From NCBI GenBank assembly GCA_947034895.1, contig OX344765.1, positions 43,901,001-43,965,000 of the forward strand: a stretch of DNA of 64,000 bases, read 5' to 3'. The stretch is from Rhytidiadelphus loreus. Its lineage: Eukaryota; Streptophyta; Bryopsida; Hypnales; Hylocomiaceae. Under the pieces are notes generated by a model that did not search any database, had not been told where the DNA came from, and saw nothing but the letters and a program-made list of their open reading frames with translations. Made by a program: the position numbers and the translations under genes. Positions 1 through 64,000 of the stretch are shown piece by piece (position 1 is the first letter of the stretch; the number at the start of each line of letters is the position of its first letter).

Positions 1-1029
1 CCTGGCCTGGCCTTAGTGCAGGCGGCGGGCGTTGGAGTGCTCAATCATCGATCTTCCTTCGGTTGGCATGCAACGACCGTGTGTACGAGGCTCCAACAGT
101 GATTGCATGAGTGTTGTGATTTTTTTGTCACTGACGAAGTAAGCTTACAGGGCAATCCCTACCAAAGATAGATTTATGGTGAAACATGGTTTGACAAGGA
201 GGGTCATTTATTCCCATAAATCTTGATGAGAAGGCGATTGAAGGCAACTGAAGGCGACTACCAATGAGAAATGCATAAATGAATGACAATTGAGCAGTTG
301 TTAGGATAAATGAGAAACTCATAATTCTAGCTTACAATGATTTTCTCCGCTAGCATGGGAACATGGAAAATAATCCGCCCAAGAAATGAATGGTACATTA
401 CATGGAGGTGGTCTTAAGAAATAGAGGGTTTCACATAGACTTCGGGCAAGTGGATTGAGATCCCCTAATCCTAATCTAAATGTGATTTGCCAAACCTTCT
501 ATAATTTCTAACTTTTAGCTTGTTTTTGAAGTTGTTGTCCAATGTCAAAATTTGAATATTTTGTTTATGTCTATTCAAAGAACTTTGGAATGCGCTTCCA
601 ATGATAATAATTTCTAGTTCTAATTGTATACGCCTCAAATGTTAGAAATACATTTGGAAAGTCAATATTCAGGTTGGACTGAGGATGATCTACTTGTGGG
701 CCACTTGCAATGCTGGGTAGCACATGAACTTCCGAGATTTGAGCCATCAGCACCCCCGACCACATATGGTCCATCAAATGTGCCATAGGATCTGTATTTG
801 TGGTGATAAACACAAGAGTCTACATACATGGAAAATGAGATGGTTTTGTGAACATGATCCTTCCACTTGAATAAGATAATTTATTGGATGGGATGGTTGA
901 ACCTCATCTCTACAAAACCTGATCTGAGACTTGAGCGATCAGCAGCCCCAAAATAAAACACTAAACCTTATGCACTGCTTAGTTAGCATTTCAAGTGAAA
1001 AAACAGACAACCGAAACGGCTTTCACCAA
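1..1029. other. AT-rich stretch left of duplication copy A
   Basis: No gene is recognisable. The open frames at 128-322 and 571-813 have no family signature and no splice context. A stretch near 690-800 resembles part of the kinase gene 3' region: it shares the words around the GGTCCATCAAATGTGCCATA motif seen again near 4,712. It may be a decayed fragment of that gene. Confidence 0.4.
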
Positions 1030-2990
1030 ACTTGAATAAACTCTATTCAGTTCATAATCTAGAACTTTTGTATGGAAATTGCAGGATGAATGCTAATCAT
1101 CCTAATCTACACGTAAAACTTTGTTTTCCACCATTCTAATAAATATTGCAAAAGTTAATTTTTATTTATTTCAATGTTGAAATGGGTACTAAAAATATCT
1201 ATATATTAAAATTTATTGATTATTCTCATTTTATAAACTCATTTCTATTCAAAAATATTTGAACCATTCAATTCCAAAGAGTAAGAGAAAGAGTTTTATT
1301 TTGTGAGAAATGTAGTCAGAAAAAATATATAAAGTCGTATTTTGAACTCAATTGTAAAAAATTCCAAATAAATGAACAAATAAGGGATACCAATTGTTTA
1401 ATAGAACATTCTCACCAGTGGAATTAACAATTTTCAATTCTTTATAAAGTTATTAGTGTTCTAGGCTTTCTTTTCATTTAATTCCACCTCCTACATTATA
1501 AAGATGGAGATAAAGTTTTTTCGGGTTCAATTTTCCTAAACATATTCTCAAACCAATTTTCAACATGTGGACTAAAAGACACATGTTATGGAATACATGT
1601 TTATTTTTTTCTACAAATGTTGAAAGACAAAACTTTGCACGTTAGAAGAGTTTTCAGACTATGGGAAGATAGTGAGTTCTTGGGAGTTCCCAAACTGTAG
1701 GAATTTGGTTGTAGTAGCAATTTGATACAGTCTGATGTGGCCAAGAGACTTCCACATTGGATAATATTAATGTTTTTTTTCATTATTTTTTTCTAATTTT
1801 CTAATTTTCTAATACTCTACCATTGTTGTAGTGGTTCCCAAACACGGGAACAACCTTGAAATAGTCTTTTGGAGACCCCAAATCTTCCCTAATGATTTGA
1901 AACAACCAGAAAAAACTACATTTTGAGTTTTAGGCACATTAAGCGTGCAATTGGTGGGGATATTCACTCTAAAATTTTAGAATGATATACTTGAATAAGT
2001 TAACTAAATAATACTATTTTCAAATTCATTAAAATATGAATTAGATGAAGATTTTAGCTTTGCTTTGGAGACAAATGTTTTGAAGCACTTTTGCTAAACC
2101 TGAAAGAACTTTAGGGGTTAACATTTTTAGAAAAAAAACAAGTATATCTAAAATTTGTGGAAATTAGCCAATATCATTAGAGGGGATTTGGGGGTTCTGT
2201 AGGGTTGTGGGGAACATTGCAGCACCACTATAGTAGATAATAAATTTAAAAATATTATTTTTTCTTTGATTTTTTTTTCATTTAAAAACTAAATAAAAAA
2301 ATTAAAGTTAATATTATGATAGCTAGACGCTCATTTACTACAAGGATAATAATAAGGGGAACATGCCTATAGACAGCCCTCCTCTTGCCCCAAATCACAT
2401 TTAATGGTTGGAAAATGGGTTGAGAATATATGTAAAAAAATATAAATAAAGCAACCTTTATTTTAACTTAAAAGAAATTATAAAGTAATAGTCATTATGG
2501 TAGTACAATATTAAAGAATAAATGAAACCACTAATAACTTTTACAAGAAATTAAGAATTATTAATCCCAATAGTGAGAATGTTCTAATAAGGAACACACA
2601 TTCTATGTTTTTGTTTTTATTTGAAAATTTTCAAAACTAAATTAAGAAAAAAACTTTTATGTTTTTTCTCCTTCATGGCTGACAAACTAAAACTCCTTAT
2701 AACTTCTTCTCATGATTTGGAACCAAATGGTTCAAATGTTTTGAGTAGGTGTCAATCTAATCAATTAAATAAAATTATTTAATCTTTTTTTAAATCTTGT
2801 TTTAGCTATCAAGTTTGATATTGAAAGTTAAAAAATCTTATAATTTTACAATATTTATTTGAATGATGTGAAACAAAGCTTCACATGTAGAATAGAATAA
2901 TCACCATCCATCATAAAATATTCATGCAAAATTTCCAAATTTTGAAGTCAATAGAGTGTATGTAAATGCTGAAAAAATCCAAAATGGGAT
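1030..2990. repeat. Long-inverted-repeat element, copy in duplication A (outer ends eroded)
   Basis: The left arm (1,030-1,160) and the right arm (about 2,850-2,990) are imperfect inverted copies of each other around the words GCTAATCATCCTAATCTAC and GTGAAACAAAGCTTCACATG. The better preserved copy is at 19,630-21,150. No protein is recognisable inside, so this looks like a non-autonomous element with arms of 130 bp or more. Confidence 0.6.
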
Positions 2991-3667
2991 CTTTAGTCCT
3001 TTTGGAGTCAAGAACAAGCAAACTTATTCATATGTCTAAGATTAGTACATAACATTCTATAAACATTTGATTTTTTTCCCTCTTGATTCAAGGCAAAGAA
3101 ATCTTTTGTTGTGGGATATCTTAAATTCACATAACTTACATTCATGAGACACTTTCATTAGGCCTACGAGGAATAATTCATGGTGGAAATTTCTTGATTT
3201 TCTTCATTCCCAAGAGCAAAAAAGATCCCTCCCACATTCATCAACAATGATATGAAAGTTTGTGCATTGTAATGATTGAAGTAAACCACATGCTCCACCA
3301 TGGAGTGTACCACATTGTTTTTTCAAGCATAAATGAAACTAAAGTTTATTACAAAGCCATTCATTAAGACTTCTTTCCTTGTAGCAAAATGTCTATAATG
3401 GAATTCTCTAAATACAATAGTTGTCACCTCTACTAGCCAATAGAAGTTAATGTCCATCAAAGTGTTATAACATGAGATAAATTTTATATATTGTAATATG
3501 TGGTAACAATATGAATTCATGGTCATTTAGAGCAATTAAATGTTCATTGTGGTGCATTCTAAGTGCTAGTACTCAAATTTTGATACAATCATTGTAAATC
3601 AATGTAACTCCAAAGTATCTATGCCATTGTATCATAAAGAACACTCTTTCTTCTTTATTGGGTATAA

Positions 3668-3782
3668 AGGGGAAGGCCTCGAGGGGAGAGGGTTCCTGCA
3701 TTTAAGGGCACTGGACTGAAGACGTTAACCCGAGGTCATGCCCGAAAATGCAGGGACCCCGACCTGAGAGGGCTTCCCTTGC
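3668..3782. repeat. Short hairpin element next to minisatellite
   Basis: GGAAGGCCTC...GGGTTCCTGCATTT at the left is matched in inverted orientation by AAATGCAGGGACC...GGGCTTCCC at the right, giving a roughly 115-bp imperfect hairpin. It is absent from the equivalent place in copy B, so it arrived with or near the neighbouring minisatellite after the duplication, or copy B lost it. Confidence 0.5.
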
Positions 3783-3879
3783 ATAATGTACGTGAAAGAT
3801 TTCGTTCCAACTTCGTTTGATTTCTTTCCAATTGGTGTGCGAATGTGTCAAGGTACTTTCTGCTTCTGTATGAGGGTGC

Positions 3880-4225
3880 TTTCCACCATGTTGAAAAGAT
3901 AAAGAAATTTCTATGGTGCATTCCACTATGTTGAAAAGATAAAGAAATTTCTATGGTACATTCCACCATGTTGAACGGTGCATTCCACCATGTTGAACGG
4001 TGCATTCCAACATATTGAACGGTGCATTCCAACATATTGAACGGTGCATTCCACCATGTTGAACGGTGCATTCCACCATGTTGAACGGTGCATTCCACTA
4101 TGTTGAACGGTGCATTCCACTATGTTGAACGATGTATTCCACCATGTTGAAAAGATAAAGAAATTTCTATGGTGCATTCCACCATGTTGAATGGTGCATT
4201 CCACCATGTTCAACAATGCATTCCG
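3880..4225. repeat. Minisatellite, 22-bp unit (GGTGCATTCCACCATGTTGAAC type)
   Basis: About ten direct copies of a 22-bp unit are interspersed with a longer variant containing AAAGATAAAGAAATTTCTAT. Open frames that cross it on the minus strand are by-products of the repeat. The array is missing from the matching position of copy B (about 21,810). Confidence 0.9.
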
Positions 4226-4557
4226 CCAATGTTAATGTCCTACCTTGTGAATGGTGAGATTCCGCTATGGGAGGAGCAAATATTAATGAAGAGAAATCTT
4301 TCCAAGTGCATTATGAATAAGTAATGCCCATGATCTTTTTTCATATGAAAAACACGTTTGGAAATGCTTGGGCACTTATGGGATGAAGACCAGTCAAACA
4401 ACCAAGAATTGCCATGAAGTAATCGAATCAACCACAGTGAACACGCCCATTCCCGTCGTAGTCCTTCGTAACTCTTTAAAATGCAACTCTTCCAAATGGT
4501 CAAACCCAAAGACAGCGAGGCCAAGTAAAGCTTAGGTTCGTTGGACCAGAACAGAAG

Positions 4558-7500
4558 TCAAGCGGATTGATCTTCCTCATCCAAAAAACTCCGAAAGCAA
4601 CCAACAATGTTGTCGCGTATCACAGAAACTCCAAGTGCCAGGACACTCCAGGTATCACCTGCCCCAAAGAAGCCGACCACCCTTCCAGGATCTGAACGGA
4701 ACGGTGCGGTCGGTCCATCAAATGTGCCATAGGGTCCGTATTTCTGCTTGGTGGTGATGAAGCTAAGAGACGACACACGTTGGAAAAGGTCTGAATATAA
4801 TCCCTCCACTTGAACAAGATATTCGCTGGGGTGGTCGAACCTGATCTGTGCACAGAACAAAACAAAACACCGTAACTTAAGTACCATATGCAGTATCTCA
4901 CATCTGAGGCGGAGAAATCAGACTGAAGGGGAATCTCTTCTGAAACGCAACCTTTGAACAGAAACCAAGGTGGGGGGCTCTCACCGTTACTAAGTCCATT
5001 TCATTTGCCAACCCAGAAGAAATTGAACCATTTCGAGTACAAAAAAACTAAATTAGAAATGGTTGCCTACATACATGCCCTATGTAGCTGGACTGTAGCC
5101 ATCTTGCATCCAGTTAGTTTGCGACTCCCTAGAATTCTAGAGTGACCTTCAGAGCGCATTTCCGAAACTGTCATGTGGAGTCATGGATGGAAGAGCGAAG
5201 ATGACTTTGCAGGGCGAAGGGAGCGCTCACCCAGTCAGTGCTCGCTCCACCTTCTCTAATTCGTCCTCCTACAGTTATTTCAGCACGCCGCGGCTCCTCT
5301 AGAACAGAGTAAGAAAATGGTCCCAGCTCAAGTTTCTCTTCGTCCCTGAAATGAACTTTGAAAGCCCTAATATCACCCATTCGACCAGTGATACAATCCC
5401 AGGGAGCTACACCCCAGGGCCCCTGTTTCTGTGACATCCAGCCGCCAGTTCCCCAGTGAGTACAACAAATTGTCACAACAAAACTTTAGGGAACGGTATA
5501 TTTGACGCAACCTCATGGAGCTGGATCTACAGTATGCCGTAAATGAAAAAGGCACACTGAAGGAATCATGTGACATTCAATGAGTTCATGGACGAATTGG
5601 TATTGCATTGCAACTCATTAAACACAGACTCCGTCCACTCTCAACGAATGACATGCAGCATAAGTATGCACTAGTGAATCTTACCTGCACCGCGGCTGTC
5701 AATCTCCCAAAAGGCCACACTCGATCTATCGGCAAACAATAGGATTCACGGACTTCTGCACCCGCTTCTGCATCGCCAATATACAGAAAGTGGAATCAAC
5801 CTCAAAGTCGGCTTCCAGAGGGAACAACATGGGTGGGGAGTATAAATAGAGTCTTATTACATACCAGCCAGGACTTGGAGGCCTTTCAGATACCTCAACA
5901 CTCGACACACGTCTGCAAATGCAGGTCGCTTCCGAGGATCCGCATCCCAACACGCACAAATCAGGGAAGCCAAGTTAGTAGGGCAGCTGGAAGGAAGGCG
6001 TGGCCGCAAAGGAAAGGGGTCTGTCAGCTTTGAGTACAGATCAGTTACTCGAACATCCAGGAAAGGCTCCTCTCCTGACAAGATTTCGAAACACACAAGT
6101 CCAAAGCTGTAAACATCAGCTTTCATTGGAAAGGCATCTTCCAGATGATCGTCCTCCATATTGGCCCCGAATATCTCAGGTGCCATCCATTTCCTCGTAC
6201 CTACGTTGTGTGTCAAATGAGAGTACCGGGTTATTTCTCGCTTGGTCTTCACCAGCCCAAAATCGGTAATCTTCGCAAACACAAACCCATCATCCGCACC
6301 ACCACCAGATACCGGGTTGACAAGAATGTTCATGGACTTGAGGTCGCGATGGGCCATCTTCTGAGAATGGATGTAGCTCACAGCATCCGCGATCTGGAGC
6401 ATCAAGTCGATGGCGGCAGGAAGAGAAAAAGGCTGAACCCTAGCTCCTCCTTGCATTCGGTTTCTCATGAACTTGTGCAAATCCATAGCCATTAGATCCA
6501 TCAGAAGGGAGTCCTCCGAGTTCGCAAGTACTTTGACGATGTGTGGGTGATTCATTTTCACTAATGCATCGGCCTCAGCTCGTAAAGTAGGGAGCCCGGC
6601 GTGATTGAAAATTTTCTGAGCGTAATTGAATCCTAACCACGTCACTTCTATAACCTGACCAAATGAACCTGAGCCTAGTGGCCGAACATACTTCACAACG
6701 TCTTGGTCAAAACTCCACAACAAGGATTTGTGGTCCTGCTTCCCCGGGATCCTGTCATTGACCTGGCATTCTGGCTGACCCAGTGTTTCGGGATACTCAC
6801 CCTGGCCCGGCGCCACTGCGGCTTCCTGCACACACACCGCACAACATCAACACCACGCGCCTGCTGTTACTCATCCACTTTGCGTTACACAGAACTAGGT
6901 TACTGCGCCGTCCCTGCCATTCACACCTATGCACGGCACGGCACAGAATCCTACCTGTTTGGGGTACGACCCCTTCCCTCCATAATCCTCGGGGGAAAGT
7001 CCTCTCAATACTTGGCCAGCAAGACAATAAGATGGATTTTGGTGCAAATGCATATTGCCACAATCTACAGCACTGCAAGGATGATCCTGCTTCCAATTCT
7101 CCAGTTCTTCCAGTAGCTGCTGCCAATCTTCTTCCGCTGCTTTCTCCAGCAAAAAGTGCTCATGGTACCCAAGTTGGGCTTGCCAAGGAAAATCTTTCAG
7201 CGCCGCGGAATCCGACACGAGTTTCCTGCAGGCCATGGTGTGCAACACTACCGATGTGCACCAGTGAATTTCTCTTAAAATATCGGTAAATGCTTCGGAC
7301 CGCTCCGCATGTGGAAGAGCTGCCTTCAGCGGAGGCAACCCCCTGCAACAATCTTCACTTACGCTTTTCGCGCGCGTCAGCACCCTTTTCAACTCTGGCG
7401 TCACTTGCATCCGCGCAGCTGATTCCCAAGGACTCTGAGCGCCATCGATCCAATACGACAGAGGAAGTTCGTCGACTGGGCCCCAATTTTGGAGAGCATG

Positions 7501-7812
7501 CCGAATATAGGTCACAAGAACCTGGTGCTGGCGTCTACAGCCCTTGACATCCACACCCAGTGAGGGATACTTTGAACCAGATTTCTCTGCAGGAAAAGCA
7601 GGTGAACAGATTAGTGCTTCACATAGTCCTACGCAAAAAGAAGTCCCTAAAACCAGACAGAAGGTGGGAATTCGACAGGATTGTCTAGTCGATTCTGAAT
7701 AGGGGAAGCGAAGTTGCTTACTTCGGTCGTTGGAGCGCTGCTGCCCACCACTCGTGGAAGTACCAGCATCTGTAGGGGCATTCCGCACCCAACGATTTGC
7801 AAGCCAGTCCAT
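4558..7812 (-). CDS. Protein kinase with C-terminal jacalin-like lectin domain, copy A (CCCH finger deleted)
   Basis: Six exons are inferred on the minus strand: 7,812-7,722, 7,586-6,955, 6,825-5,865, 5,755-5,685, 5,428-5,231 and 4,845-4,558. They join in consistent phases to 746 residues ending in TGA. The start codon was chosen because the short first exon from 7,812 reads MDWLANRW and is matched in copy B. Residues of about 1-240 form a helical region of a kind that precedes some plant TKL kinases (DUF1221-like, uncertain). The kinase domain has the P-loop GSGSFGQV, the lysine in [16 protein letters not shown] and WMAPE, so every catalytic residue is present. A jacalin-like fold follows, from GPWG through [14 protein letters not shown] and GRVVGFFG. 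It probably works as a cytosolic serine/threonine kinase with a carbohydrate-binding tail. The CCCH finger of copy B is missing through an exact in-frame deletion. The exon 5 acceptor is the least certain boundary. Confidence 0.8.
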
Positions 7813-8237
7813 AGCGAGGGCCAAGAATATTCGCAACAGCACCGAACACGAAAATTCAAAACAATCGCCTTCCACACATGCCTCACGTGCACGAACAACG
7901 TCAGCTCCAAACACCAAGCTTGCTCCATCGCCACTCCAAACAATTTAACAACCCATTGCCATGCGCAGGCAATGCACGAACCTTAGCAGGAAGCCCAGTC
8001 CACTTCCAATTCAGGGCGCTCTGTCCGACTAGAGCCCAACGAATCCCTTCTACTGCAATTTGGTGGTCGATGTGAACACATTTCAGTACTTTGAGTACCG
8101 GGAATTCAAAAATGGCAAGGATCTGGACAGGTGGACTGCATCTTACGGTTCATTGGAGAAGTCTGTGTGTGTTGAAGTAGGATTGGCGGAGCAAAGGCGG
8201 TTAGGCTCGTACGATCGGAGCATTTAGGTACGTGGAG

Positions 8238-8336
8238 ATGGGCAAGAATGTGGGCTCTGCCACCAATGCCATGGCTGGTGGTGAGGCTGCTGAAGCTGCT
8301 GGTCGTCAGATCGACAACTCCAAGTTCACTAAGTAA
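8238..8336 (+). CDS. Short conserved ORF or terminal exon (32 residues)
   Basis: This frame begins MGKNVGSATNAMAGG and ends KFTK before TAA. The second half (AMAGGEAAEAAGRQID) is almost unchanged in copy B at 28,508-28,581, whereas the DNA immediately upstream has diverged by indels. That pattern suggests real coding sequence, perhaps the last exon of a longer plus-strand gene, because an AG acceptor (TTTAG) lies just before it. I do not recognise the family. The sequence following it in both copies looks like a long AT-rich 3' untranslated region. Confidence 0.4.
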   Translation: MGKNVGSATNAMAGGEAAEAAGRQIDNSKFTK

Positions 8337-9010
8337 ATAAATTAGCATCCAAGCTATGCAGTGAGTCTTTATACTTCGTTATATGTATTTGCAGAGGACA
8401 GGTTTGCACTGGGGATGTGAATGATGACGTCAATCGGTGTAATCTGCAATAAACAGTGCGTTTGATATGCACACAATATAATATGTCTACGAGACTGTTT
8501 GCGTCTCTTTGGCTTTACAAGTTTAGCACAATGTTTCATTAACCTGTTGTAAAACTTCTCTGTGACGAGCCATGCTTCTGATCTATGTTTCTATCCTGCC
8601 CAGTATATTGTAATGCGTGCCGCAGAGGAATAATCAATTGTCGTTCTTTAGATGAATGGTGACATTCAGCTGCACGAACCTGGAAACTTTTGTAGCACTC
8701 GTCTGGATTTGTATTCGAGGCTGTATATCCTCAAAAGTGCCTTAGAATTTCTCCAATTTTGTTATCCTTGCTATGGAGGTTTGCGAAAATTGCACTGACA
8801 ATTAGCGTTCGTTAGTGGCACTTGGTTTAGCAATTCGTATGTTTTCTTTTGTTCTTGCAGCAGTATAAATTACACCTTGTACTCACGTAGTAAGCTGATT
8901 GCACCTCGAATAGCCTGAATAAAGATTTAAGCCTGTTTCCAACGTTGACAGTGAAAACTTAAGGAGTTTCCTGAATTTTGTTAGCATGCATTTTTTTGAC
9001 AATGAGTGAA
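8337..9010 (+). other. Conserved 3' flank; holds the empty site of the 21.65-kb element
   Basis: The sequence matches copy B at 28,585-28,705, 30,328-30,360 and 52,017-52,541. The empty target of the giant element is TAC at 8,488-8,490, corresponding to TAA in copy B. The empty target of the two small elements is near 8,450. No protein is evident. Confidence 0.75.
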
Positions 9011-9768
9011 CTATGAATTAAAGTCAAAAGTGTTGGAAATATATGTTCCCAAAGTTTACTCAAGGTCTTCTACTGTTTAGAGCACTTGCATATTATCAAG
9101 AATGTAAATGGGATGGTTTTGCTAACAGGTCGCAATCAGGTATAGTTACCTGAGTTGCTACGCTTTGTTGTGGACGTGACAAGTTGCATTTGAATAATTG
9201 CGACATTCAGATGGCTAATTCAACAAGAGTGGAAGGTTTTGGATCACCTTCCTAACTCCATAGCAAACAACGAGTTTGGTGATTTTGATTTCAGAACATA
9301 TCGTTGAACACAAATGCAGTCGTTATATTCTATAATCTTCAAATGAGCATAAACCCCAGCACCAGAGCCAAATTCTTCCCCAATCGAAAGTGTGTGTCTA
9401 TAATTGCTGCAAGACCGGTCGTTGGACGACTTCAATGTTGAATCCTGACATGAAAATAAGAGCATAATCAGTGTATTCATCCCTGCTGCCATTGATGACT
9501 CTAGCTGAGGATATTCCCAGACCTCTAATCTGGTAACCACGACATTATTTGGATGTGTGACATTTTTCTTTAGTCGGTATCAGTCAGGAGATGCTGAGCA
9601 TTAGACCCGACTTTTGTTCGTCTCAATTGCGTGACAGTCATCTCCTTCCCGCGAGTGCGAGGAATTATGTAGGAAAGATGACCAAGTTTGCTGGTGACAA
9701 GGATCTTTTCATGGTTGGATCCAAATACTCAGCCTGGAAGTATGGGCCCTATCCATTTCTCTCCTGAG
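9011..9768. other. Unique stretch with possible gene fragment
   Basis: On the plus strand, about 9,670-9,760 reads as a plausible coding fragment (MTKFAGDKDLFMVGSKYSAW in one frame) that stops at the hairpin element at 9,769. The minus frame at 9,244-9,540 (98 residues) has no recognised signature. I cannot name either. Confidence 0.25.
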
Positions 9769-10013
9769 ATGGTCAATTTCATTAAAATGGCGGTATTCCA
9801 CATGCCATTTTAATGGAATATTTTTTACAAAAGAGAATAAGTGTGCCGTGATAGGGTCATACATGTGCCAATTTTATGCCTAGCACATTCAAATTACTCA
9901 TAGTTCACACATTTCCACTCCCCTTGCACAATCTTTCCATTGTTTTCATTCTTTCAATGGTTTCATTTTGTGCCATTTTAATGGCATACCGCCATTTTAA
10001 CGAAATTGACCAT
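9769..10013. mobile_element. Hairpin MITE, 245 bp, TGAG target duplication
   Basis: Terminal inverted repeats begin ATGGTCAATTTCATTAAAAT and extend over about 28 bp with one or two differences. Both ends also share inner words around TGCCATTTTAATGG. The direct repeat TGAG at 9,765-9,768 and 10,014-10,017 flanks it. It has no coding capacity, so it is a non-autonomous miniature element. Confidence 0.75.
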
Positions 10014-13000
10014 TGAGGGGAATTCTAGTTGAATACAGTATATGCTTAAGTAATCCCAACTCACCAAACGTAACACAAGTGGGACCAGGCACTTCGAAAA
10101 CGGCAACAGTTACTATTAGTTTGTATCCGAATGGATCATTACTAAACTACGACATTCACAAGTTCCTCACAACCTCAGCCTGTGGAGCTCATTTCTGTCG
10201 AGGTCACATTCAACCATGCATTGGGTCACTCTGGAGAGCATGGTTATCTGGAATCAAGACCTTGTCCTTCTCTCACTGATGCTATGGTGTCTTTCTCTCA
10301 AGACTTTGGGTTGAGCATCGTTGCCTGAGATCCAACTGTAAGTTGCGGTTGTATCCAATATCCTGAAAGACAGTACAACCTTGCGAAGTTTACAGACATA
10401 ACCGATCTCTGGCCACTCCCACAGCAAGGATCAGATCATTGTTGAATCAGATCCAATTGTAGGCCGGTGGAGGTTCGATTGAGTGACAAGAAAGTGCGAC
10501 CTTGGCATGCAAATAGTGCATGAGCAGTTCTTCTGTTCTTATTACGCCCCAATTAAGTTATGTTGCTTTAGGTGCTCTCTTCGCTCATTTCCTTGCTTCT
10601 GGGTCATGGGAAAACGAATCGTTATGTCGCCAGTGGCCTTCATGCTGCTTGTGATAGAAGATGCAACCACCATGGCCAGGGCGAGTTTATTGAACCTGCA
10701 TAGTCATATTTATTCATGGGGCCATGTTCAAGAATAATATAATTATGCATGAAGTGAGGAGCGGAGAGAGTAGCAACTGGTCTATCCTGGCTAAGTTAAG
10801 CTTAGGTCTGCTCTTGGTGTTTCTGACTTGGCATGTAATGCAAGAAAAGAAAAGAATTCATACTATGTTTAAGCTTGCTCCCAAGTTGATGCAAGCAGTG
10901 CCTCTAGGAAAAAGAATGGACTTGGGATGGACCGTCCATTGCTATTGGATTAATATCAAGTTACCTGTGATAAATTCATAAGATCTTTCATTAAATACAC
11001 TGGGCATGTGAGTTTTAGAATTCCTCCAGCAACTGCTCCCGTGTTCTCTTCATATGAGAATATGTTTTTGCTGTGTACTGTACAGTACAGTAAGCCTACA
11101 TCAGAGTTGCAATAATGGAACAATAATATCAAAACAACAGCAGGCTTTACAAATGCCCAAATGGAACCTCAAATGAGAGAAAGTCCTAGCTAGATTGGAG
11201 TGCGTTGTACAAATTTAAGGTCTTCAATTAGCAGATAGACATTTTCAACGTACTTAATCCTTGATGAAATAAAGGTTGCCAAATTCATACACAACTAACC
11301 CCAATTGCATTACAATTGGAGGATTCTGGCAATATTGACATTTACAAACGGGTGTGTTTGAAACCTCACAAAATAACAGCCCGAACTTTGAGCCCGAACT
11401 TTGAGAACTTTGTCCTGCATGATGTCAAGATTTTTTCAATTTGAATTGAGTGAATATAAAAAATTGAGGTCGCGGTATTTACAATTTAGAACCTACATAC
11501 TTGGATCATTTGAGAGTTGTTTGACCTTGAAGAAGGGATTTTGCATAACAACATAGATATAGTGACAACAATCATTAGTACCTTCAAGAGAAATTCCAAA
11601 GAGGGTATCCAAAGCATGGCTTCCATATCCCTACTTCATCATCAATCTTCATTATCCTCTCATAATGGTGGCACATTTTGAATATCAATATTACAATGCG
11701 AGATGATAGTGCATCCAAAGTCTACATTATTTAAAAAAAAATTCCCCTGTTAGATTTGTACATTGGTTGAAAGCCAAATGGGCCTCCACATGGGCCAAAT
11801 TTTCTCTGAATTTTTTTAGTCCCCAATCTTGCGTTGAACACTCGGTGATCATACGGGCCAAAAAACTATTTTTTATTTATTTTTTATTTTTTGGATATTT
11901 CTTATTTTTTGTAATTGCACATTTTCATATAGTCAAACAACCCTATACAAGGTCTAAATTTTCTTCTAATGAGTCTACAAAGTGAAGATGTGCATTTCCA
12001 CCCACATATTCCTACCATAGAAACCCAACAAATTTGCATGAATTGTCCAAAACAAATTGTATTATACAAATAAATAATGCTTTGTGTATCCAATAGTTGG
12101 ATGTAATTCAAAGTGCATAAAAGGATGGGCAACTTAGCCATGAATTTGGTTTCTAGTCATCATCAAATATGTTGCTAAGATTCTAAGAGAAACTAAAAGT
12201 TTTTTTTTGTACTCTTTCAAAAGACTATCACCTCTACCATTGTTAGAAGTCACAAAGATTAGAAAACAAATTAAGACGACATCTACCAAAAGCAAGTAAC
12301 GTAGGTGTATTATCCCCTAAGAACTAGAACCCAATAGATGAGTGATAAATATTTTTGAGAGCTTACATGGGAGTTCTATGAGATGAACAAAGTTCATCCA
12401 AATATGTTGGAAAACTGTCATTTGTCTATTGACTCTATTCTTGTTGTACCTAGCTTTTTTGCTCAATGCCCCATTCTTGTGTGTAAGATCATGAATTAGT
12501 TCAAGTTGCAATCGAAAAAAAAGAAAGTCTTGCAAAAACAAACATTCTCTTATATGGGGAATTTCATTAAAATGACATATTCAATCAACCATTTTTCAAA
12601 CCACACAATCTATTTGTATTTTTCTATTTTATCTTATCTTATAGATCCAAAGTCTATTTTACCTCAAAAGCTTGAGATCTGATTTTCTCCTCCTACTTAG
12701 GTACGAAGGGGCTCTTGGGGCTAGGAATTGTAAAAAGATTCGCATTTATGTGATTTTTGTTGGGTTTTCTCGCCATGGATATCTATGCCATAAAAATAAT
12801 TAAGTCATGAAGTTCTAGAATAACATAATCTTGGGGTGTGTCCGTTTAGTACGATCGAGGTAGTGGTAAGAGAAAAGCGAACGTTTGTACTAGACGACTA
12901 ATCGATAGCCTACATCAAAGGTTTGGAGTAAAGTAAACTAGCCCATTACCATTCACTTTCCGATTCCATCATGAGACCAACCCAATTTAGTCACCCTACT

Positions 13001-16000
13001 TTATGCCCAATTCCGTCCAAAAACCATTCAAATCTAGGTTTCTTTTTATGACAATTAAAGCACTTTTGACAAAATTAGAAATTTTATGACAACAAGGGGT
13101 AACATGTCACCCCATTAATGGTGAATACTTAGTACTTGATTTGGGTGGTTATAGGTTGTTTATGACTCTAGTCTATGGGCAGTTTTGTAATTTTAGGATA
13201 GATCACTTCAAAAATTCACATAAATTACAATTACAATTTCATTAAGGGAGAAAGTCATAAAAGTGCACTTGTAGCATAGCTAGTATTGTTCTCACTTGGA
13301 TCTCCTAGTTCACTTACAAGGGAAGTCTCTATGGTATGTTTTTCACTCAACTTTGCAGTTGGCTCCTTAGTTGACTTGTTCCATTCATTGGAGCCCTCAT
13401 CTTTATAATTCCTCACAAGCAACTCCCCCTACTACTACCAATCATTATTCAATTAGTGAGTGCAGATCCACCTAAGATAATCTAAATGTAGGACAGTTTT
13501 GCCATTGTGGCATGTTTTTGAGTTCGTTAAACAATCAAAGAAGTTAAATACATTAGAAGAGTTTTGAGGCCTCTAAGAGACTGTGAGTTCATGTAGTTCT
13601 TACAATTCAAGAACAAGGCCACAGTTGCAATCTGACATGGTAGAGAGATTGCCACATTAGATAATATTAATTTATTAAATAATATTAATTTTTTATTTTT
13701 ATTTTTATTTTTATTATTTAATGCTCTGGATGCCCTACTATGGATCATAGTTCAAAATCTTCCTATATATATAGATGTTTAAAGAGCTTACTTATTAGTG
13801 TGCCTTCCAATTTTGAGTGTGAAATTTTATAAGAGTTGTGAGATTATAACAAGAAAAATGTACATATTCTATTTTTAGTATACTACCCCTCCCTACAATC
13901 TTTGAGAAATTTGCATCTAAGAGTTCTTTGGGATTGGAGGTGACATGAACAATTAGAAATTATGTTAGCATACTAAAATACACTTCTAAAAACCTTAAGA
14001 TCAAATGAAGAGCTATCAAACTCATTACACAATCCACCTTGCAATTGTTGAAATTATGCAATTATTTTTGATAAAAATAAACTACAAATCAACACTTATA
14101 TGTTTTTTATTTTTCAACAACAAAAATCATAAAAAAAAACTTCACTCTTTTCATTGGGACACACCATTTTCAAAGCAAATGGTTAAGTACAATTTTTTAG
14201 ATCTAATTTAGTATGCTTGAAAATTGTGAAGGCAGCTCCTCAAATTCAATGCTGAGTTGTTCAATGCATTGCGAAAGTAACAAAACAGTCACAACTAACC
14301 TTTGAACACCCATAGCCCCCTTGAGGGACAAAATGGACTTTGGTTATGCTCTTACAGTCTCAATTTTTGTTGTTATTTTTTGTAACTTTTTCTAAAGATA
14401 GGGAAACACATAAGTTTTCTAAGAATATAATTTTTATTTCAATGAGTATCCAAGACCAAAAGTTATGCCACCGTAAGTCTGAAACAGAGTTCATCGGGTA
14501 CTCAGGGGGTCACTTAGAGTGTTCATTAGAAACCATGGGCGAACAAAACTTTGTATCCCCTATATACTTTTTGAATTTTAAATTAAATTAAATTAAAAAA
14601 ATATAGATAGATTTTCCTACTTGGAAAGATTATGTTTTGAATTATTGATATTTTTATTTGTTAATAATAATTAGTTACAAATTTTTCAAGTAAAAATATA
14701 CATTGTAGAACTAAATACTGAAAAATAACTTTCACACCCCTATATTACATAAGAAAATTGTGTTTAAAAAATGAACAAAAAAACCCTAAAAATAACTTTC
14801 TATTGAAATCTCATTTTGAGTTGAATATCAATTCAATGGTCATCAAAATGTGTTCTCTATAATTATTTGAGTTGAAGAACATGTCATTTTAGTTCATTTT
14901 CAAACTCTTCTAGAAATCATTTCATATTTTATTTGAGTTGGAAATTTCGGCAATAGAAACCTTTAGTCATTATTAAACAATATTCAAAATTTTAGGTTGA
15001 AATTATAGTTTATTAGAAACCACTTGTTTGCATGTGGTTTGTTATAGTAGAACTAAGTGCACCCCTTGAAGTCAAGTAGCACCAAATTAAAATCTCAAAA
15101 AGTCAAAATAAAATTTCTAAAATTTAAGTTTTTTCCTCATAAAAATTATATTTATTTACATGGAAAGATTTGATTCATTCTATTTGGATTAGTGATGAGA
15201 ATGTTATAAACAATCTTGTTTTTCAAGGAATTCAAGCATCTTGAATTGACTTCTTGAAAAAAAGACCTTGTAGGATTTGTTTTTTACCCAATTTTCATAA
15301 TTTTTTCTAAGAAAATAGTTCAACAAGGTTTAGTTAGCTTGCTAGAACAATTTCACCATTTAAATAATTGATTTCCAATTCCATCTTAGGGGAATTGATG
15401 AATTAGTTTTTCCTTCAATCTTGTATCTACTTTTATTTATCAATTTTAAGAGAAAATGAAATCAAGGCTTAGTTTTTTGAATTTTTTTCCTACACTTTCA
15501 ACTCAATTCTTCAACATAAAAAATTAGAAATTCAAAATGTGTAGGGCAAATAATTTAAGCTAAGAAGATTTAAAGCCTTAAAAATCTAGTTCGGCAAGGT
15601 GCAAAAACCCCAAATTTATTCACTTCGAACGCAAAATGTCTTTCAATCCACGTAGTCAATGTTTTTGAAATTTCTTCCACACATTCTTATACTAATCTAG
15701 TGCAAGATCCTATGGTTAGATTTGCAAAAAAAATACTTTTTAAAATTTTCTTGCACTTCACAATAGAAATGGTAGTTTAAGTGGTTTTGATGGAAAAAAA
15801 TGGAGTTTAACAATTGCATTCTACTATCAAAATACTATTATAAAATAATGATAGGAAACCATTGCAAATAACCTTTTAATCTCTAGGTAGTGTCTTTTTA
15901 GTTGAGAAACCTAGGTTTGTAATTTCTGAGTGATTGGAAGGTGCCAAAAGTAGATTAGAATGTGTAAACTATGTCACAACTTTATTGATTATAGGTGTTG

Positions 16001-16565
16001 CCACATTTTCATCCATTTTTATTACCAAATCCTATTGACATCCCTACAACTTCTCAACAAATCAAACTAACGTAACCTTTTGGGTACATTGCAATAGGAT
16101 CCTTTATAATTAGATATGAATGCTCAAAACTCAGGAATGCAAAGAAACAACACCTTCTATTTCACAATATAAAAACCGCACTATTTATTAGCATTGAGAT
16201 TTTAAATTTTAAATTGATGTTTGCCAGAGTATATCTAAAATCATCAATAATTTCTTTAGAAATTAAGATTTGTTTATTAAACTGAGGACAACCATGCATT
16301 AGCTAAAGAAATTGACATACTATCCCATCAACCTTTAGATTACTATTGTATGTTGGGGTCCAAAACTGCTTCAAAATACTAATAAGGCTAAAAAAATTTA
16401 TGTTCATTTTCAAACAAATCCAATTGTAGAGTCCTTTAGTTAATATTTTCAAATACATCCACAAATAGTTTTAGAATCATTAAGAATCTCCACCAGTTTC
16501 ACATATTCAATGTACCTAAACTTCAAAATGTAGCTTTTTCTTGCCCTTTCGAAAGGTGAAGTATG
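10014..16565. other. AT-rich intergenic DNA with old repeats
   Basis: From 10,014 to about 10,700 the composition is less AT-rich and short frames look weakly coding (for example VGPGTSKTATVTISL near 10,080), but frames break and no family can be assigned. From 10,700 to 14,490 I see nothing beyond AT-rich spacer. A block at 13,560-13,700 resembles 1,640-1,765. The repeat at 14,497-15,040 is listed separately. Confidence 0.45.
14497..15040 (+). repeat. Dispersed AT-rich repeat R1, most continuous copy
   Basis: The block running from GTCACTTAGAGTGTTCATTAG to GAAATTATAGTTTATTAG recurs at 55,690-56,140 (continuing at 63,400-63,440 after an insertion) and, starting part-way in, at 61,886-62,324. 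No coding frame is conserved between copies, so it is a non-coding interspersed repeat. This copy gives the uninterrupted order used to recognise the insertion at 56,145-63,395. Confidence 0.75.
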
Positions 16566-16742
16566 GCATTTTTAGCCCCAAAAGGACCAAGGAGCCCAAA
16601 GTGGGCTCTAATTTGCAGAACTCCGATAACTTCTATTGACTTCATAATTTGAAATATTCACATGAATTTTTTTTATGATGGATGCTAATCATCCTAATCT
16701 ACATGTCAAGCTTTGTTTCATGTCATTCTAATAAATAATCTC
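16566..16742 (+). repeat. Solo arm of the long-inverted-repeat element
   Basis: GCCCCAAAAGGACCAAGGAGCC through GGATGCTAATCATCCTAATC to CATTCTAATAAATAATC matches one arm of the elements at 1,030-2,990 and 19,630-21,150. Similarity ends abruptly at about 16,742, where less AT-rich sequence holding the PP2C fragment begins. No second arm is seen nearby, so the element is truncated or was partly deleted. Confidence 0.6.
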
Positions 16743-16802
16743 AACAGGACAGGGCCTGTGATTGCCTTGCCTGAGATTTGAACTTGGGAGTTTTCTAGAG
16801 AA

Positions 16803-16997
16803 GACGAGTTCTTACTCCTGGCATATGATGGACTGTGGAACGTCTTCAATTCACTGACGATCAGGCCATCATCTTAATTTGCTCGTCGCCAGTTGCGCAA
16901 GCACAACGGTGCTCTGAAGCTCTGGTGCGAGAGGCTCTGAAGCAGAAATCCCAAGACAACATCACGTACTGTCATCACCGTTTGTTTCCAGGCTGAG
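16803..16997 (+). pseudogene. PP2C protein phosphatase C-terminal fragment
   Basis: The translation reads EFLLLAYDGLWNVF, then after a one-base frame change DDQAIILI, and then ALVREALKQKSQDNIT. This is the conserved C-terminal part of plant type 2C protein phosphatases: the DG of the metal-binding motif in 'LASDGLWDV', and the 'A...RKSxDNIT' helix and strand with its aspartate. Only about 60 residues of a roughly 300-residue domain are present, and the frame is broken at about 16,849-16,852. It is therefore a relic, probably a captured or transposed piece. The upstream flank is a truncated repeat arm, so no intact 5' part can be nearby. Confidence 0.75.
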
Positions 16998-19629
16998 GCT
17001 GGCTCCACCTGGTCCACCTGGTCCTGCTGTTATAGAGACGAGATACTCCACAGCCAGGTCCTTTTCTTCCCTGCAAAATAAAAGGACCTTGATTTGGCTC
17101 AAGCTTCTTTCCCAGACCACAGGTTCAGATGACCATTGCTAACTTAATCTTTGGCTTCATTCTGCCTATCATTTTTTCTCGTTCCATATTCTGAGTTCTG
17201 ATTCTGACGTTTGTGAGTGAAGACATGAACTTGATGTCTGAGCGATTAATTTGAGATGGGCTTGCTTCAGCGGGAGTAGGAATTTCGCATTAATAATGAT
17301 ATGTCGTAGATGAGTAGCACCACACATTGGAGATGGAGTTAGGATCGAATTATCTGGTGGTGTAGATGAGAAAGCTTAGGCTCTAAGCACTCATGGAGAG
17401 ACACATTATTTTGTGAACCCTGCCCAGACATAGTTTTTGTTTCTCTGGTCGAATTGCATTTTGGGGGGTTGATTCTGCCTCCTGTTCATGTCTGGGGAGG
17501 ACAATCTTCGTAGAGACTGATGAGCTTTTTCCCTCCCAGTCATGATGGCAGCTTCTTCATTTTGTGTGGGAGGATATGTTTCCCTCCATATCTAGATTTC
17601 ACCCTGGCCTCTTAATGAGAGTGCCTGGGGTCCCAGAAAACTAAGTGACGAGGACACAGTTTGAATGTGTGGTGACGATGCTGCAGTGAGAATGGCAGTG
17701 TGACAAATGTGCAGGATATCGACTAGAATGTCATCATAGGAAGGTGGTTTTAAACGGAGGCTTGCGTGTAGCAAAGAAGCTTCTTTGGTGTTTCACCATG
17801 CCTGTGTGGTTGAACATCAATATTCAATAAGCTAAAACCTTTTTTAATCGGGCAAATGATTAGTGCCTGTTCAATTGCATGAAGGTTTTTAGAGTCTTGT
17901 ATCTTTTAGCACACACAAGCTCAATGGTGATGAGAATCGAGTGCAAAACCATTTGGCATTTCGCCAGCCATCATTTACTTCCGGAATGTTAAGTATCATT
18001 TGTTTCTTATGAATAATTATACCTTGCATTCACGAAGTTGAGCAAGTAATTAAGGAATTGCAACAATGTGTGGGGGTTTTCTACCAAAAAAAGACTAACT
18101 AAACATGTTTCTAATGAGTTTTTAACTATTATATATCCATTTGAGCTTTGTTAGTTATTTCCTTGTTGATGTTGACTTTTTATAATTTATTTTCTAAATG
18201 CATGTTTATTTCCAAAATCTTGATTGACATCATGTAAAAGACACATAAAGTTATAAAAGTGATACAAAAGTGCTTTTTTTTTATCTTGATACTGATACAA
18301 GAAATAATTGTCTTCTTTATTTGCAAGAATTTTATATAATGTCATAAAGGTAAACAGAAGGGGTGCTATTTGTGCTTTTGACCTACAAAGTTCACATAAG
18401 TAAGGGGATTTTTCCCTACATTTTATATGAATATTACAAGGATTATGTATGTGATCAAAATTATAAAAATATCTTACCACATTTGGATGAATGTGTATTA
18501 TTTTGCCTAATACATAACTTTGAATGTTAAAATAAATGTCAAAATTCAATGTTGTAAAAGAGTTATTACATTTGAGGTCTCTTACAAGCAACACGTATCT
18601 AATATTGCGTAACTTTGCAAATGATGCATGTGCCTATAAAAAAAACTCGAACCCATATATCAATGTTTTACTACAAATGAATTGAACTAATATGTTAAAT
18701 CCAAACTAATTTTGGAGAGACCAATGTTCTTAAGCTTTAGAATTAAGGGACCCATCTATAAGACAATGGCTATGGAAATGGGGACTTGAGGAGGCCTCAT
18801 CAAGGATTCTCTACCTTCAACCATTTAGTAGTTGTAGATGGGAGAAAATTCTTTATCTCTAACTCTTTAAGTGGTTGAAATAGATAGACCTCATATGCAT
18901 GTACCTGAGAAGATGTAAGATTTACTTAATCCTTAAAGAACAAACCAAGCCCAAGGAGCATGGTCAAAAGCCAAACTTGAATTTTGCATAGTTCTTGATT
19001 TCAAATGCCTTTGAGCTTGACTAAGAAAATGTAGCTCCAAAAATCACTTTTTTATTCCATTTTAATTTCTTCCAAAATTATAAAAATAATAATTTTTGTA
19101 ACACTTTGAAGGAAGCATTTTAAAAGATTAAAATACACCATTTTTGAACTTTTCTATCAAATTTCTCTTAATATAAGCTCAAGGATTACAATAATTACAT
19201 TATGATGTTTATCACCATCACCTCTATTTTGAGCTCTATTTTTTATTAAAAAATTCATATTATTTTAAATATTTTGTAATTACTATGAATTCTTTTTGAA
19301 ATCATGTAAAATTCATTTTAATATTTTTAATTACGAAAAAATGAATTTAGATTTTGGATATATATTACTACATGAGAAGAATATTGAATTTTTGAAAGTT
19401 ATGGTTTAATATAGAAAAGTAATGGAGTTTGATAAAGTAGGAACATAGAATGTCCTTTGAGGGTTAAGTAATACTCACTATACTATCAATCTAAGTAAAA
19501 CACTTCAACATACTCCTCTTCAAAATGTTACATTATATTTATCACAAAGTTGCAATGTTGTTATTTTGCAATGTTGTACATAAGATGGATTTACTTTGAT
19601 GAAGAAATCATGCATTAAATTTTTAATTA
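16998..19629. other. Intergenic DNA without recognisable genes
   Basis: The first 800 bases are less AT-rich than the rest and may belong to the PP2C fragment's original flank. From about 17,800 onward the sequence is AT-rich spacer. The frame at 18,187-18,594 (minus, 135 residues) is lysine- and isoleucine-rich with no signature and is most likely chance. Confidence 0.4.
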
Positions 19630-21150
19630 AACCCCTAAAAGACGAAGGAGCCCACTTTGAGTTTTTGAGAACTTAGGTAGGCTCTATTGACTTCATAATC
19701 TAGAATTTTTCTATATAATTGTTAGGATGGATGCTAATCATTCTAATCTATATGTGAAGCTTTGTTTCACATCATTTTGATAAGTATTTTCTAAAGTTAG
19801 TAGTTTTAAAATTTTTTTAAAATGGGCAAACTATATCGTAAAGAAATGTTAATTATTTTTTTTGGATTTTATAGATTGATGCCTACTCAAAAGCATTTGA
19901 ACCATTCAATTTCAAAAAATGAGGTGAAAATCACGAGGAGTTTTATTTTGCGGGAAATGAAGGCACCTCCCCCATATAAAGTCATCTTTTAAACTCAATT
20001 TGTATATTTTCAAATAAAAACAAAGACAACAGATACTAATTGCTTTCTAGAACATTCTCACTATTGGATTGACAATTCTTAAGAAATATTATTAGCAATT
20101 TAGTCTTTTTTTATTCAATTTCACCTTTCACTTTATATTTAGTTAAAAATGTAGATGAAAATGTTTTTTTGGTTAAATTTTTTTACATATATTCTAAATC
20201 TATTTTTCAACATATTGTCTAAAACACACAAATTATGGGACCTATGTTGTTGTTTTTTCTAAAAATCTTAAAAAACAAAACTTTACCTTTGGGAATGACT
20301 AGAATTGAAAACCTAAATTTTGAAGTTTAGGCACATTGAACTTGTCCAATTGGTGGGGAAATTGACGCTAAAATTTTGGAATGGTTTACTTGAATAAGTC
20401 AACCAAAAGATCCGATAGTTGGATTCATTAAAATATAAATATTGATGAAGATTTTAGCCTTGCTTTGGAAACAAGTGTTTTGAAGCATTTTTGGGCCTCT
20501 AAACATGAAAGAACTTTACAGATTAACATTTTAGAAAGAAACAAGTATGTCCAAGATTTATGCAATTCAGCCAATGTGTTGGAAAATGGATTGAGAAAAT
20601 ATATGTAATTTTTTTTAACTAAAACAACTATCCTATCAACTTAAAATAAATCATAGTGTAGAAGATAATATAGTATTACTAGATGAAAGAATAAACTAAA
20701 TTGCTAATAACTTTTAGAAGAAATTGAGGATTATTAATCCCAATAGTGAAAGTGTTCTAATAAGCAACACACATCCTATATTTTTGTTATTATTTGAAGG
20801 TTCAAAAAATGACTTTTTATGTTTTCCCTCCTTCATTGCCTACAAAATAAAATTCCTCTAACCTTCTTCTCATTATTTAGAACTAAATGGTTCAAATGTT
20901 TTGAGTAGGTGTGAATCTACACAACTAAATAAAATCATTTGATCTTTTTTTAGAATTAATTTTTAGCTACCAAGTTTGGTATTGAAAAAAAATATAAATT
21001 TGCAATATTTACTGGAATGATTTGAAACAAAGCTTCACATGTAGATTAGGATAATTAGCATCCATCCTAATATTCCAAATTATGAAGTCAATAGAGTCTA
21101 CACAAATCCTCAAAAAATCCAAAGTGGACTCTTTAGTCCTTTAAGGGTGA
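19630..21150. mobile_element. Non-autonomous element with long inverted repeats, 1.5 kb
   Basis: The left end starts ACCCCTAAAAGACGAAGGAG. The inverted right end starts CACCCTTAAAGGACTAAAGA. The two arms then stay similar for about 160-190 bp through GGATGGATGCTAATCAT and GAAGCTTTGTTTCA. The interior has no reading frame. Long arms of this type occur in MULE-like and foldback elements; I could not see a clear target duplication, so no superfamily is assigned. Confidence 0.6.
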
Positions 21151-22389
21151 AGGACAAGCAAACTTATTTATATGTCCAAGATTGGTATATAACAATGTAT
21201 AACCATCTACTTTTTTTCTCCCTTGATTCAAGGCAAAAGAGATCTTTTGTCCCAGGGTACTTTAATTTTTTTCAAATTACATCCATGAGCCACTTTCATT
21301 GAGCCTATCATGAATAATTCCTAGTAGGGGTTCTTTCATTCCATGGAGCAAAAGGGAGCCACTCAATATTTGTCAACAATGTTGTAAAGGTTTTACTCAT
21401 TGCATTGAATTAAACCCTGATGCTCCACCACAAAGTGTGCCACATTCTTTTTTCAAGCATAAATTAAATTGGAGTTTATTACAAAGCCATTCATTAAGAC
21501 TTCTTTCCTTGAAAGAAAATGTCTATAATAGAATTCTCTAAATACAGTAGTTGTTACTAGCTAGCTTGATCCACTAGCCAATAGAAGTTAATGCCCATCA
21601 AAGTGCTATAACATAATACATAAATTTAATATTATAATATGTGGTAATAATATGGAGGCATGGTCTTCTAGAAAAAATTAAAAATTCATTGTGGTTCATT
21701 CTAAGTGCTTGTATTCAAAATTTGAGAAAATCATTGTCAACAAATGAAACTCCTTCAAGATATCTAAGCCACCATACTTTGAAGAACACTCTTTCTTCTT
21801 TGTATTGATGTATTAAATGTTTTTTCTCAGAGCTTTCATAAAGAACATTAATTCAATGAAGGGCAATTTTCAAACATTTCATTATCCACCTAACAATGCA
21901 TTTAGGGGGAAGACCCCACTTGCAATTTAGAGACCCAAAACTCAATGTAGTGAGAAGACAATTCAAAGCGAATGTTGTTTACATTTTGACAAATTCTTTT
22001 GAACCCATTGCATTTTTCCAACACTAGTGTAAAACTCTGAAACAAGGAGGAACAATTTGATACTTTAGTGTTGGAAAAGTCCCCAAACGAATATTGAGAA
22101 CAACCATGCATGGATTGAAGTGATCCTGTGCATTTAATGATCTGAAATTTGGCAAGTACGATTCAAAGAAAAAAATCCTCCGAAAGGGGTGAGCCTCAAG
22201 TAAGGCCCACAAACAACCAGCAGCTGAGAGCCAGGAACCAAAAGCAAAACACCACTGACTGAGAATTGCCATGAAATGATCGAATCAACCACACTAAACG
22301 TAACGCTTCCAAATGCAACTCTTCCAAATGGTCGAACCCGAAGACAGCGAGGCCAAGTAAAGCTTAGGTTTGTTGGACCAGAACAGAAG

Positions 22390-25300
22390 TCAAGCGGATT
22401 GATCTTCCTCATCCAAGAAACCCCGTAAGCAACCAATAATGTTGCCAGGTATCACAGAAACTACAAATCCACTGAGAAACGAACCATTGTCATTCCAATC
22501 GAAGCCGACCACCCTTCCAGGATCTGAACGGAAAGGAACGCAACGCACCGGAACGGAATAGAACGGTGTAATCGGTCCATCAGATCTGCCATAGGGTCCG
22601 TATTTCTGCTTCGTGGTGATGAAGCTAAGAGACGTCTCACGTCGGAAAAGGTCTGAATATAATCCCTCCACTTGAACAAGATATTCGCTGGGGTGGTCGA
22701 ACCTGATCTGTGCACAGAACAAAACAAAACACCGTAACTTAAGTACCATATGCAGTATCTCACATCTGAGGCGGAGAAATCAGACTGAAGGGGAATCTCT
22801 TTTGACACATCAGATCAGTCTTGCACAGATCAGATCAGATCAGTCTCTTTGGTCAGATCAGTCTCTTTGGTCAGATCAGTCTCTTTGGTCAGATCAGATC
22901 AGACAATGGTGGGGCTCTGAGCGTTAACGAGTCCATTTCATTTGCCAACCCAAAAGAAATTGGACCATTTCGAGTACAGCAAACCCAAATTAGAAATGGT
23001 TGCCTACATTACATGCCCTATGTAGTCTTGCATCCAGTCGATTTTATTAGTTCGCGACTCCCTAGAATTCTAGAGTGGCCTTCATGGCGCATTTCCGAAA
23101 CTGTCATGTAGAATCATGGATGGAAAAGCGAAGATGAGTTTGCAGGGTGAAGGGAGCGCTCACCCAGTCAGTGCTCACTCCAACTTCTCCAATTCCTCCT
23201 ACAGTTATTTCAGCACGCCACAGCTCCTCTAGAACAGAGTAAGAAAATCCTACAAGCTGATGTTTCTCTTCGTCCCTGAAATGAACTTTGAAAGCCCGAA
23301 TATCACCCACTCGACCACTGCTACAATCCCAGAGAGCCACACTCCAGGGGCCCTGCTTCTGTGACATCCAGCCGCCAGTCAGTACAAGAAATTGTCACAA
23401 CAAAACTATAGGAAACGGTTTATTTGACGCAACCTCATGGAGCTGGATCTACAGTATGCCGGAATTGAACAAAGGCACACTGAAGGAATCATGTGACATT
23501 CAAGTAGTTCATGGACGAATTGGTATTGCATTGTAACTCATTAAACACATACTCTCTCCACTCTCAACGAATGTCATGCAGCATCAGTTGGCTCTAGTGA
23601 ATCTTACCTGCACCTCGGCTGTCAATCTCCCAAAAGGCCACACTCGATCTATCCGCAAACACTCGGATTCACGGACTTCTGCACCCGCTTCTGCATTGCC
23701 AATATACAGAAAGTGGAATCAACCTCAAAGTCGGCTTCCAGAGGGAACAACATGGGTGGGGAGTATAAATAGAGTCTTATCACATACCAGCCAGGACTTG
23801 GAGGCCTTTCAGATACCGCAACACTCGACACACGTCTGCAAATGCAGGTCGCTTCCGAGGATCCGCATCCCAACACGCACAAATCAGGGAAGCCAAGTTA
23901 GTAGGGCAGCTGGAAGGAAGGCGTGGCCGCAAAGGAAAGGGGGCTGTCAGCTTTGAGTACAGATCAGTTACTCGAACATCCAGGAAAGGCTCCTCTCCTG
24001 ACAAAATTTCGAAACACACAATTCCAAAGCTGTAAACATCAGCTTTCATTGGAAAGGCATCTTCCAGATGATCATCCTCCCTGTTGGCCCCGAATATCTC
24101 AGGTGCCATCCATTTCCTTGTACCTACATTGTGTGTCAAGTGAGAGTACCGGGTTATTTCTCGCTTGGTCTTTACCAGCCCAAAATCGGCAATCTTCGCA
24201 AACACAAATCCATCATCCGCAGCTCCACCTGACACCGGGTTGACAAGAATGTTCATGGACTTGAGGTCGCGATGGGCCATCTTCAGGGAGTGGAGGTAGC
24301 TCACAGCATCCGCGATCTGGAGCATCAAGTCGATGGCGGCAGGAAGAGAGAAAGGCTGAACCCTAGCTCCACCCTTCATTCGACTTCTCATGAATTTGTG
24401 TAAATCCATAGCCATTAGATCCATGAGAAGGGAATCCTCAGAGTATGCAAATACTTTGACGATGTGAGGGTGATTCATTTTCACTAATGCGTCGGCCTCA
24501 GCTGGTAAATTTGGGAGCCCGGCGTGATTGAAAATTTTCTGAGCGTAATTGAATCCTAACCACGTTACTTCTACAACCTGTCCAAATGAACCTGAGCCTA
24601 GTGGCCGAACATACTTCACAACGTCTTGGTCAAAACTCCACAACAAGGATTTGTGGTCCTGTTTCCCCGGGATCCTGTCATTTACCTGGCATTCTGGCTG
24701 ATCCAGTCTTTCGGGATACTCGCCCTTGCCCCGCGCCACTGCGGCTGCCTGCACACACAGCGCACACCATGAACACCACACGCCTGCACTATTCTCTTCC
24801 ACTTTGCACTACACAAAACTAGGTCACTGTGCCGTCCCTACCAGTCACACCTATGCACGGCAAGCCACAGAATTCTACCAGTTTGCGATTCAGAGGATGA
24901 TTGAACCGGCAAGTCATCCCGAACCCGCACAATCCCGTGCGCATGTAGTACACACAATCCGGCTCGCCCGGCCGTTTGGGGTACGACCACTTCCCTCCAT
25001 ACTCCTCGGGGGAAAGTCTTCTCAATACTTGACCAGCAAGACAATAAGATGGACTTTTGTGCAGATGCATATTGCCACAATCGTCAGCACCGCAAGGATG
25101 GTCCCGCTTCCAATTCTCCGGTTCTTCCAGTAGTTGCTGCCAATCTTCTTCCGCTGCTTTCTCCAGCAAAAAGTGCTCGTGGTACCCAAGTTGGGCTTGC
25201 CAAGGAAAATCTTTCAGCGTCGCCGAATCCGACTCGAGTTTCCTACAGGCCATGGTGTGGAACACTACCGATGTGCACCAGTGAATTTCTTTCAAAATAT

Positions 25301-25815
25301 TGGCAAATGCTTCGGACCGCTCCGCATGTCGAAGAGCTGCCTTCAGCGGAGGCAACTCCCTGCAACAATCTTCACTTAGGCTTTTCGCGCGTGTCAGCAC
25401 CCTTTTCAACTCTGGCGTCACTTGCATCCGATCAGCTGATTCCCAAGGACTCTGAGCGCCATCGATCCAATACGACAGAGGAAGTTCGTCCGCTGGGCCC
25501 CAATTTTGGAGAGCATGCCGAATATAGGTCACAAGAACCTGGTGCTGGCGTCTACAGCACTTGACATCCACACCCAGTGAGGGATACTTTGAACCAGATT
25601 TCTCTGCAGGAAAAGCAGGTGAACAGATTAGTGCTTCACATAGTCCTACGCAAAAAGAAGACCCTAAAACCAGACAGAAAGTGAGAATCTCACAGGACTG
25701 TCGAGTGGTTACAGAGAAGTGGGAAAAGAAATTGTTTACTTCGGCCGTTGGATCGCTGTCGCCCACCACTCGTGGAAGTACCAGCATCCGCAGGGGCTTT
25801 AAGCAGCGGATCCAT
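22390..25815 (-). CDS. CCCH zinc finger - protein kinase - jacalin-like lectin protein, copy B
   Basis: Six minus-strand exons are inferred: 25,815-25,740, 25,603-24,879, 24,748-23,788, 23,678-23,608, 23,358-23,164 and 22,707-22,390. They join in phase to 781 residues ending in TGA. Domains in order are a helical N-terminal region (DUF1221-like, uncertain), a CCCH finger [16 protein letters not shown] with its histidine (C-x7-C-x5-C-x3-H), then [15 protein letters not shown], which is the linker and first cysteine of a second plant CCCH finger cut short. The kinase follows ([24 protein letters not shown]), then a jacalin-like domain ([24 protein letters not shown]). CCCH fingers of this type bind nucleic acids; the combination suggests an RNA- or DNA-associated kinase with a lectin tail, but that is inference. 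The first donor is GTAAAC, weaker than GTAAGC in copy A. The jacalin end has small in-frame differences from copy A. Confidence 0.82.
22826..22903 (+). repeat. 18-bp tandem repeat in last intron of copy B gene
   Basis: Three to four copies of CAGATCAGTCTCTTTGGT are followed by GATCA repeats. They lie between exon 5 and exon 6 of the kinase-lectin gene and are absent from copy A, where the intron has ordinary sequence at 4,930-4,970. This is a recent local expansion. Confidence 0.9.
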
Positions 25816-26160
25816 AGCGAGGGTCAAAGGATACACAATAGCATCGAACACGAAAATTCAGAACAATTGCCGTCCACACATGCCTCACTTGCACGAACAG
25901 CATCATCACCAAACACCAAGCTTGCACTCCATCGCCACTCCAAACTATCTAACAACCCAACGCCATGCGCAGGCAATGCACGAACCCTAGCAGGAAGCCC
26001 AGCCCACTTCCAATTCAGGGCGCTCTGTCCGACTAGAGCCCAACAAATCCCTTCTACTGCAGTTTGGTGGTCGATTACACCACATTTCAGTACTTTGCGT
26101 ACCGATAATATATTCAGAAATGGCAGGGATCTTGACAGGTGGACTGCATCTTACGGATCA

Positions 26161-27533
26161 TGAAGACCAGAAGGCACTCGACTCACGCTACAACGTACAG
26201 CACAGCTTTGCAATGGACCATTTTCAAAGATGTGGACCACAGTCACCGGGAATTGTTGAAATTCAATTTTCGACCAAGCAGCTGCGATGATTTGTCCTAT
26301 GAAGTTACTGTAGTGCGGTGGTACAAATTTATCGTCACCTCGAAAATTCGCTTCACCACCAAGTTTCATTATCATGTTGGAAATTGCTACAGTGAGTATA
26401 GTACCGACTATTTCAACTCAGATTGGTTCTGTTCACACCTGATTTAATGAACAAAACTGTGAAGGCTATCTGTGGGTGCACTTCTGAAAGAAATCAAAAT
26501 CGACGCTTCAAATTACTTGTTGTCTTGGGCTGCTGGAGACTTGTTTCTCTGCTTTGAGGAGCATTTTGCTCTAGATTAGTGTTTTACTTTGAATGGATTC
26601 TACCATTTCTCTCCAAATAAAAATGAAGAAAGGTGTCGTGTTATTTGAAACTGAGTAGTCCATCACCAAATGACTGCCAATCACAGCCCAGCGATGATGC
26701 AAAAAACAAGAGACCCTGACTGATTCCATCCACACTGGCTCAATTTCTCTTCCCTGCTGTGCATACTTAAACTCAACAATTTTCTTTCTTTCACAATTTA
26801 TGGGCTTGCCTCCCTTGCTGTAAAAACATTTTAATTCAACATCCATGTTGCAACGGCAGTAAAGATTTTAATGAATTCTAAGATGGTTCAACACTAAAGT
26901 CCACAAAATACTCGAAAATAAAACAGAGAAAAATTTCAGCAATGACAGGGTTGGTAGCACGAAGAAGACCTCTACAGTTGTTACTAGCACTGTATGACCT
27001 TGTAAGCGATTCTATTTAAAGATCGGAAATCATAGACCAGTTCTGAGTTGAAGCATCCGACTGTTTCTACCCGTGATATAGCTAGCAGACCAAAGTCAGT
27101 AAGCACCCAAAGAGATTCTAGCTGCACAATGAATCTACAGCTAGAGTCACTATATAAACATTCCTACAAACCCTCTACCACTAATGGAAAAGATGAAGTT
27201 CAAATTACCACATGGAGCTATTTTTAGCACTACGAGCATCGGCCACACACAAGGACGCTTGACACTATTGCTACCAACAAGGAACTCTTAACCCTGTAAT
27301 CTTGGACCCTTGGCCAGGTGGAAAACAGCAGCGGTGGCCCATGGCCTTGGGCGCTTAAATCCTGAACCATGTCAAGCTCATTGTATCTTCAAATGGAACA
27401 ACACTGAATTTGTTGCGAATGGTAGCTCAGGGTGGTAGCGAAATCAATTTGATAGCGGGACCTATGCAGAATGTGTGTAACCAGATTCCCTCAACGTACG
27501 AGTGGAATTAATGGTGTACACCTCCATTTTTTT
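26161..27533. other. Copy-B-only stretch upstream of the kinase gene
   Basis: This DNA has no counterpart in copy A, where 8,150-8,156 jumps directly to the sequence matching 28,440. The minus frame at 26,571-26,846 (91 residues, MDVELKCFYSKGGKPIN) is open but unrecognised. The rest shows no feature. Confidence 0.35.
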
Positions 27534-27809
27534 TAGATTAGACAGCCACATGAAATTCATCTCCGTTGTGATGTAGAGGATGACACCGTGGATCAATTAA
27601 TGCTGAAGACAAAGATCATGGTCCTGAAAGCTCGGCAGGAAATCACAGAAGCTAAAATGGAGGATGTACTGTACCGTACAATTAATGAACTTGCTCCCTT
27701 GCATTCTGGTGAGGAAACGAGAAAAGAGCCAGCCAGCCCTTTTGGCCTGGCCAGCAGTCCTTCAAAATCAAAGTCCTTCATGTTTCGTGAGGCAATGTCG
27801 TCATTTTAG
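27534..27809 (+). CDS. Possible terminal exon of an unidentified gene
   Basis: A pyrimidine-rich acceptor (CATTTTTTTTAG) precedes a frame that stays open for about 90 codons. It reads CDVEDDTVDQLM, then a lysine/glutamate-rich helix (ARQEITEAKMEDVLYRTINE), and ends AMSSF before TAG. Composition and the acceptor favour real coding sequence, but I do not recognise the protein and no upstream exon is obvious. It lies in the block missing from copy A, so copy A has lost it or never had it. Confidence 0.35.
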
Positions 27810-27953
27810 CTTGTGGTCGTGAGATTTGTAATGAGAATGTGGACCGTAAGAGAGAGCCTAATTGAGAGCTTGTCGATCATGGTACGTTTTTTTTTAGTCC
27901 TGTGTATTATCTTTTCCTCAACTCAAAGCTATTGTTCTCTCATCGAATGCAAG

Positions 27954-28136
27954 CACAGGGAACCTTGTCCCATTCACTGGGTAGTGAATGGTACAAAAAA
28001 GGTAGTGAATGTGGGGTGAATCCCTACCAAATAAAGCAAGTCTTTTTTAGGAAGGCTATTTGGTAGGTTTTCACCCCACATTCACTACCTTTTTTGTACC
28101 ATTCACTGGGTAGTGAATGGGACAAGGTTCCCTGTG
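27954..28136. mobile_element. Hairpin MITE, 183 bp
   Basis: CACAGGGAACCTTGTCCCAT at the left is matched by its exact inverse at the right. The two arms stay nearly identical for about 75 bp, through ATTCACTGGGTAGTGAATGG and AATGTGGGGTGAA. A short loop separates them. AAG flanks both ends and may be a 3-bp target duplication. The near-perfect arms suggest a recent insertion. No protein is encoded. Confidence 0.8.
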
Positions 28137-28487
28137 AAGGAATGGAAATTGAGAATGTACTCTGTATTCGATCAGTTCTCAGTATCAGTCGTGTTTGTTG
28201 AATAAATGCGAATAGTCTGTCGACTATTAAATGTCTGACTTCTGTAGTGTGTCTCCAAGTTCTTCGAGGCCGTTGCAATTGCATGTGTGCAAGTAGTGAA
28301 TATGACCAACAAGTATGAAGGATTGTAGACTAAATTTCTTGATGCCTGTGGTTAGCTGACTGGACAGGTGCTCTTCCTTGCAAAAGTGTCGATTAATTGT
28401 GACTGTTACGAAACTAGTTTCGTATTGTCATGTGCATTGGAGGACATTGAAGAAGTCTGTGTGTGTTGGAGTAGGATTTGCGGAGCA

Positions 28488-28581
28488 AGGGCGGTCAGGC
28501 TCTGCCACCAATGCCATGGCTGGTGGTGAGGCTGCGGAAGCTGCTGGTCGTCAGATCGACGACCCCAAGTTCACTAATTAA
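28488..28581 (+). CDS. Copy B of the short conserved ORF
   Basis: This is the counterpart of 8,238-8,336. It shares SATNAMAGGEAAEAAGRQID and ends KFTN before TAA. The ATG used in copy A is gone because the preceding 25 bases are missing here, but the frame is open back to about 28,378. The retained frame with a changed 5' end fits a terminal exon better than an independent small gene. Confidence 0.35.
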
Positions 28582-28705
28582 ATAAACTAGCATCCGAGCT
28601 ATGGAGTGAGTCTTTATACTTTGTTATATGTATTTGCAGAGGACAGGATGTAGGATGTTTGCACTGAGGAAGTAAATGATGACATCAATCGGTTTAATTT
28701 GCAAT

Positions 28706-29432
28706 GTAGGGTGATTGCAAGAAAGACTGGTCCTATTTTACGGCACAATTCAAGTGACGGAGTTGCCATTAGTTGCAATCTTTAGAAAATGAAGTCGATG
28801 GACTTGAAATTTTTATTGAAGATGGCTAACTTAGAAAGCATGAGATTTGTTATTTTATCAGAAATTTTGAAAAATAATTTTATAGTTAAATGTCAATTTA
28901 GCTCATTTATCACACTTTGTGAATTAAGGGGTTTTAGTACTGTGGAGTATTCAAAATTATGATCTTCACTTGAATTTTATGTAAGCTATTCTCACTCTAG
29001 ACGAGCATGTGCCCACCAAAGGGAATTAAAAAAAACACAATTCTTTGTCCTCGACATGCATGCAAATAGGGGTCCCTTGCATGTAGCACTTTGAACATTG
29101 AAGATGGTTTCTACTTCTAGTTTTTGGTGAAATGTGATCACTATCAAGTCTTTACAAATGATCAATTTTTAATTTCTTTTTGTTTATGATTTTCTAATTA
29201 TTATTAATTTATACTTAATTGTATTTATTTTTTGTGACAAATTATCTTTTTTTTCAAATAGTACTTTTTTAGTACTCACAAGTAGTCAAAAGTACTATTA
29301 GTTGTCAATTTTTCAAATCAATAGTTGAGATTGTTCCATTTTGTAGTATTGTAGTACTCATAGTATTAAGCGCAAAAAATTGTAGTTTTGGTTGAACGCT
29401 ACCAAAATCAGTTGGTCTTTCTTGCAACCACC
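28706..29432. mobile_element. Small TIR element, about 0.73 kb
   Basis: TAGGGTGATTGCAAGAAAGA at 28,707 is matched inversely by TCTTTCTTGCAACCACCCTA ending at about 29,431, giving terminal inverted repeats of about 22-25 bp. The corresponding site in copy A (near 8,450) is uninterrupted. The interior is AT-rich and without a gene. The target duplication cannot be read clearly because the next element abuts the right end. Confidence 0.7.
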
Positions 29433-29433
29433 C

Positions 29434-30327
29434 TATACAGTTGGGTATTAAAAGCTTACAACCGGCCAATTTGAGCCATTCACATTTTTTTACAATGTAC
29501 AATATAATTTGTTTATTTTGGTCATCATAATTATCATTCCATCCTTGTGCAATCCCAATCAAGCATACCAAATTTTAGTTTAAAAAAAAAAAAAACTTTG
29601 TTTCTAGTGAATTCTTAAAATTCAGTTTCATGATTTTATATAATATTTTATTGAGAAAAATTGATGATGAATTTTTTTAATTTAATTTCATAGATATGTA
29701 GGGAACATCCATTCGCACCTCTTCCCTTCAACAAGCATCTCCAAATAAGTTTCACAATTCCTTCTACAAAGATTTTCATGTTTGAGGGACACGGAGAGTG
29801 ACACTTCCTAAAATGTTGTAAAATAGATATCTCTTTTTTATAATTAGATTTTTTCTATTTGCACCTCACATGGTAACTAATTTCATACATTTGAACATGA
29901 TGGTACAATTACTTTGCCAAAATTAAGTTAAAATATAGAGATATTCATTTCTTCAAAGTTTGGTCATACGACACTTTTCATTGAAGTCTTCATTGATCAT
30001 ATTTTTGTTACTTAAGGGTTTGTTTTTTTAATATGAAAGATGTGCATTTAGATGTTCCCTACGTATCCATGCAATTGAATTAAAAAAATTCATCACCCAT
30101 TGTATTCAATAAAATATTAGGTGAACCATAAAAATTGACTTTAGAAATTCACCAAAAATGGAATTTTGGCTTTTTGAAACTGAAATTTGGTATGCTTGAA
30201 TGAAATTGGGTAAAAATTGAGTGACAATTATGCACAACGAAAAAAAGCCAATTTTATTATATATTATGTACAAATCTTTGAATGACTTCAAAAAGGCAGT
30301 TTGTAAGCTTTCAGTATCCTACTGTAC
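29434..30327. mobile_element. Foldback element, about 0.89 kb, with ~275-bp inverted arms
   Basis: The left arm begins ACAGTTGGGTATTAAAAGCT and the inverted right arm begins ACAGTAGGATACTGAAAGCT. Similarity continues along almost the whole arms, including AAGCATACCAAATTT, GATGAATTTTTTTAATT and GTAGGGAACATC near 29,702 and 30,053. It abuts the preceding element, and the pair together fills a single site that is empty in copy A. No protein is encoded. Confidence 0.75.
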
Positions 30328-30360
30328 AGTGCGTTTGATATGCACATTATATAATATGTC

Positions 30361-30363
30361 TAA
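30361..30363 (+). repeat. Target-site duplication TAA (left)
   Basis: TAA immediately precedes the left inverted repeat and recurs directly after the right one at 52,014-52,016. Three-base TAA/TTA duplications are typical of PIF/Harbinger elements. Copy A has TAC at the matching place, 8,488-8,490. Confidence 0.8.
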
Positions 30364-30388
30364 TGGCTGGTGCACACCGGGTGTTAAG
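30364..30388 (+). repeat. Left terminal inverted repeat of giant element
   Basis: TGGCTGGTGCACACCGGGTG followed by TTAAG pairs with the inverse of 51,989-52,013. Of the five differences, three are transitions, in keeping with the ageing seen in its genes. Confidence 0.8.
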
Positions 30389-30446
30389 CAAGGAACGTTG
30401 CTATGAAAATAAAAGAGTCAAAGTGCAACGACCAGTGACGCAGTCA

Positions 30447-30998
30447 TTATAGAGGGTAGGTGGGTCTTTTAATGCGGAAAGAAGTATGACTGGCCATAAT
30501 TGCTAAGAGCGTCTTGTTCGCATAGGGTTTGTGAAAGTGCAGTGGCAGCGTGGGCCCAATGACTTCTGGTAAAATGGGAATGGTGGCTTTCACACCAAGC
30601 TTTTGTTGTAAATGCAATAGTGGGTCCCGATGATGCACTAGTATTGCGTCACCTTCAAAGGACCTAGTCGTCATCGAAGAGGGCAATGGTTTGTCGTTGT
30701 CTTTACTGGAAGTAGCATCCGATGACTTTGGTATGGATTGTGTGCAATGAAATTGATGACGGCGTTGGTGTACGTAGTGGCGCAATTGAAATCTTCCGTG
30801 CGAGTTGATAGTTGCAATTACAGATTGGAAATAGTAATTGGGAGGTTCTTGAGCCATATCTGTAAGCGTGCAGAGTAGGAAAAGAAACCGTCGGAGACGA
30901 GTTGACATCGGCAGCTCAAAGGTATGTATGCAAATGTTTTTCTCGTTTTCTTGTTCAAGAGAATTGTGCAGGCTTATAGAAAACCCTTGCGATTGCAC
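30447..30998 (-). other. Unassigned open frame at the left end of the giant element
   Basis: A 183-codon frame lies between the left terminal repeat and the transposase, on the opposite strand. It has no recognisable motif and no obvious splice context. It may be chance, a remnant of an accessory gene, or an antisense view of the transposase leader region. Confidence 0.2.
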
Positions 30999-31472
30999 TG
31001 AATTTCTTTATTTAGGATTTGTTCAAATTGTTCCATGTTCCGGTTGTTTGAACACAACAGTTATGATGTGCTGTTCTAGTTCTTTGAATCTCTAAAATCA
31101 GAAGTAAAACACTTCTATGATTGCATGAAAGAATTTTGCATTAGCATTATGCCCATGCCATAGCCGCACAACTAAAAACATGATAATGTTTGCAGTATAG
31201 TGTGCAAGATCGTGTTCTCATTGGCACTTCCAGACAATAAGAGTGAGACATTGTCGTCTGTAAAAAGAGAAGGTCAACGCAATTCACAAAAGTAAAATAT
31301 TTTTAGTAAGTGCTAGTGAACGTGTCCGCCACAATGTTTGAAATTTTCACTTCTGAACTCTTTGCATTCTACCTAGTGAATTGTTTGTGGACAGTACATG
31401 TCCTTACCGAAGCTCATTTCCAGTCCTATTCGTTTCGTGCAGCTTGTGAAGTGCGAGCTCCTGTCCTCTGCA

Positions 31473-32828
31473 ATGGACGTTTTGGAAAATTCAATTGAAG
31501 TTCTGTCGTTGACATCACTTATACTATTGTTGTTATTCAATACTCCATGCTCTATGGTCCCAACAGCTGATCATGTCGTGGAAGAAGATGGATTCGGAGA
31601 GGACATTCGTTACTGTATGGGCCTCGATGATGACAACATTAGCTTGGACAACGTCGTAGAAACAACACTACAGCATTGGCGGCTATGGAATTGTTTGACA
31701 GTGTTGGATGACGATATGGGATTTTGGGTAAAACCAAGGTCCACTACTTGGTTTTCACGCAATCTGTTGCAGGAATATGATGACGAACGCTAGATTCACT
31801 TGTTCCGTATGACAAAACGTAGTGTGCTATCCCTAGCTAGTATCTTGGAGCGCTCCATCCAGAAACGGAACACAAATTATCGTCTTGCTATTCCGGCAAT
31901 TGTGCGTCTAGCGTGCACCCTTTTCAAATTAAGCCATGGAGCGAGTTTGCTAGTGTGTAGTGAGATCTTCGCGGTTAGTAGAAGTACCATATCCATCATG
32001 CTCTAAGATGTTGTGCACTCTATCAATGTGGCGTTGTGATCAAAGATTTCGTGGCCGACGGGGGCCCAGCTGCAGTCAACAACAACAGATTTCTATCGGT
32101 TGTGCGGACTTCTTGGTGTAGTTGGAGCTATTGATGGCACGCAGATTCCAATCTCCAAGCCCAAATACAATGCTACTGACTATTACTATTTTAAGACGGG
32201 CGGGTACTCAATGAACTGCCAAGCTATAGTGGACAGTTCGAAGAGGTTTCTGGACTTGTATGTCGGCATGCCTGGATCAACAAATGATTCACGCATGCTA
32301 CGCAGATCTTCATTGTATCATCGTGCACAAAGAAATGCTCTTTGGGATGGTGGATTCAGTTTTCAGGGTTTTGCTCCCTATCTGCTCGGTGATTTAGGGT
32401 ACCTGCTCTTCCCCTAGCTTATGGTGCCTCACCGTCAACACAGGCACCTTCCCTTGGCAGATGCCCTTTTTAATAGAAAGCTATGCAAAGGCAAAGGCAT
32501 TGTGGAAAATGCTTTCGCATTGCTTAAGCAGTCCTTCAAAGAACTGCACACAAAATCTGATTTGAATGTCACATTTTTACCTGATGTTGTGATTTGTTGT
32601 GCACTTCTCCACAACTTGCTTTTAAAACAATGTCATGAGGACGTGGAGCATCTACTACATGTTCTACGACAAGATAACAACACTGATAAAGTCGACGTGG
32701 AGCGACCAACTTCTAGCCATGAAGTTGTTGTCGAAGCAGCTAATGAGGCAAATGCTTTTGCGGCTGGGAGGAGGAAGAGGCGGGACTTGGGTTTGCATTT
32801 GGCTTCTCAACGTCTAGTTCCCGTTTAG
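31473..32828 (+). pseudogene. PIF/Harbinger transposase (DDE), four in-frame stops
   Basis: One frame of 452 codons has no frameshift but is interrupted by TAG (31,791), TAA (32,004), TGA (32,037) and TAG (32,415). The upstream in-frame ATG at 31,398 is possible, but 31,473 (MDVLENSIEVL) is the more likely start. A helix-turn-helix part (YRLAIPAIVRLACTLFKLSHG...FAVSRSTIS) precedes the DDE nuclease. The first aspartate is in VVGAIDGTQIPI, the second in GDLGYLLFP, and the glutamate in GIVENAFALLKQSF. In relatives the proline at the second motif is followed by tryptophan, where TAG stands here. The protein would cut and insert the element at TAA/TTA sites together with the Myb/SANT partner at the other end. 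It is clearly non-functional now. Confidence 0.88.
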
Positions 32829-33208
32829 TATAGTAGCGCCTTCTTCGGTATGGACAACATTTCAGCTATGCCTCAGCGGGTCACAAGTACAGACTCATTA
32901 GCTTTTCAATTCTGTCTTTCTCCATTTTCCCGTTGTTAAGCTTCTTAACACTATATTCATTATATTGGGAGTTTTCCAGTGAATTGGGAGTCTCTTACAA
33001 TGACATGGAAATCATTAGAGGCACAAAATTGTTAATCAAAGCCTACTAGCATCTAATTAGTGACATCGATAAGAAGTTTGCAAGCGAAGAATTTGGAAAT
33101 GCCACACGTGAAATTTGGCATAGTTTACTATTAATAGACAAAACTCATGTACAGTGTATGTAAGCCTATATGTACAATATTTGAACTTCTAGCATATACA
33201 ACTATATA
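32829..33208. other. Spacer between transposase relic and composite gene
   Basis: This AT-rich, convergent 3' ends region has no gene, and no clear inverted repeat that would mark a nested element boundary. Confidence 0.4.
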
Positions 33209-33997
33209 TCAACTACGCGATGCAGTTTTCATCTTCTCCAAAGCTTTCAAAATTTCCGGTCCTCGACTGTACCCCCCCTTGTTAATCTGACCCCCTAGCT
33301 CGCGCATGTGTTGTCGACTCTGCGCTTCCAACGATCTTCTTTCCCAAGAGTCCCAACTTGATGTTGAGACAGCAGTGCAAAATGATCCACTATGTTTCGG
33401 TTTCTTCAATCTGCCCAACTGAGACGATATCTGTTGACGTGGAATCGATGGCGCAATTTTCATGACCGTAGCAATTGCCTTAGGTGGATGATTTTGGATC
33501 TCAGGCTTCGCTTCCGCTATAGAGGTTGGGTAATTAGCATCTCCATAAAGTTTCCTTTGAGTTCCTTTATCGGATGTAGTTGGGGACATTGAAGAAGATC
33601 GGAGATCTTTGGAACGTAGAGGAGATGGTGAACACGAAACTCTCAAGCGTAACTTCCTATCTGGCGGACTGTCCACCACTCCTTCGTGAATGGGTTTCAT
33701 AGAGAAATCCATAGTGGAATTGACCGTGGGTGCTGAACAGAGGACGTTTCCAGTACTCAAAATGACGTACTGTCCATAGTCGAGGATGGAGTCCACGGAT
33801 GCTTGGCAAGGGAGACCTTCTTCTGGTTTGGGGAGCGTCGTTGTGTTCTCCATCTATGACAAACATATTCCACATGAGAAACAAATTGAAGACAAATTTC
33901 AAATTGAACAAATGTTAGGGATTCAATCTCTCAGGTGAGAAAATTAAGAAAACGAACAAACGTAACTCATAATACAAAGTGATCCCAGAAGTTGCAA

Positions 33998-34085
33998 ATC
34001 AGCGCGACCCGAGCTGGAACGTCAACAATACAAAACTACTGTACGACGCTTGCAAATGTTAGACATCAGCTCCACTCGTGCTGAA
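33998..34085. repeat. Two 21-bp palindromes in the last intron of the composite gene
   Basis: Copies at 33,998-34,018 and 34,065-34,085 (ATCAGC...GTGCTGAA form) belong to the family with arms TTCAGCGC and GCGCTGAA around a 5-base centre. The second begins 7 bases inside the intron, directly behind the GTATGC donor. Confidence 0.75.
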
Positions 34086-35523
34086 CTGCATACCTCCAGC
34101 TATCTAGTACCACTAGGCGACCTCCGAACAATCTCCATGAGCTCGTCGTACTCTCAACAATTCCTTTCCTCGCACATCATTTTCCTCCCGATTTTCCACT
34201 TCTTAACTTGGCGGAAGCACTTGAGTCCCAAGTCACGGCTTTGGTGCAACTGCTGAAACCAAGGAAGTAGAACAGCGAGCAAAAATGTGTCCTTGGATCC
34301 ATTTCCCTTGTTAGTCCAGGAATCCGAGAGTATGACGTTGTGTGGGTTGTTCATAATGTGCTTTCGAGGGCTGTCGTCCACAATAACGGTATTCTCAGGT
34401 GCGAAACTCGTTCGCGACTCACCGAAAAGAGCATCCAGGGTTTTCAAAAACAATGCTTTGTCTGTTCCCGGTTCTTTATATTGGATCCACATGCCGGCTC
34501 CATCCCAGCACTTAACCGTTTTGCAGGAGCCCTGACCCAGAATTTGAAAGGGAGACCCTCCATGTCGGAAGAGATATGCAGAAATCTCTTCAGTGGTGGA
34601 TTTCTTCATTGAACTCCATACTGACACGAATGCTATCTTCTCTAACTCCTTCAAAAACGTGGAGCAATTAGGTCTGACGTAGACAGCCTTGGGACCTACG
34701 ATGGCGCCAATCGTGGCTGAGTGCGGCTCCGATTTTTGGTTGTACACTTTGCCGGACCCCTTGGACTTCCAATCTTCTGTGACACATAGAATGCCATTGA
34801 GGTCCAGGACAACGTTGATCCACTTGTCCGCCAGCCCGGACCTCAATGACCTATGGACTCCCTCCGAGGATTCCATATCAGGGACCGTAATATCGGGCCC
34901 CTGCTAACAAACCGACGAAATTGTGTCCAGTTACGCTCGTGGAACTGGTTGAATGCCAAGGCCATCCTATAGTACACGAAGTCCATGATGCAGCACCGCT
35001 GAAAAGGAGATTAAAATCTAATAAGCCATTAGAATTGAAGAGCGCATTTTACCTTCTTCCGCGTAAAGCCTGATGGTTCACCATCGTTTTCCAATGTCGC
35101 TGGTTTTGGAGCCAACGATGCAGACTGCTCAACACTCGGTTGTGATTCTTCCACGATTGGATGGGTCAAATCGTTTTCCAATTGCGCTGCATCTAGAGCC
35201 AACGATGCAGACTGCTCAATAAATGGTTGTGACTTTTGCACGTCCGGAGGGGACAAAGTTTCCCGTGGATTACAATAAGCGACAACAAAAGTCACCTCCT
35301 TAGGCAGGGATTGTAGATTCACAGGGTCTGCGATTCAATAATGAGAAAATCAATGTCCGTGAGAAATCTATATATTACAATCTCATGAAATGAGTTTTCA
35401 TTTTACAAAACTTCGTCTAGATCATCTGAAAACCTTGGCTGCAACCACTTGAAGTGGAGCTCCAACAAAAAAGACGACTGGACTATCTACAATAATATCT
35501 ACATTTCAATCTCTACAATACAA

Positions 35524-35544
35524 ATCAGCGCGTGTCGCGCTGAA
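35524..35544. repeat. 21-bp palindrome in intron 4 of composite gene
   Basis: The arms are ATCAGCGC and GCGCTGAA with centre GTGTC. It lies 37 bases behind the inferred donor (GTTGTA at 35,582). Confidence 0.8.
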
Positions 35545-36701
35545 ATTACACACATGCACACTGAATGGTCATTGGTTACAACCTGTAGGCGCGTCGTCAG
35601 CGGTTTGGTCAGCACTTCCGAGCTCCGCCTCGGAAGAGCGCTCGTCCAGGTTGAGCCCAACCCCAATGTCGCTCATAGCGATCTCCGTGTCATCGTTCTG
35701 GACAGCGTCGGGCTCTCCTACTATAGGTACATTATCCGTAGGTGGTAACGGAACAGGGGTAGGTATCTCAGTAGGTAGAGGTGGAGGCACATTTGCAAGA
35801 TCCAACGGGCTTGATGCATTGCTGATATTGGAGCTTGAGGGCTGCCCTTGCAGCAGCATCGGCGGTGAATGTGCAGCGGGATGAAGCTATGCGACTGGCT
35901 CGATTCCAACCTTGGTCATTAACAACTGCAGTAGTTCCCGGTTGTGCTTGGACTCCTCCCACATCCACGCCGTGTTGGTCTTGTGCATCTCCATGTTCTG
36001 CAGACGTTCGTTCGCGCTATCGGCCCTCAGCTAGCTCGGTCTGCTTTTGCAGCAATTCGGCCTGTTGACGCATTGTTTCCAAAGATAGTGCAGTCTGCCT
36101 CTGAATGTCGGCCATCTGCTTCACGACACTGGTGATTGTGTCCCTCTTTCTCTTCTTCAGAGGCCGCCCAAATGTAATAGGAGTCCTCGGTGTCTGCGAG
36201 AGGGGAGGGAGCATAGATGAAGTTGACGAACCCGGTACATTGTTCGAACGTCGGGTTGGTGTAGGCATCTCCTCTATGCCGACGTCTTCATCGTAATCCT
36301 CTTCATCGTCATCTTCGTCTTTGTTGTCAGATGATAGATCCTCGACGTCTTCGTAGACCGGAGCTCGATTCATCTTTCCGAGGGACTCCTGACTAGACCG
36401 AGGTCAACTTCCTTTTCGTGGAGGAACTATGGCCTCCTGCATTGCTGGTTGGGTATCCATTCTCTAGGAAATCGGCCTTGTCCAATGTATAAGCACGAGT
36501 ACAGATCTACTCCCAATGACTGGATTCATCGGAGAGCCCAATAGCATACACGTCAACGGACAACATCTACAAATGACAAACGAGGAGCGTTATGAACTTG
36601 TCACACCAGAAAGAAATTCAACGCGATAGGAGATGAACTGTAAAAATCATTGACAAGCAGGGTCAAGGATCAATGGAAATTCATGGAAAGACAATGTGCA
36701 A

Positions 36702-36722
36702 ATCAGCGCTAGTCGCGCTGAT
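36702..36722. repeat. 21-bp palindrome in intron 3 of composite gene
   Basis: The arms ATCAGCGC and GCGCTGAT are perfect around TAGTC. It begins 18 bases behind the GTAAGT donor that ends the methylase-like exon. Confidence 0.85.
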
Positions 36723-38178
36723 CTGCGGGGACAGGACTTACCACTGCTGCGCATGTTAGCTTCCCTCCAGCGAATACCGAAAAGACACACTTTCCAGGAG
36801 TGTAGAATTCCTTGACGAGCCATAAGTAGAACTCCATGCGTAGCTCAAGACTGTGAATCCGGTACTCGAGTTCACTGTATGCACGTGCCTTCACATACCG
36901 GTTTGTTTCCGGGCAAATAAACTCATCAGGAATAGTTACTAAGGATGAGTTTGATGGACTTTGAAGAAAAACAAGAAGCACCTTCGGTGGCTTATGGAAC
37001 GCCGAGATATCCCCAAGGCGATCATGTTTGTATGCAGAGTATACTGAGAAGTCTATACCAAAGGAGTTGAGCACCTCGTCTAACTCTACAAATTTAATGA
37101 CCTGTGATTGTTCCTTTTCATCTCCGCAAATGAAGAGCCAGGATGTTACATCCTGAAGAGCCGGGTCCTTCTTCTTGCGCAGTGAGGTCATTACTTCCTT
37201 GAAGTATGGACTGCTGGTATTTGAAGTCTCTTTGTTTTCAATTCCTAGCAAAGTCCTGAAGTCAATCACGCCCAATGACATTCTCGTTATTGTTTCCGGC
37301 GTCCATGAACGTCTTGGCCACTCCATGATGACGTTTGAGGCCTCTACATAGGGGCGGTAGTGGGCCACGGCTGTCGGTTTTTCAAATTTATTCTTATGGT
37401 GCAGAAATGCATTGAAGAATTCAAAAGCTTGCGGGGAAAGCTCGGTGCAGGTCTTGTTTTTTTGACTAGTTGACTTCGCCCTTCCAAAGTAGACTTCCCC
37501 AGGCCTGTCCAAGAGGACATCCATTGTTGCTCTTGAGAACATGTGTGATGTTTTGAACGCCTTCCAGTTATCTACGATGATCTCGTTCTTTGCATTCATA
37601 AGACCCAGATCCGGATCAATTTGGTGAAGCTCCTTCTTCACCAAATGTTTGCGCTTTCGCCTTTCGGACCATTCCCCCGCGGTGTAGCAGCTCTCCAGCA
37701 CTGATGATATCGCCTTCACCGTTACCTTCGGATATTTGTGGGTGCGCTTCAAGCCTGTCTGGTTGAGCATGTGCTTGGCAAGTGTGGCCAACTCATCATA
37801 GCTCAGATTTCCAAGATGCTTGAAAAACTCGCGACTGAGAACGCAGCTCTCTGGGTTCCATCCAACTCGAGCGTTGAACTTCTTCTCCGTATCAGGATTT
37901 GTGAGCTCTCCAAATGCTGCTGCGGATATTACCTCACTCCACAGCTTATAAACCTCCTCCGGAGCCGTGATTAACTTCAGCTCGTTAGTGAGCTTCAGTT
38001 TCTCCTCCTTTTTTTTGTCTTCACAATGTGGAGGTTCTTGTTCACGTCAATTAGAGAGAACCGCAAGAAAACGGCTCTTTCAAAATCCTGAATTCAGTGT
38101 ATAGAGCACTTGTCAGACAACGTGTTCCCATTTTAGTTAAGGTGAATGGAACTAAATTGACCGAACCACAACGTGCAG

Positions 38179-38199
38179 TTCAGTGCGAGCCGCGTTGAT
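38179..38199. repeat. 21-bp palindrome in intron 2 of composite gene
   Basis: The family pattern is TTCAGTGC...GCGTTGAT with centre GAGCC. It begins 7 bases behind the GTAAGC donor. Confidence 0.8.
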
Positions 38200-39739
38200 A
38201 TGCTTACCTGGAAGGATTCCTTGTTCCTTCTTGCTTCGACGGTTCTCTTCGTCGCCGTTGTTGTGCCGATAGACGCTACCTGCGTCGGATTCTTTGGCTT
38301 CCCCATAGTCTCCCAGACTGTCCGCGCTCCAAGGATATTGGTCGCCCATGATGGCTGAGCCACTTGAAAGTGGTTGGTTCTGTTGTAGAATGCAAAAATG
38401 AGTCGGAGCTTTTTCGCGTCCTCTGTCCATACAACGAAGTACTTCCATTTTCTAAAGTACTCTCTCTCCTTCTTATTGACTTTGTTAACGTCATCCATCA
38501 TCCACCTACTTGCGGCCACACTGTGTTGGCCATTAATAATGTAGAAATTGCCTTTCTCGATCCTTGACCATTCCTTTGGTCTGGCGGGTTGCTTTACCGG
38601 CATGACACACAGCGTCTGCCTCGTGCTCTTGTCGGGCATATTTAGTAGCCAGTTCACTAAGTCTTCCATAATTCGGTTTTCTTGGGAACGAATATTGAAT
38701 GTGGCAGGGGGCGGGATGAGCTGCAAGATGTCAATCTCCTTCTTATCATCTTGTGGGTACAAAAAGGCGTCCTCGCAGGTGGTCCAGAACTGCTGGTAAA
38801 CCCTGCTCACCTCTGCATAATCTGGCTTCTTCTCTGTTGCTCGGGAGTGTGGAACCATTGCCATTTCCTCAGCGTAACTCGCGTCGGCAACTTCGGACAC
38901 CTCTGAGGACTTGTGCATTATCATCTTTGATGATTGGGACGCCCTACTTTGTTTTCTTTTCGTTTTGTCAGGCGTCTTTTCTGGCAACTTCTTAGTGTTC
39001 CTGGTCCCGCGAATGCCTGCGGATCCTTGTGTTGCGTTCAGCTTTGAGGCCTGACTGCCACTGTTATTGAGAGTGTCCACGGATACGGTTCTCGGCCGGC
39101 TCATCTCGTTCTGCATTGCAAGCTTTCCTTTCAGCTGATCAAAATCACTAAACAAGGAGCGGAGTTTGGAAACGAGTTTTCTCCATGCCAGTGGTGTGCC
39201 ATTTGCATTGAGCCACTCATTATTGTCTATTTTCTTTTCTAGTTCCTTTACTTTAGCGCTGTATGGAGTTGGCTCCAGACTCTCAAGAAGAAGAGTCATG
39301 ACATACGGAATCAGGACGGAGTCTAAACAGATTGCGAAGTGATATTGCTCATTGCTTTCGACTTCCGGTATTGTTGTCACGCACTTGATTCTGACGAGGG
39401 GATGAGCATCAGCTTCCACATCCTTGACCTTTTCTTCGAATGACAAGTTCAGGAAAACTGCCACATTTTTGAACTTGTATGCGAAGCAGAAATTGTTTCG
39501 GAAGGGGATCATTTTTAGTCCCCAGGCCTCTACTCGCTCTGGCTCTTTGAATTCCCAGAATTCTCCTTCGAGGAGAGATGGGTCGACCTCATTGGGATCA
39601 TCTGCGAACTCGATTTCACATTTCTTGAAATACATGTTCAATGATGCCATTTGATCCTCCATTCTGCAAAATATTTAGATTATTGTTAGCCACACCGCAC
39701 AGAATTTCACAGTTTCACATGAGTGGTACTGTCTGTCGA

Positions 39740-40326
39740 TTCAGTGCGAGTCGCTCTGAATTGACATTGTTATTAATCTATTTGAGATTCTTGATTTCCT
39801 TTTTGTATTTAGCGTCCTATCTATCGACGGACTCACCTTAGAAATATTTTTCTTCATAGTTACTTGTACAACTAGTGAATTTGAGTAGCCGGTCGCTCCT
39901 ACTGTCTTCCAATTAAATCTATGGTTTTGTCTATGAATGTGTAGCTCTACAAACTGCTTTACGGATCAGCGCAACTCGCGCTGATCCATTTTCGGTGTTT
40001 AAGTTTCTTATAGTTTTTTCTTTGTTAAGGTTGATTTTATTTGATATCTTCGGTCGTGTTGAGCTTCTGTCTTTATTATCTTGCTAATTGCTTTACGTAT
40101 GTTGTTTTCAATGGTTTTTGATATTATTATTTATGTTCCGAGTAGCATATGTCTTTCGTCAATTTTAGTGTCTAGTGTGTCGAATCAACGCGAGTCGCAC
40201 TGATATGCTACTTTGGTATATCTGTATGTTTGCCTGATGTCTTCTTTTTTATTTTTAATGAAGTTACGAGACCCGATCTCGTTCTGGGGAGTCCTAATGT
40301 AACTGTTCAGCGCGGCTCGTGCTGAT
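39740..40326. promoter_or_regulatory. Cluster of four palindromes upstream of the composite gene
   Basis: Copies are at 39,740-39,760 (leader intron), 39,965-39,985, 40,184-40,204 and 40,306-40,326, about 120-225 bp apart. The 39,965 copy is the cleanest (ATCAGCGC, AACTC, GCGCTGAT). They sit at the start of the composite gene, where promoter and leader should be, so they may be binding sites for an element-encoded protein. That role is inference. Confidence 0.55.
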
Positions 40327-40749
40327 CTGCGCACTCTAGGTTTAGGGTTTCTGGGATTTTTACTACTTCTTTTCCCTTCCTGTCGCTAGTTTTTCTGTTC
40401 AAATTTTTTAGGGTTTATCGTTTAGGGCGTTGCATGGTTTGGATTTCATTGCGATAAGATCCATCTGGATTCAATTTCATTATGGTAACAGCACACAAAC
40501 ATAAGACCTGCTTGCAATGCTGACAACACAAGCATGAGACCTGTTTGCATGGACACATTGACAACATACAAGGAATAAATGAAGAAAGGAAGAATTCTTA
40601 CGCACCTGAATGCTACACAGAGGAGCTTCGGATTCTACTGTACTTCAAAGTTCCAGATTGCGCAGCTGCTTAGTAGTAATCTGCAATGAATTAAATATTT
40701 AAAGAAGGTTACAACTTATGAAGAAAATCGTATGAAACTAAAGTAACTG

Positions 40750-41060
40750 CAGTATGAAACTAAAGAAACTGCAGTCAACCGAGCTGCAACCAGCTCACCA
40801 CTACCGCCACCACCACTCTCGATACGTCGTCACCACTCAGGATGCCACCACTCCCACTTACGACGCCTCCACTCCCGATACGTCCTCACTAGTCACGATG
40901 CCACCACTCCCACTCCCGACGCCTCCACTCCTGATACGTTCTCACCACTCACGATACGTCCTCACCACACGACGCCTCCACTCCCGACACTCTCACTCCC
41001 ATCACCAGCACTCCCGATACATCCTGACGACTCCCGAAGCCACTCCCCGACTCCCGTCAC
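40750..41060 (+). repeat. C-rich degenerate minisatellite
   Basis: Repeated words CCACTCCCGATACGTC and CACTCCCGACGCCTCC alternate with little G on the plus strand. The plus-strand open frame here reads low-complexity T, P and S and is not taken as a gene. Confidence 0.75.
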
Positions 41061-41329
41061 CGGAAAACAAGAAGAATGAAAACGAACTCACCGCTGCTCT
41101 TCTGCAGTTTGCCTGAGCCGCACCGCAGTAGATTATGTCTGTCGTCAACTGCTCTTGCCAACCTTCGCCAACCTCAATCCACGCAGGAACTGACCTTCTC
41201 GTACCTTCTCTGCAACTGAATCACGAAGCAGAACACAGCGCGTGGGAGGAATCAGAAAAGCAACTCTTCCAGAAAACAACGCTAAAAATTTGGAATACGT
41301 TCAGACTGACAAACCCTTGCCTTCTACGG

Positions 41330-41660
41330 AACAATCAAACCCTGAACCCAAGAATTCCGACCCCCGTGCTTTGCCTTCTGCGGAACAGCAATCAAACCCT
41401 AACCCCCGAACTTCCGACACCAAAGCAAACCGCCCCCAAAGCAAATCTTACAAAAAAACAGCGTAATGAATTACCAGAAATGCTCACCCTCGTGCTTTGC
41501 CTTCTGCGCCCGACCGCAATCAAACCCTAACCCCCGAACTTCTGACACCAAAGCAAATCTTACAAAAAACAGCGTAAGGAATTACCGAAAATGCTCAGAG
41601 CGTCGAACCCGCGCCTTGTGCGGAACAATCAAACCAAAAACACCGAAATTCCGATCCCCG
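41330..41660 (+). repeat. Degenerate repeats with CAAACCCTAACCCCCGAACTT
   Basis: Blocks such as CAATCAAACCCTAACCCCCG, CTTCCGACACCAAAGC and AAATCTTACAAAAAACAGCG appear two to three times at roughly 130-bp spacing. No gene is recognisable. Confidence 0.65.
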
Positions 41661-41919
41661 TGCTGGCGTTCTGGTTCTGAATGTGAGTCCACGTGCAGCT
41701 TGAAACATCCAAAATCTTCCCTTCAACGCTGAAAAACTACGCGATGCAAAAAAACAGCTCAAAACCGTACACTTCGACGTCCCCCTACTTCCACTTCGAA
41801 CGGAACGAACGACGACCGACACCCTAAACTGAAGTAATTCCTGACAAATGCACAAGGATCTGGAAGCGCCGGTGCCCTGGCAGGAAGGAAGTGGGAGAGA
41901 GGACTGACAGCAGTACAAT

Positions 41920-42260
41920 ACCCTAAAACCCCATACCGGAACCCTACACAAGTACACTAAACCCGGACCCCATACCCGGAACCATACCCCGGACCTTATA
42001 CCCGGACCCCATACCCAGACATCATATGCAAACCCCATACAAAAAACACCATACCCTAAACTCTAATACCCAGACCATCAAAAAAATTTACATTACCCTC
42101 AAAAAAATTTACAATATCCGGACTCCATACCCCAAATCCCATACGTGGACACCAAAACCCGACACCAAAACCGGACTCCATACCCGGACATCATATGCAG
42201 ACCCCATACGTGGGCACCATATCCAAAAACCATATCTGGACCTTCCAAAAAATTTACAAA
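41920..42260 (+). repeat. Short tandem repeat, CCCCATACCCGGA type
   Basis: About twenty degenerate 12-13-bp units built from CCATACCCGGACC occur with drift to CCATACAAAAAACAC. Open frames across it on either strand are by-products. Confidence 0.8.
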
Positions 42261-42559
42261 ATCTTTGATCCTTGTCACTAGTACAACACACAAATACCCA
42301 ACCCAATCAAAGTAGGCTCTTACGTCTAATGCGTACAATTGCATGGTCACAATTAGCCCTTTTTTGGGTTTTTTAGAAAACGCCAAGACAGCGATCGCTT
42401 AAGATTTGGTGAAGCATTGCATTTCAGCATTCATCCATCTCTTGGACTAGAAAAGACTTTTCAATCACATTCCTACTCTTCTTCAAATTTTGACATTTCT
42501 AATCTTCACAAATTTGAAAAACAACATTCCTAGATTCAAAAAATGTAGTCAGAAATAAA

Positions 42560-42915
42560 AAATTGTAGTAAAAAATAATTGCACCTACAAGTTTAGTTCA
42601 AATCACTACTTGGGAATAAATGGTCCTACCTATTCTTTTTTTAATAACTAGTCAGAAATAGTTACACCAATACTTACGTTGGATTTGAATAGATTTGAAT
42701 CACTAGTTGAAAATAATTGCACCTATAGGTTGGATTTGAATTACTATAATTTGGAAATATTTACACCTACACTTAGGTTGGATTTGAATCACTACTCGGA
42801 AATAACTACACATGTAAGCTGGATCTGAATTACTAGCCAGAAATAACTGCACCTACAATTAGGTTGGATTTGAATCAGTAGGCGGTAATAATTGCACCTG
42901 TCTGTTGGATTTCCA
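42560..42915 (+). repeat. Degenerate ~47-bp tandem repeat
   Basis: About seven copies of a unit containing GGTTGGATTTGAATCACTA followed by GGAAATAATTGCACCTAC are diverged from each other. They are non-coding. Confidence 0.7.
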
Positions 42916-43363
42916 TTACGCAAATCCTATTTTTTTTTACATGTTGCAAGTGCTTAGGCCATTTGTAACTTGAACATTATATTTTTTTTCACTCTTCCAC
43001 GTACAAATTCCATGAGTTTGTGATTGGCGGGCTTCAAAGTATAGGACTCACACGTGTGTTTTCTCTTTTCCATTATTTTACTCTTGTTTGCATTTCCATA
43101 CAATTATGCAAATCCTATTTTTTTTTACACGTTGCAAGTGCTTCGGCCATTTGCAACTTGAACATTATATTTTTTTTCACTCTTCCACGTACAAATTCCA
43201 TGAGTTTGTGATTGGTGGGCTTCAAAGTACAGGACTCACACGTGTGTTTTCTCTTTTCCATTATTTTACTCTTGTTTGCATTTCCATACAATTATGCAAA
43301 TCCTATTTTTTTTTACACGTTGCAAGTGCTTCGGCCATTTGCAACTTGAACATTATATTTTAT
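42911..43363 (+). repeat. 188-bp tandem repeat, about 2.4 copies
   Basis: GTACAAATTCCATGAGTTTG at 43,001 recurs at 43,189, and TTTTTTACACGTTGCAAGTG recurs likewise at the same 188-bp interval. The copies are almost identical, so the duplication is recent relative to the rest of the element. Confidence 0.85.
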
Positions 43364-44950
43364 CGAATGATTGAGATTTAGTCCATTTCAAACTTCTACA
43401 TTCAATATTTTTTTTTCATCGGCTTAAAATTTCATACTTTTTAGTAGGATGTATAATGTTTGTATTATGTTCACATTGAATTGGAGTTCTTCATGATTTT
43501 TACATGTCCTTTATTGTTTTAAATATACTAAAAATGGAGACTTTCAATTGTGTATGTAATTTTTGAATTCTCTTGGAATATTTCACGAAATATTTTGCAT
43601 ACTAAATTGTAAAGTTCGCTACATAATTTTTTTCGCAATTTCAATCTTCCTTGCATTTTTTGCATTTGCACTATTTTTTTATTCTTTTGGTTTGAATAGA
43701 GATTACAAGAACCCTAAAATTAAAGGGCAAACATGCGAAGTTCTAGAACCGTAAATTTTATTTTTCTTAATAGGTATGAGAAGTAATTTATTTGTAATTT
43801 CTGCGTGGCTCTTCAAACCTAAACTCTAAACCCTAAGACCCTAAACCCTCCATTCGTATTCCAAGAAAGAAACGTTCCTTGAACATTCTTTATTTACAAT
43901 TTATTTGGAAAATGAACGTTCTCATTTCCAAAAAAAGGGCCCACTGAAGATGAAGGACACAGGAATGAAGGTGCATTTCTCCAGTAGAAATTCCTCCGAA
44001 AAATAATAAAGTTTTCTACTTTCTGATATATATATGGCGAACCTAAGTAGCCGCCAGTTGGTTATTCTATATAAGAGAACCTTCATTTCCTAATATTAAA
44101 CTCAGGTGCAGAGAAGGGTATGCACAACAACTTCTACTGGCGACATTTCAAGACTGCAAGGGAAAAGATGCCACTACAATGTACTAAAGTCAACATGCAT
44201 TTGTGGATGGAATTTAGCAAAAAGTGTGGTGACCTGACGATTTACATGGGGCCAGTCATAGAACTATAAAGTGCATGCCATATTCTGCTGTACAGTTGGT
44301 AAGGCCATCGTGATTTCGGGAAAACCTGGACGTGATTTCAGGAACACATGAATTTAGAATGTGAGTGTTCAAAATGGAGGACTCAGTTCGCGCACTTTCT
44401 TTCCCACCGAAGAGTTGAGTTGACGCCACACTTCAGTTGTAGACGATTGCTTCCATCTTTCTCTTCAATTGCGTCGACTTCTGCGTGCATTGTTTTCGGC
44501 TGCTTAGCTTTGCGGTTGTATTGTTCTGTATTCTGATGAGTTGTTGTAGTATCGTTTTGTAGTTGTAGTAGTACCGCGGCAGTTTTTGTTCGACGTATTG
44601 TTGGAGGAGGAGATCCATTGCATAGCTATTACAGTAAGTGAAACCTCCCTTCTGGAAAATACAAGCGTTCTTCATTCAGCAGTTTCTAGGTGTGCGTATG
44701 TCCTGTCAATCCTACTTTCTCAATGATTCTGCGCAAGTGTTTAGTTTTCTTTTGTGCATTTCATTCTGCGATTAGGAGTAGCTCAAACTGTCCTTCAGAT
44801 TTTGAGTTTCTTACGACATTCGAAGATTGCGTCTTCGAGAATGTGGAAGACCTCCTTAAATGATGCCGTAAATTACAGACTTTCTAAATATAGAAAGTAT
44901 TACGTAAATAATTCCTTTAACTTGTATTGCAAAACAAATAAAAATTGCAG
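43364..44950. other. Intergenic part of the giant element
   Basis: This AT-rich spacer has no recognisable gene. A short run of telomere-like motifs (CTAAACTCTAAACCCTAAGA and CCCTAAACCCT) lies at 43,816-43,851; in plants such AAACCCTA boxes are also common near transcription starts. Confidence 0.45.
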
Positions 44951-45675
44951 TTCAGCGCTAGTCGCGCTGAAATGCAATTCCTGGATGGCATCACGAAACT
45001 ACATTTAAGCGCGACCAGAGCTGAAATGCATTTCGGGTATGTCATCATGAAGATACAATTCAGCTCTAGTCACTCTGAAATGCATTTCCGGGATGTAATC
45101 ATGAAACTACAATTCAGCGCGACCAGCGCTGAAATGCATTTCGGATATATCATCATGAAGCTACAATTCAGGGTTAGTCTCGTTGAAATGCATTTCCGGG
45201 ATGTAATCATGAAATTACAATTCAGCGCGACCAGTGCTGAAAGGCATTTTGGGTATGTCATTATGAAGCTACAATTCAGCGATAGTCGCTCTGAAATGCA
45301 TTTTTGGGATGTAATCATGAAATTACAATTCAGCACGACCAACGCTGAAATGCATTTCTGGGATGTAATCATGAAATTACAATTCAGCGCGACCAACGCT
45401 GAAATGCATTTCGGGTATGTCATCATGAAGCTACTATCAACGATAGTCGCACTGAAATGCATTTCCGGAATGTAATCATGAAACTACAATTCAGCGCGAC
45501 CAACGCTGAAATGCATTTCCTAGATGACATCAGGAAACTACAATTCAGTGCGACCAGCGTTGAAATGCATTTCCAGGATATGAGAACGAAACTACAATCC
45601 AACGCTAGTCATGGTGAAATGAAGTTCTATGCCTCCATCCTAGATTACAATTCAGCGCTGGTCTCTCTAAAGTGA
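44951..45675 (+). repeat. 54-bp tandem array, 14 units, each with the 21-bp palindrome
   Basis: Units start at 44,951, 45,005, 45,059, 45,113 and so on to about 45,653. Each begins with the palindrome (arms TTCAGCGC and GCGCTGAA) followed by ATGCATTTCCGGGATG and TCATGAAACTACAA. Two unit types alternate over much of the array, one with centre GACCA and GGGTATGTCATCATGAAG, the other with centre TAGTC and GGGATGTAATCATGAAA, giving a 108-bp higher-order repeat. It lies just upstream of the DUF7869-type gene. Because 54 is divisible by three, both strands stay open; these frames are not genes. Confidence 0.9.
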
Positions 45676-45733
45676 TTTGGTGACAGAAGTGACTTGGTGA
45701 CGACACTTCTGAGAGACATTCCCTAAATTATAC

Positions 45734-45897
45734 TTCTGCGCTGATCGCGCTGAAGTGTGATCTCCAAGTAATTTGAAACAATTTCCTCACTTGAAATGAT
45801 ACATCAACTTGACCAGATCAAATGTGTAGACCCCAATTAACTTCAGAAAGACTAATCATTTCAAGAAGATGTAGAGTTCAGCATGGGTCGCGCTGAA
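45734..45897. promoter_or_regulatory. Two palindromes upstream of the DUF7869-type gene
   Basis: Copies at 45,734-45,754 (TTCTGCGC, TGATC, GCGCTGAA) and 45,877-45,897 (TTCAGCAT...GCGCTGAA) lie 100-270 bp before the start codon. The second precedes an acceptor-like TTTTCGTCCAG, so it probably sits in a leader intron, as in the divergent gene. A regulatory role is inference. Confidence 0.5.
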
Positions 45898-45999
45898 GTG
45901 CTTTCGAGCTTCTTGTAATTCGATTTCTATGTTGGCCACCCTGCGTCAGGTCCTCGACCAATTCTAATGCTTGTGGTTAATTCTTTTCGTCCAGGGATC

Positions 46000-48843
46000 A
46001 TGGCTTCCGTTGCGCTAGATGTTGACAATATGGATACATCTGATGATGAACTACAAGCTCCTGAGCGGAGGAATGATGTCATTCCAGAATGCGAAGGGCT
46101 TCCACGTCGACTCTGGAATACTAAATGCGTTACTCTTTACAATGTCGAAGGGACACTTGTGGCAGAAGGTACTTGTCATAGCGTGAACTCTAATCTGGTT
46201 CTGGGTACGAATGGTCCTCTGGGTGATACGCATGTAGCAGTTCACATTTCAAACACGTACTCTGAGGTAGACATTTCCCATGAGGCAATTTACTCATTGA
46301 TAGGTTGGCCTATAACTTTAGTCCACTGCCGTGGAGCAAGTCTGCATGACCATGAGTTGAGGGCTAAATTCAACGCTCAACAAGCAAGTCTGCTAAACCC
46401 GCCATCCTTGACATCTGCTCGGCCTTACACAAGTATCCTACGAAACCCGCCGCGCGAGTCTTCTCTCCGATACAAGAAACTCCTTACTCAAGATTCTATC
46501 AATGCGGTGTCTAGCAAAGTTTGCTGCAGTCACAATTGCGTTCAACCATTTCCAAGGGAAAAAATTAGAGCCTTCCGTGAACGCATGTATCATAATTCGT
46601 CGTTCAAGCATCGAGCATTCATGAAGACTAAGGTGCATAGGTCAGTTCATCTTGATTCACGTGGGAGGAAGATGGTGACAATTGAAGAGGTGCATGTGTG
46701 CATGCGAGCTTGGATGCATATTTCTGGAGTTCCAGAGACCACATTCTACCGCTACTTGTCGTTCATGAGGCGTGGTAAGGAGGCCATGGACCACGGCAAT
46801 ACGGGATTGTTGAAGCCAAGGAAGCACACTGAACAAGCTACTGCTACTTTGAAGTGTATTCTTGAGAAGGAGGCAGATCACATGCCACACCGTTCTCGGA
46901 CATTGAAATCAGGGGACAAGGTTGTGTCCATGATTCTCCCGGCTACCTTTCAATGGAAGGGGAAGATGAAAGAAATCAATGAGGTCAACGCTGCTTTCGG
47001 ATTGAAGGAGGTTTCAACTTCTAGCTTGAGCAAGATTAGATCTTCCAGGTTTTCTGAGTTTGACATCAAAAAGCCAGGTGACAACTTCGCTCGATGCGGT
47101 ACTTGTGACAAATTGCAAGAGCTCAGGAAAGGTTGTCTTGTAGGGTCTCATAGTGCTCTAAAGTGGTCCAGGAGGCTAGACAAACATCTTGCCATTGCTC
47201 GCGCTCATCGAGAGCTGTACTATGCAAATCGATACCGTTCACAGAATTTTCCTCATGAGTGCCTCACGATCATGCACGATAAGATGGATCATTCAAAGAC
47301 AGCTTGTCCAACCTTCTCTCACAAGACGAAGGATGTTGATGGCCTCATGAAGTTGCCTGTGTCCGTGATTGGCATGATTGCGCATGGTCATGGTGATGTG
47401 CGTTATGCACATTATGGCTTGGATCTCTTTCCACATGATTCAAACTATACCATTGGCTCCATGGCCAAGTTATTGCGAGATCTTGAATTGTCGCCAAAAT
47501 CTTCTACTCAAAAATTGTTTGAGGGTGCCGGGTCTACAAATTTGTTCAAGGCCGTCCTCAAGGGTGCAGAGATGTGCGAAGCATCACTTCCTCCGCAACC
47601 GGTTGTCTTAGTTCCAGATACGCCATTGCCCCCCATTCTAAATGTGCAAATGGACAATGCCACTGGGGACAATAAAAACAGATATGTTTATTGTTTTTGG
47701 TCTCTTCTTGTGGCAAACAAGATCTTTCGTGAAGTATATGTCAACTTTATGATTGTTGGGCATACGCATGACGACATTGATGCGTTGTTTGGAAGATGGA
47801 GTATGCAATTGAAGAAGGAGAACTTCCCTACAATTCCGACACTTATGAAGTCGTTTATGGATGTGGAATCTATTCCCACCATCCCTCACCTCATTGAAGA
47901 GGTTCCTGATTTCAAAGGTTTCATTGCAGGCGCATTTGTGGATGGTAGTGAGATTCTAGTGGGTCACACAAGACCACAACAGGTGAAGTTCTATTTGGAT
48001 TCAACTGGATGCCCAGTCATGAAGTACAAATTGTTTTGCACTGATGTGGAGTGGCTAGGAGAAGAAGGCAGGGGTATCAAATTGTGGAAAGAAGATGTGG
48101 AGGGGCAAAGCTTATGGCCACGTGGAGTGCCGTTACCAGTTCCGCAGAAGGCAATGAGAGGCTCGGATGAAATTTTGAAAGGTATATCAGGATTTCTTAA
48201 GTATTGGGAGAACTTGTGCACGGCAGACATCAGTGGAGAAAATCGGAGGCGCTACAAGCATGTGGTGCACTATTGGCGTGATGTAAAGGTTGCCATGCTA
48301 GATCCGGTACCAGCTTCTACTATTTTGAAGGATGGTTTTTGGTCAACGACACGTGTTGAAGCAACTCGGGTGGATGAATTAGATGAAGATGGTGAGGACC
48401 GTGAAGAGTTTGCAGAGGATGACGCCTACGTGGGGCCTTTGTCAGGTCGCCCACAACCGTCCTTTAGGGTGGCTTGAGATCTTTACGAAGGCTATTTTGT
48501 TGCAGTTCGACCCGCGGATGGTGATAGCCATCAAGTTTGGATTGCAAGGGCGATGTCTAATCCAAACTGTAACCCTGAACATCCGAATTGCGTGCTCATT
48601 CAATACTTTCGTCCAACATCAAGGAATCAAGATGTCCAAGATCTATACAGTGGATGGGACAGCGAAACAGGCCTACGTTGGAAGGTTGATGAGACTGAAC
48701 CACCACTTTGGCAACATACAGATGCTCTCATGACTGCGTGGAAGTCTCATATCAGAAATGGTACTCGACAATGTTTGATCAAGATCCCAGCTGCTCAGAT
48801 TGAAGTCATTAACCAGAGCTTGAATTTATATGCTTCGTCGTAG
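46000..48843 (+). pseudogene. DUF7869-type transposase-like protein, one premature stop
   Basis: The frame from ATG 46,000 runs 825 codons to TGA at 48,475 and continues in the same frame for 122 more codons to TAG at 48,841. The start at 46,000 follows an acceptor-like TTTTCGTCCAG; 45,967 is the other choice. Near residues 40-110 is a small beta domain (TLVAEGTCHSVNSNLVLGTN). A cysteine pair region follows (CCSHNC), then a helical DNA-binding-like part. A nuclease-like core carries MHDKMDHSKT, QMDNATGDNKNRYV and VGHTHDDIDALFG, spaced as acidic motifs of an RNase H/DDE fold. The tail after the stop (EGYFVAVRPAD, VWIARA) resembles a BAH-like or chromo-like reader. I call it DUF7869-type from memory of this family's 'GHTHEDID' motif. 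It may be the transposase of a nested element or a cargo gene. Only the one stop damages it. Confidence 0.7.
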
Positions 48844-49617
48844 ATAAAGCGGTGGTTGGAGTGATTTTCACTACTTTTGTAGGAGTATTTGGTAGAGTGC
48901 TATTTGATTTTGATGTTTATGTAAACTAAGCTTTCACATTGTCGTGGAGTGCTATGTCGATTTTAGGTGCATAATATATGTTTTGGTGTTGTATCTTCAA
49001 TATTTATGTAGCAAGTGCAATATGTATACATTATTAATATATTTGCTATTACATTTTACGTATATTTGTGTCTGGAATTCTTGGAATTCTTGGCTTGCTA
49101 ATTCAAATGATGTTTTTGTTAAGGCATTTATTGATCATATGACTCCCATTTTAATGGAAACTGTAACTTTGAACTATTTAATTGAGTGATTATCGAGCTA
49201 AATTGCAACTTGTTTGAACCGCTAATTGTGTCTTCAAATGTCTAATATTATTTTGGAAGAGCCTTTACATCCCATTATAACGAATATAGCGTTTCTTGTT
49301 GTACATGCAGATGACTTATTTCCTTGTTTGTTCTATCATTGGACCACTTCAGTTGGCTTCAGCGATATAGATATAATTAGACAGTAGACTTCAAGTATAT
49401 GATGTATATACAAACTTGTCTTTATTTAGAAAGCGGATATACATGTACATAGCGTGACTGTAGGTTACGCCATGATTTTGGTACTGCCGGTAATAAAAAA
49501 AAAATTATTGTACAAGCATCTTCTATACATGCGAAGTCCTTAGTATTCAAGCAACAAAAAAACAAAGTCTCTGTACATAGCTAGTGAACTTCAATATATC
49601 CAATGCACTACATTCAT
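48844..49617. other. Spacer between DUF7869-type and Myb/SANT genes
   Basis: AT-rich and presumably the shared 3' region of two convergent genes. No further gene and no clear element boundary is visible. Confidence 0.4.
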
Positions 49618-51360
49618 TTAGGTGGAGCCATCTTCACCACTTCCTACTTTCCGAAGTTCGGTGGATGTGTTCAGGTTGGTGCTAGGCTTGGCAAACACGG
49701 GCGTAGGGGTGACTGCACTGCGGAGACACTGTAAGTTGGCACTGAGAACCGTTGACAAATTTGACAAGCAATGGACCACTTCAGCCTGTTTCTCAATTGC
49801 TAGACGTGCATTGTCATTTGCTGTGCGCGCACTGTCATATAGCCTTCTATCCCTTTCACACTGATATTCCATTTGTTCTCCAAAGAAATGCATTTGCATT
49901 TCGATTTTAGACTTCTCCAGGTCTCGGGAAGCATCAGCCATGTCCTTCATTTGTTTGGCCATCGCTTGTCCAGTAGTTAGCGTAGCATCAGCAATGAGCG
50001 AGTGCTCGGAGATGTTCTTCCTTCGAACAGCAGTGGTACCTAGTCGTGCTCGTGGCTCACTGTCGCTGGTCTTAGTGGAGTTCAAAAGATGTGGCGTCAC
50101 TCCAGGAGGCAAGGTGCTTTTCAGGAAGGTCCCTTTCGGAAAGGTTGTCGGTCTACTACCGTCGTTGCTACACTACAACCCCAACGAATGTCTTCCCTTC
50201 ACAAATCCAACAGCACAGATGGGCGACTGAGTAGATTGATTGCTTGCTTCATTAGTTTGTATCGCAGCAACAAGAAGTAGATCATGAAGGAAATCGTCAT
50301 TGTCAAAGGCAGATGGAATCTCCTCCATTGGGATGGTAGGTTGTCTATAGTTGGCATCTTCGCCTGATAAGAGGTCACGTGCATGAGGTGGATTCATGGA
50401 AGGGCGAGAACCATACCAAGAATTGATGTTGTGAAAAACTTCTTCAGGAAACGTCCTTGGAAGACCTTCCGTTTTCCGCTACGTTGTCGTCATATTCCAA
50501 TACGTGAGTGCATTTGTACCACTACGTGGAAGGAAGTCAAAAATTCTTTTATACTCCGAGATGAGCTGATTCCACTTACTCTTGCAAGCTGGACCATCGC
50601 ATATGCAACTAGAGAAACCAGCATGCATAACAGCGTTGTTAATCCAAAGCCACTTCCCAGCGTCAGGTACCATTAGATCACGGGGATCATGAGCATCGTT
50701 TTCATCGTGGAATAATGATCGCTTGGCGTCAATCAAAGCCATGATCTCAGCAACTTGCTAGTTCGGGCTGCGCTCCTTTTGGATTTTTTTCGTTGTGCTC
50801 CCAATTTCCGAACTTCCAGTAGGCCCTCCTACTCTTGGAAGCCCCGTCAGCGCTAGCGATACAGGTCCACGATTCTGCTGTCCGCTGCTTGCCGTGTCTA
50901 CACACATAGAGATTGCATGAGCGGCATACAATTCAGTACAAAAGAAGAATTGTACTGAGAACCCCATCAAATTGTTCTTCTAGAAACCTACAACTGTCTT
51001 CCTCGACGAAGGTATGACAAAGCCCTTGTAATTCTAGCGTGATATTTAGTGATCCACAATTGAAAGTGCATATCTGAGCTAAACATATTACCTACAGGAG
51101 GAGTCTGTAGTTGTGCATCGGAAGACGGAATGGAAGCAATCCTTGTAGGAGCTGCACAGGAAAATCCATGTTCAAGTCAAGCATGCTATTGGTAAACAGA
51201 AACAATAATATGAATCGGAATTTCTCCCGTAAATTTGACTATAATGGAAAGGAAAAAAACGTCGACTGTAGTGAAAGTGAAGCGGGCACGTACCATTTGC
51301 ACACTGAGCATGCTGATGTGAATCAATGCCATAGGATTGGGCGTGAAGATGGTTCTCCAT
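49618..51360 (-). pseudogene. Myb/SANT-like DNA-binding protein of the Harbinger element, three in-frame stops
   Basis: Three exons are inferred: 51,360-51,294, 51,151-51,092 and 50,897-49,618, in consistent phases. The third carries TAG at 50,758, 50,479 and 50,173 with no frameshift. The Myb/SANT (trihelix-like) domain reads KWLWINNAVMHAGF, then CKSKWNQLISEYKRIFDFL and LTYWNM, with the spaced tryptophans of the family. A helical, glutamine-rich C-terminal part follows (AKQMKDMADASRDLEKS, EMQMHFFGEQMEYQ), probably a coiled coil. Harbinger elements normally encode such a protein, which binds the transposase and brings it to the element ends and the nucleus. Its place next to the right terminal repeat, facing inward, mirrors the transposase at the left end. 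Confidence 0.8.
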
Positions 51361-51988
51361 GATTTGCGCTGTCAGCTATCTTATATGAACAGAATTGAAT
51401 TCGTAGAATTTCATAACACAAAGACACAGGAATTGTACAATTCCACTGAACACATGCAGCGCATGCATAGTAAAAGCAACGTCCTAATCTAGATTCCTAT
51501 TGTCCTCCTACAGCGACAGTGCTCTGTACACAATGAGAAACTAATGTGTCTGCAGTGCTATCCTTCACCTTCAATTTCACATTTGTAATGCAAAGGTGCA
51601 CTTCAGAAACCGTCAAAATTTAATTGTTCGATACCCTAAAACACTTCCCGTGCACATTGTCTCCGATGTATAGCCCGTCTTCAGTCTGCAGTTTCCGGCG
51701 GTGATTATTTCTGCGGGCTAAAAGAGGATGGCCACTTAATCGACCTCTCAATGGCCAATTATCTAAAATTGCCTTAACGATGCTAAAATCTACATTTGGC
51801 GAGAATGGCGCTCCTACATTATTACTGACAATAAGTACGATACATAAAAAAATTGATGACTGTGACTTCCAAGAGCATCGTTGTTTGCTTGTGCCACATA
51901 AGCATCCACGTTGGATCGGGAATCACAAAAAAACATCGGTGTGAATGCCCCAGAAGTTCCCTTCCTAATAACGATAACTAATATTGCC
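51361..51988. other. Right subterminal region of the giant element
   Basis: Presumed promoter of the Myb/SANT gene plus subterminal DNA. No gene is seen. The frame at 51,814-51,996 runs into the terminal repeat and is discounted. Confidence 0.45.
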
Positions 51989-52013
51989 CTTATCACCTAG
52001 TGTGAACCAACCA
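51989..52013 (-). repeat. Right terminal inverted repeat of giant element
   Basis: Read on the minus strand it begins TGGTTGGTTCACACTAGGTG and then GATAAG, matching the left end at 20 of 25 positions. TAA (52,014-52,016) follows, and sequence homologous to 8,491 onward resumes at 52,017. Confidence 0.8.
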
Positions 52014-52545
52014 TAAGAGTCTGTTTGCATCTATTTGGTTTTACAACTTTCATACAATGATTAATTAAGCTACAGGTTGTAAAACTTCTTCGTGACGGGC
52101 TATGCTTCTGATCTATGTTTCTATCCTACCTAGTATCGTATATTGTAATGCGTGCCGCAGTGGAATTATCAATTGTCGTTCTTTAAATGAATGGTGACAT
52201 TCATCTGCACGAAGCTGGAAAGTGAAAATTGTAGCACTCGTGTAGATTTGCATTCGAGGTTGTATGTCCTCAAAAGTGCCGTAGAATTTCTCCAATTTTG
52301 TTATCCTTGCTACGGAGGTTTGCGAAAATTGCACTGATAATTAGCATTCGTTAGTGGCACTTTGTTTAGTAATTCGTATGTTTTCTTTTGTTCTTGCACC
52401 GGTGTAATTACACATTGTGCACACATAGCAAGCTGATTGCACCTCGAATAGCTTGAATAAAGATTTAAGCTTCTTTCCAACGTTGACAGTGAAAACTTAA
52501 GGAATTTCCTAAATTTTGTTAGCACGCATTTTTTTGACAAATTGG

Positions 52546-55500
52546 GACCTATATAAAATTATAGATATGTTCCTCTAAATATCCTCCAATGAAGTGAAGA
52601 CAACAAAGCAATAATTGTTTACTAGAAAAAAAAATATTCTATTGAACTCCAAAAAACTTGGATGAAAATTGTACTCACATTTTGTCACTTTTGCAAGTGA
52701 ATATTTTCATATTTATCTTTCAAGAGATGAACTTATTTAGTAATCTTCATAAAAAAATGATATGTTTTGGTGAAAATTTTAAATTATTGCAAATATTCAA
52801 ATAGAAAGTGAAAGAAATTAATTTCATATACACAATTGTTTTAAGAAGTATGGATTTTTGAATTGTTATATATAGGAATTTAAAATATCATAATATTTCC
52901 AAATTTTCTGAGTTCTATATTTGAAAATTCAGTAGAAATTAGTGAGGCTCAAATTCAAAATATATTATTTTTATGGCAAATCTAGATTATGAACAAGAAG
53001 CTATAACTTGTCAAAATACACTCATAAAAATAATACCTTTTGTTATCTTTGTTTGAAGCATCTTCATATATGGAAAAATGATTAAATTTTCAATGAGACA
53101 ATTTTTAACATCACCAAAGCAACTCCCAATGAACCCAACTCCTCCAAAATGAATTGGAAGATAATGTTTTGTCATCTTCACCAATAATTGCTTGAAAGTC
53201 ATCAAAACTCCAAGAATTGATGTTTGTGTCATTCTTTGGTAAATTGTAATACTAGTGTGCCAAGACTATGCACAAAACAAAATTTTAGGTATAATAGATT
53301 TTTATTATTAATACTCAAACATTTGACCTTGTTTTGCACCATGTTTGTGAAAAGCAATAATTTTAGTGAAAAAGTTGAATCTCACTATGTCCCAAGTCCC
53401 ACCAAATTTTCAAAATCTAAGTGATAGAGAGCAAAAGATTGGGATTCATGACTTCACTCTAAGTCCCAAGGTCTACTGCACGAAAAAGTACTAATTGATG
53501 GCAACATCATTTTTGGAAAATTTTGTGCCAAAAGAGTGTGATTTGGAGCTTCAATTGGGTCTTGCAAAAATAAAAACCTAGCTTAGATTCTGAGTTCTAA
53601 CTATTGATTTGTATGGAATATGAAAAGAATAACACTATATCAAGGTTGATTTTATCTAGAATTAGTCCATTGTAGATTTTGATAAGAAAAGTACCTAAAA
53701 TATTTATTTATTTTACTTTTTGACCCACTTATTAACATATATTTGGCATATCATATTATACATGAGAAAACTAAAGATCTAGGATTCACACTTTGGTCTT
53801 TACACTGTGAAGACCCAAATTCCACATAATTATACTATTTTTTATTCACCTTCTACAATCTAAGAGAGTTGAAAACTTGGGATTTAGCATTTTAGCTTTG
53901 AATTAGTGAACTTGGAGAATGGGGATGTAGTCACTTGAAAATTGGCCTTTACAATCTCTAAATGAAAAACATTGTATGCTCAACCTTTTCTAAATGTAGA
54001 AGGTTCCATAATTGATCCCTTTCTGCTCCCACCATCTATATTTTGGCCATAAATGTCCACCCACCTTCATCCAAAAAATCCACAAGGTTCAAGAGCTATT
54101 TGAGGCAATTAATGGGAGTTGAGGATTTTGTGCTTCAAGGGTGTCAATTTAAAGGGAGTCTAAGGAGCATGAATATGTCACATATACAAAAGGACTAGCC
54201 ATTGTCAAAGTCTAGGAGGTCCTAGAAGGTTGTAGAAGGCTATAGAAATTTATGAAATCTTCTCAAGAAGCTTCTTACTTGGATAGAAGTGGCTTAGGCA
54301 ATTTCCAAACTTGTGGAAGTTTTTCAAGTACCTTCTAAGCTTAATGATAAAGCTTAGGATCTTCAAATATATATTGAAATCAAGACTTAGAGGTTCTTTA
54401 GTCTTGACAACTCACTCCAATGTCCTAGTTCATAGCATAGTCAATTTTAACTCTTCATTTGAATCCTTTCTCTCTATACTTCTATTTTTTTGTATGCATC
54501 TTGTGTTTCTAGCAAATTAAAAATTATGTGCCTTCATTGAGATTCTCCTTTAAAGCATTTTTGTTTTTGTTCTAAGTTCATCCGTTTATAGAATAATAGA
54601 ATAGGTATCCTACGCTTTCGACTTGGCATTAAAAATTCATAGAATAGTGTGTGAAGTATCAAAGAATTACTAATTAATAATGGGTTGGTATTTATTTGAG
54701 TCAACTAACATTTTTATCAAAACAAATCATCATTTGGACTACACACCTAATAGAAGCATTAAAGTGTCATTTTTGGTGAACATTGTTACCTTATCTTCAA
54801 AAGATAGGCCCATGACTATGATGCCACATTTAACTACTTTTGGACTATTAAGTGAATTTTGGACAAAACATTCAAAGATCTATAGATAATAACATTCAGA
54901 GATCTATAGATGTTTGTATAGATCTTCAAATGTTTTGTAATGATCTCCCAATGTTTTCTATAGATCTCTTGATGTTTTGCATTATCTCCAAATGACCATT
55001 TTCTTTTCTATTATTAATTATGGACCCTTTGAAAGTCTAGAAGTAGTTAAATGCGACATTATGGATTTAAGCCTCACAAATCTTTATTGTGTTTAGTGTC
55101 ATTTTATATATATGAATGAAATTCTATATATTTATTTTTTAGAGATGAAATCACATGTTTTCTATAAGTCATAAAAAAATTGTAAAAATTTGAGATTACT
55201 ATTAATTGTTTAAAGAAAAAGTGAAGAAAATTTATATCAAATACAAATTATGCTTAAAAAATATATGAAATTCTTACCATATGTAACTGTATATTTTAGT
55301 GTATAACAAAATGGTATCAACCAAAGTTATAATTTCTTTTTAAAATTAGAAAATCAACAACCATGATTAAATCTAAATTGCAAATTGCAATAAAATATTG
55401 TATTTAAAGATCTTTGAATTAAAGTAAACACTACACTCAATAAACTTCATTTCATTAGTTGGCTCAATTTTTTTATTAAATATTATTTTTATGGCTAAAA

Positions 55501-55689
55501 TTTATATCATGAGTATAGAATAAAAAATAGTCAAAATTCACTTCAAGGGTAATCTATGGATTAAATATCTTCTTCTTTTGCTCATTCTTTTGAAAAGTCT
55601 ATAACACAATAGTGAGGAAATATTCAATACTGTTCACTTAAAATGCATTCAAGTAATCCTCCTAAATTTAGATGAAAAATTCTTTGTCC
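52546..55689. other. AT-rich intergenic DNA
   Basis: No gene or known element is recognised. Near 54,860-54,990 a degenerate short repeat built on GATCTATAGATGTTT and GATCTTCAAATGTTT recurs about five times. Frames at 53,011-53,232 and 54,680-54,889 are short and unsupported. Confidence 0.45.
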
Positions 55690-56140
55690 CTAAGGAGATC
55701 ACTTAGAGTGTCCATTAGAAACTACGTGGGTTAAGATTTTAGACCTCCTATATTTTATCTTAAAATTTAAATAAAAGGAAAAGAAAAATATATAGATAGA
55801 TTTTTCTACTTTGAAATTATATATTTTGAATTATTGATATTTTTATTTGTTAATTATAATTAGTTATAAATTTTTGAAGTAAAGAGATACATTGTAGAGC
55901 TGAAAATAACTTTCATACCCTTGTATTATATAAGAAAAAATTGTCTAAAAATTGCCCCAAATAACTCTCTATTGAAAGCTCATTTTTCTTGTATAATGAT
56001 GCAATGGTCATCTAAATGCATTCTCTATAAATATTTGAGTTGGAAAACATGCCATTTCAATACATTTTTCAACCTATTCTAGAAATTATTTCATATGTTG
56101 TTTGAGTTGGAAATTCTCGGCAATAGAAGCCTAGCCATTA
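55690..56140 (+). repeat. Repeat R1, left part, interrupted by a large insertion
   Basis: Matches 14,497-14,970 in order and stops at GCCTAGCCATTA. The missing remainder (ATTAAACAAAGCTC... to TATAGTTTATTA) resumes at about 63,400. CATTA occurs on both sides of the break and may be part of a target duplication of the outer insertion. Confidence 0.7.
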
Positions 56141-56227
56141 GAAGAGATTTCAGGATTTTGAAGGCTGTTTCAGGGCCGTTTCCGGCGCTGTTCCCCTGGC
56201 AGTTAAAGAACGCCGATGTCAGATTTT

Positions 56228-56320
56228 ATTTTTTTTGAAAAAAAAAAAAAAAAAAAAAATTTAAGTTCTTAAAATGAGAAACAAAGTTAAATTTTTTTTT
56301 TTTTTTTTTTTTTTTAAGAT
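56228..56320. repeat. Poly(A)/poly(T) inverted repeat
   Basis: A run of about 24 A followed 35 bases later by a run of about 25 T could fold into a hairpin. Run lengths in assemblies of such tracts are unreliable. Confidence 0.7.
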
Positions 56321-56690
56321 TCCATATCCAAGTATGGGAATCAAGAAGATGTAATTCTCTGATATTTTCATATTATCATTTTTTCATAAAGAAATATGGA
56401 TATTAGAAAAACATATCAAATGCTTGAAATAGCTTAAAATGACTTAGACCTTCAGCATACACACATAAGGTATGTACTGAACACTATGTATAACTGACCA
56501 AAAGAATATTTCTACCAATAGTGCAGACATTTAAATGGCCAGGAAAATCAAAGGACGGAGTTCTGATTAGGTGAACAGCTCATTAAACTAACAGACATAC
56601 CAACAGGGCTGATTGAAAGGATCGATTCCCGTGCCTGCTTAATATGGTGGTCATCAGGGCTTTTTTTTCAACTTTTTGAAATGGATGAAA

Positions 56691-56958
56691 AGGCGACATG
56701 TAATCCTTGGGGAGTGATGAATTGGCGATTTAGGGTTACTGGGTATAGTTTTGAAGTGGCGACATTTGTATTTTTTTTTTAAATGTGCTTGGCGAATTCT
56801 TTATAGTATATTTTTTTCCTTGGGCGAATACATGTGAACAGTAGAAATATTGGTGGCGATGAGATGAATTTCAATGCAGTGAAATGGCGAGGTGGTAGCA
56901 CCGTTTAGTGCTAGGGAGGCGAACTGATGATGTGGTTTCATCTAAACATGGCGACATG
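56691..56958 (+). promoter_or_regulatory. Left subterminal GGCGA cluster of the hAT element
   Basis: Nine GGCGA words, mostly in the form TGGCGA or AGGCGA followed by C, T or A, occur in about 270 bp with spacings of 24-40 bp. hAT transposases are known to bind clustered short subterminal motifs, so these are the likely binding sites. Confidence 0.65.
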
Positions 56959-57647
56959 AAAGAAAATATTGTGAAAGTAAATACTCTGTAAAGCAAGTGT
57001 TGGACTTACAATATTGTAAAGCAAGTATTTGGTTTCTTCACAACACCAAATGATTCACGCCAAAAGATTCTAAATGTTGCATGAACATACTTGACTTACC
57101 TGAAGGTGTGCCACTGATGAACTGGACGATGCGAAGAAATAATGGACCCTGGACCTGCGCCCACCCAAACACCCCTCCGATGCTAAAGTAAGTGAATTGA
57201 CAAACATAAAGAACGAAAATGGACAACATTGTTCACATGTATCAATTCAGTTTCAAGATACTTATGCATCAGTTCAGTTTCAAGATACTTATGCTTTAAG
57301 GTCATTGATCTGCACCCACCCCAAAACCACTCCGATGCCAAAGTTAGTAAGGGAATACAGAAGCGTTGAATTCAAAGAAAACAAATTCATAAACATAGCA
57401 ATGCAAAGCAATATGGAGAATAAGTACACTTGACATTGTAAGTCCCGGTTGATTCAGAAACCGTGGTGAACCACCAGTTGATACAAGATAGGACACACAA
57501 CATGTGGCAAACTACCGCAAGCACATTATAGGTGAAATTCGATCTCACCTACACTGCTGTAACTGCACTAACGATACTGTAGTACCTATGAAGTATGAAC
57601 CTGCCAACTTCACGATTCAAAAGAACTGATCTGAAATCTGCATTCTC

Positions 57648-60600
57648 CTAAACGCTTGCCAAATATCTGCCACGTCCACCTGAAACAAACCATTCGTCAA
57701 ATACGGCTTGGTAAGGAAAATCTTCTAAACTAAAAATACGCTGGGAGTACATGCCGATAACCACTTCGATGTGTTCTTCTAGGTTGTTTCGAAGTTTGGA
57801 CTTCAGGAAGCCCACGGTAGAAAATGTGCGCTCATCCTCCACTGAGCCAATCACATGTACGACCGCCATTTTAGCCAATTTGAGGAACTCCCCGAAGTTC
57901 TGCGTTAGACTGTTGTTGTTGTCAAGCACACGCCACACCTTCGTCAGAGGATTGATGTCATATGGTGGGAGCATCGCAGAACGGGAATTCGACTTCATAC
58001 ATGTTTTGAAGAGGCCCCGCTGAGACATGATAGCGTCACGATCAATGAGTGGTTTCATTAGGATCTTCTTCTCTCCTTCCCCCAAGATTTTCCCGTGGCC
58101 GTATGCATCCATAAGAGTGCGCAGGTGCTTATCGAACATCTCCTCCGCGCTCCCTTGGCACCAGAACTGCGGGTACAAAATCCCGAAAGCGTTCATCACG
58201 TGGTGCTCCGGGAACCTATCGTCAAGCTCCTGGACTAGTGTCCTCGCCGCACCTGTTCATCACAGGAATTCAGAACACCATCGGCCAACAAAGAAAAAAT
58301 GTGACAAAAAATAGCCTATGTATTCAATAGCGGCTTAGTATTCCAAGAACGAGGTATTTCAAATGGATAAGTGAAGTGCTTCACTCACTTGTACATTCTG
58401 TCTTCACTTTGGTTAGCAACGAGGCCCAAACCTCTCGATCCATCGGCGCACCTTTGTGCTCAGCGTGGATTTGCTCTCCATGACAGACGAAGGGCAAAAT
58501 CGCGGAATCGTCATTCAGATCGGTGATCCACTTGATGTGGATCTGCTCGTGACTGCAATCTAACAAGTTGTTAAAACTCCAGAACTCATCAGTGCTGTAA
58601 CATGTGGCATTGTCTTCGTACATTCGATATAGGGATCCTTGGCATATCTTCACTGCCGCCACAAAATCACAAATATAAACATCTCTTTTTTGCGCAAAGT
58701 TTACAATTGTGTCGATGGCCTCCAAGAGCGGCAGCAGGGTACACATACCGAGCAAAGGGTATGGGTCAAGTAACATAATCAAGCAAGCCTACCGCAAGCA
58801 TACACATTACACAATGTTAGTTCTGTTGCCAAAATATTGCCAAAAGATACAGAACCGGAGATGACAACACATTGATCATAGCTTTAGACAAACGAAGACA
58901 AACTAGGAATCATTCAAGAACTTAGAAATCCAGATCTACAATTCACACTACGAAAAGGCTAAACACATGTGTTCTTCCAAGAATTCCAGCGTCGCTAAAG
59001 ATCAATGAAGGTTGAACTAGTATGCAGGAACTCAACATCGAAGCAAAGTGGAGCAAGAAGATACAGGTGTACGTGAAAAAAATCCTAAACCAAGTCCAGC
59101 AAACATGAACCTCATAACAACGTCTACACAAAATAATTTGTTTCATTACCAAAGTCCCAGAAGTATGCACGACTACTAGTGAAAAAAAAAATTACAAACC
59201 AAGTCCAGCAAACATGCTCGAGTCTAGGACAATGCTGGAGGTCGATGATGCAAGCAAAAGTACAGACTTCGTCTACCGATTCGGCAACACTGTCTCAGCA
59301 AAGCAAGAACCAGACCCACAAAACCGATCCTTCATGAAAGTAAGAAGTAAAATGAAATAAATGAAAAAAGTGAATGTAATTACCTCGGCCTTCACGTTTT
59401 CTCCCAAATCGGCAGTCATCTTGTATATGAGTGTACGATACTCTGATAGAAGCCTCCGCAGTGGCTCTATGAGACTCATCCAACGAGTTTGTACATTCCG
59501 CAACATTTTCAAACCCTTCGTTTCTGTCAATTCAGCCAATTGCATGAACTCGGAAAAACGCTTAGGGCTCTTGCAAAAGTATGCATGAGTGATAGTCAGT
59601 AGTTTCTCAATGTCACTGAAGATACCAAGACTTGATAAGGCCTTGAAAGCCAAGTTGCAACGATGCGCAACGCAGTGGACTCCAATCACGAATGGAGCAT
59701 GTTTTTCCTTCACCTGCATGGTAACCCCCGACCTATTCCCTTGCAAAGCTGAAGCACCATCGGCACCAAAACTCAGAAGCTTATGGGCAATGCTCTCGGA
59801 ATCTAACCCCCCTCCACTGCCGACAGCTTCCATAATCAAGGTGGTCAAATTGTATGCATTTGGCGTGCAATCTACACGCCCTAATGACACTAGCAGCGGG
59901 ACTCGGACCCAATCTTTCACAATGTAGACATGAACCGATAAGTAACTACTATTATCAACAGCGGTCACTTCATCTACAGTAACGGCAATGTAGCGAGCAA
60001 CGACAATCAGCCTTTTCATCTCATAGACAACCTGCTTGTACATATAACCAGCCATGATCCATCCAGAGTTATCACACCAATGTGCAGACGGAAGATCTGG
60101 CACATTCAACAATTTGTAGAGATGGACTTTTGACTCGTATTTGACCATGGGACGACCCTCAGTCAACAGCTAGAATAGAGTAGCGAATTGAACCCGTTTT
60201 TTCCGCGCTTCCATTGTCGTGTAGTGGTTGATCTGCTATAGTACCGTTGGCGGAGGTCGTGCGGAATACAATCGCAAGTTCTTTCTGTGTCTACATTGTG
60301 TAGCAACGTACTGCTCCCCGACTTTTACGTGGAATTGTGGCATGTCTTTTTTGGCAACTCGCTTACCGTCATGCTTGAAAAGAGTATCAGACTTCGGCGC
60401 CATGATACAAGGTTTCTTCTCCAGTGCTGTGCACACTTTGCACTTGACCATGTGCAAAATGCCATCTGAGGCCATTATCCCCTCTGCCCAAGGAAACTTT
60501 GCCGCCCACAACGTCTGAAATTTGCGATGTCTGTCATATCTTCTTTGTGTTGCAGATCGCTTCGACTACCCCTTCGAGCGTAATGCTGCACCCTTCGGAG

Positions 60601-61141
60601 GAGGAGACTCAAAATCAGAATCATCGTCGGAGCCTTCCGATTCAATAGGCACCTCCACCAAATCCGCAGCATCGACCGGCTCAGACTCAAAAGACACAGT
60701 GATGATTGGAGACTTGTAGCTCAAGACCCTTGTGTCGCCGGAACCTGAAGAGGAGCCAGGAAAAATATTAGTATCAATAGATACAGAGTGACTCTCCTTT
60801 CGTGAATGTAGCCGACCACTAGACTCCGTGCTTGGATATTCCTCTGCAGAATTTGGCTCTACTCCAGGCACCTCAGGAAGTAGCCCGTCGAACACCAACG
60901 CCAACGGCTGGCCCCCGCTTCCACCACGGCTCGATTCAAAGTAAGACCGCATTGTTTTCTTTGCAGCCTCCGCCTTTCGCAGGTCTATCACTTTGGCCTT
61001 CCGTTTCATCTCCTTCCGTGCAAGTTTCAAAGCCTCCGATGCAGCCTGCTCCGCCTTCTTCTTCGCAGATTTCACAAGGTTAGCAGCTCGCATTGCTTTA
61101 CCCACGACGTCATCCCCCGAACCCTCATCAGCAGAACCCAT
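57648..61141 (-). pseudogene. hAT transposase (DUF4371/ZNF862-like type), three TAG stops
   Basis: Three exons are inferred: 61,141-59,384, 58,788-58,389 and 58,252-57,648, with consistent phases, giving 921 codons. Exon 1 stays in one frame but contains TAG at 60,566, 60,236 and 60,170. ATG 61,141 (MGSADEGSGDD) is preferred to an upstream hydrophobic extension. A lysine/alanine-rich coiled N-terminus is followed by a TTF/BED-like zinc finger region (KCKVCTALEK, FKHDGKR). The nuclease domain has AVTVDEVTAVDNSSYL (first aspartate), FGADGASALQGNRSGV (second) and VHCVAHRCNLAFKAL. The last exon carries the dimerisation region VEDERTFSTVGFLKSKLRN with the expected glutamate area. It would excise the surrounding element; the stops make it inactive as it stands. 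Confidence 0.85.
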
Positions 61142-61464
61142 TGTCCAGAGACCCACAAATGAGAGACAAATGAAAGCAATGATCGCAGACAGAAAGAGAG
61201 ATTGTCGCAATTACAAACATCCCCCAAATACAAATCATGTGAAAAGGAAACATTCGAGGCTTCTATAAATTCAACAACGTTCCTGCAGCAAACATACAGG
61301 CGGCGCTCCTCCATTACAACCACTACCAAGCAATTAATCGCTAAAACATTCAGAAATTGTAAAACATCAGATTGAAAAAATCAAAGAAGCACTCCGTGCA
61401 GCTCCGCTCCGCCTGTTCCTCCTACGCTGGCGCAAAGCATTCATCCCCTCCACTACCGCAACTA

Positions 61465-61770
61465 CGGGCGACCAATAAAACCCCACTCTCACCAGTGAAG
61501 GCGAAATGATGACCACTCCCTTAGAAATTGGTGGCGACAACATGCGCTTCATGGGCGCAACAGGAGGCGATAATTAAACTCGCGAGACAGCAATGATGGC
61601 GATTACATCAGGAAATGAGAGGACGCTGAGAGCAAATGCCCAGAGTAGTGGGCGATAAATCACACGGGAGAGGGGGTGGAACCCTAAAGCCCTGGCGATA
61701 CGGGCTTCCATGACCCCCCGTCTTGTAGCCACCCTGGCTCCCTGAACTTCACATCAGCCGCCAATGTGGC
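61465..61770 (+). promoter_or_regulatory. Right subterminal GGCGA cluster of the hAT element
   Basis: Eight GGCGA words (for example TGGCGACAAC, AGGCGATAAT, TGGCGATTAC, GGGCGATAAA, TGGCGATACG) lie upstream of the transposase start, in the same orientation as the left cluster. Confidence 0.65.
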
Positions 61771-61807
61771 GACGAAGGTCTCTTTTCATCCATTTTTTTT
61801 ACACTGT

Positions 61808-62415
61808 CAGTTCGCTCCCCGGGGAGGACACTCCCTATGTTTTAGCAAACTACGTGCGGCGGAAAAAGTAAAACAAGTAATACACCTTAAAATTTAATTT
61901 CTTTTTCAAAAAAAAATTATGGATAGATTTTACTACTTTATAAGTTTATGTTTTGAATTATTGGTATTTTTTTGTGCTAATAGTAATTAGTTATAAATTT
62001 TTGAAGAAAAAAGATACACTGTAAAGCTGAAAATAACTTTCACACCTCTATATTATATAAGAAAAAAAATTTGAAAAATGAAAAAAAAATTATATAGAAT
62101 AGCTTTCTATTGAAAGTTTATTTTGGTTGAATATTGATGCAATAGTCATCTTCATGTGAGCTCTATAAATATTTTAGTTGGAGAACATGCCATTTTAGTT
62201 CATTTTTCAACCCTTTCTAGACAATATATCTTATGTTATTTGGAATTGAATTTTTTGTCAATAGAAACCTTTAGTCATTGTTAAACAAAGCTCAAAATTT
62301 TAGAATGAAATTATAGTTTATTCAAGGTGAATTACATGAATTACTTTTTCCACCGCCGCACGTAGGTACCCTAAATGTAGTGAGAGTGTCCTCCCCTAGG
62401 TTCGCTCAACATCAT
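61808..62415. repeat. R1 copy framed by inverted arms inside the hAT element
   Basis: CGCTCC..GGGGAGGACACTCCC and ACTACGTGCGGCGGAAAAAG (61,808-61,885) recur inverted as CTTTTTCCACCGCCGCACGT and GAGTGTCCTCCCC (62,325-62,415). Between them lies an R1 copy (61,886-62,324). The unit may be a small mobile element that carries R1 sequence, or R1 may be its normal core. Confidence 0.6.
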
Positions 62416-62467
62416 CTCCTAGTGCAAACTGGCACCAGGAGGCCAAAAAAAAAGCCCTGGTGGTCAT

Positions 62468-63399
62468 ATACTGATCTCACATGATCACCGGCCTAATTGG
62501 GTGATTTCCCACGGGTTTTTTAATTAATTCATTTTTTTGAACTTTTAGCACCCTTTCCCAGCCATTGATCGACTAACAATCCGACCAACATAAAACTCCT
62601 GCAAAACTTGCTTTTATACAGAGCTTTGGAGTTCTTTACTCATATGTTTTCTTTCACACTGGTATACAATATAAAGTTGGTTGTCTACATTGTAGCTCTA
62701 CGCCCGTTTCTTTTCTAGCTTCCTAAATTGATTTTCGGATACATCATGGCTCAGTCACAGCGGGCAAGCTTCAACCAGGTTCAGAGAGATATTTTGACTG
62801 TGGATTGCTTGTTTTGTGGATTTTTTTGCAACTTGTGAAAGCGATAACAAGCGTTGTGGTTTGAAGACACCCGTTGCATCCTCACTAATATTACATTCTT
62901 TGTTATGTTTTTGGGATGGGCATAGGTGAGGACCACAACCTCTTGGAGCATCTAAAACGACTTAGCAATTCCACTTCTTCCACACCTTTATATATTTTTT
63001 TTGAGAAGTTTAGGAACTTTGGGACTATGGATAGTGCTTCAAAAATATGTAGTTTGTGCAAAAGAGACATATACAAAGTAGTCTATATTACTTTACAAAG
63101 CAAGTGGAAACCTTGATACCCATCTTGTCTTGAAGAAAATTGTTGATTTCCTTGTCAAAAAGTTCCTAGTTTTTATAGGAAAGGAATTTTTTCTAAAAAA
63201 TGAAACTATATGATAGGTGATGATTAGAATAATGCCTTCTAGTAGGGATGTTCCAGAAAAGACCTTTTTTTTCCCAAAAAAACTAACCTGGCCGTCTCTC
63301 GGCCAAGTCAGCACAGGCGGGTAATAGAGGATTTCGGCGGTTCTCGGGGGGGGTTCGAGTTGGGAACTCGCAGCCCTCCCCGAGAGCCAAAACACATGT
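62468..63399. other. Flank of the hAT element inside the older insertion
   Basis: Mixed composition with no recognisable gene. The frames at 62,916-63,116 and 63,093-63,416 lack signatures. Confidence 0.4.
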
Positions 63400-64000
63400 A
63401 ATGCATTATTAAACAAAGCTCTAAATTATAGGTTCAAATTATAGTTTATTAAAATGTAAATAGGGGGCCAAAAAATCACTTAGATACACATGGTTGTTAT
63501 AGTTATAGATATACTAAGTGATCTCCCCAATATTTGTTCCATCCTATAGCCTTTTCTAATTGAAATCATCCAAAAGATACAAAATGTCTTCAACATCACT
63601 TTTCGGATGATTTTCAAAGATTATTGTAGAAATGAAAATTCACCTATTGTTCTAAAAATCGTATCATTTTTAGCAAAGTATTTTAGTGATAGGTCTTGTC
63701 CTTCTAGTAGGGTTCATTCTAGAAAGACATGACCCCCCATAACCAAGGTACTCACCAAAATATTCCAATTATTGAATCAATAGGTGCATTCTTTGTTTCT
63801 ATAGTTAACAATGAAGTCATCCATCAAACCTTTTAGGGTTGCAATGTGCCAACAATCATCCTTACATGATCAACACCTAAAGGATGGAGGCTAATTATAA
63901 CTATGTAATCAAACTTGAAAGTTAACACCTAAAGAATGGAACCTAATTATAATCAAACTTGAAAGCCCCTCAGTATGTATATTCCATTTATTCTCTATCT
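63400..64000. repeat. R1 right end and AT-rich flank with a short tandem duplication
   Basis: R1 resumes at about 63,400 (ATTAAACAAAGCTC) and ends near 63,440. At 63,871-63,965 a unit of about 43-52 bp (AACACCTAAAGGATGGAG... AATCAAACTTGAAAG) is present twice with an indel. No gene is seen to the window end. Confidence 0.6.

Follow-up and report, generated by a model that had tools for sequence, protein, structure and literature searches.

The locus analyzed here, from the moss Rhytidiadelphus loreus, raises the question of whether the 21.65 kb enclosed by a pair of PIF/Harbinger ends form a single giant transposon or two elements, one inside the other. The window, meaning the whole stretch of 64,000 nucleotides that was analyzed, belongs to contig C5 of a genome assembly of 407 Mb in 489 contigs.

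The outer Harbinger element

The preliminary description had based the outer boundaries on an inverted repeat, on TAA at both sides, and on an uninterrupted copy of the site, and all three were confirmed. The paralogous segment at approximately 8,461 to 8,530 is continuous across the insertion site and lacks the insert. A 20/25 repeat is expected by chance somewhere when all position pairs of the window count, whereas its chance probability is approximately 1e-8, assuming equal base frequencies, at the one breakpoint pair that the empty site fixes independently. The transposase-like and Myb/SANT-like frames that had been described near the two ends, as well as the interior of approximately 16 kb with open frames and repeats, were also seen. 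The outer element consists of the following features:

30364..30388, plus strand: left terminal inverted repeat, 20 of 25 positions matching the right end; TAA duplication at 30361-30363
51989..52013, minus strand: right terminal inverted repeat; TAA duplication at 52014-52016
8488..8490, plus strand: empty target site (TAC) in the paralogous segment
30364..32946, plus strand: left part of the approximately 5.3-kb element, holding one TCTT (32943-32946)
49294..52013, plus strand: right part, holding the second TCTT (49294-49297)
31380..32828, plus strand: decayed transposase frame (DDE_Tnp_4), with stops at 31791, 32004, 32037, and 32415
49618..50757, minus strand: decayed Myb/SANT-like frame, with in-frame stops at 50481 and 50175

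The transposase frame, with its four in-frame stops, matched PF13359 in Pfam (E values of 9.5e-15 and 8.4e-9). The Myb/SANT-like frame, with two stops, matched PF13837 with an E value of 0.0032, which is weaker than the Pfam cut-off; its position and orientation are those expected. The element shares with PIF/Harbinger transposons the tail-to-tail arrangement of a transposase and a candidate Myb-like gene, the 3-bp TAA duplication, the short inverted repeats, and, without the insert, a size of about 5.3 kb: after removal of 16,347 bp and one TCTT, 5,299 bp are left, a normal length for Harbinger. It differs from them in that both genes are decayed and another transposon interrupts it.

Directly upstream of the element, at 29512-30246, there are foldback or MITE-like inverted repeats with lengths of 139 and 83 nt (71-73%). 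Furthermore, two minus-strand gene regions with Pfam protein-kinase matches (4558-7917 and 22390-25787) are duplicates, approximately 91-95% identical in most segments. They form part of an approximately 18-kb duplication, the neighborhood of which also supplies the Harbinger empty site. No Rfam match above the gathering score and no tRNA were found in the window.

An inner element with its own ends

Candidate ends of an inner element were located by a degenerate scan of intervals that separate the Harbinger genes from the interior genes:

32947..49293, plus strand: inner giant DNA transposon of 16,347 bp, between the two Harbinger genes
32947..32970, plus strand: inner left terminal inverted repeat, AACACTATATTCATTATATTGGGA, 21 of 24 positions matching the right end; TCTT at 32943-32946
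49270..49293, minus strand: inner right terminal inverted repeat; TCTT duplication at 49294-49297

Five interval pairs were chosen, and the inner ends were obtained in both pairs that contain them, with a score of 18.8 as compared to best scores of 16.2 and 15.8 in shuffled sequences (10 shuffles each). The other three pairs gave no score above their own shuffles. Taken alone, this repeat is moderately significant, its score being reached by 1 of 500 shuffles and by 6 of 453 real segment pairs. An exact-seed search of the interior for inverted repeats (seed 9) returned mainly palindromes and short pairs at chance level, and singled out neither true terminal-repeat pair. By itself the repeat was suggestive, and it was the copies elsewhere in the genome that settled the inner ends.

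The inner right end produced 27 match rows in the genome, including the window's own and some copies in two pieces. Twelve matches, again including the window's own, stop exactly at the position corresponding to 49293. The flanks read at nine of the matched loci were mutually different. Of the 11 exact-end copies besides the window's own, nine were retrieved within stretches of 18 kb. Three of the nine copies are full length (16,369, 16,649, and 16,818 bp), are approximately 95-97% identical to the window copy over the main segments, carry an identical left-end 24-mer, and are flanked by perfect 4-bp duplications (AATG, CAAC, and CAAT). With the TCTT of the window, a 4-bp duplication is present in all four full-length copies. 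In the remaining six, the left end was not seen in the 18-kb stretch, so that these copies are truncated, interrupted, or diverged. The right ends are 98-99% identical among copies, indicating a recent multiplication of the family. A transposase search of the 407-Mb genome gave 82 scored matches among 1,739 first-look candidates.

The copies are unevenly distributed: 9 of the 12 right ends with the exact terminus, the window's own being counted, are located on contig C3 (48-80 Mb), which accounts for 21% of the assembly (binomial P of approximately 9e-5). This excess may reflect local hopping or a region of low recombination, perhaps a sex chromosome.

Nested insertion and its alternatives

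A genome search with the Harbinger ends identified four other loci, and the interior was absent from the 9.8 to 9.9 kb retrieved around each of them. The most informative is L008 (C3:1.79-1.80 Mb), a paralogous Harbinger without the inner insert. Window positions 31793-32938 align with L008 positions 5471-6609 (82%), and positions 49293-52019 with the adjoining 6621-9331 (74.6%). The joined flanks of the window align across the inner site, where L008 has TTTT in place of the TCTT of the window. The left Harbinger end was not recognized in L008, which may be truncated or diverged there. L009 (460-953) and L011 (8966-9452) contain MITE-like elements of approximately 490 bp with both Harbinger ends, and L010 matches the Harbinger right end partially. 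The uninterrupted L008 and the full inner copies elsewhere together indicate that an independent 16,347-bp element is nested in a Harbinger, and we hold this structure, along with the nature of the inner element as described here, with high confidence. The preliminary description had proposed that a nested insertion would be revealed by Harbinger ends occurring elsewhere without the interior and by terminal repeats with a target duplication around it; this is essentially what we found, the repeats and the 4-bp duplication framing 32,947-49,293 and full copies existing elsewhere with other duplications.

The same description had carried in its title a 21.65-kb giant Harbinger, whose interior genes would be cargo moved by the Harbinger transposase, and had offered a second element inside a normal Harbinger as the other reading. 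The latter stood and the former did not. The exact outer boundaries and the empty site agree with a giant Harbinger, but the inner unit is equipped with separate ends, 4-bp duplications, and a transposase and exists as full copies in different flanks, the Harbinger transposase frame is broken by four stops, and the interior is missing at all four other Harbinger-end loci within the stretch retrieved. We consider a genuine giant Harbinger extremely improbable and reject it as a family-level claim. What takes its place is a recently multiplied family of giant DNA transposons in a land plant.

The preferred history is that a PIF/Harbinger of about 5.3 kb would have inserted at the site with a TAA duplication and then decayed, and that the independent 16,347-bp transposon would have landed later between its genes, duplicating TCTT. 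This order is the most likely one. Alternatively, the inner element might have entered a Harbinger elsewhere, with a Harbinger transposase supplied in trans then carrying the whole composite to this site. The uninterrupted target at 8,488 records the insertion of the outer ends only, leaving the inner insertion undated, and Ectocarpus has nested insertions that are fixed among giant transposon copies, according to excerpts of their account (PMC12477816); both points count for such a move. However, the genome search with the Harbinger ends revealed no second composite copy. The Harbinger frames also have a higher density of in-frame stops (6 per ~860 codons) than the homology-defined frames of the inner element (1 per ~1,220; Fisher P of 0.022, the numbers of codons being hand estimates), as would fit an older Harbinger. 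Movement as a composite is therefore judged very unlikely, and the later insertion into a resident Harbinger is retained.

Genes of the inner element and its relation to Sola

The inner element contains the following frames:

45919..48474, plus strand: DUF7869 protein, predicted DDE/RNase H-like transposase (PF25273, E value of 1.7e-41)
36709..39674, minus strand: ParB-like gene of at least two putative exons (39674-38133 and 38046-36709)
34154..34903, minus strand: FCP/NIF-type phosphatase-like protein (PF03031, E value of 6.5e-16)
33209..33853, minus strand: open frame of 214 aa without a Pfam match, kept in 2 of the 3 other full copies

The transposase frame extends to approximately 48840 beyond an in-frame TGA at 48475, and its Pfam label is DUF7869 only. 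The AlphaFold model has an integrase-like fold supported by structural matches, the VIA-align match lists being compatible with other families too. Residues D454, D457, D579, and D621 are invariant across 40 sequences and are candidate catalytic residues. We found no paper on DUF7869 in the open-licence literature, and the protein is a putative Sola transposase. This predicted DDE-type protein most likely moves the inner element by cut and paste. Database matches with a named organism came from two mosses, Physcomitrium patens and Ceratodon purpureus, with one exception filed under an uncultured cyanobacterium. A scan of genome contigs gave a sole locus, L001 (CADCWO010000071.1), a contig of 4.3 kb assigned to an uncultured Synechococcales MAG, which encodes a moss-type DUF7869 transposase (53% identical) and in which the inner terminal repeats were not seen. 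It is likely to be moss (plant) contamination of the cyanobacterial MAG. A scan of viral contigs with the ParB, DUF7869, and phosphatase queries and the inner repeat pattern gave no match.

Both parts of the ParB-like gene are fused in a single Physcomitrium protein, and the ParB/Srx CTP-binding fold was found in the ParB-like protein. The phosphatase-like protein had 124 database matches at an E value of at most 0.001, of which 120 were listed. The transposase, ParB-like, and phosphatase genes are recognizable in all three other full copies; the transposase frame is broken in each of these and parts of the ParB frame in two. The ParB-like protein and the phosphatase travel with the inner element, being recognizable in four of four full copies, some with stops in their frames. 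Among database contigs of at least 10 kb, 6 were common to the 45 ParB and 63 DUF7869 contigs, and the 73 phosphatase contigs shared 3 with each set, a comparison made by size alone, without a contig universe, which is weak and was not used.

The inner element fits well as a giant Sola-type transposon. Excerpts of the literature describe Sola elements as having 4-bp duplications and sizes of mostly 2-9 kb, with some above 15 kb, and as present in Physcomitrella (PMC10741241, PMC9033089); 4-bp duplications are also given for Sola2 (PMC3627910). The inner element shares with Sola elements the 4-bp duplications, terminal inverted repeats (21/24), a size that may exceed 15 kb, and the occurrence in mosses. 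The giant Sola1-1_Ec32 of Ectocarpus (21.5 kb) pairs Sola with a ParB-like accessory gene, according to excerpts of its account (PMC12477816), and in both elements this gene lies on the strand opposite the transposase. In contrast to Sola1-1_Ec32, the inner element resides in a land plant, has a phosphatase accessory gene, and contains dispersed palindromes, which the excerpts of that account (PMC12477816) do not mention. These also give the Ectocarpus Sola1-1 protein a methyltransferase domain, whereas the 445-aa part of the moss ParB-like protein had no methyltransferase match in Pfam, PDB sequences, PHROGs, or PADLOC; a motif-like FAGGKLT stretch was noted in it by eye only.

Repeated palindromes

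The distinctive feature of the inner element is one dyad repeated many times, as dyads in general showed no clear enrichment in it or in L001:

33998..45897, no strand: 21-bp palindrome TTCAGCGCGAGTCGCGCTGAA, 24 sites with up to 5 mismatches and 26 with up to 6
44948..45648, plus strand: palindrome-containing 54-bp tandem array, upstream of the transposase gene

The sites lie in putative introns, intergenic DNA, and the tandem array, and none occurs in the Harbinger parts or in the window outside the inner element. They are imperfect, the best being one mismatch off TTCAGCGCGAGTCGCGCTGAA, and T predominates at position 9 (15/24), breaking the dyad there. Each of the three other full copies has 23 palindromes, in places largely matching those of the window. 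The nine retrieved stretches of 18 kb each contain between 0 and 23 occurrences of the window motif, with up to 5 mismatches allowed; the stretch with none, c19, contains only about 1 kb of the inner element. No site was seen in the 3.2-3.3-kb right-end pieces of the relatives L028 and L029 and the copies L023 and L024.

Relatives carry variants of their own. In L001, TTTAGCTCGAGTCGAGCTAAA is present at 7 sites, of which one is a perfect match and none falls within the matched coding region. In a diverged element at C3:78.735-78.749 Mb, ATCAGCTCGAGTCGAGCTGAT was counted 14 times, including six perfect matches; this element shows 72-81% (transposase) and 57-65% (ParB) amino acid identity to the window element, and its right terminal repeat was found with 3 mismatches and its left end was not. 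This relative is held by L032, which had been intended as a palindrome control. De novo palindromes were absent from a further control, L040, and in L008 and L010 only AT-rich ones were among those printed. In each pairwise comparison of the three variants, the half-sites differ at 2 of 10 positions and the other half mirrors the change. Sites fitted their own variant best in 19 of 24 cases in the window (4 ties, 1 other), 14 of 14 at C3:78.74 Mb, and 7 of 7 in L001, a fit that is partly by construction, each motif being derived from its own element. That relatives have their own variants suggests that the palindromes are cognate sites of an element-encoded DNA-binding protein, perhaps the ParB-like protein.

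The ParB-like protein would be the best candidate to bind them, as a dimer, by which the element might recognize, regulate, or condense its own DNA; we regard this as plausible, if rather less than probable. The bacterial ParB-parS system has in common with the inner element the ParB CTP-binding fold and scattered palindromic sites, here candidate binding sites. It differs in that the inner element is a eukaryotic transposon and no ParA match was found in Pfam among the inner frames searched, and bacterial parS is unlike the palindrome in sequence. Alternatively, the palindromes may be a spread repeat or transposase sites (cf. the CACTA subterminal repeats) unrelated to the ParB-like protein, a reading that we hold to be possible and somewhat doubtful. 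Many of them sit in the array adjoining the transposase gene, and other superfamilies are known to have arrays of transposase sites. However, the palindromes are spread over 34.0-45.9 kb and absent near both ends, unlike subterminal transposase sites, and the dyad suits a dimeric binder. ParB also diverges more between subfamilies (57-65%) than the transposase (72-81%), which is not decisive.

Only tentatively do we propose that moss giant Sola-type transposons have a parS-like system, in which a ParB-family protein would bind and co-evolve with a family-specific repeated palindrome, the element thereby recognizing and organizing its own chromatin and ends. In this family, a predicted DDE transposase is found together with a ParB fold of bacterial type and palindromes specific to the family, and DNA organizers encoded by the element itself, with sites to match, would offer a testable account of how such large elements manage. 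DNA transposition is said to fall off with large cargo, according to an excerpted source (PMC6431247); a parS-like system, if true, would explain how 16-kb DNA transposons stay mobile and reach high copy numbers. Among titles and abstract beginnings in the open-licence literature, none was found that reports palindromic sites for Sola elements. The specificity can be tested directly with two natural protein-site pairs (the window and C3:78.74 Mb) and a third palindrome variant (L001).

The inner element also contains a 188-bp tandem repeat (2.4 copies, 97%) at 42915-43361, with matching repeats in other full copies, and a short interstitial stretch of the plant telomere-like repeat AAACCCTAAGACCCTAAACCCT at 43828-43849.
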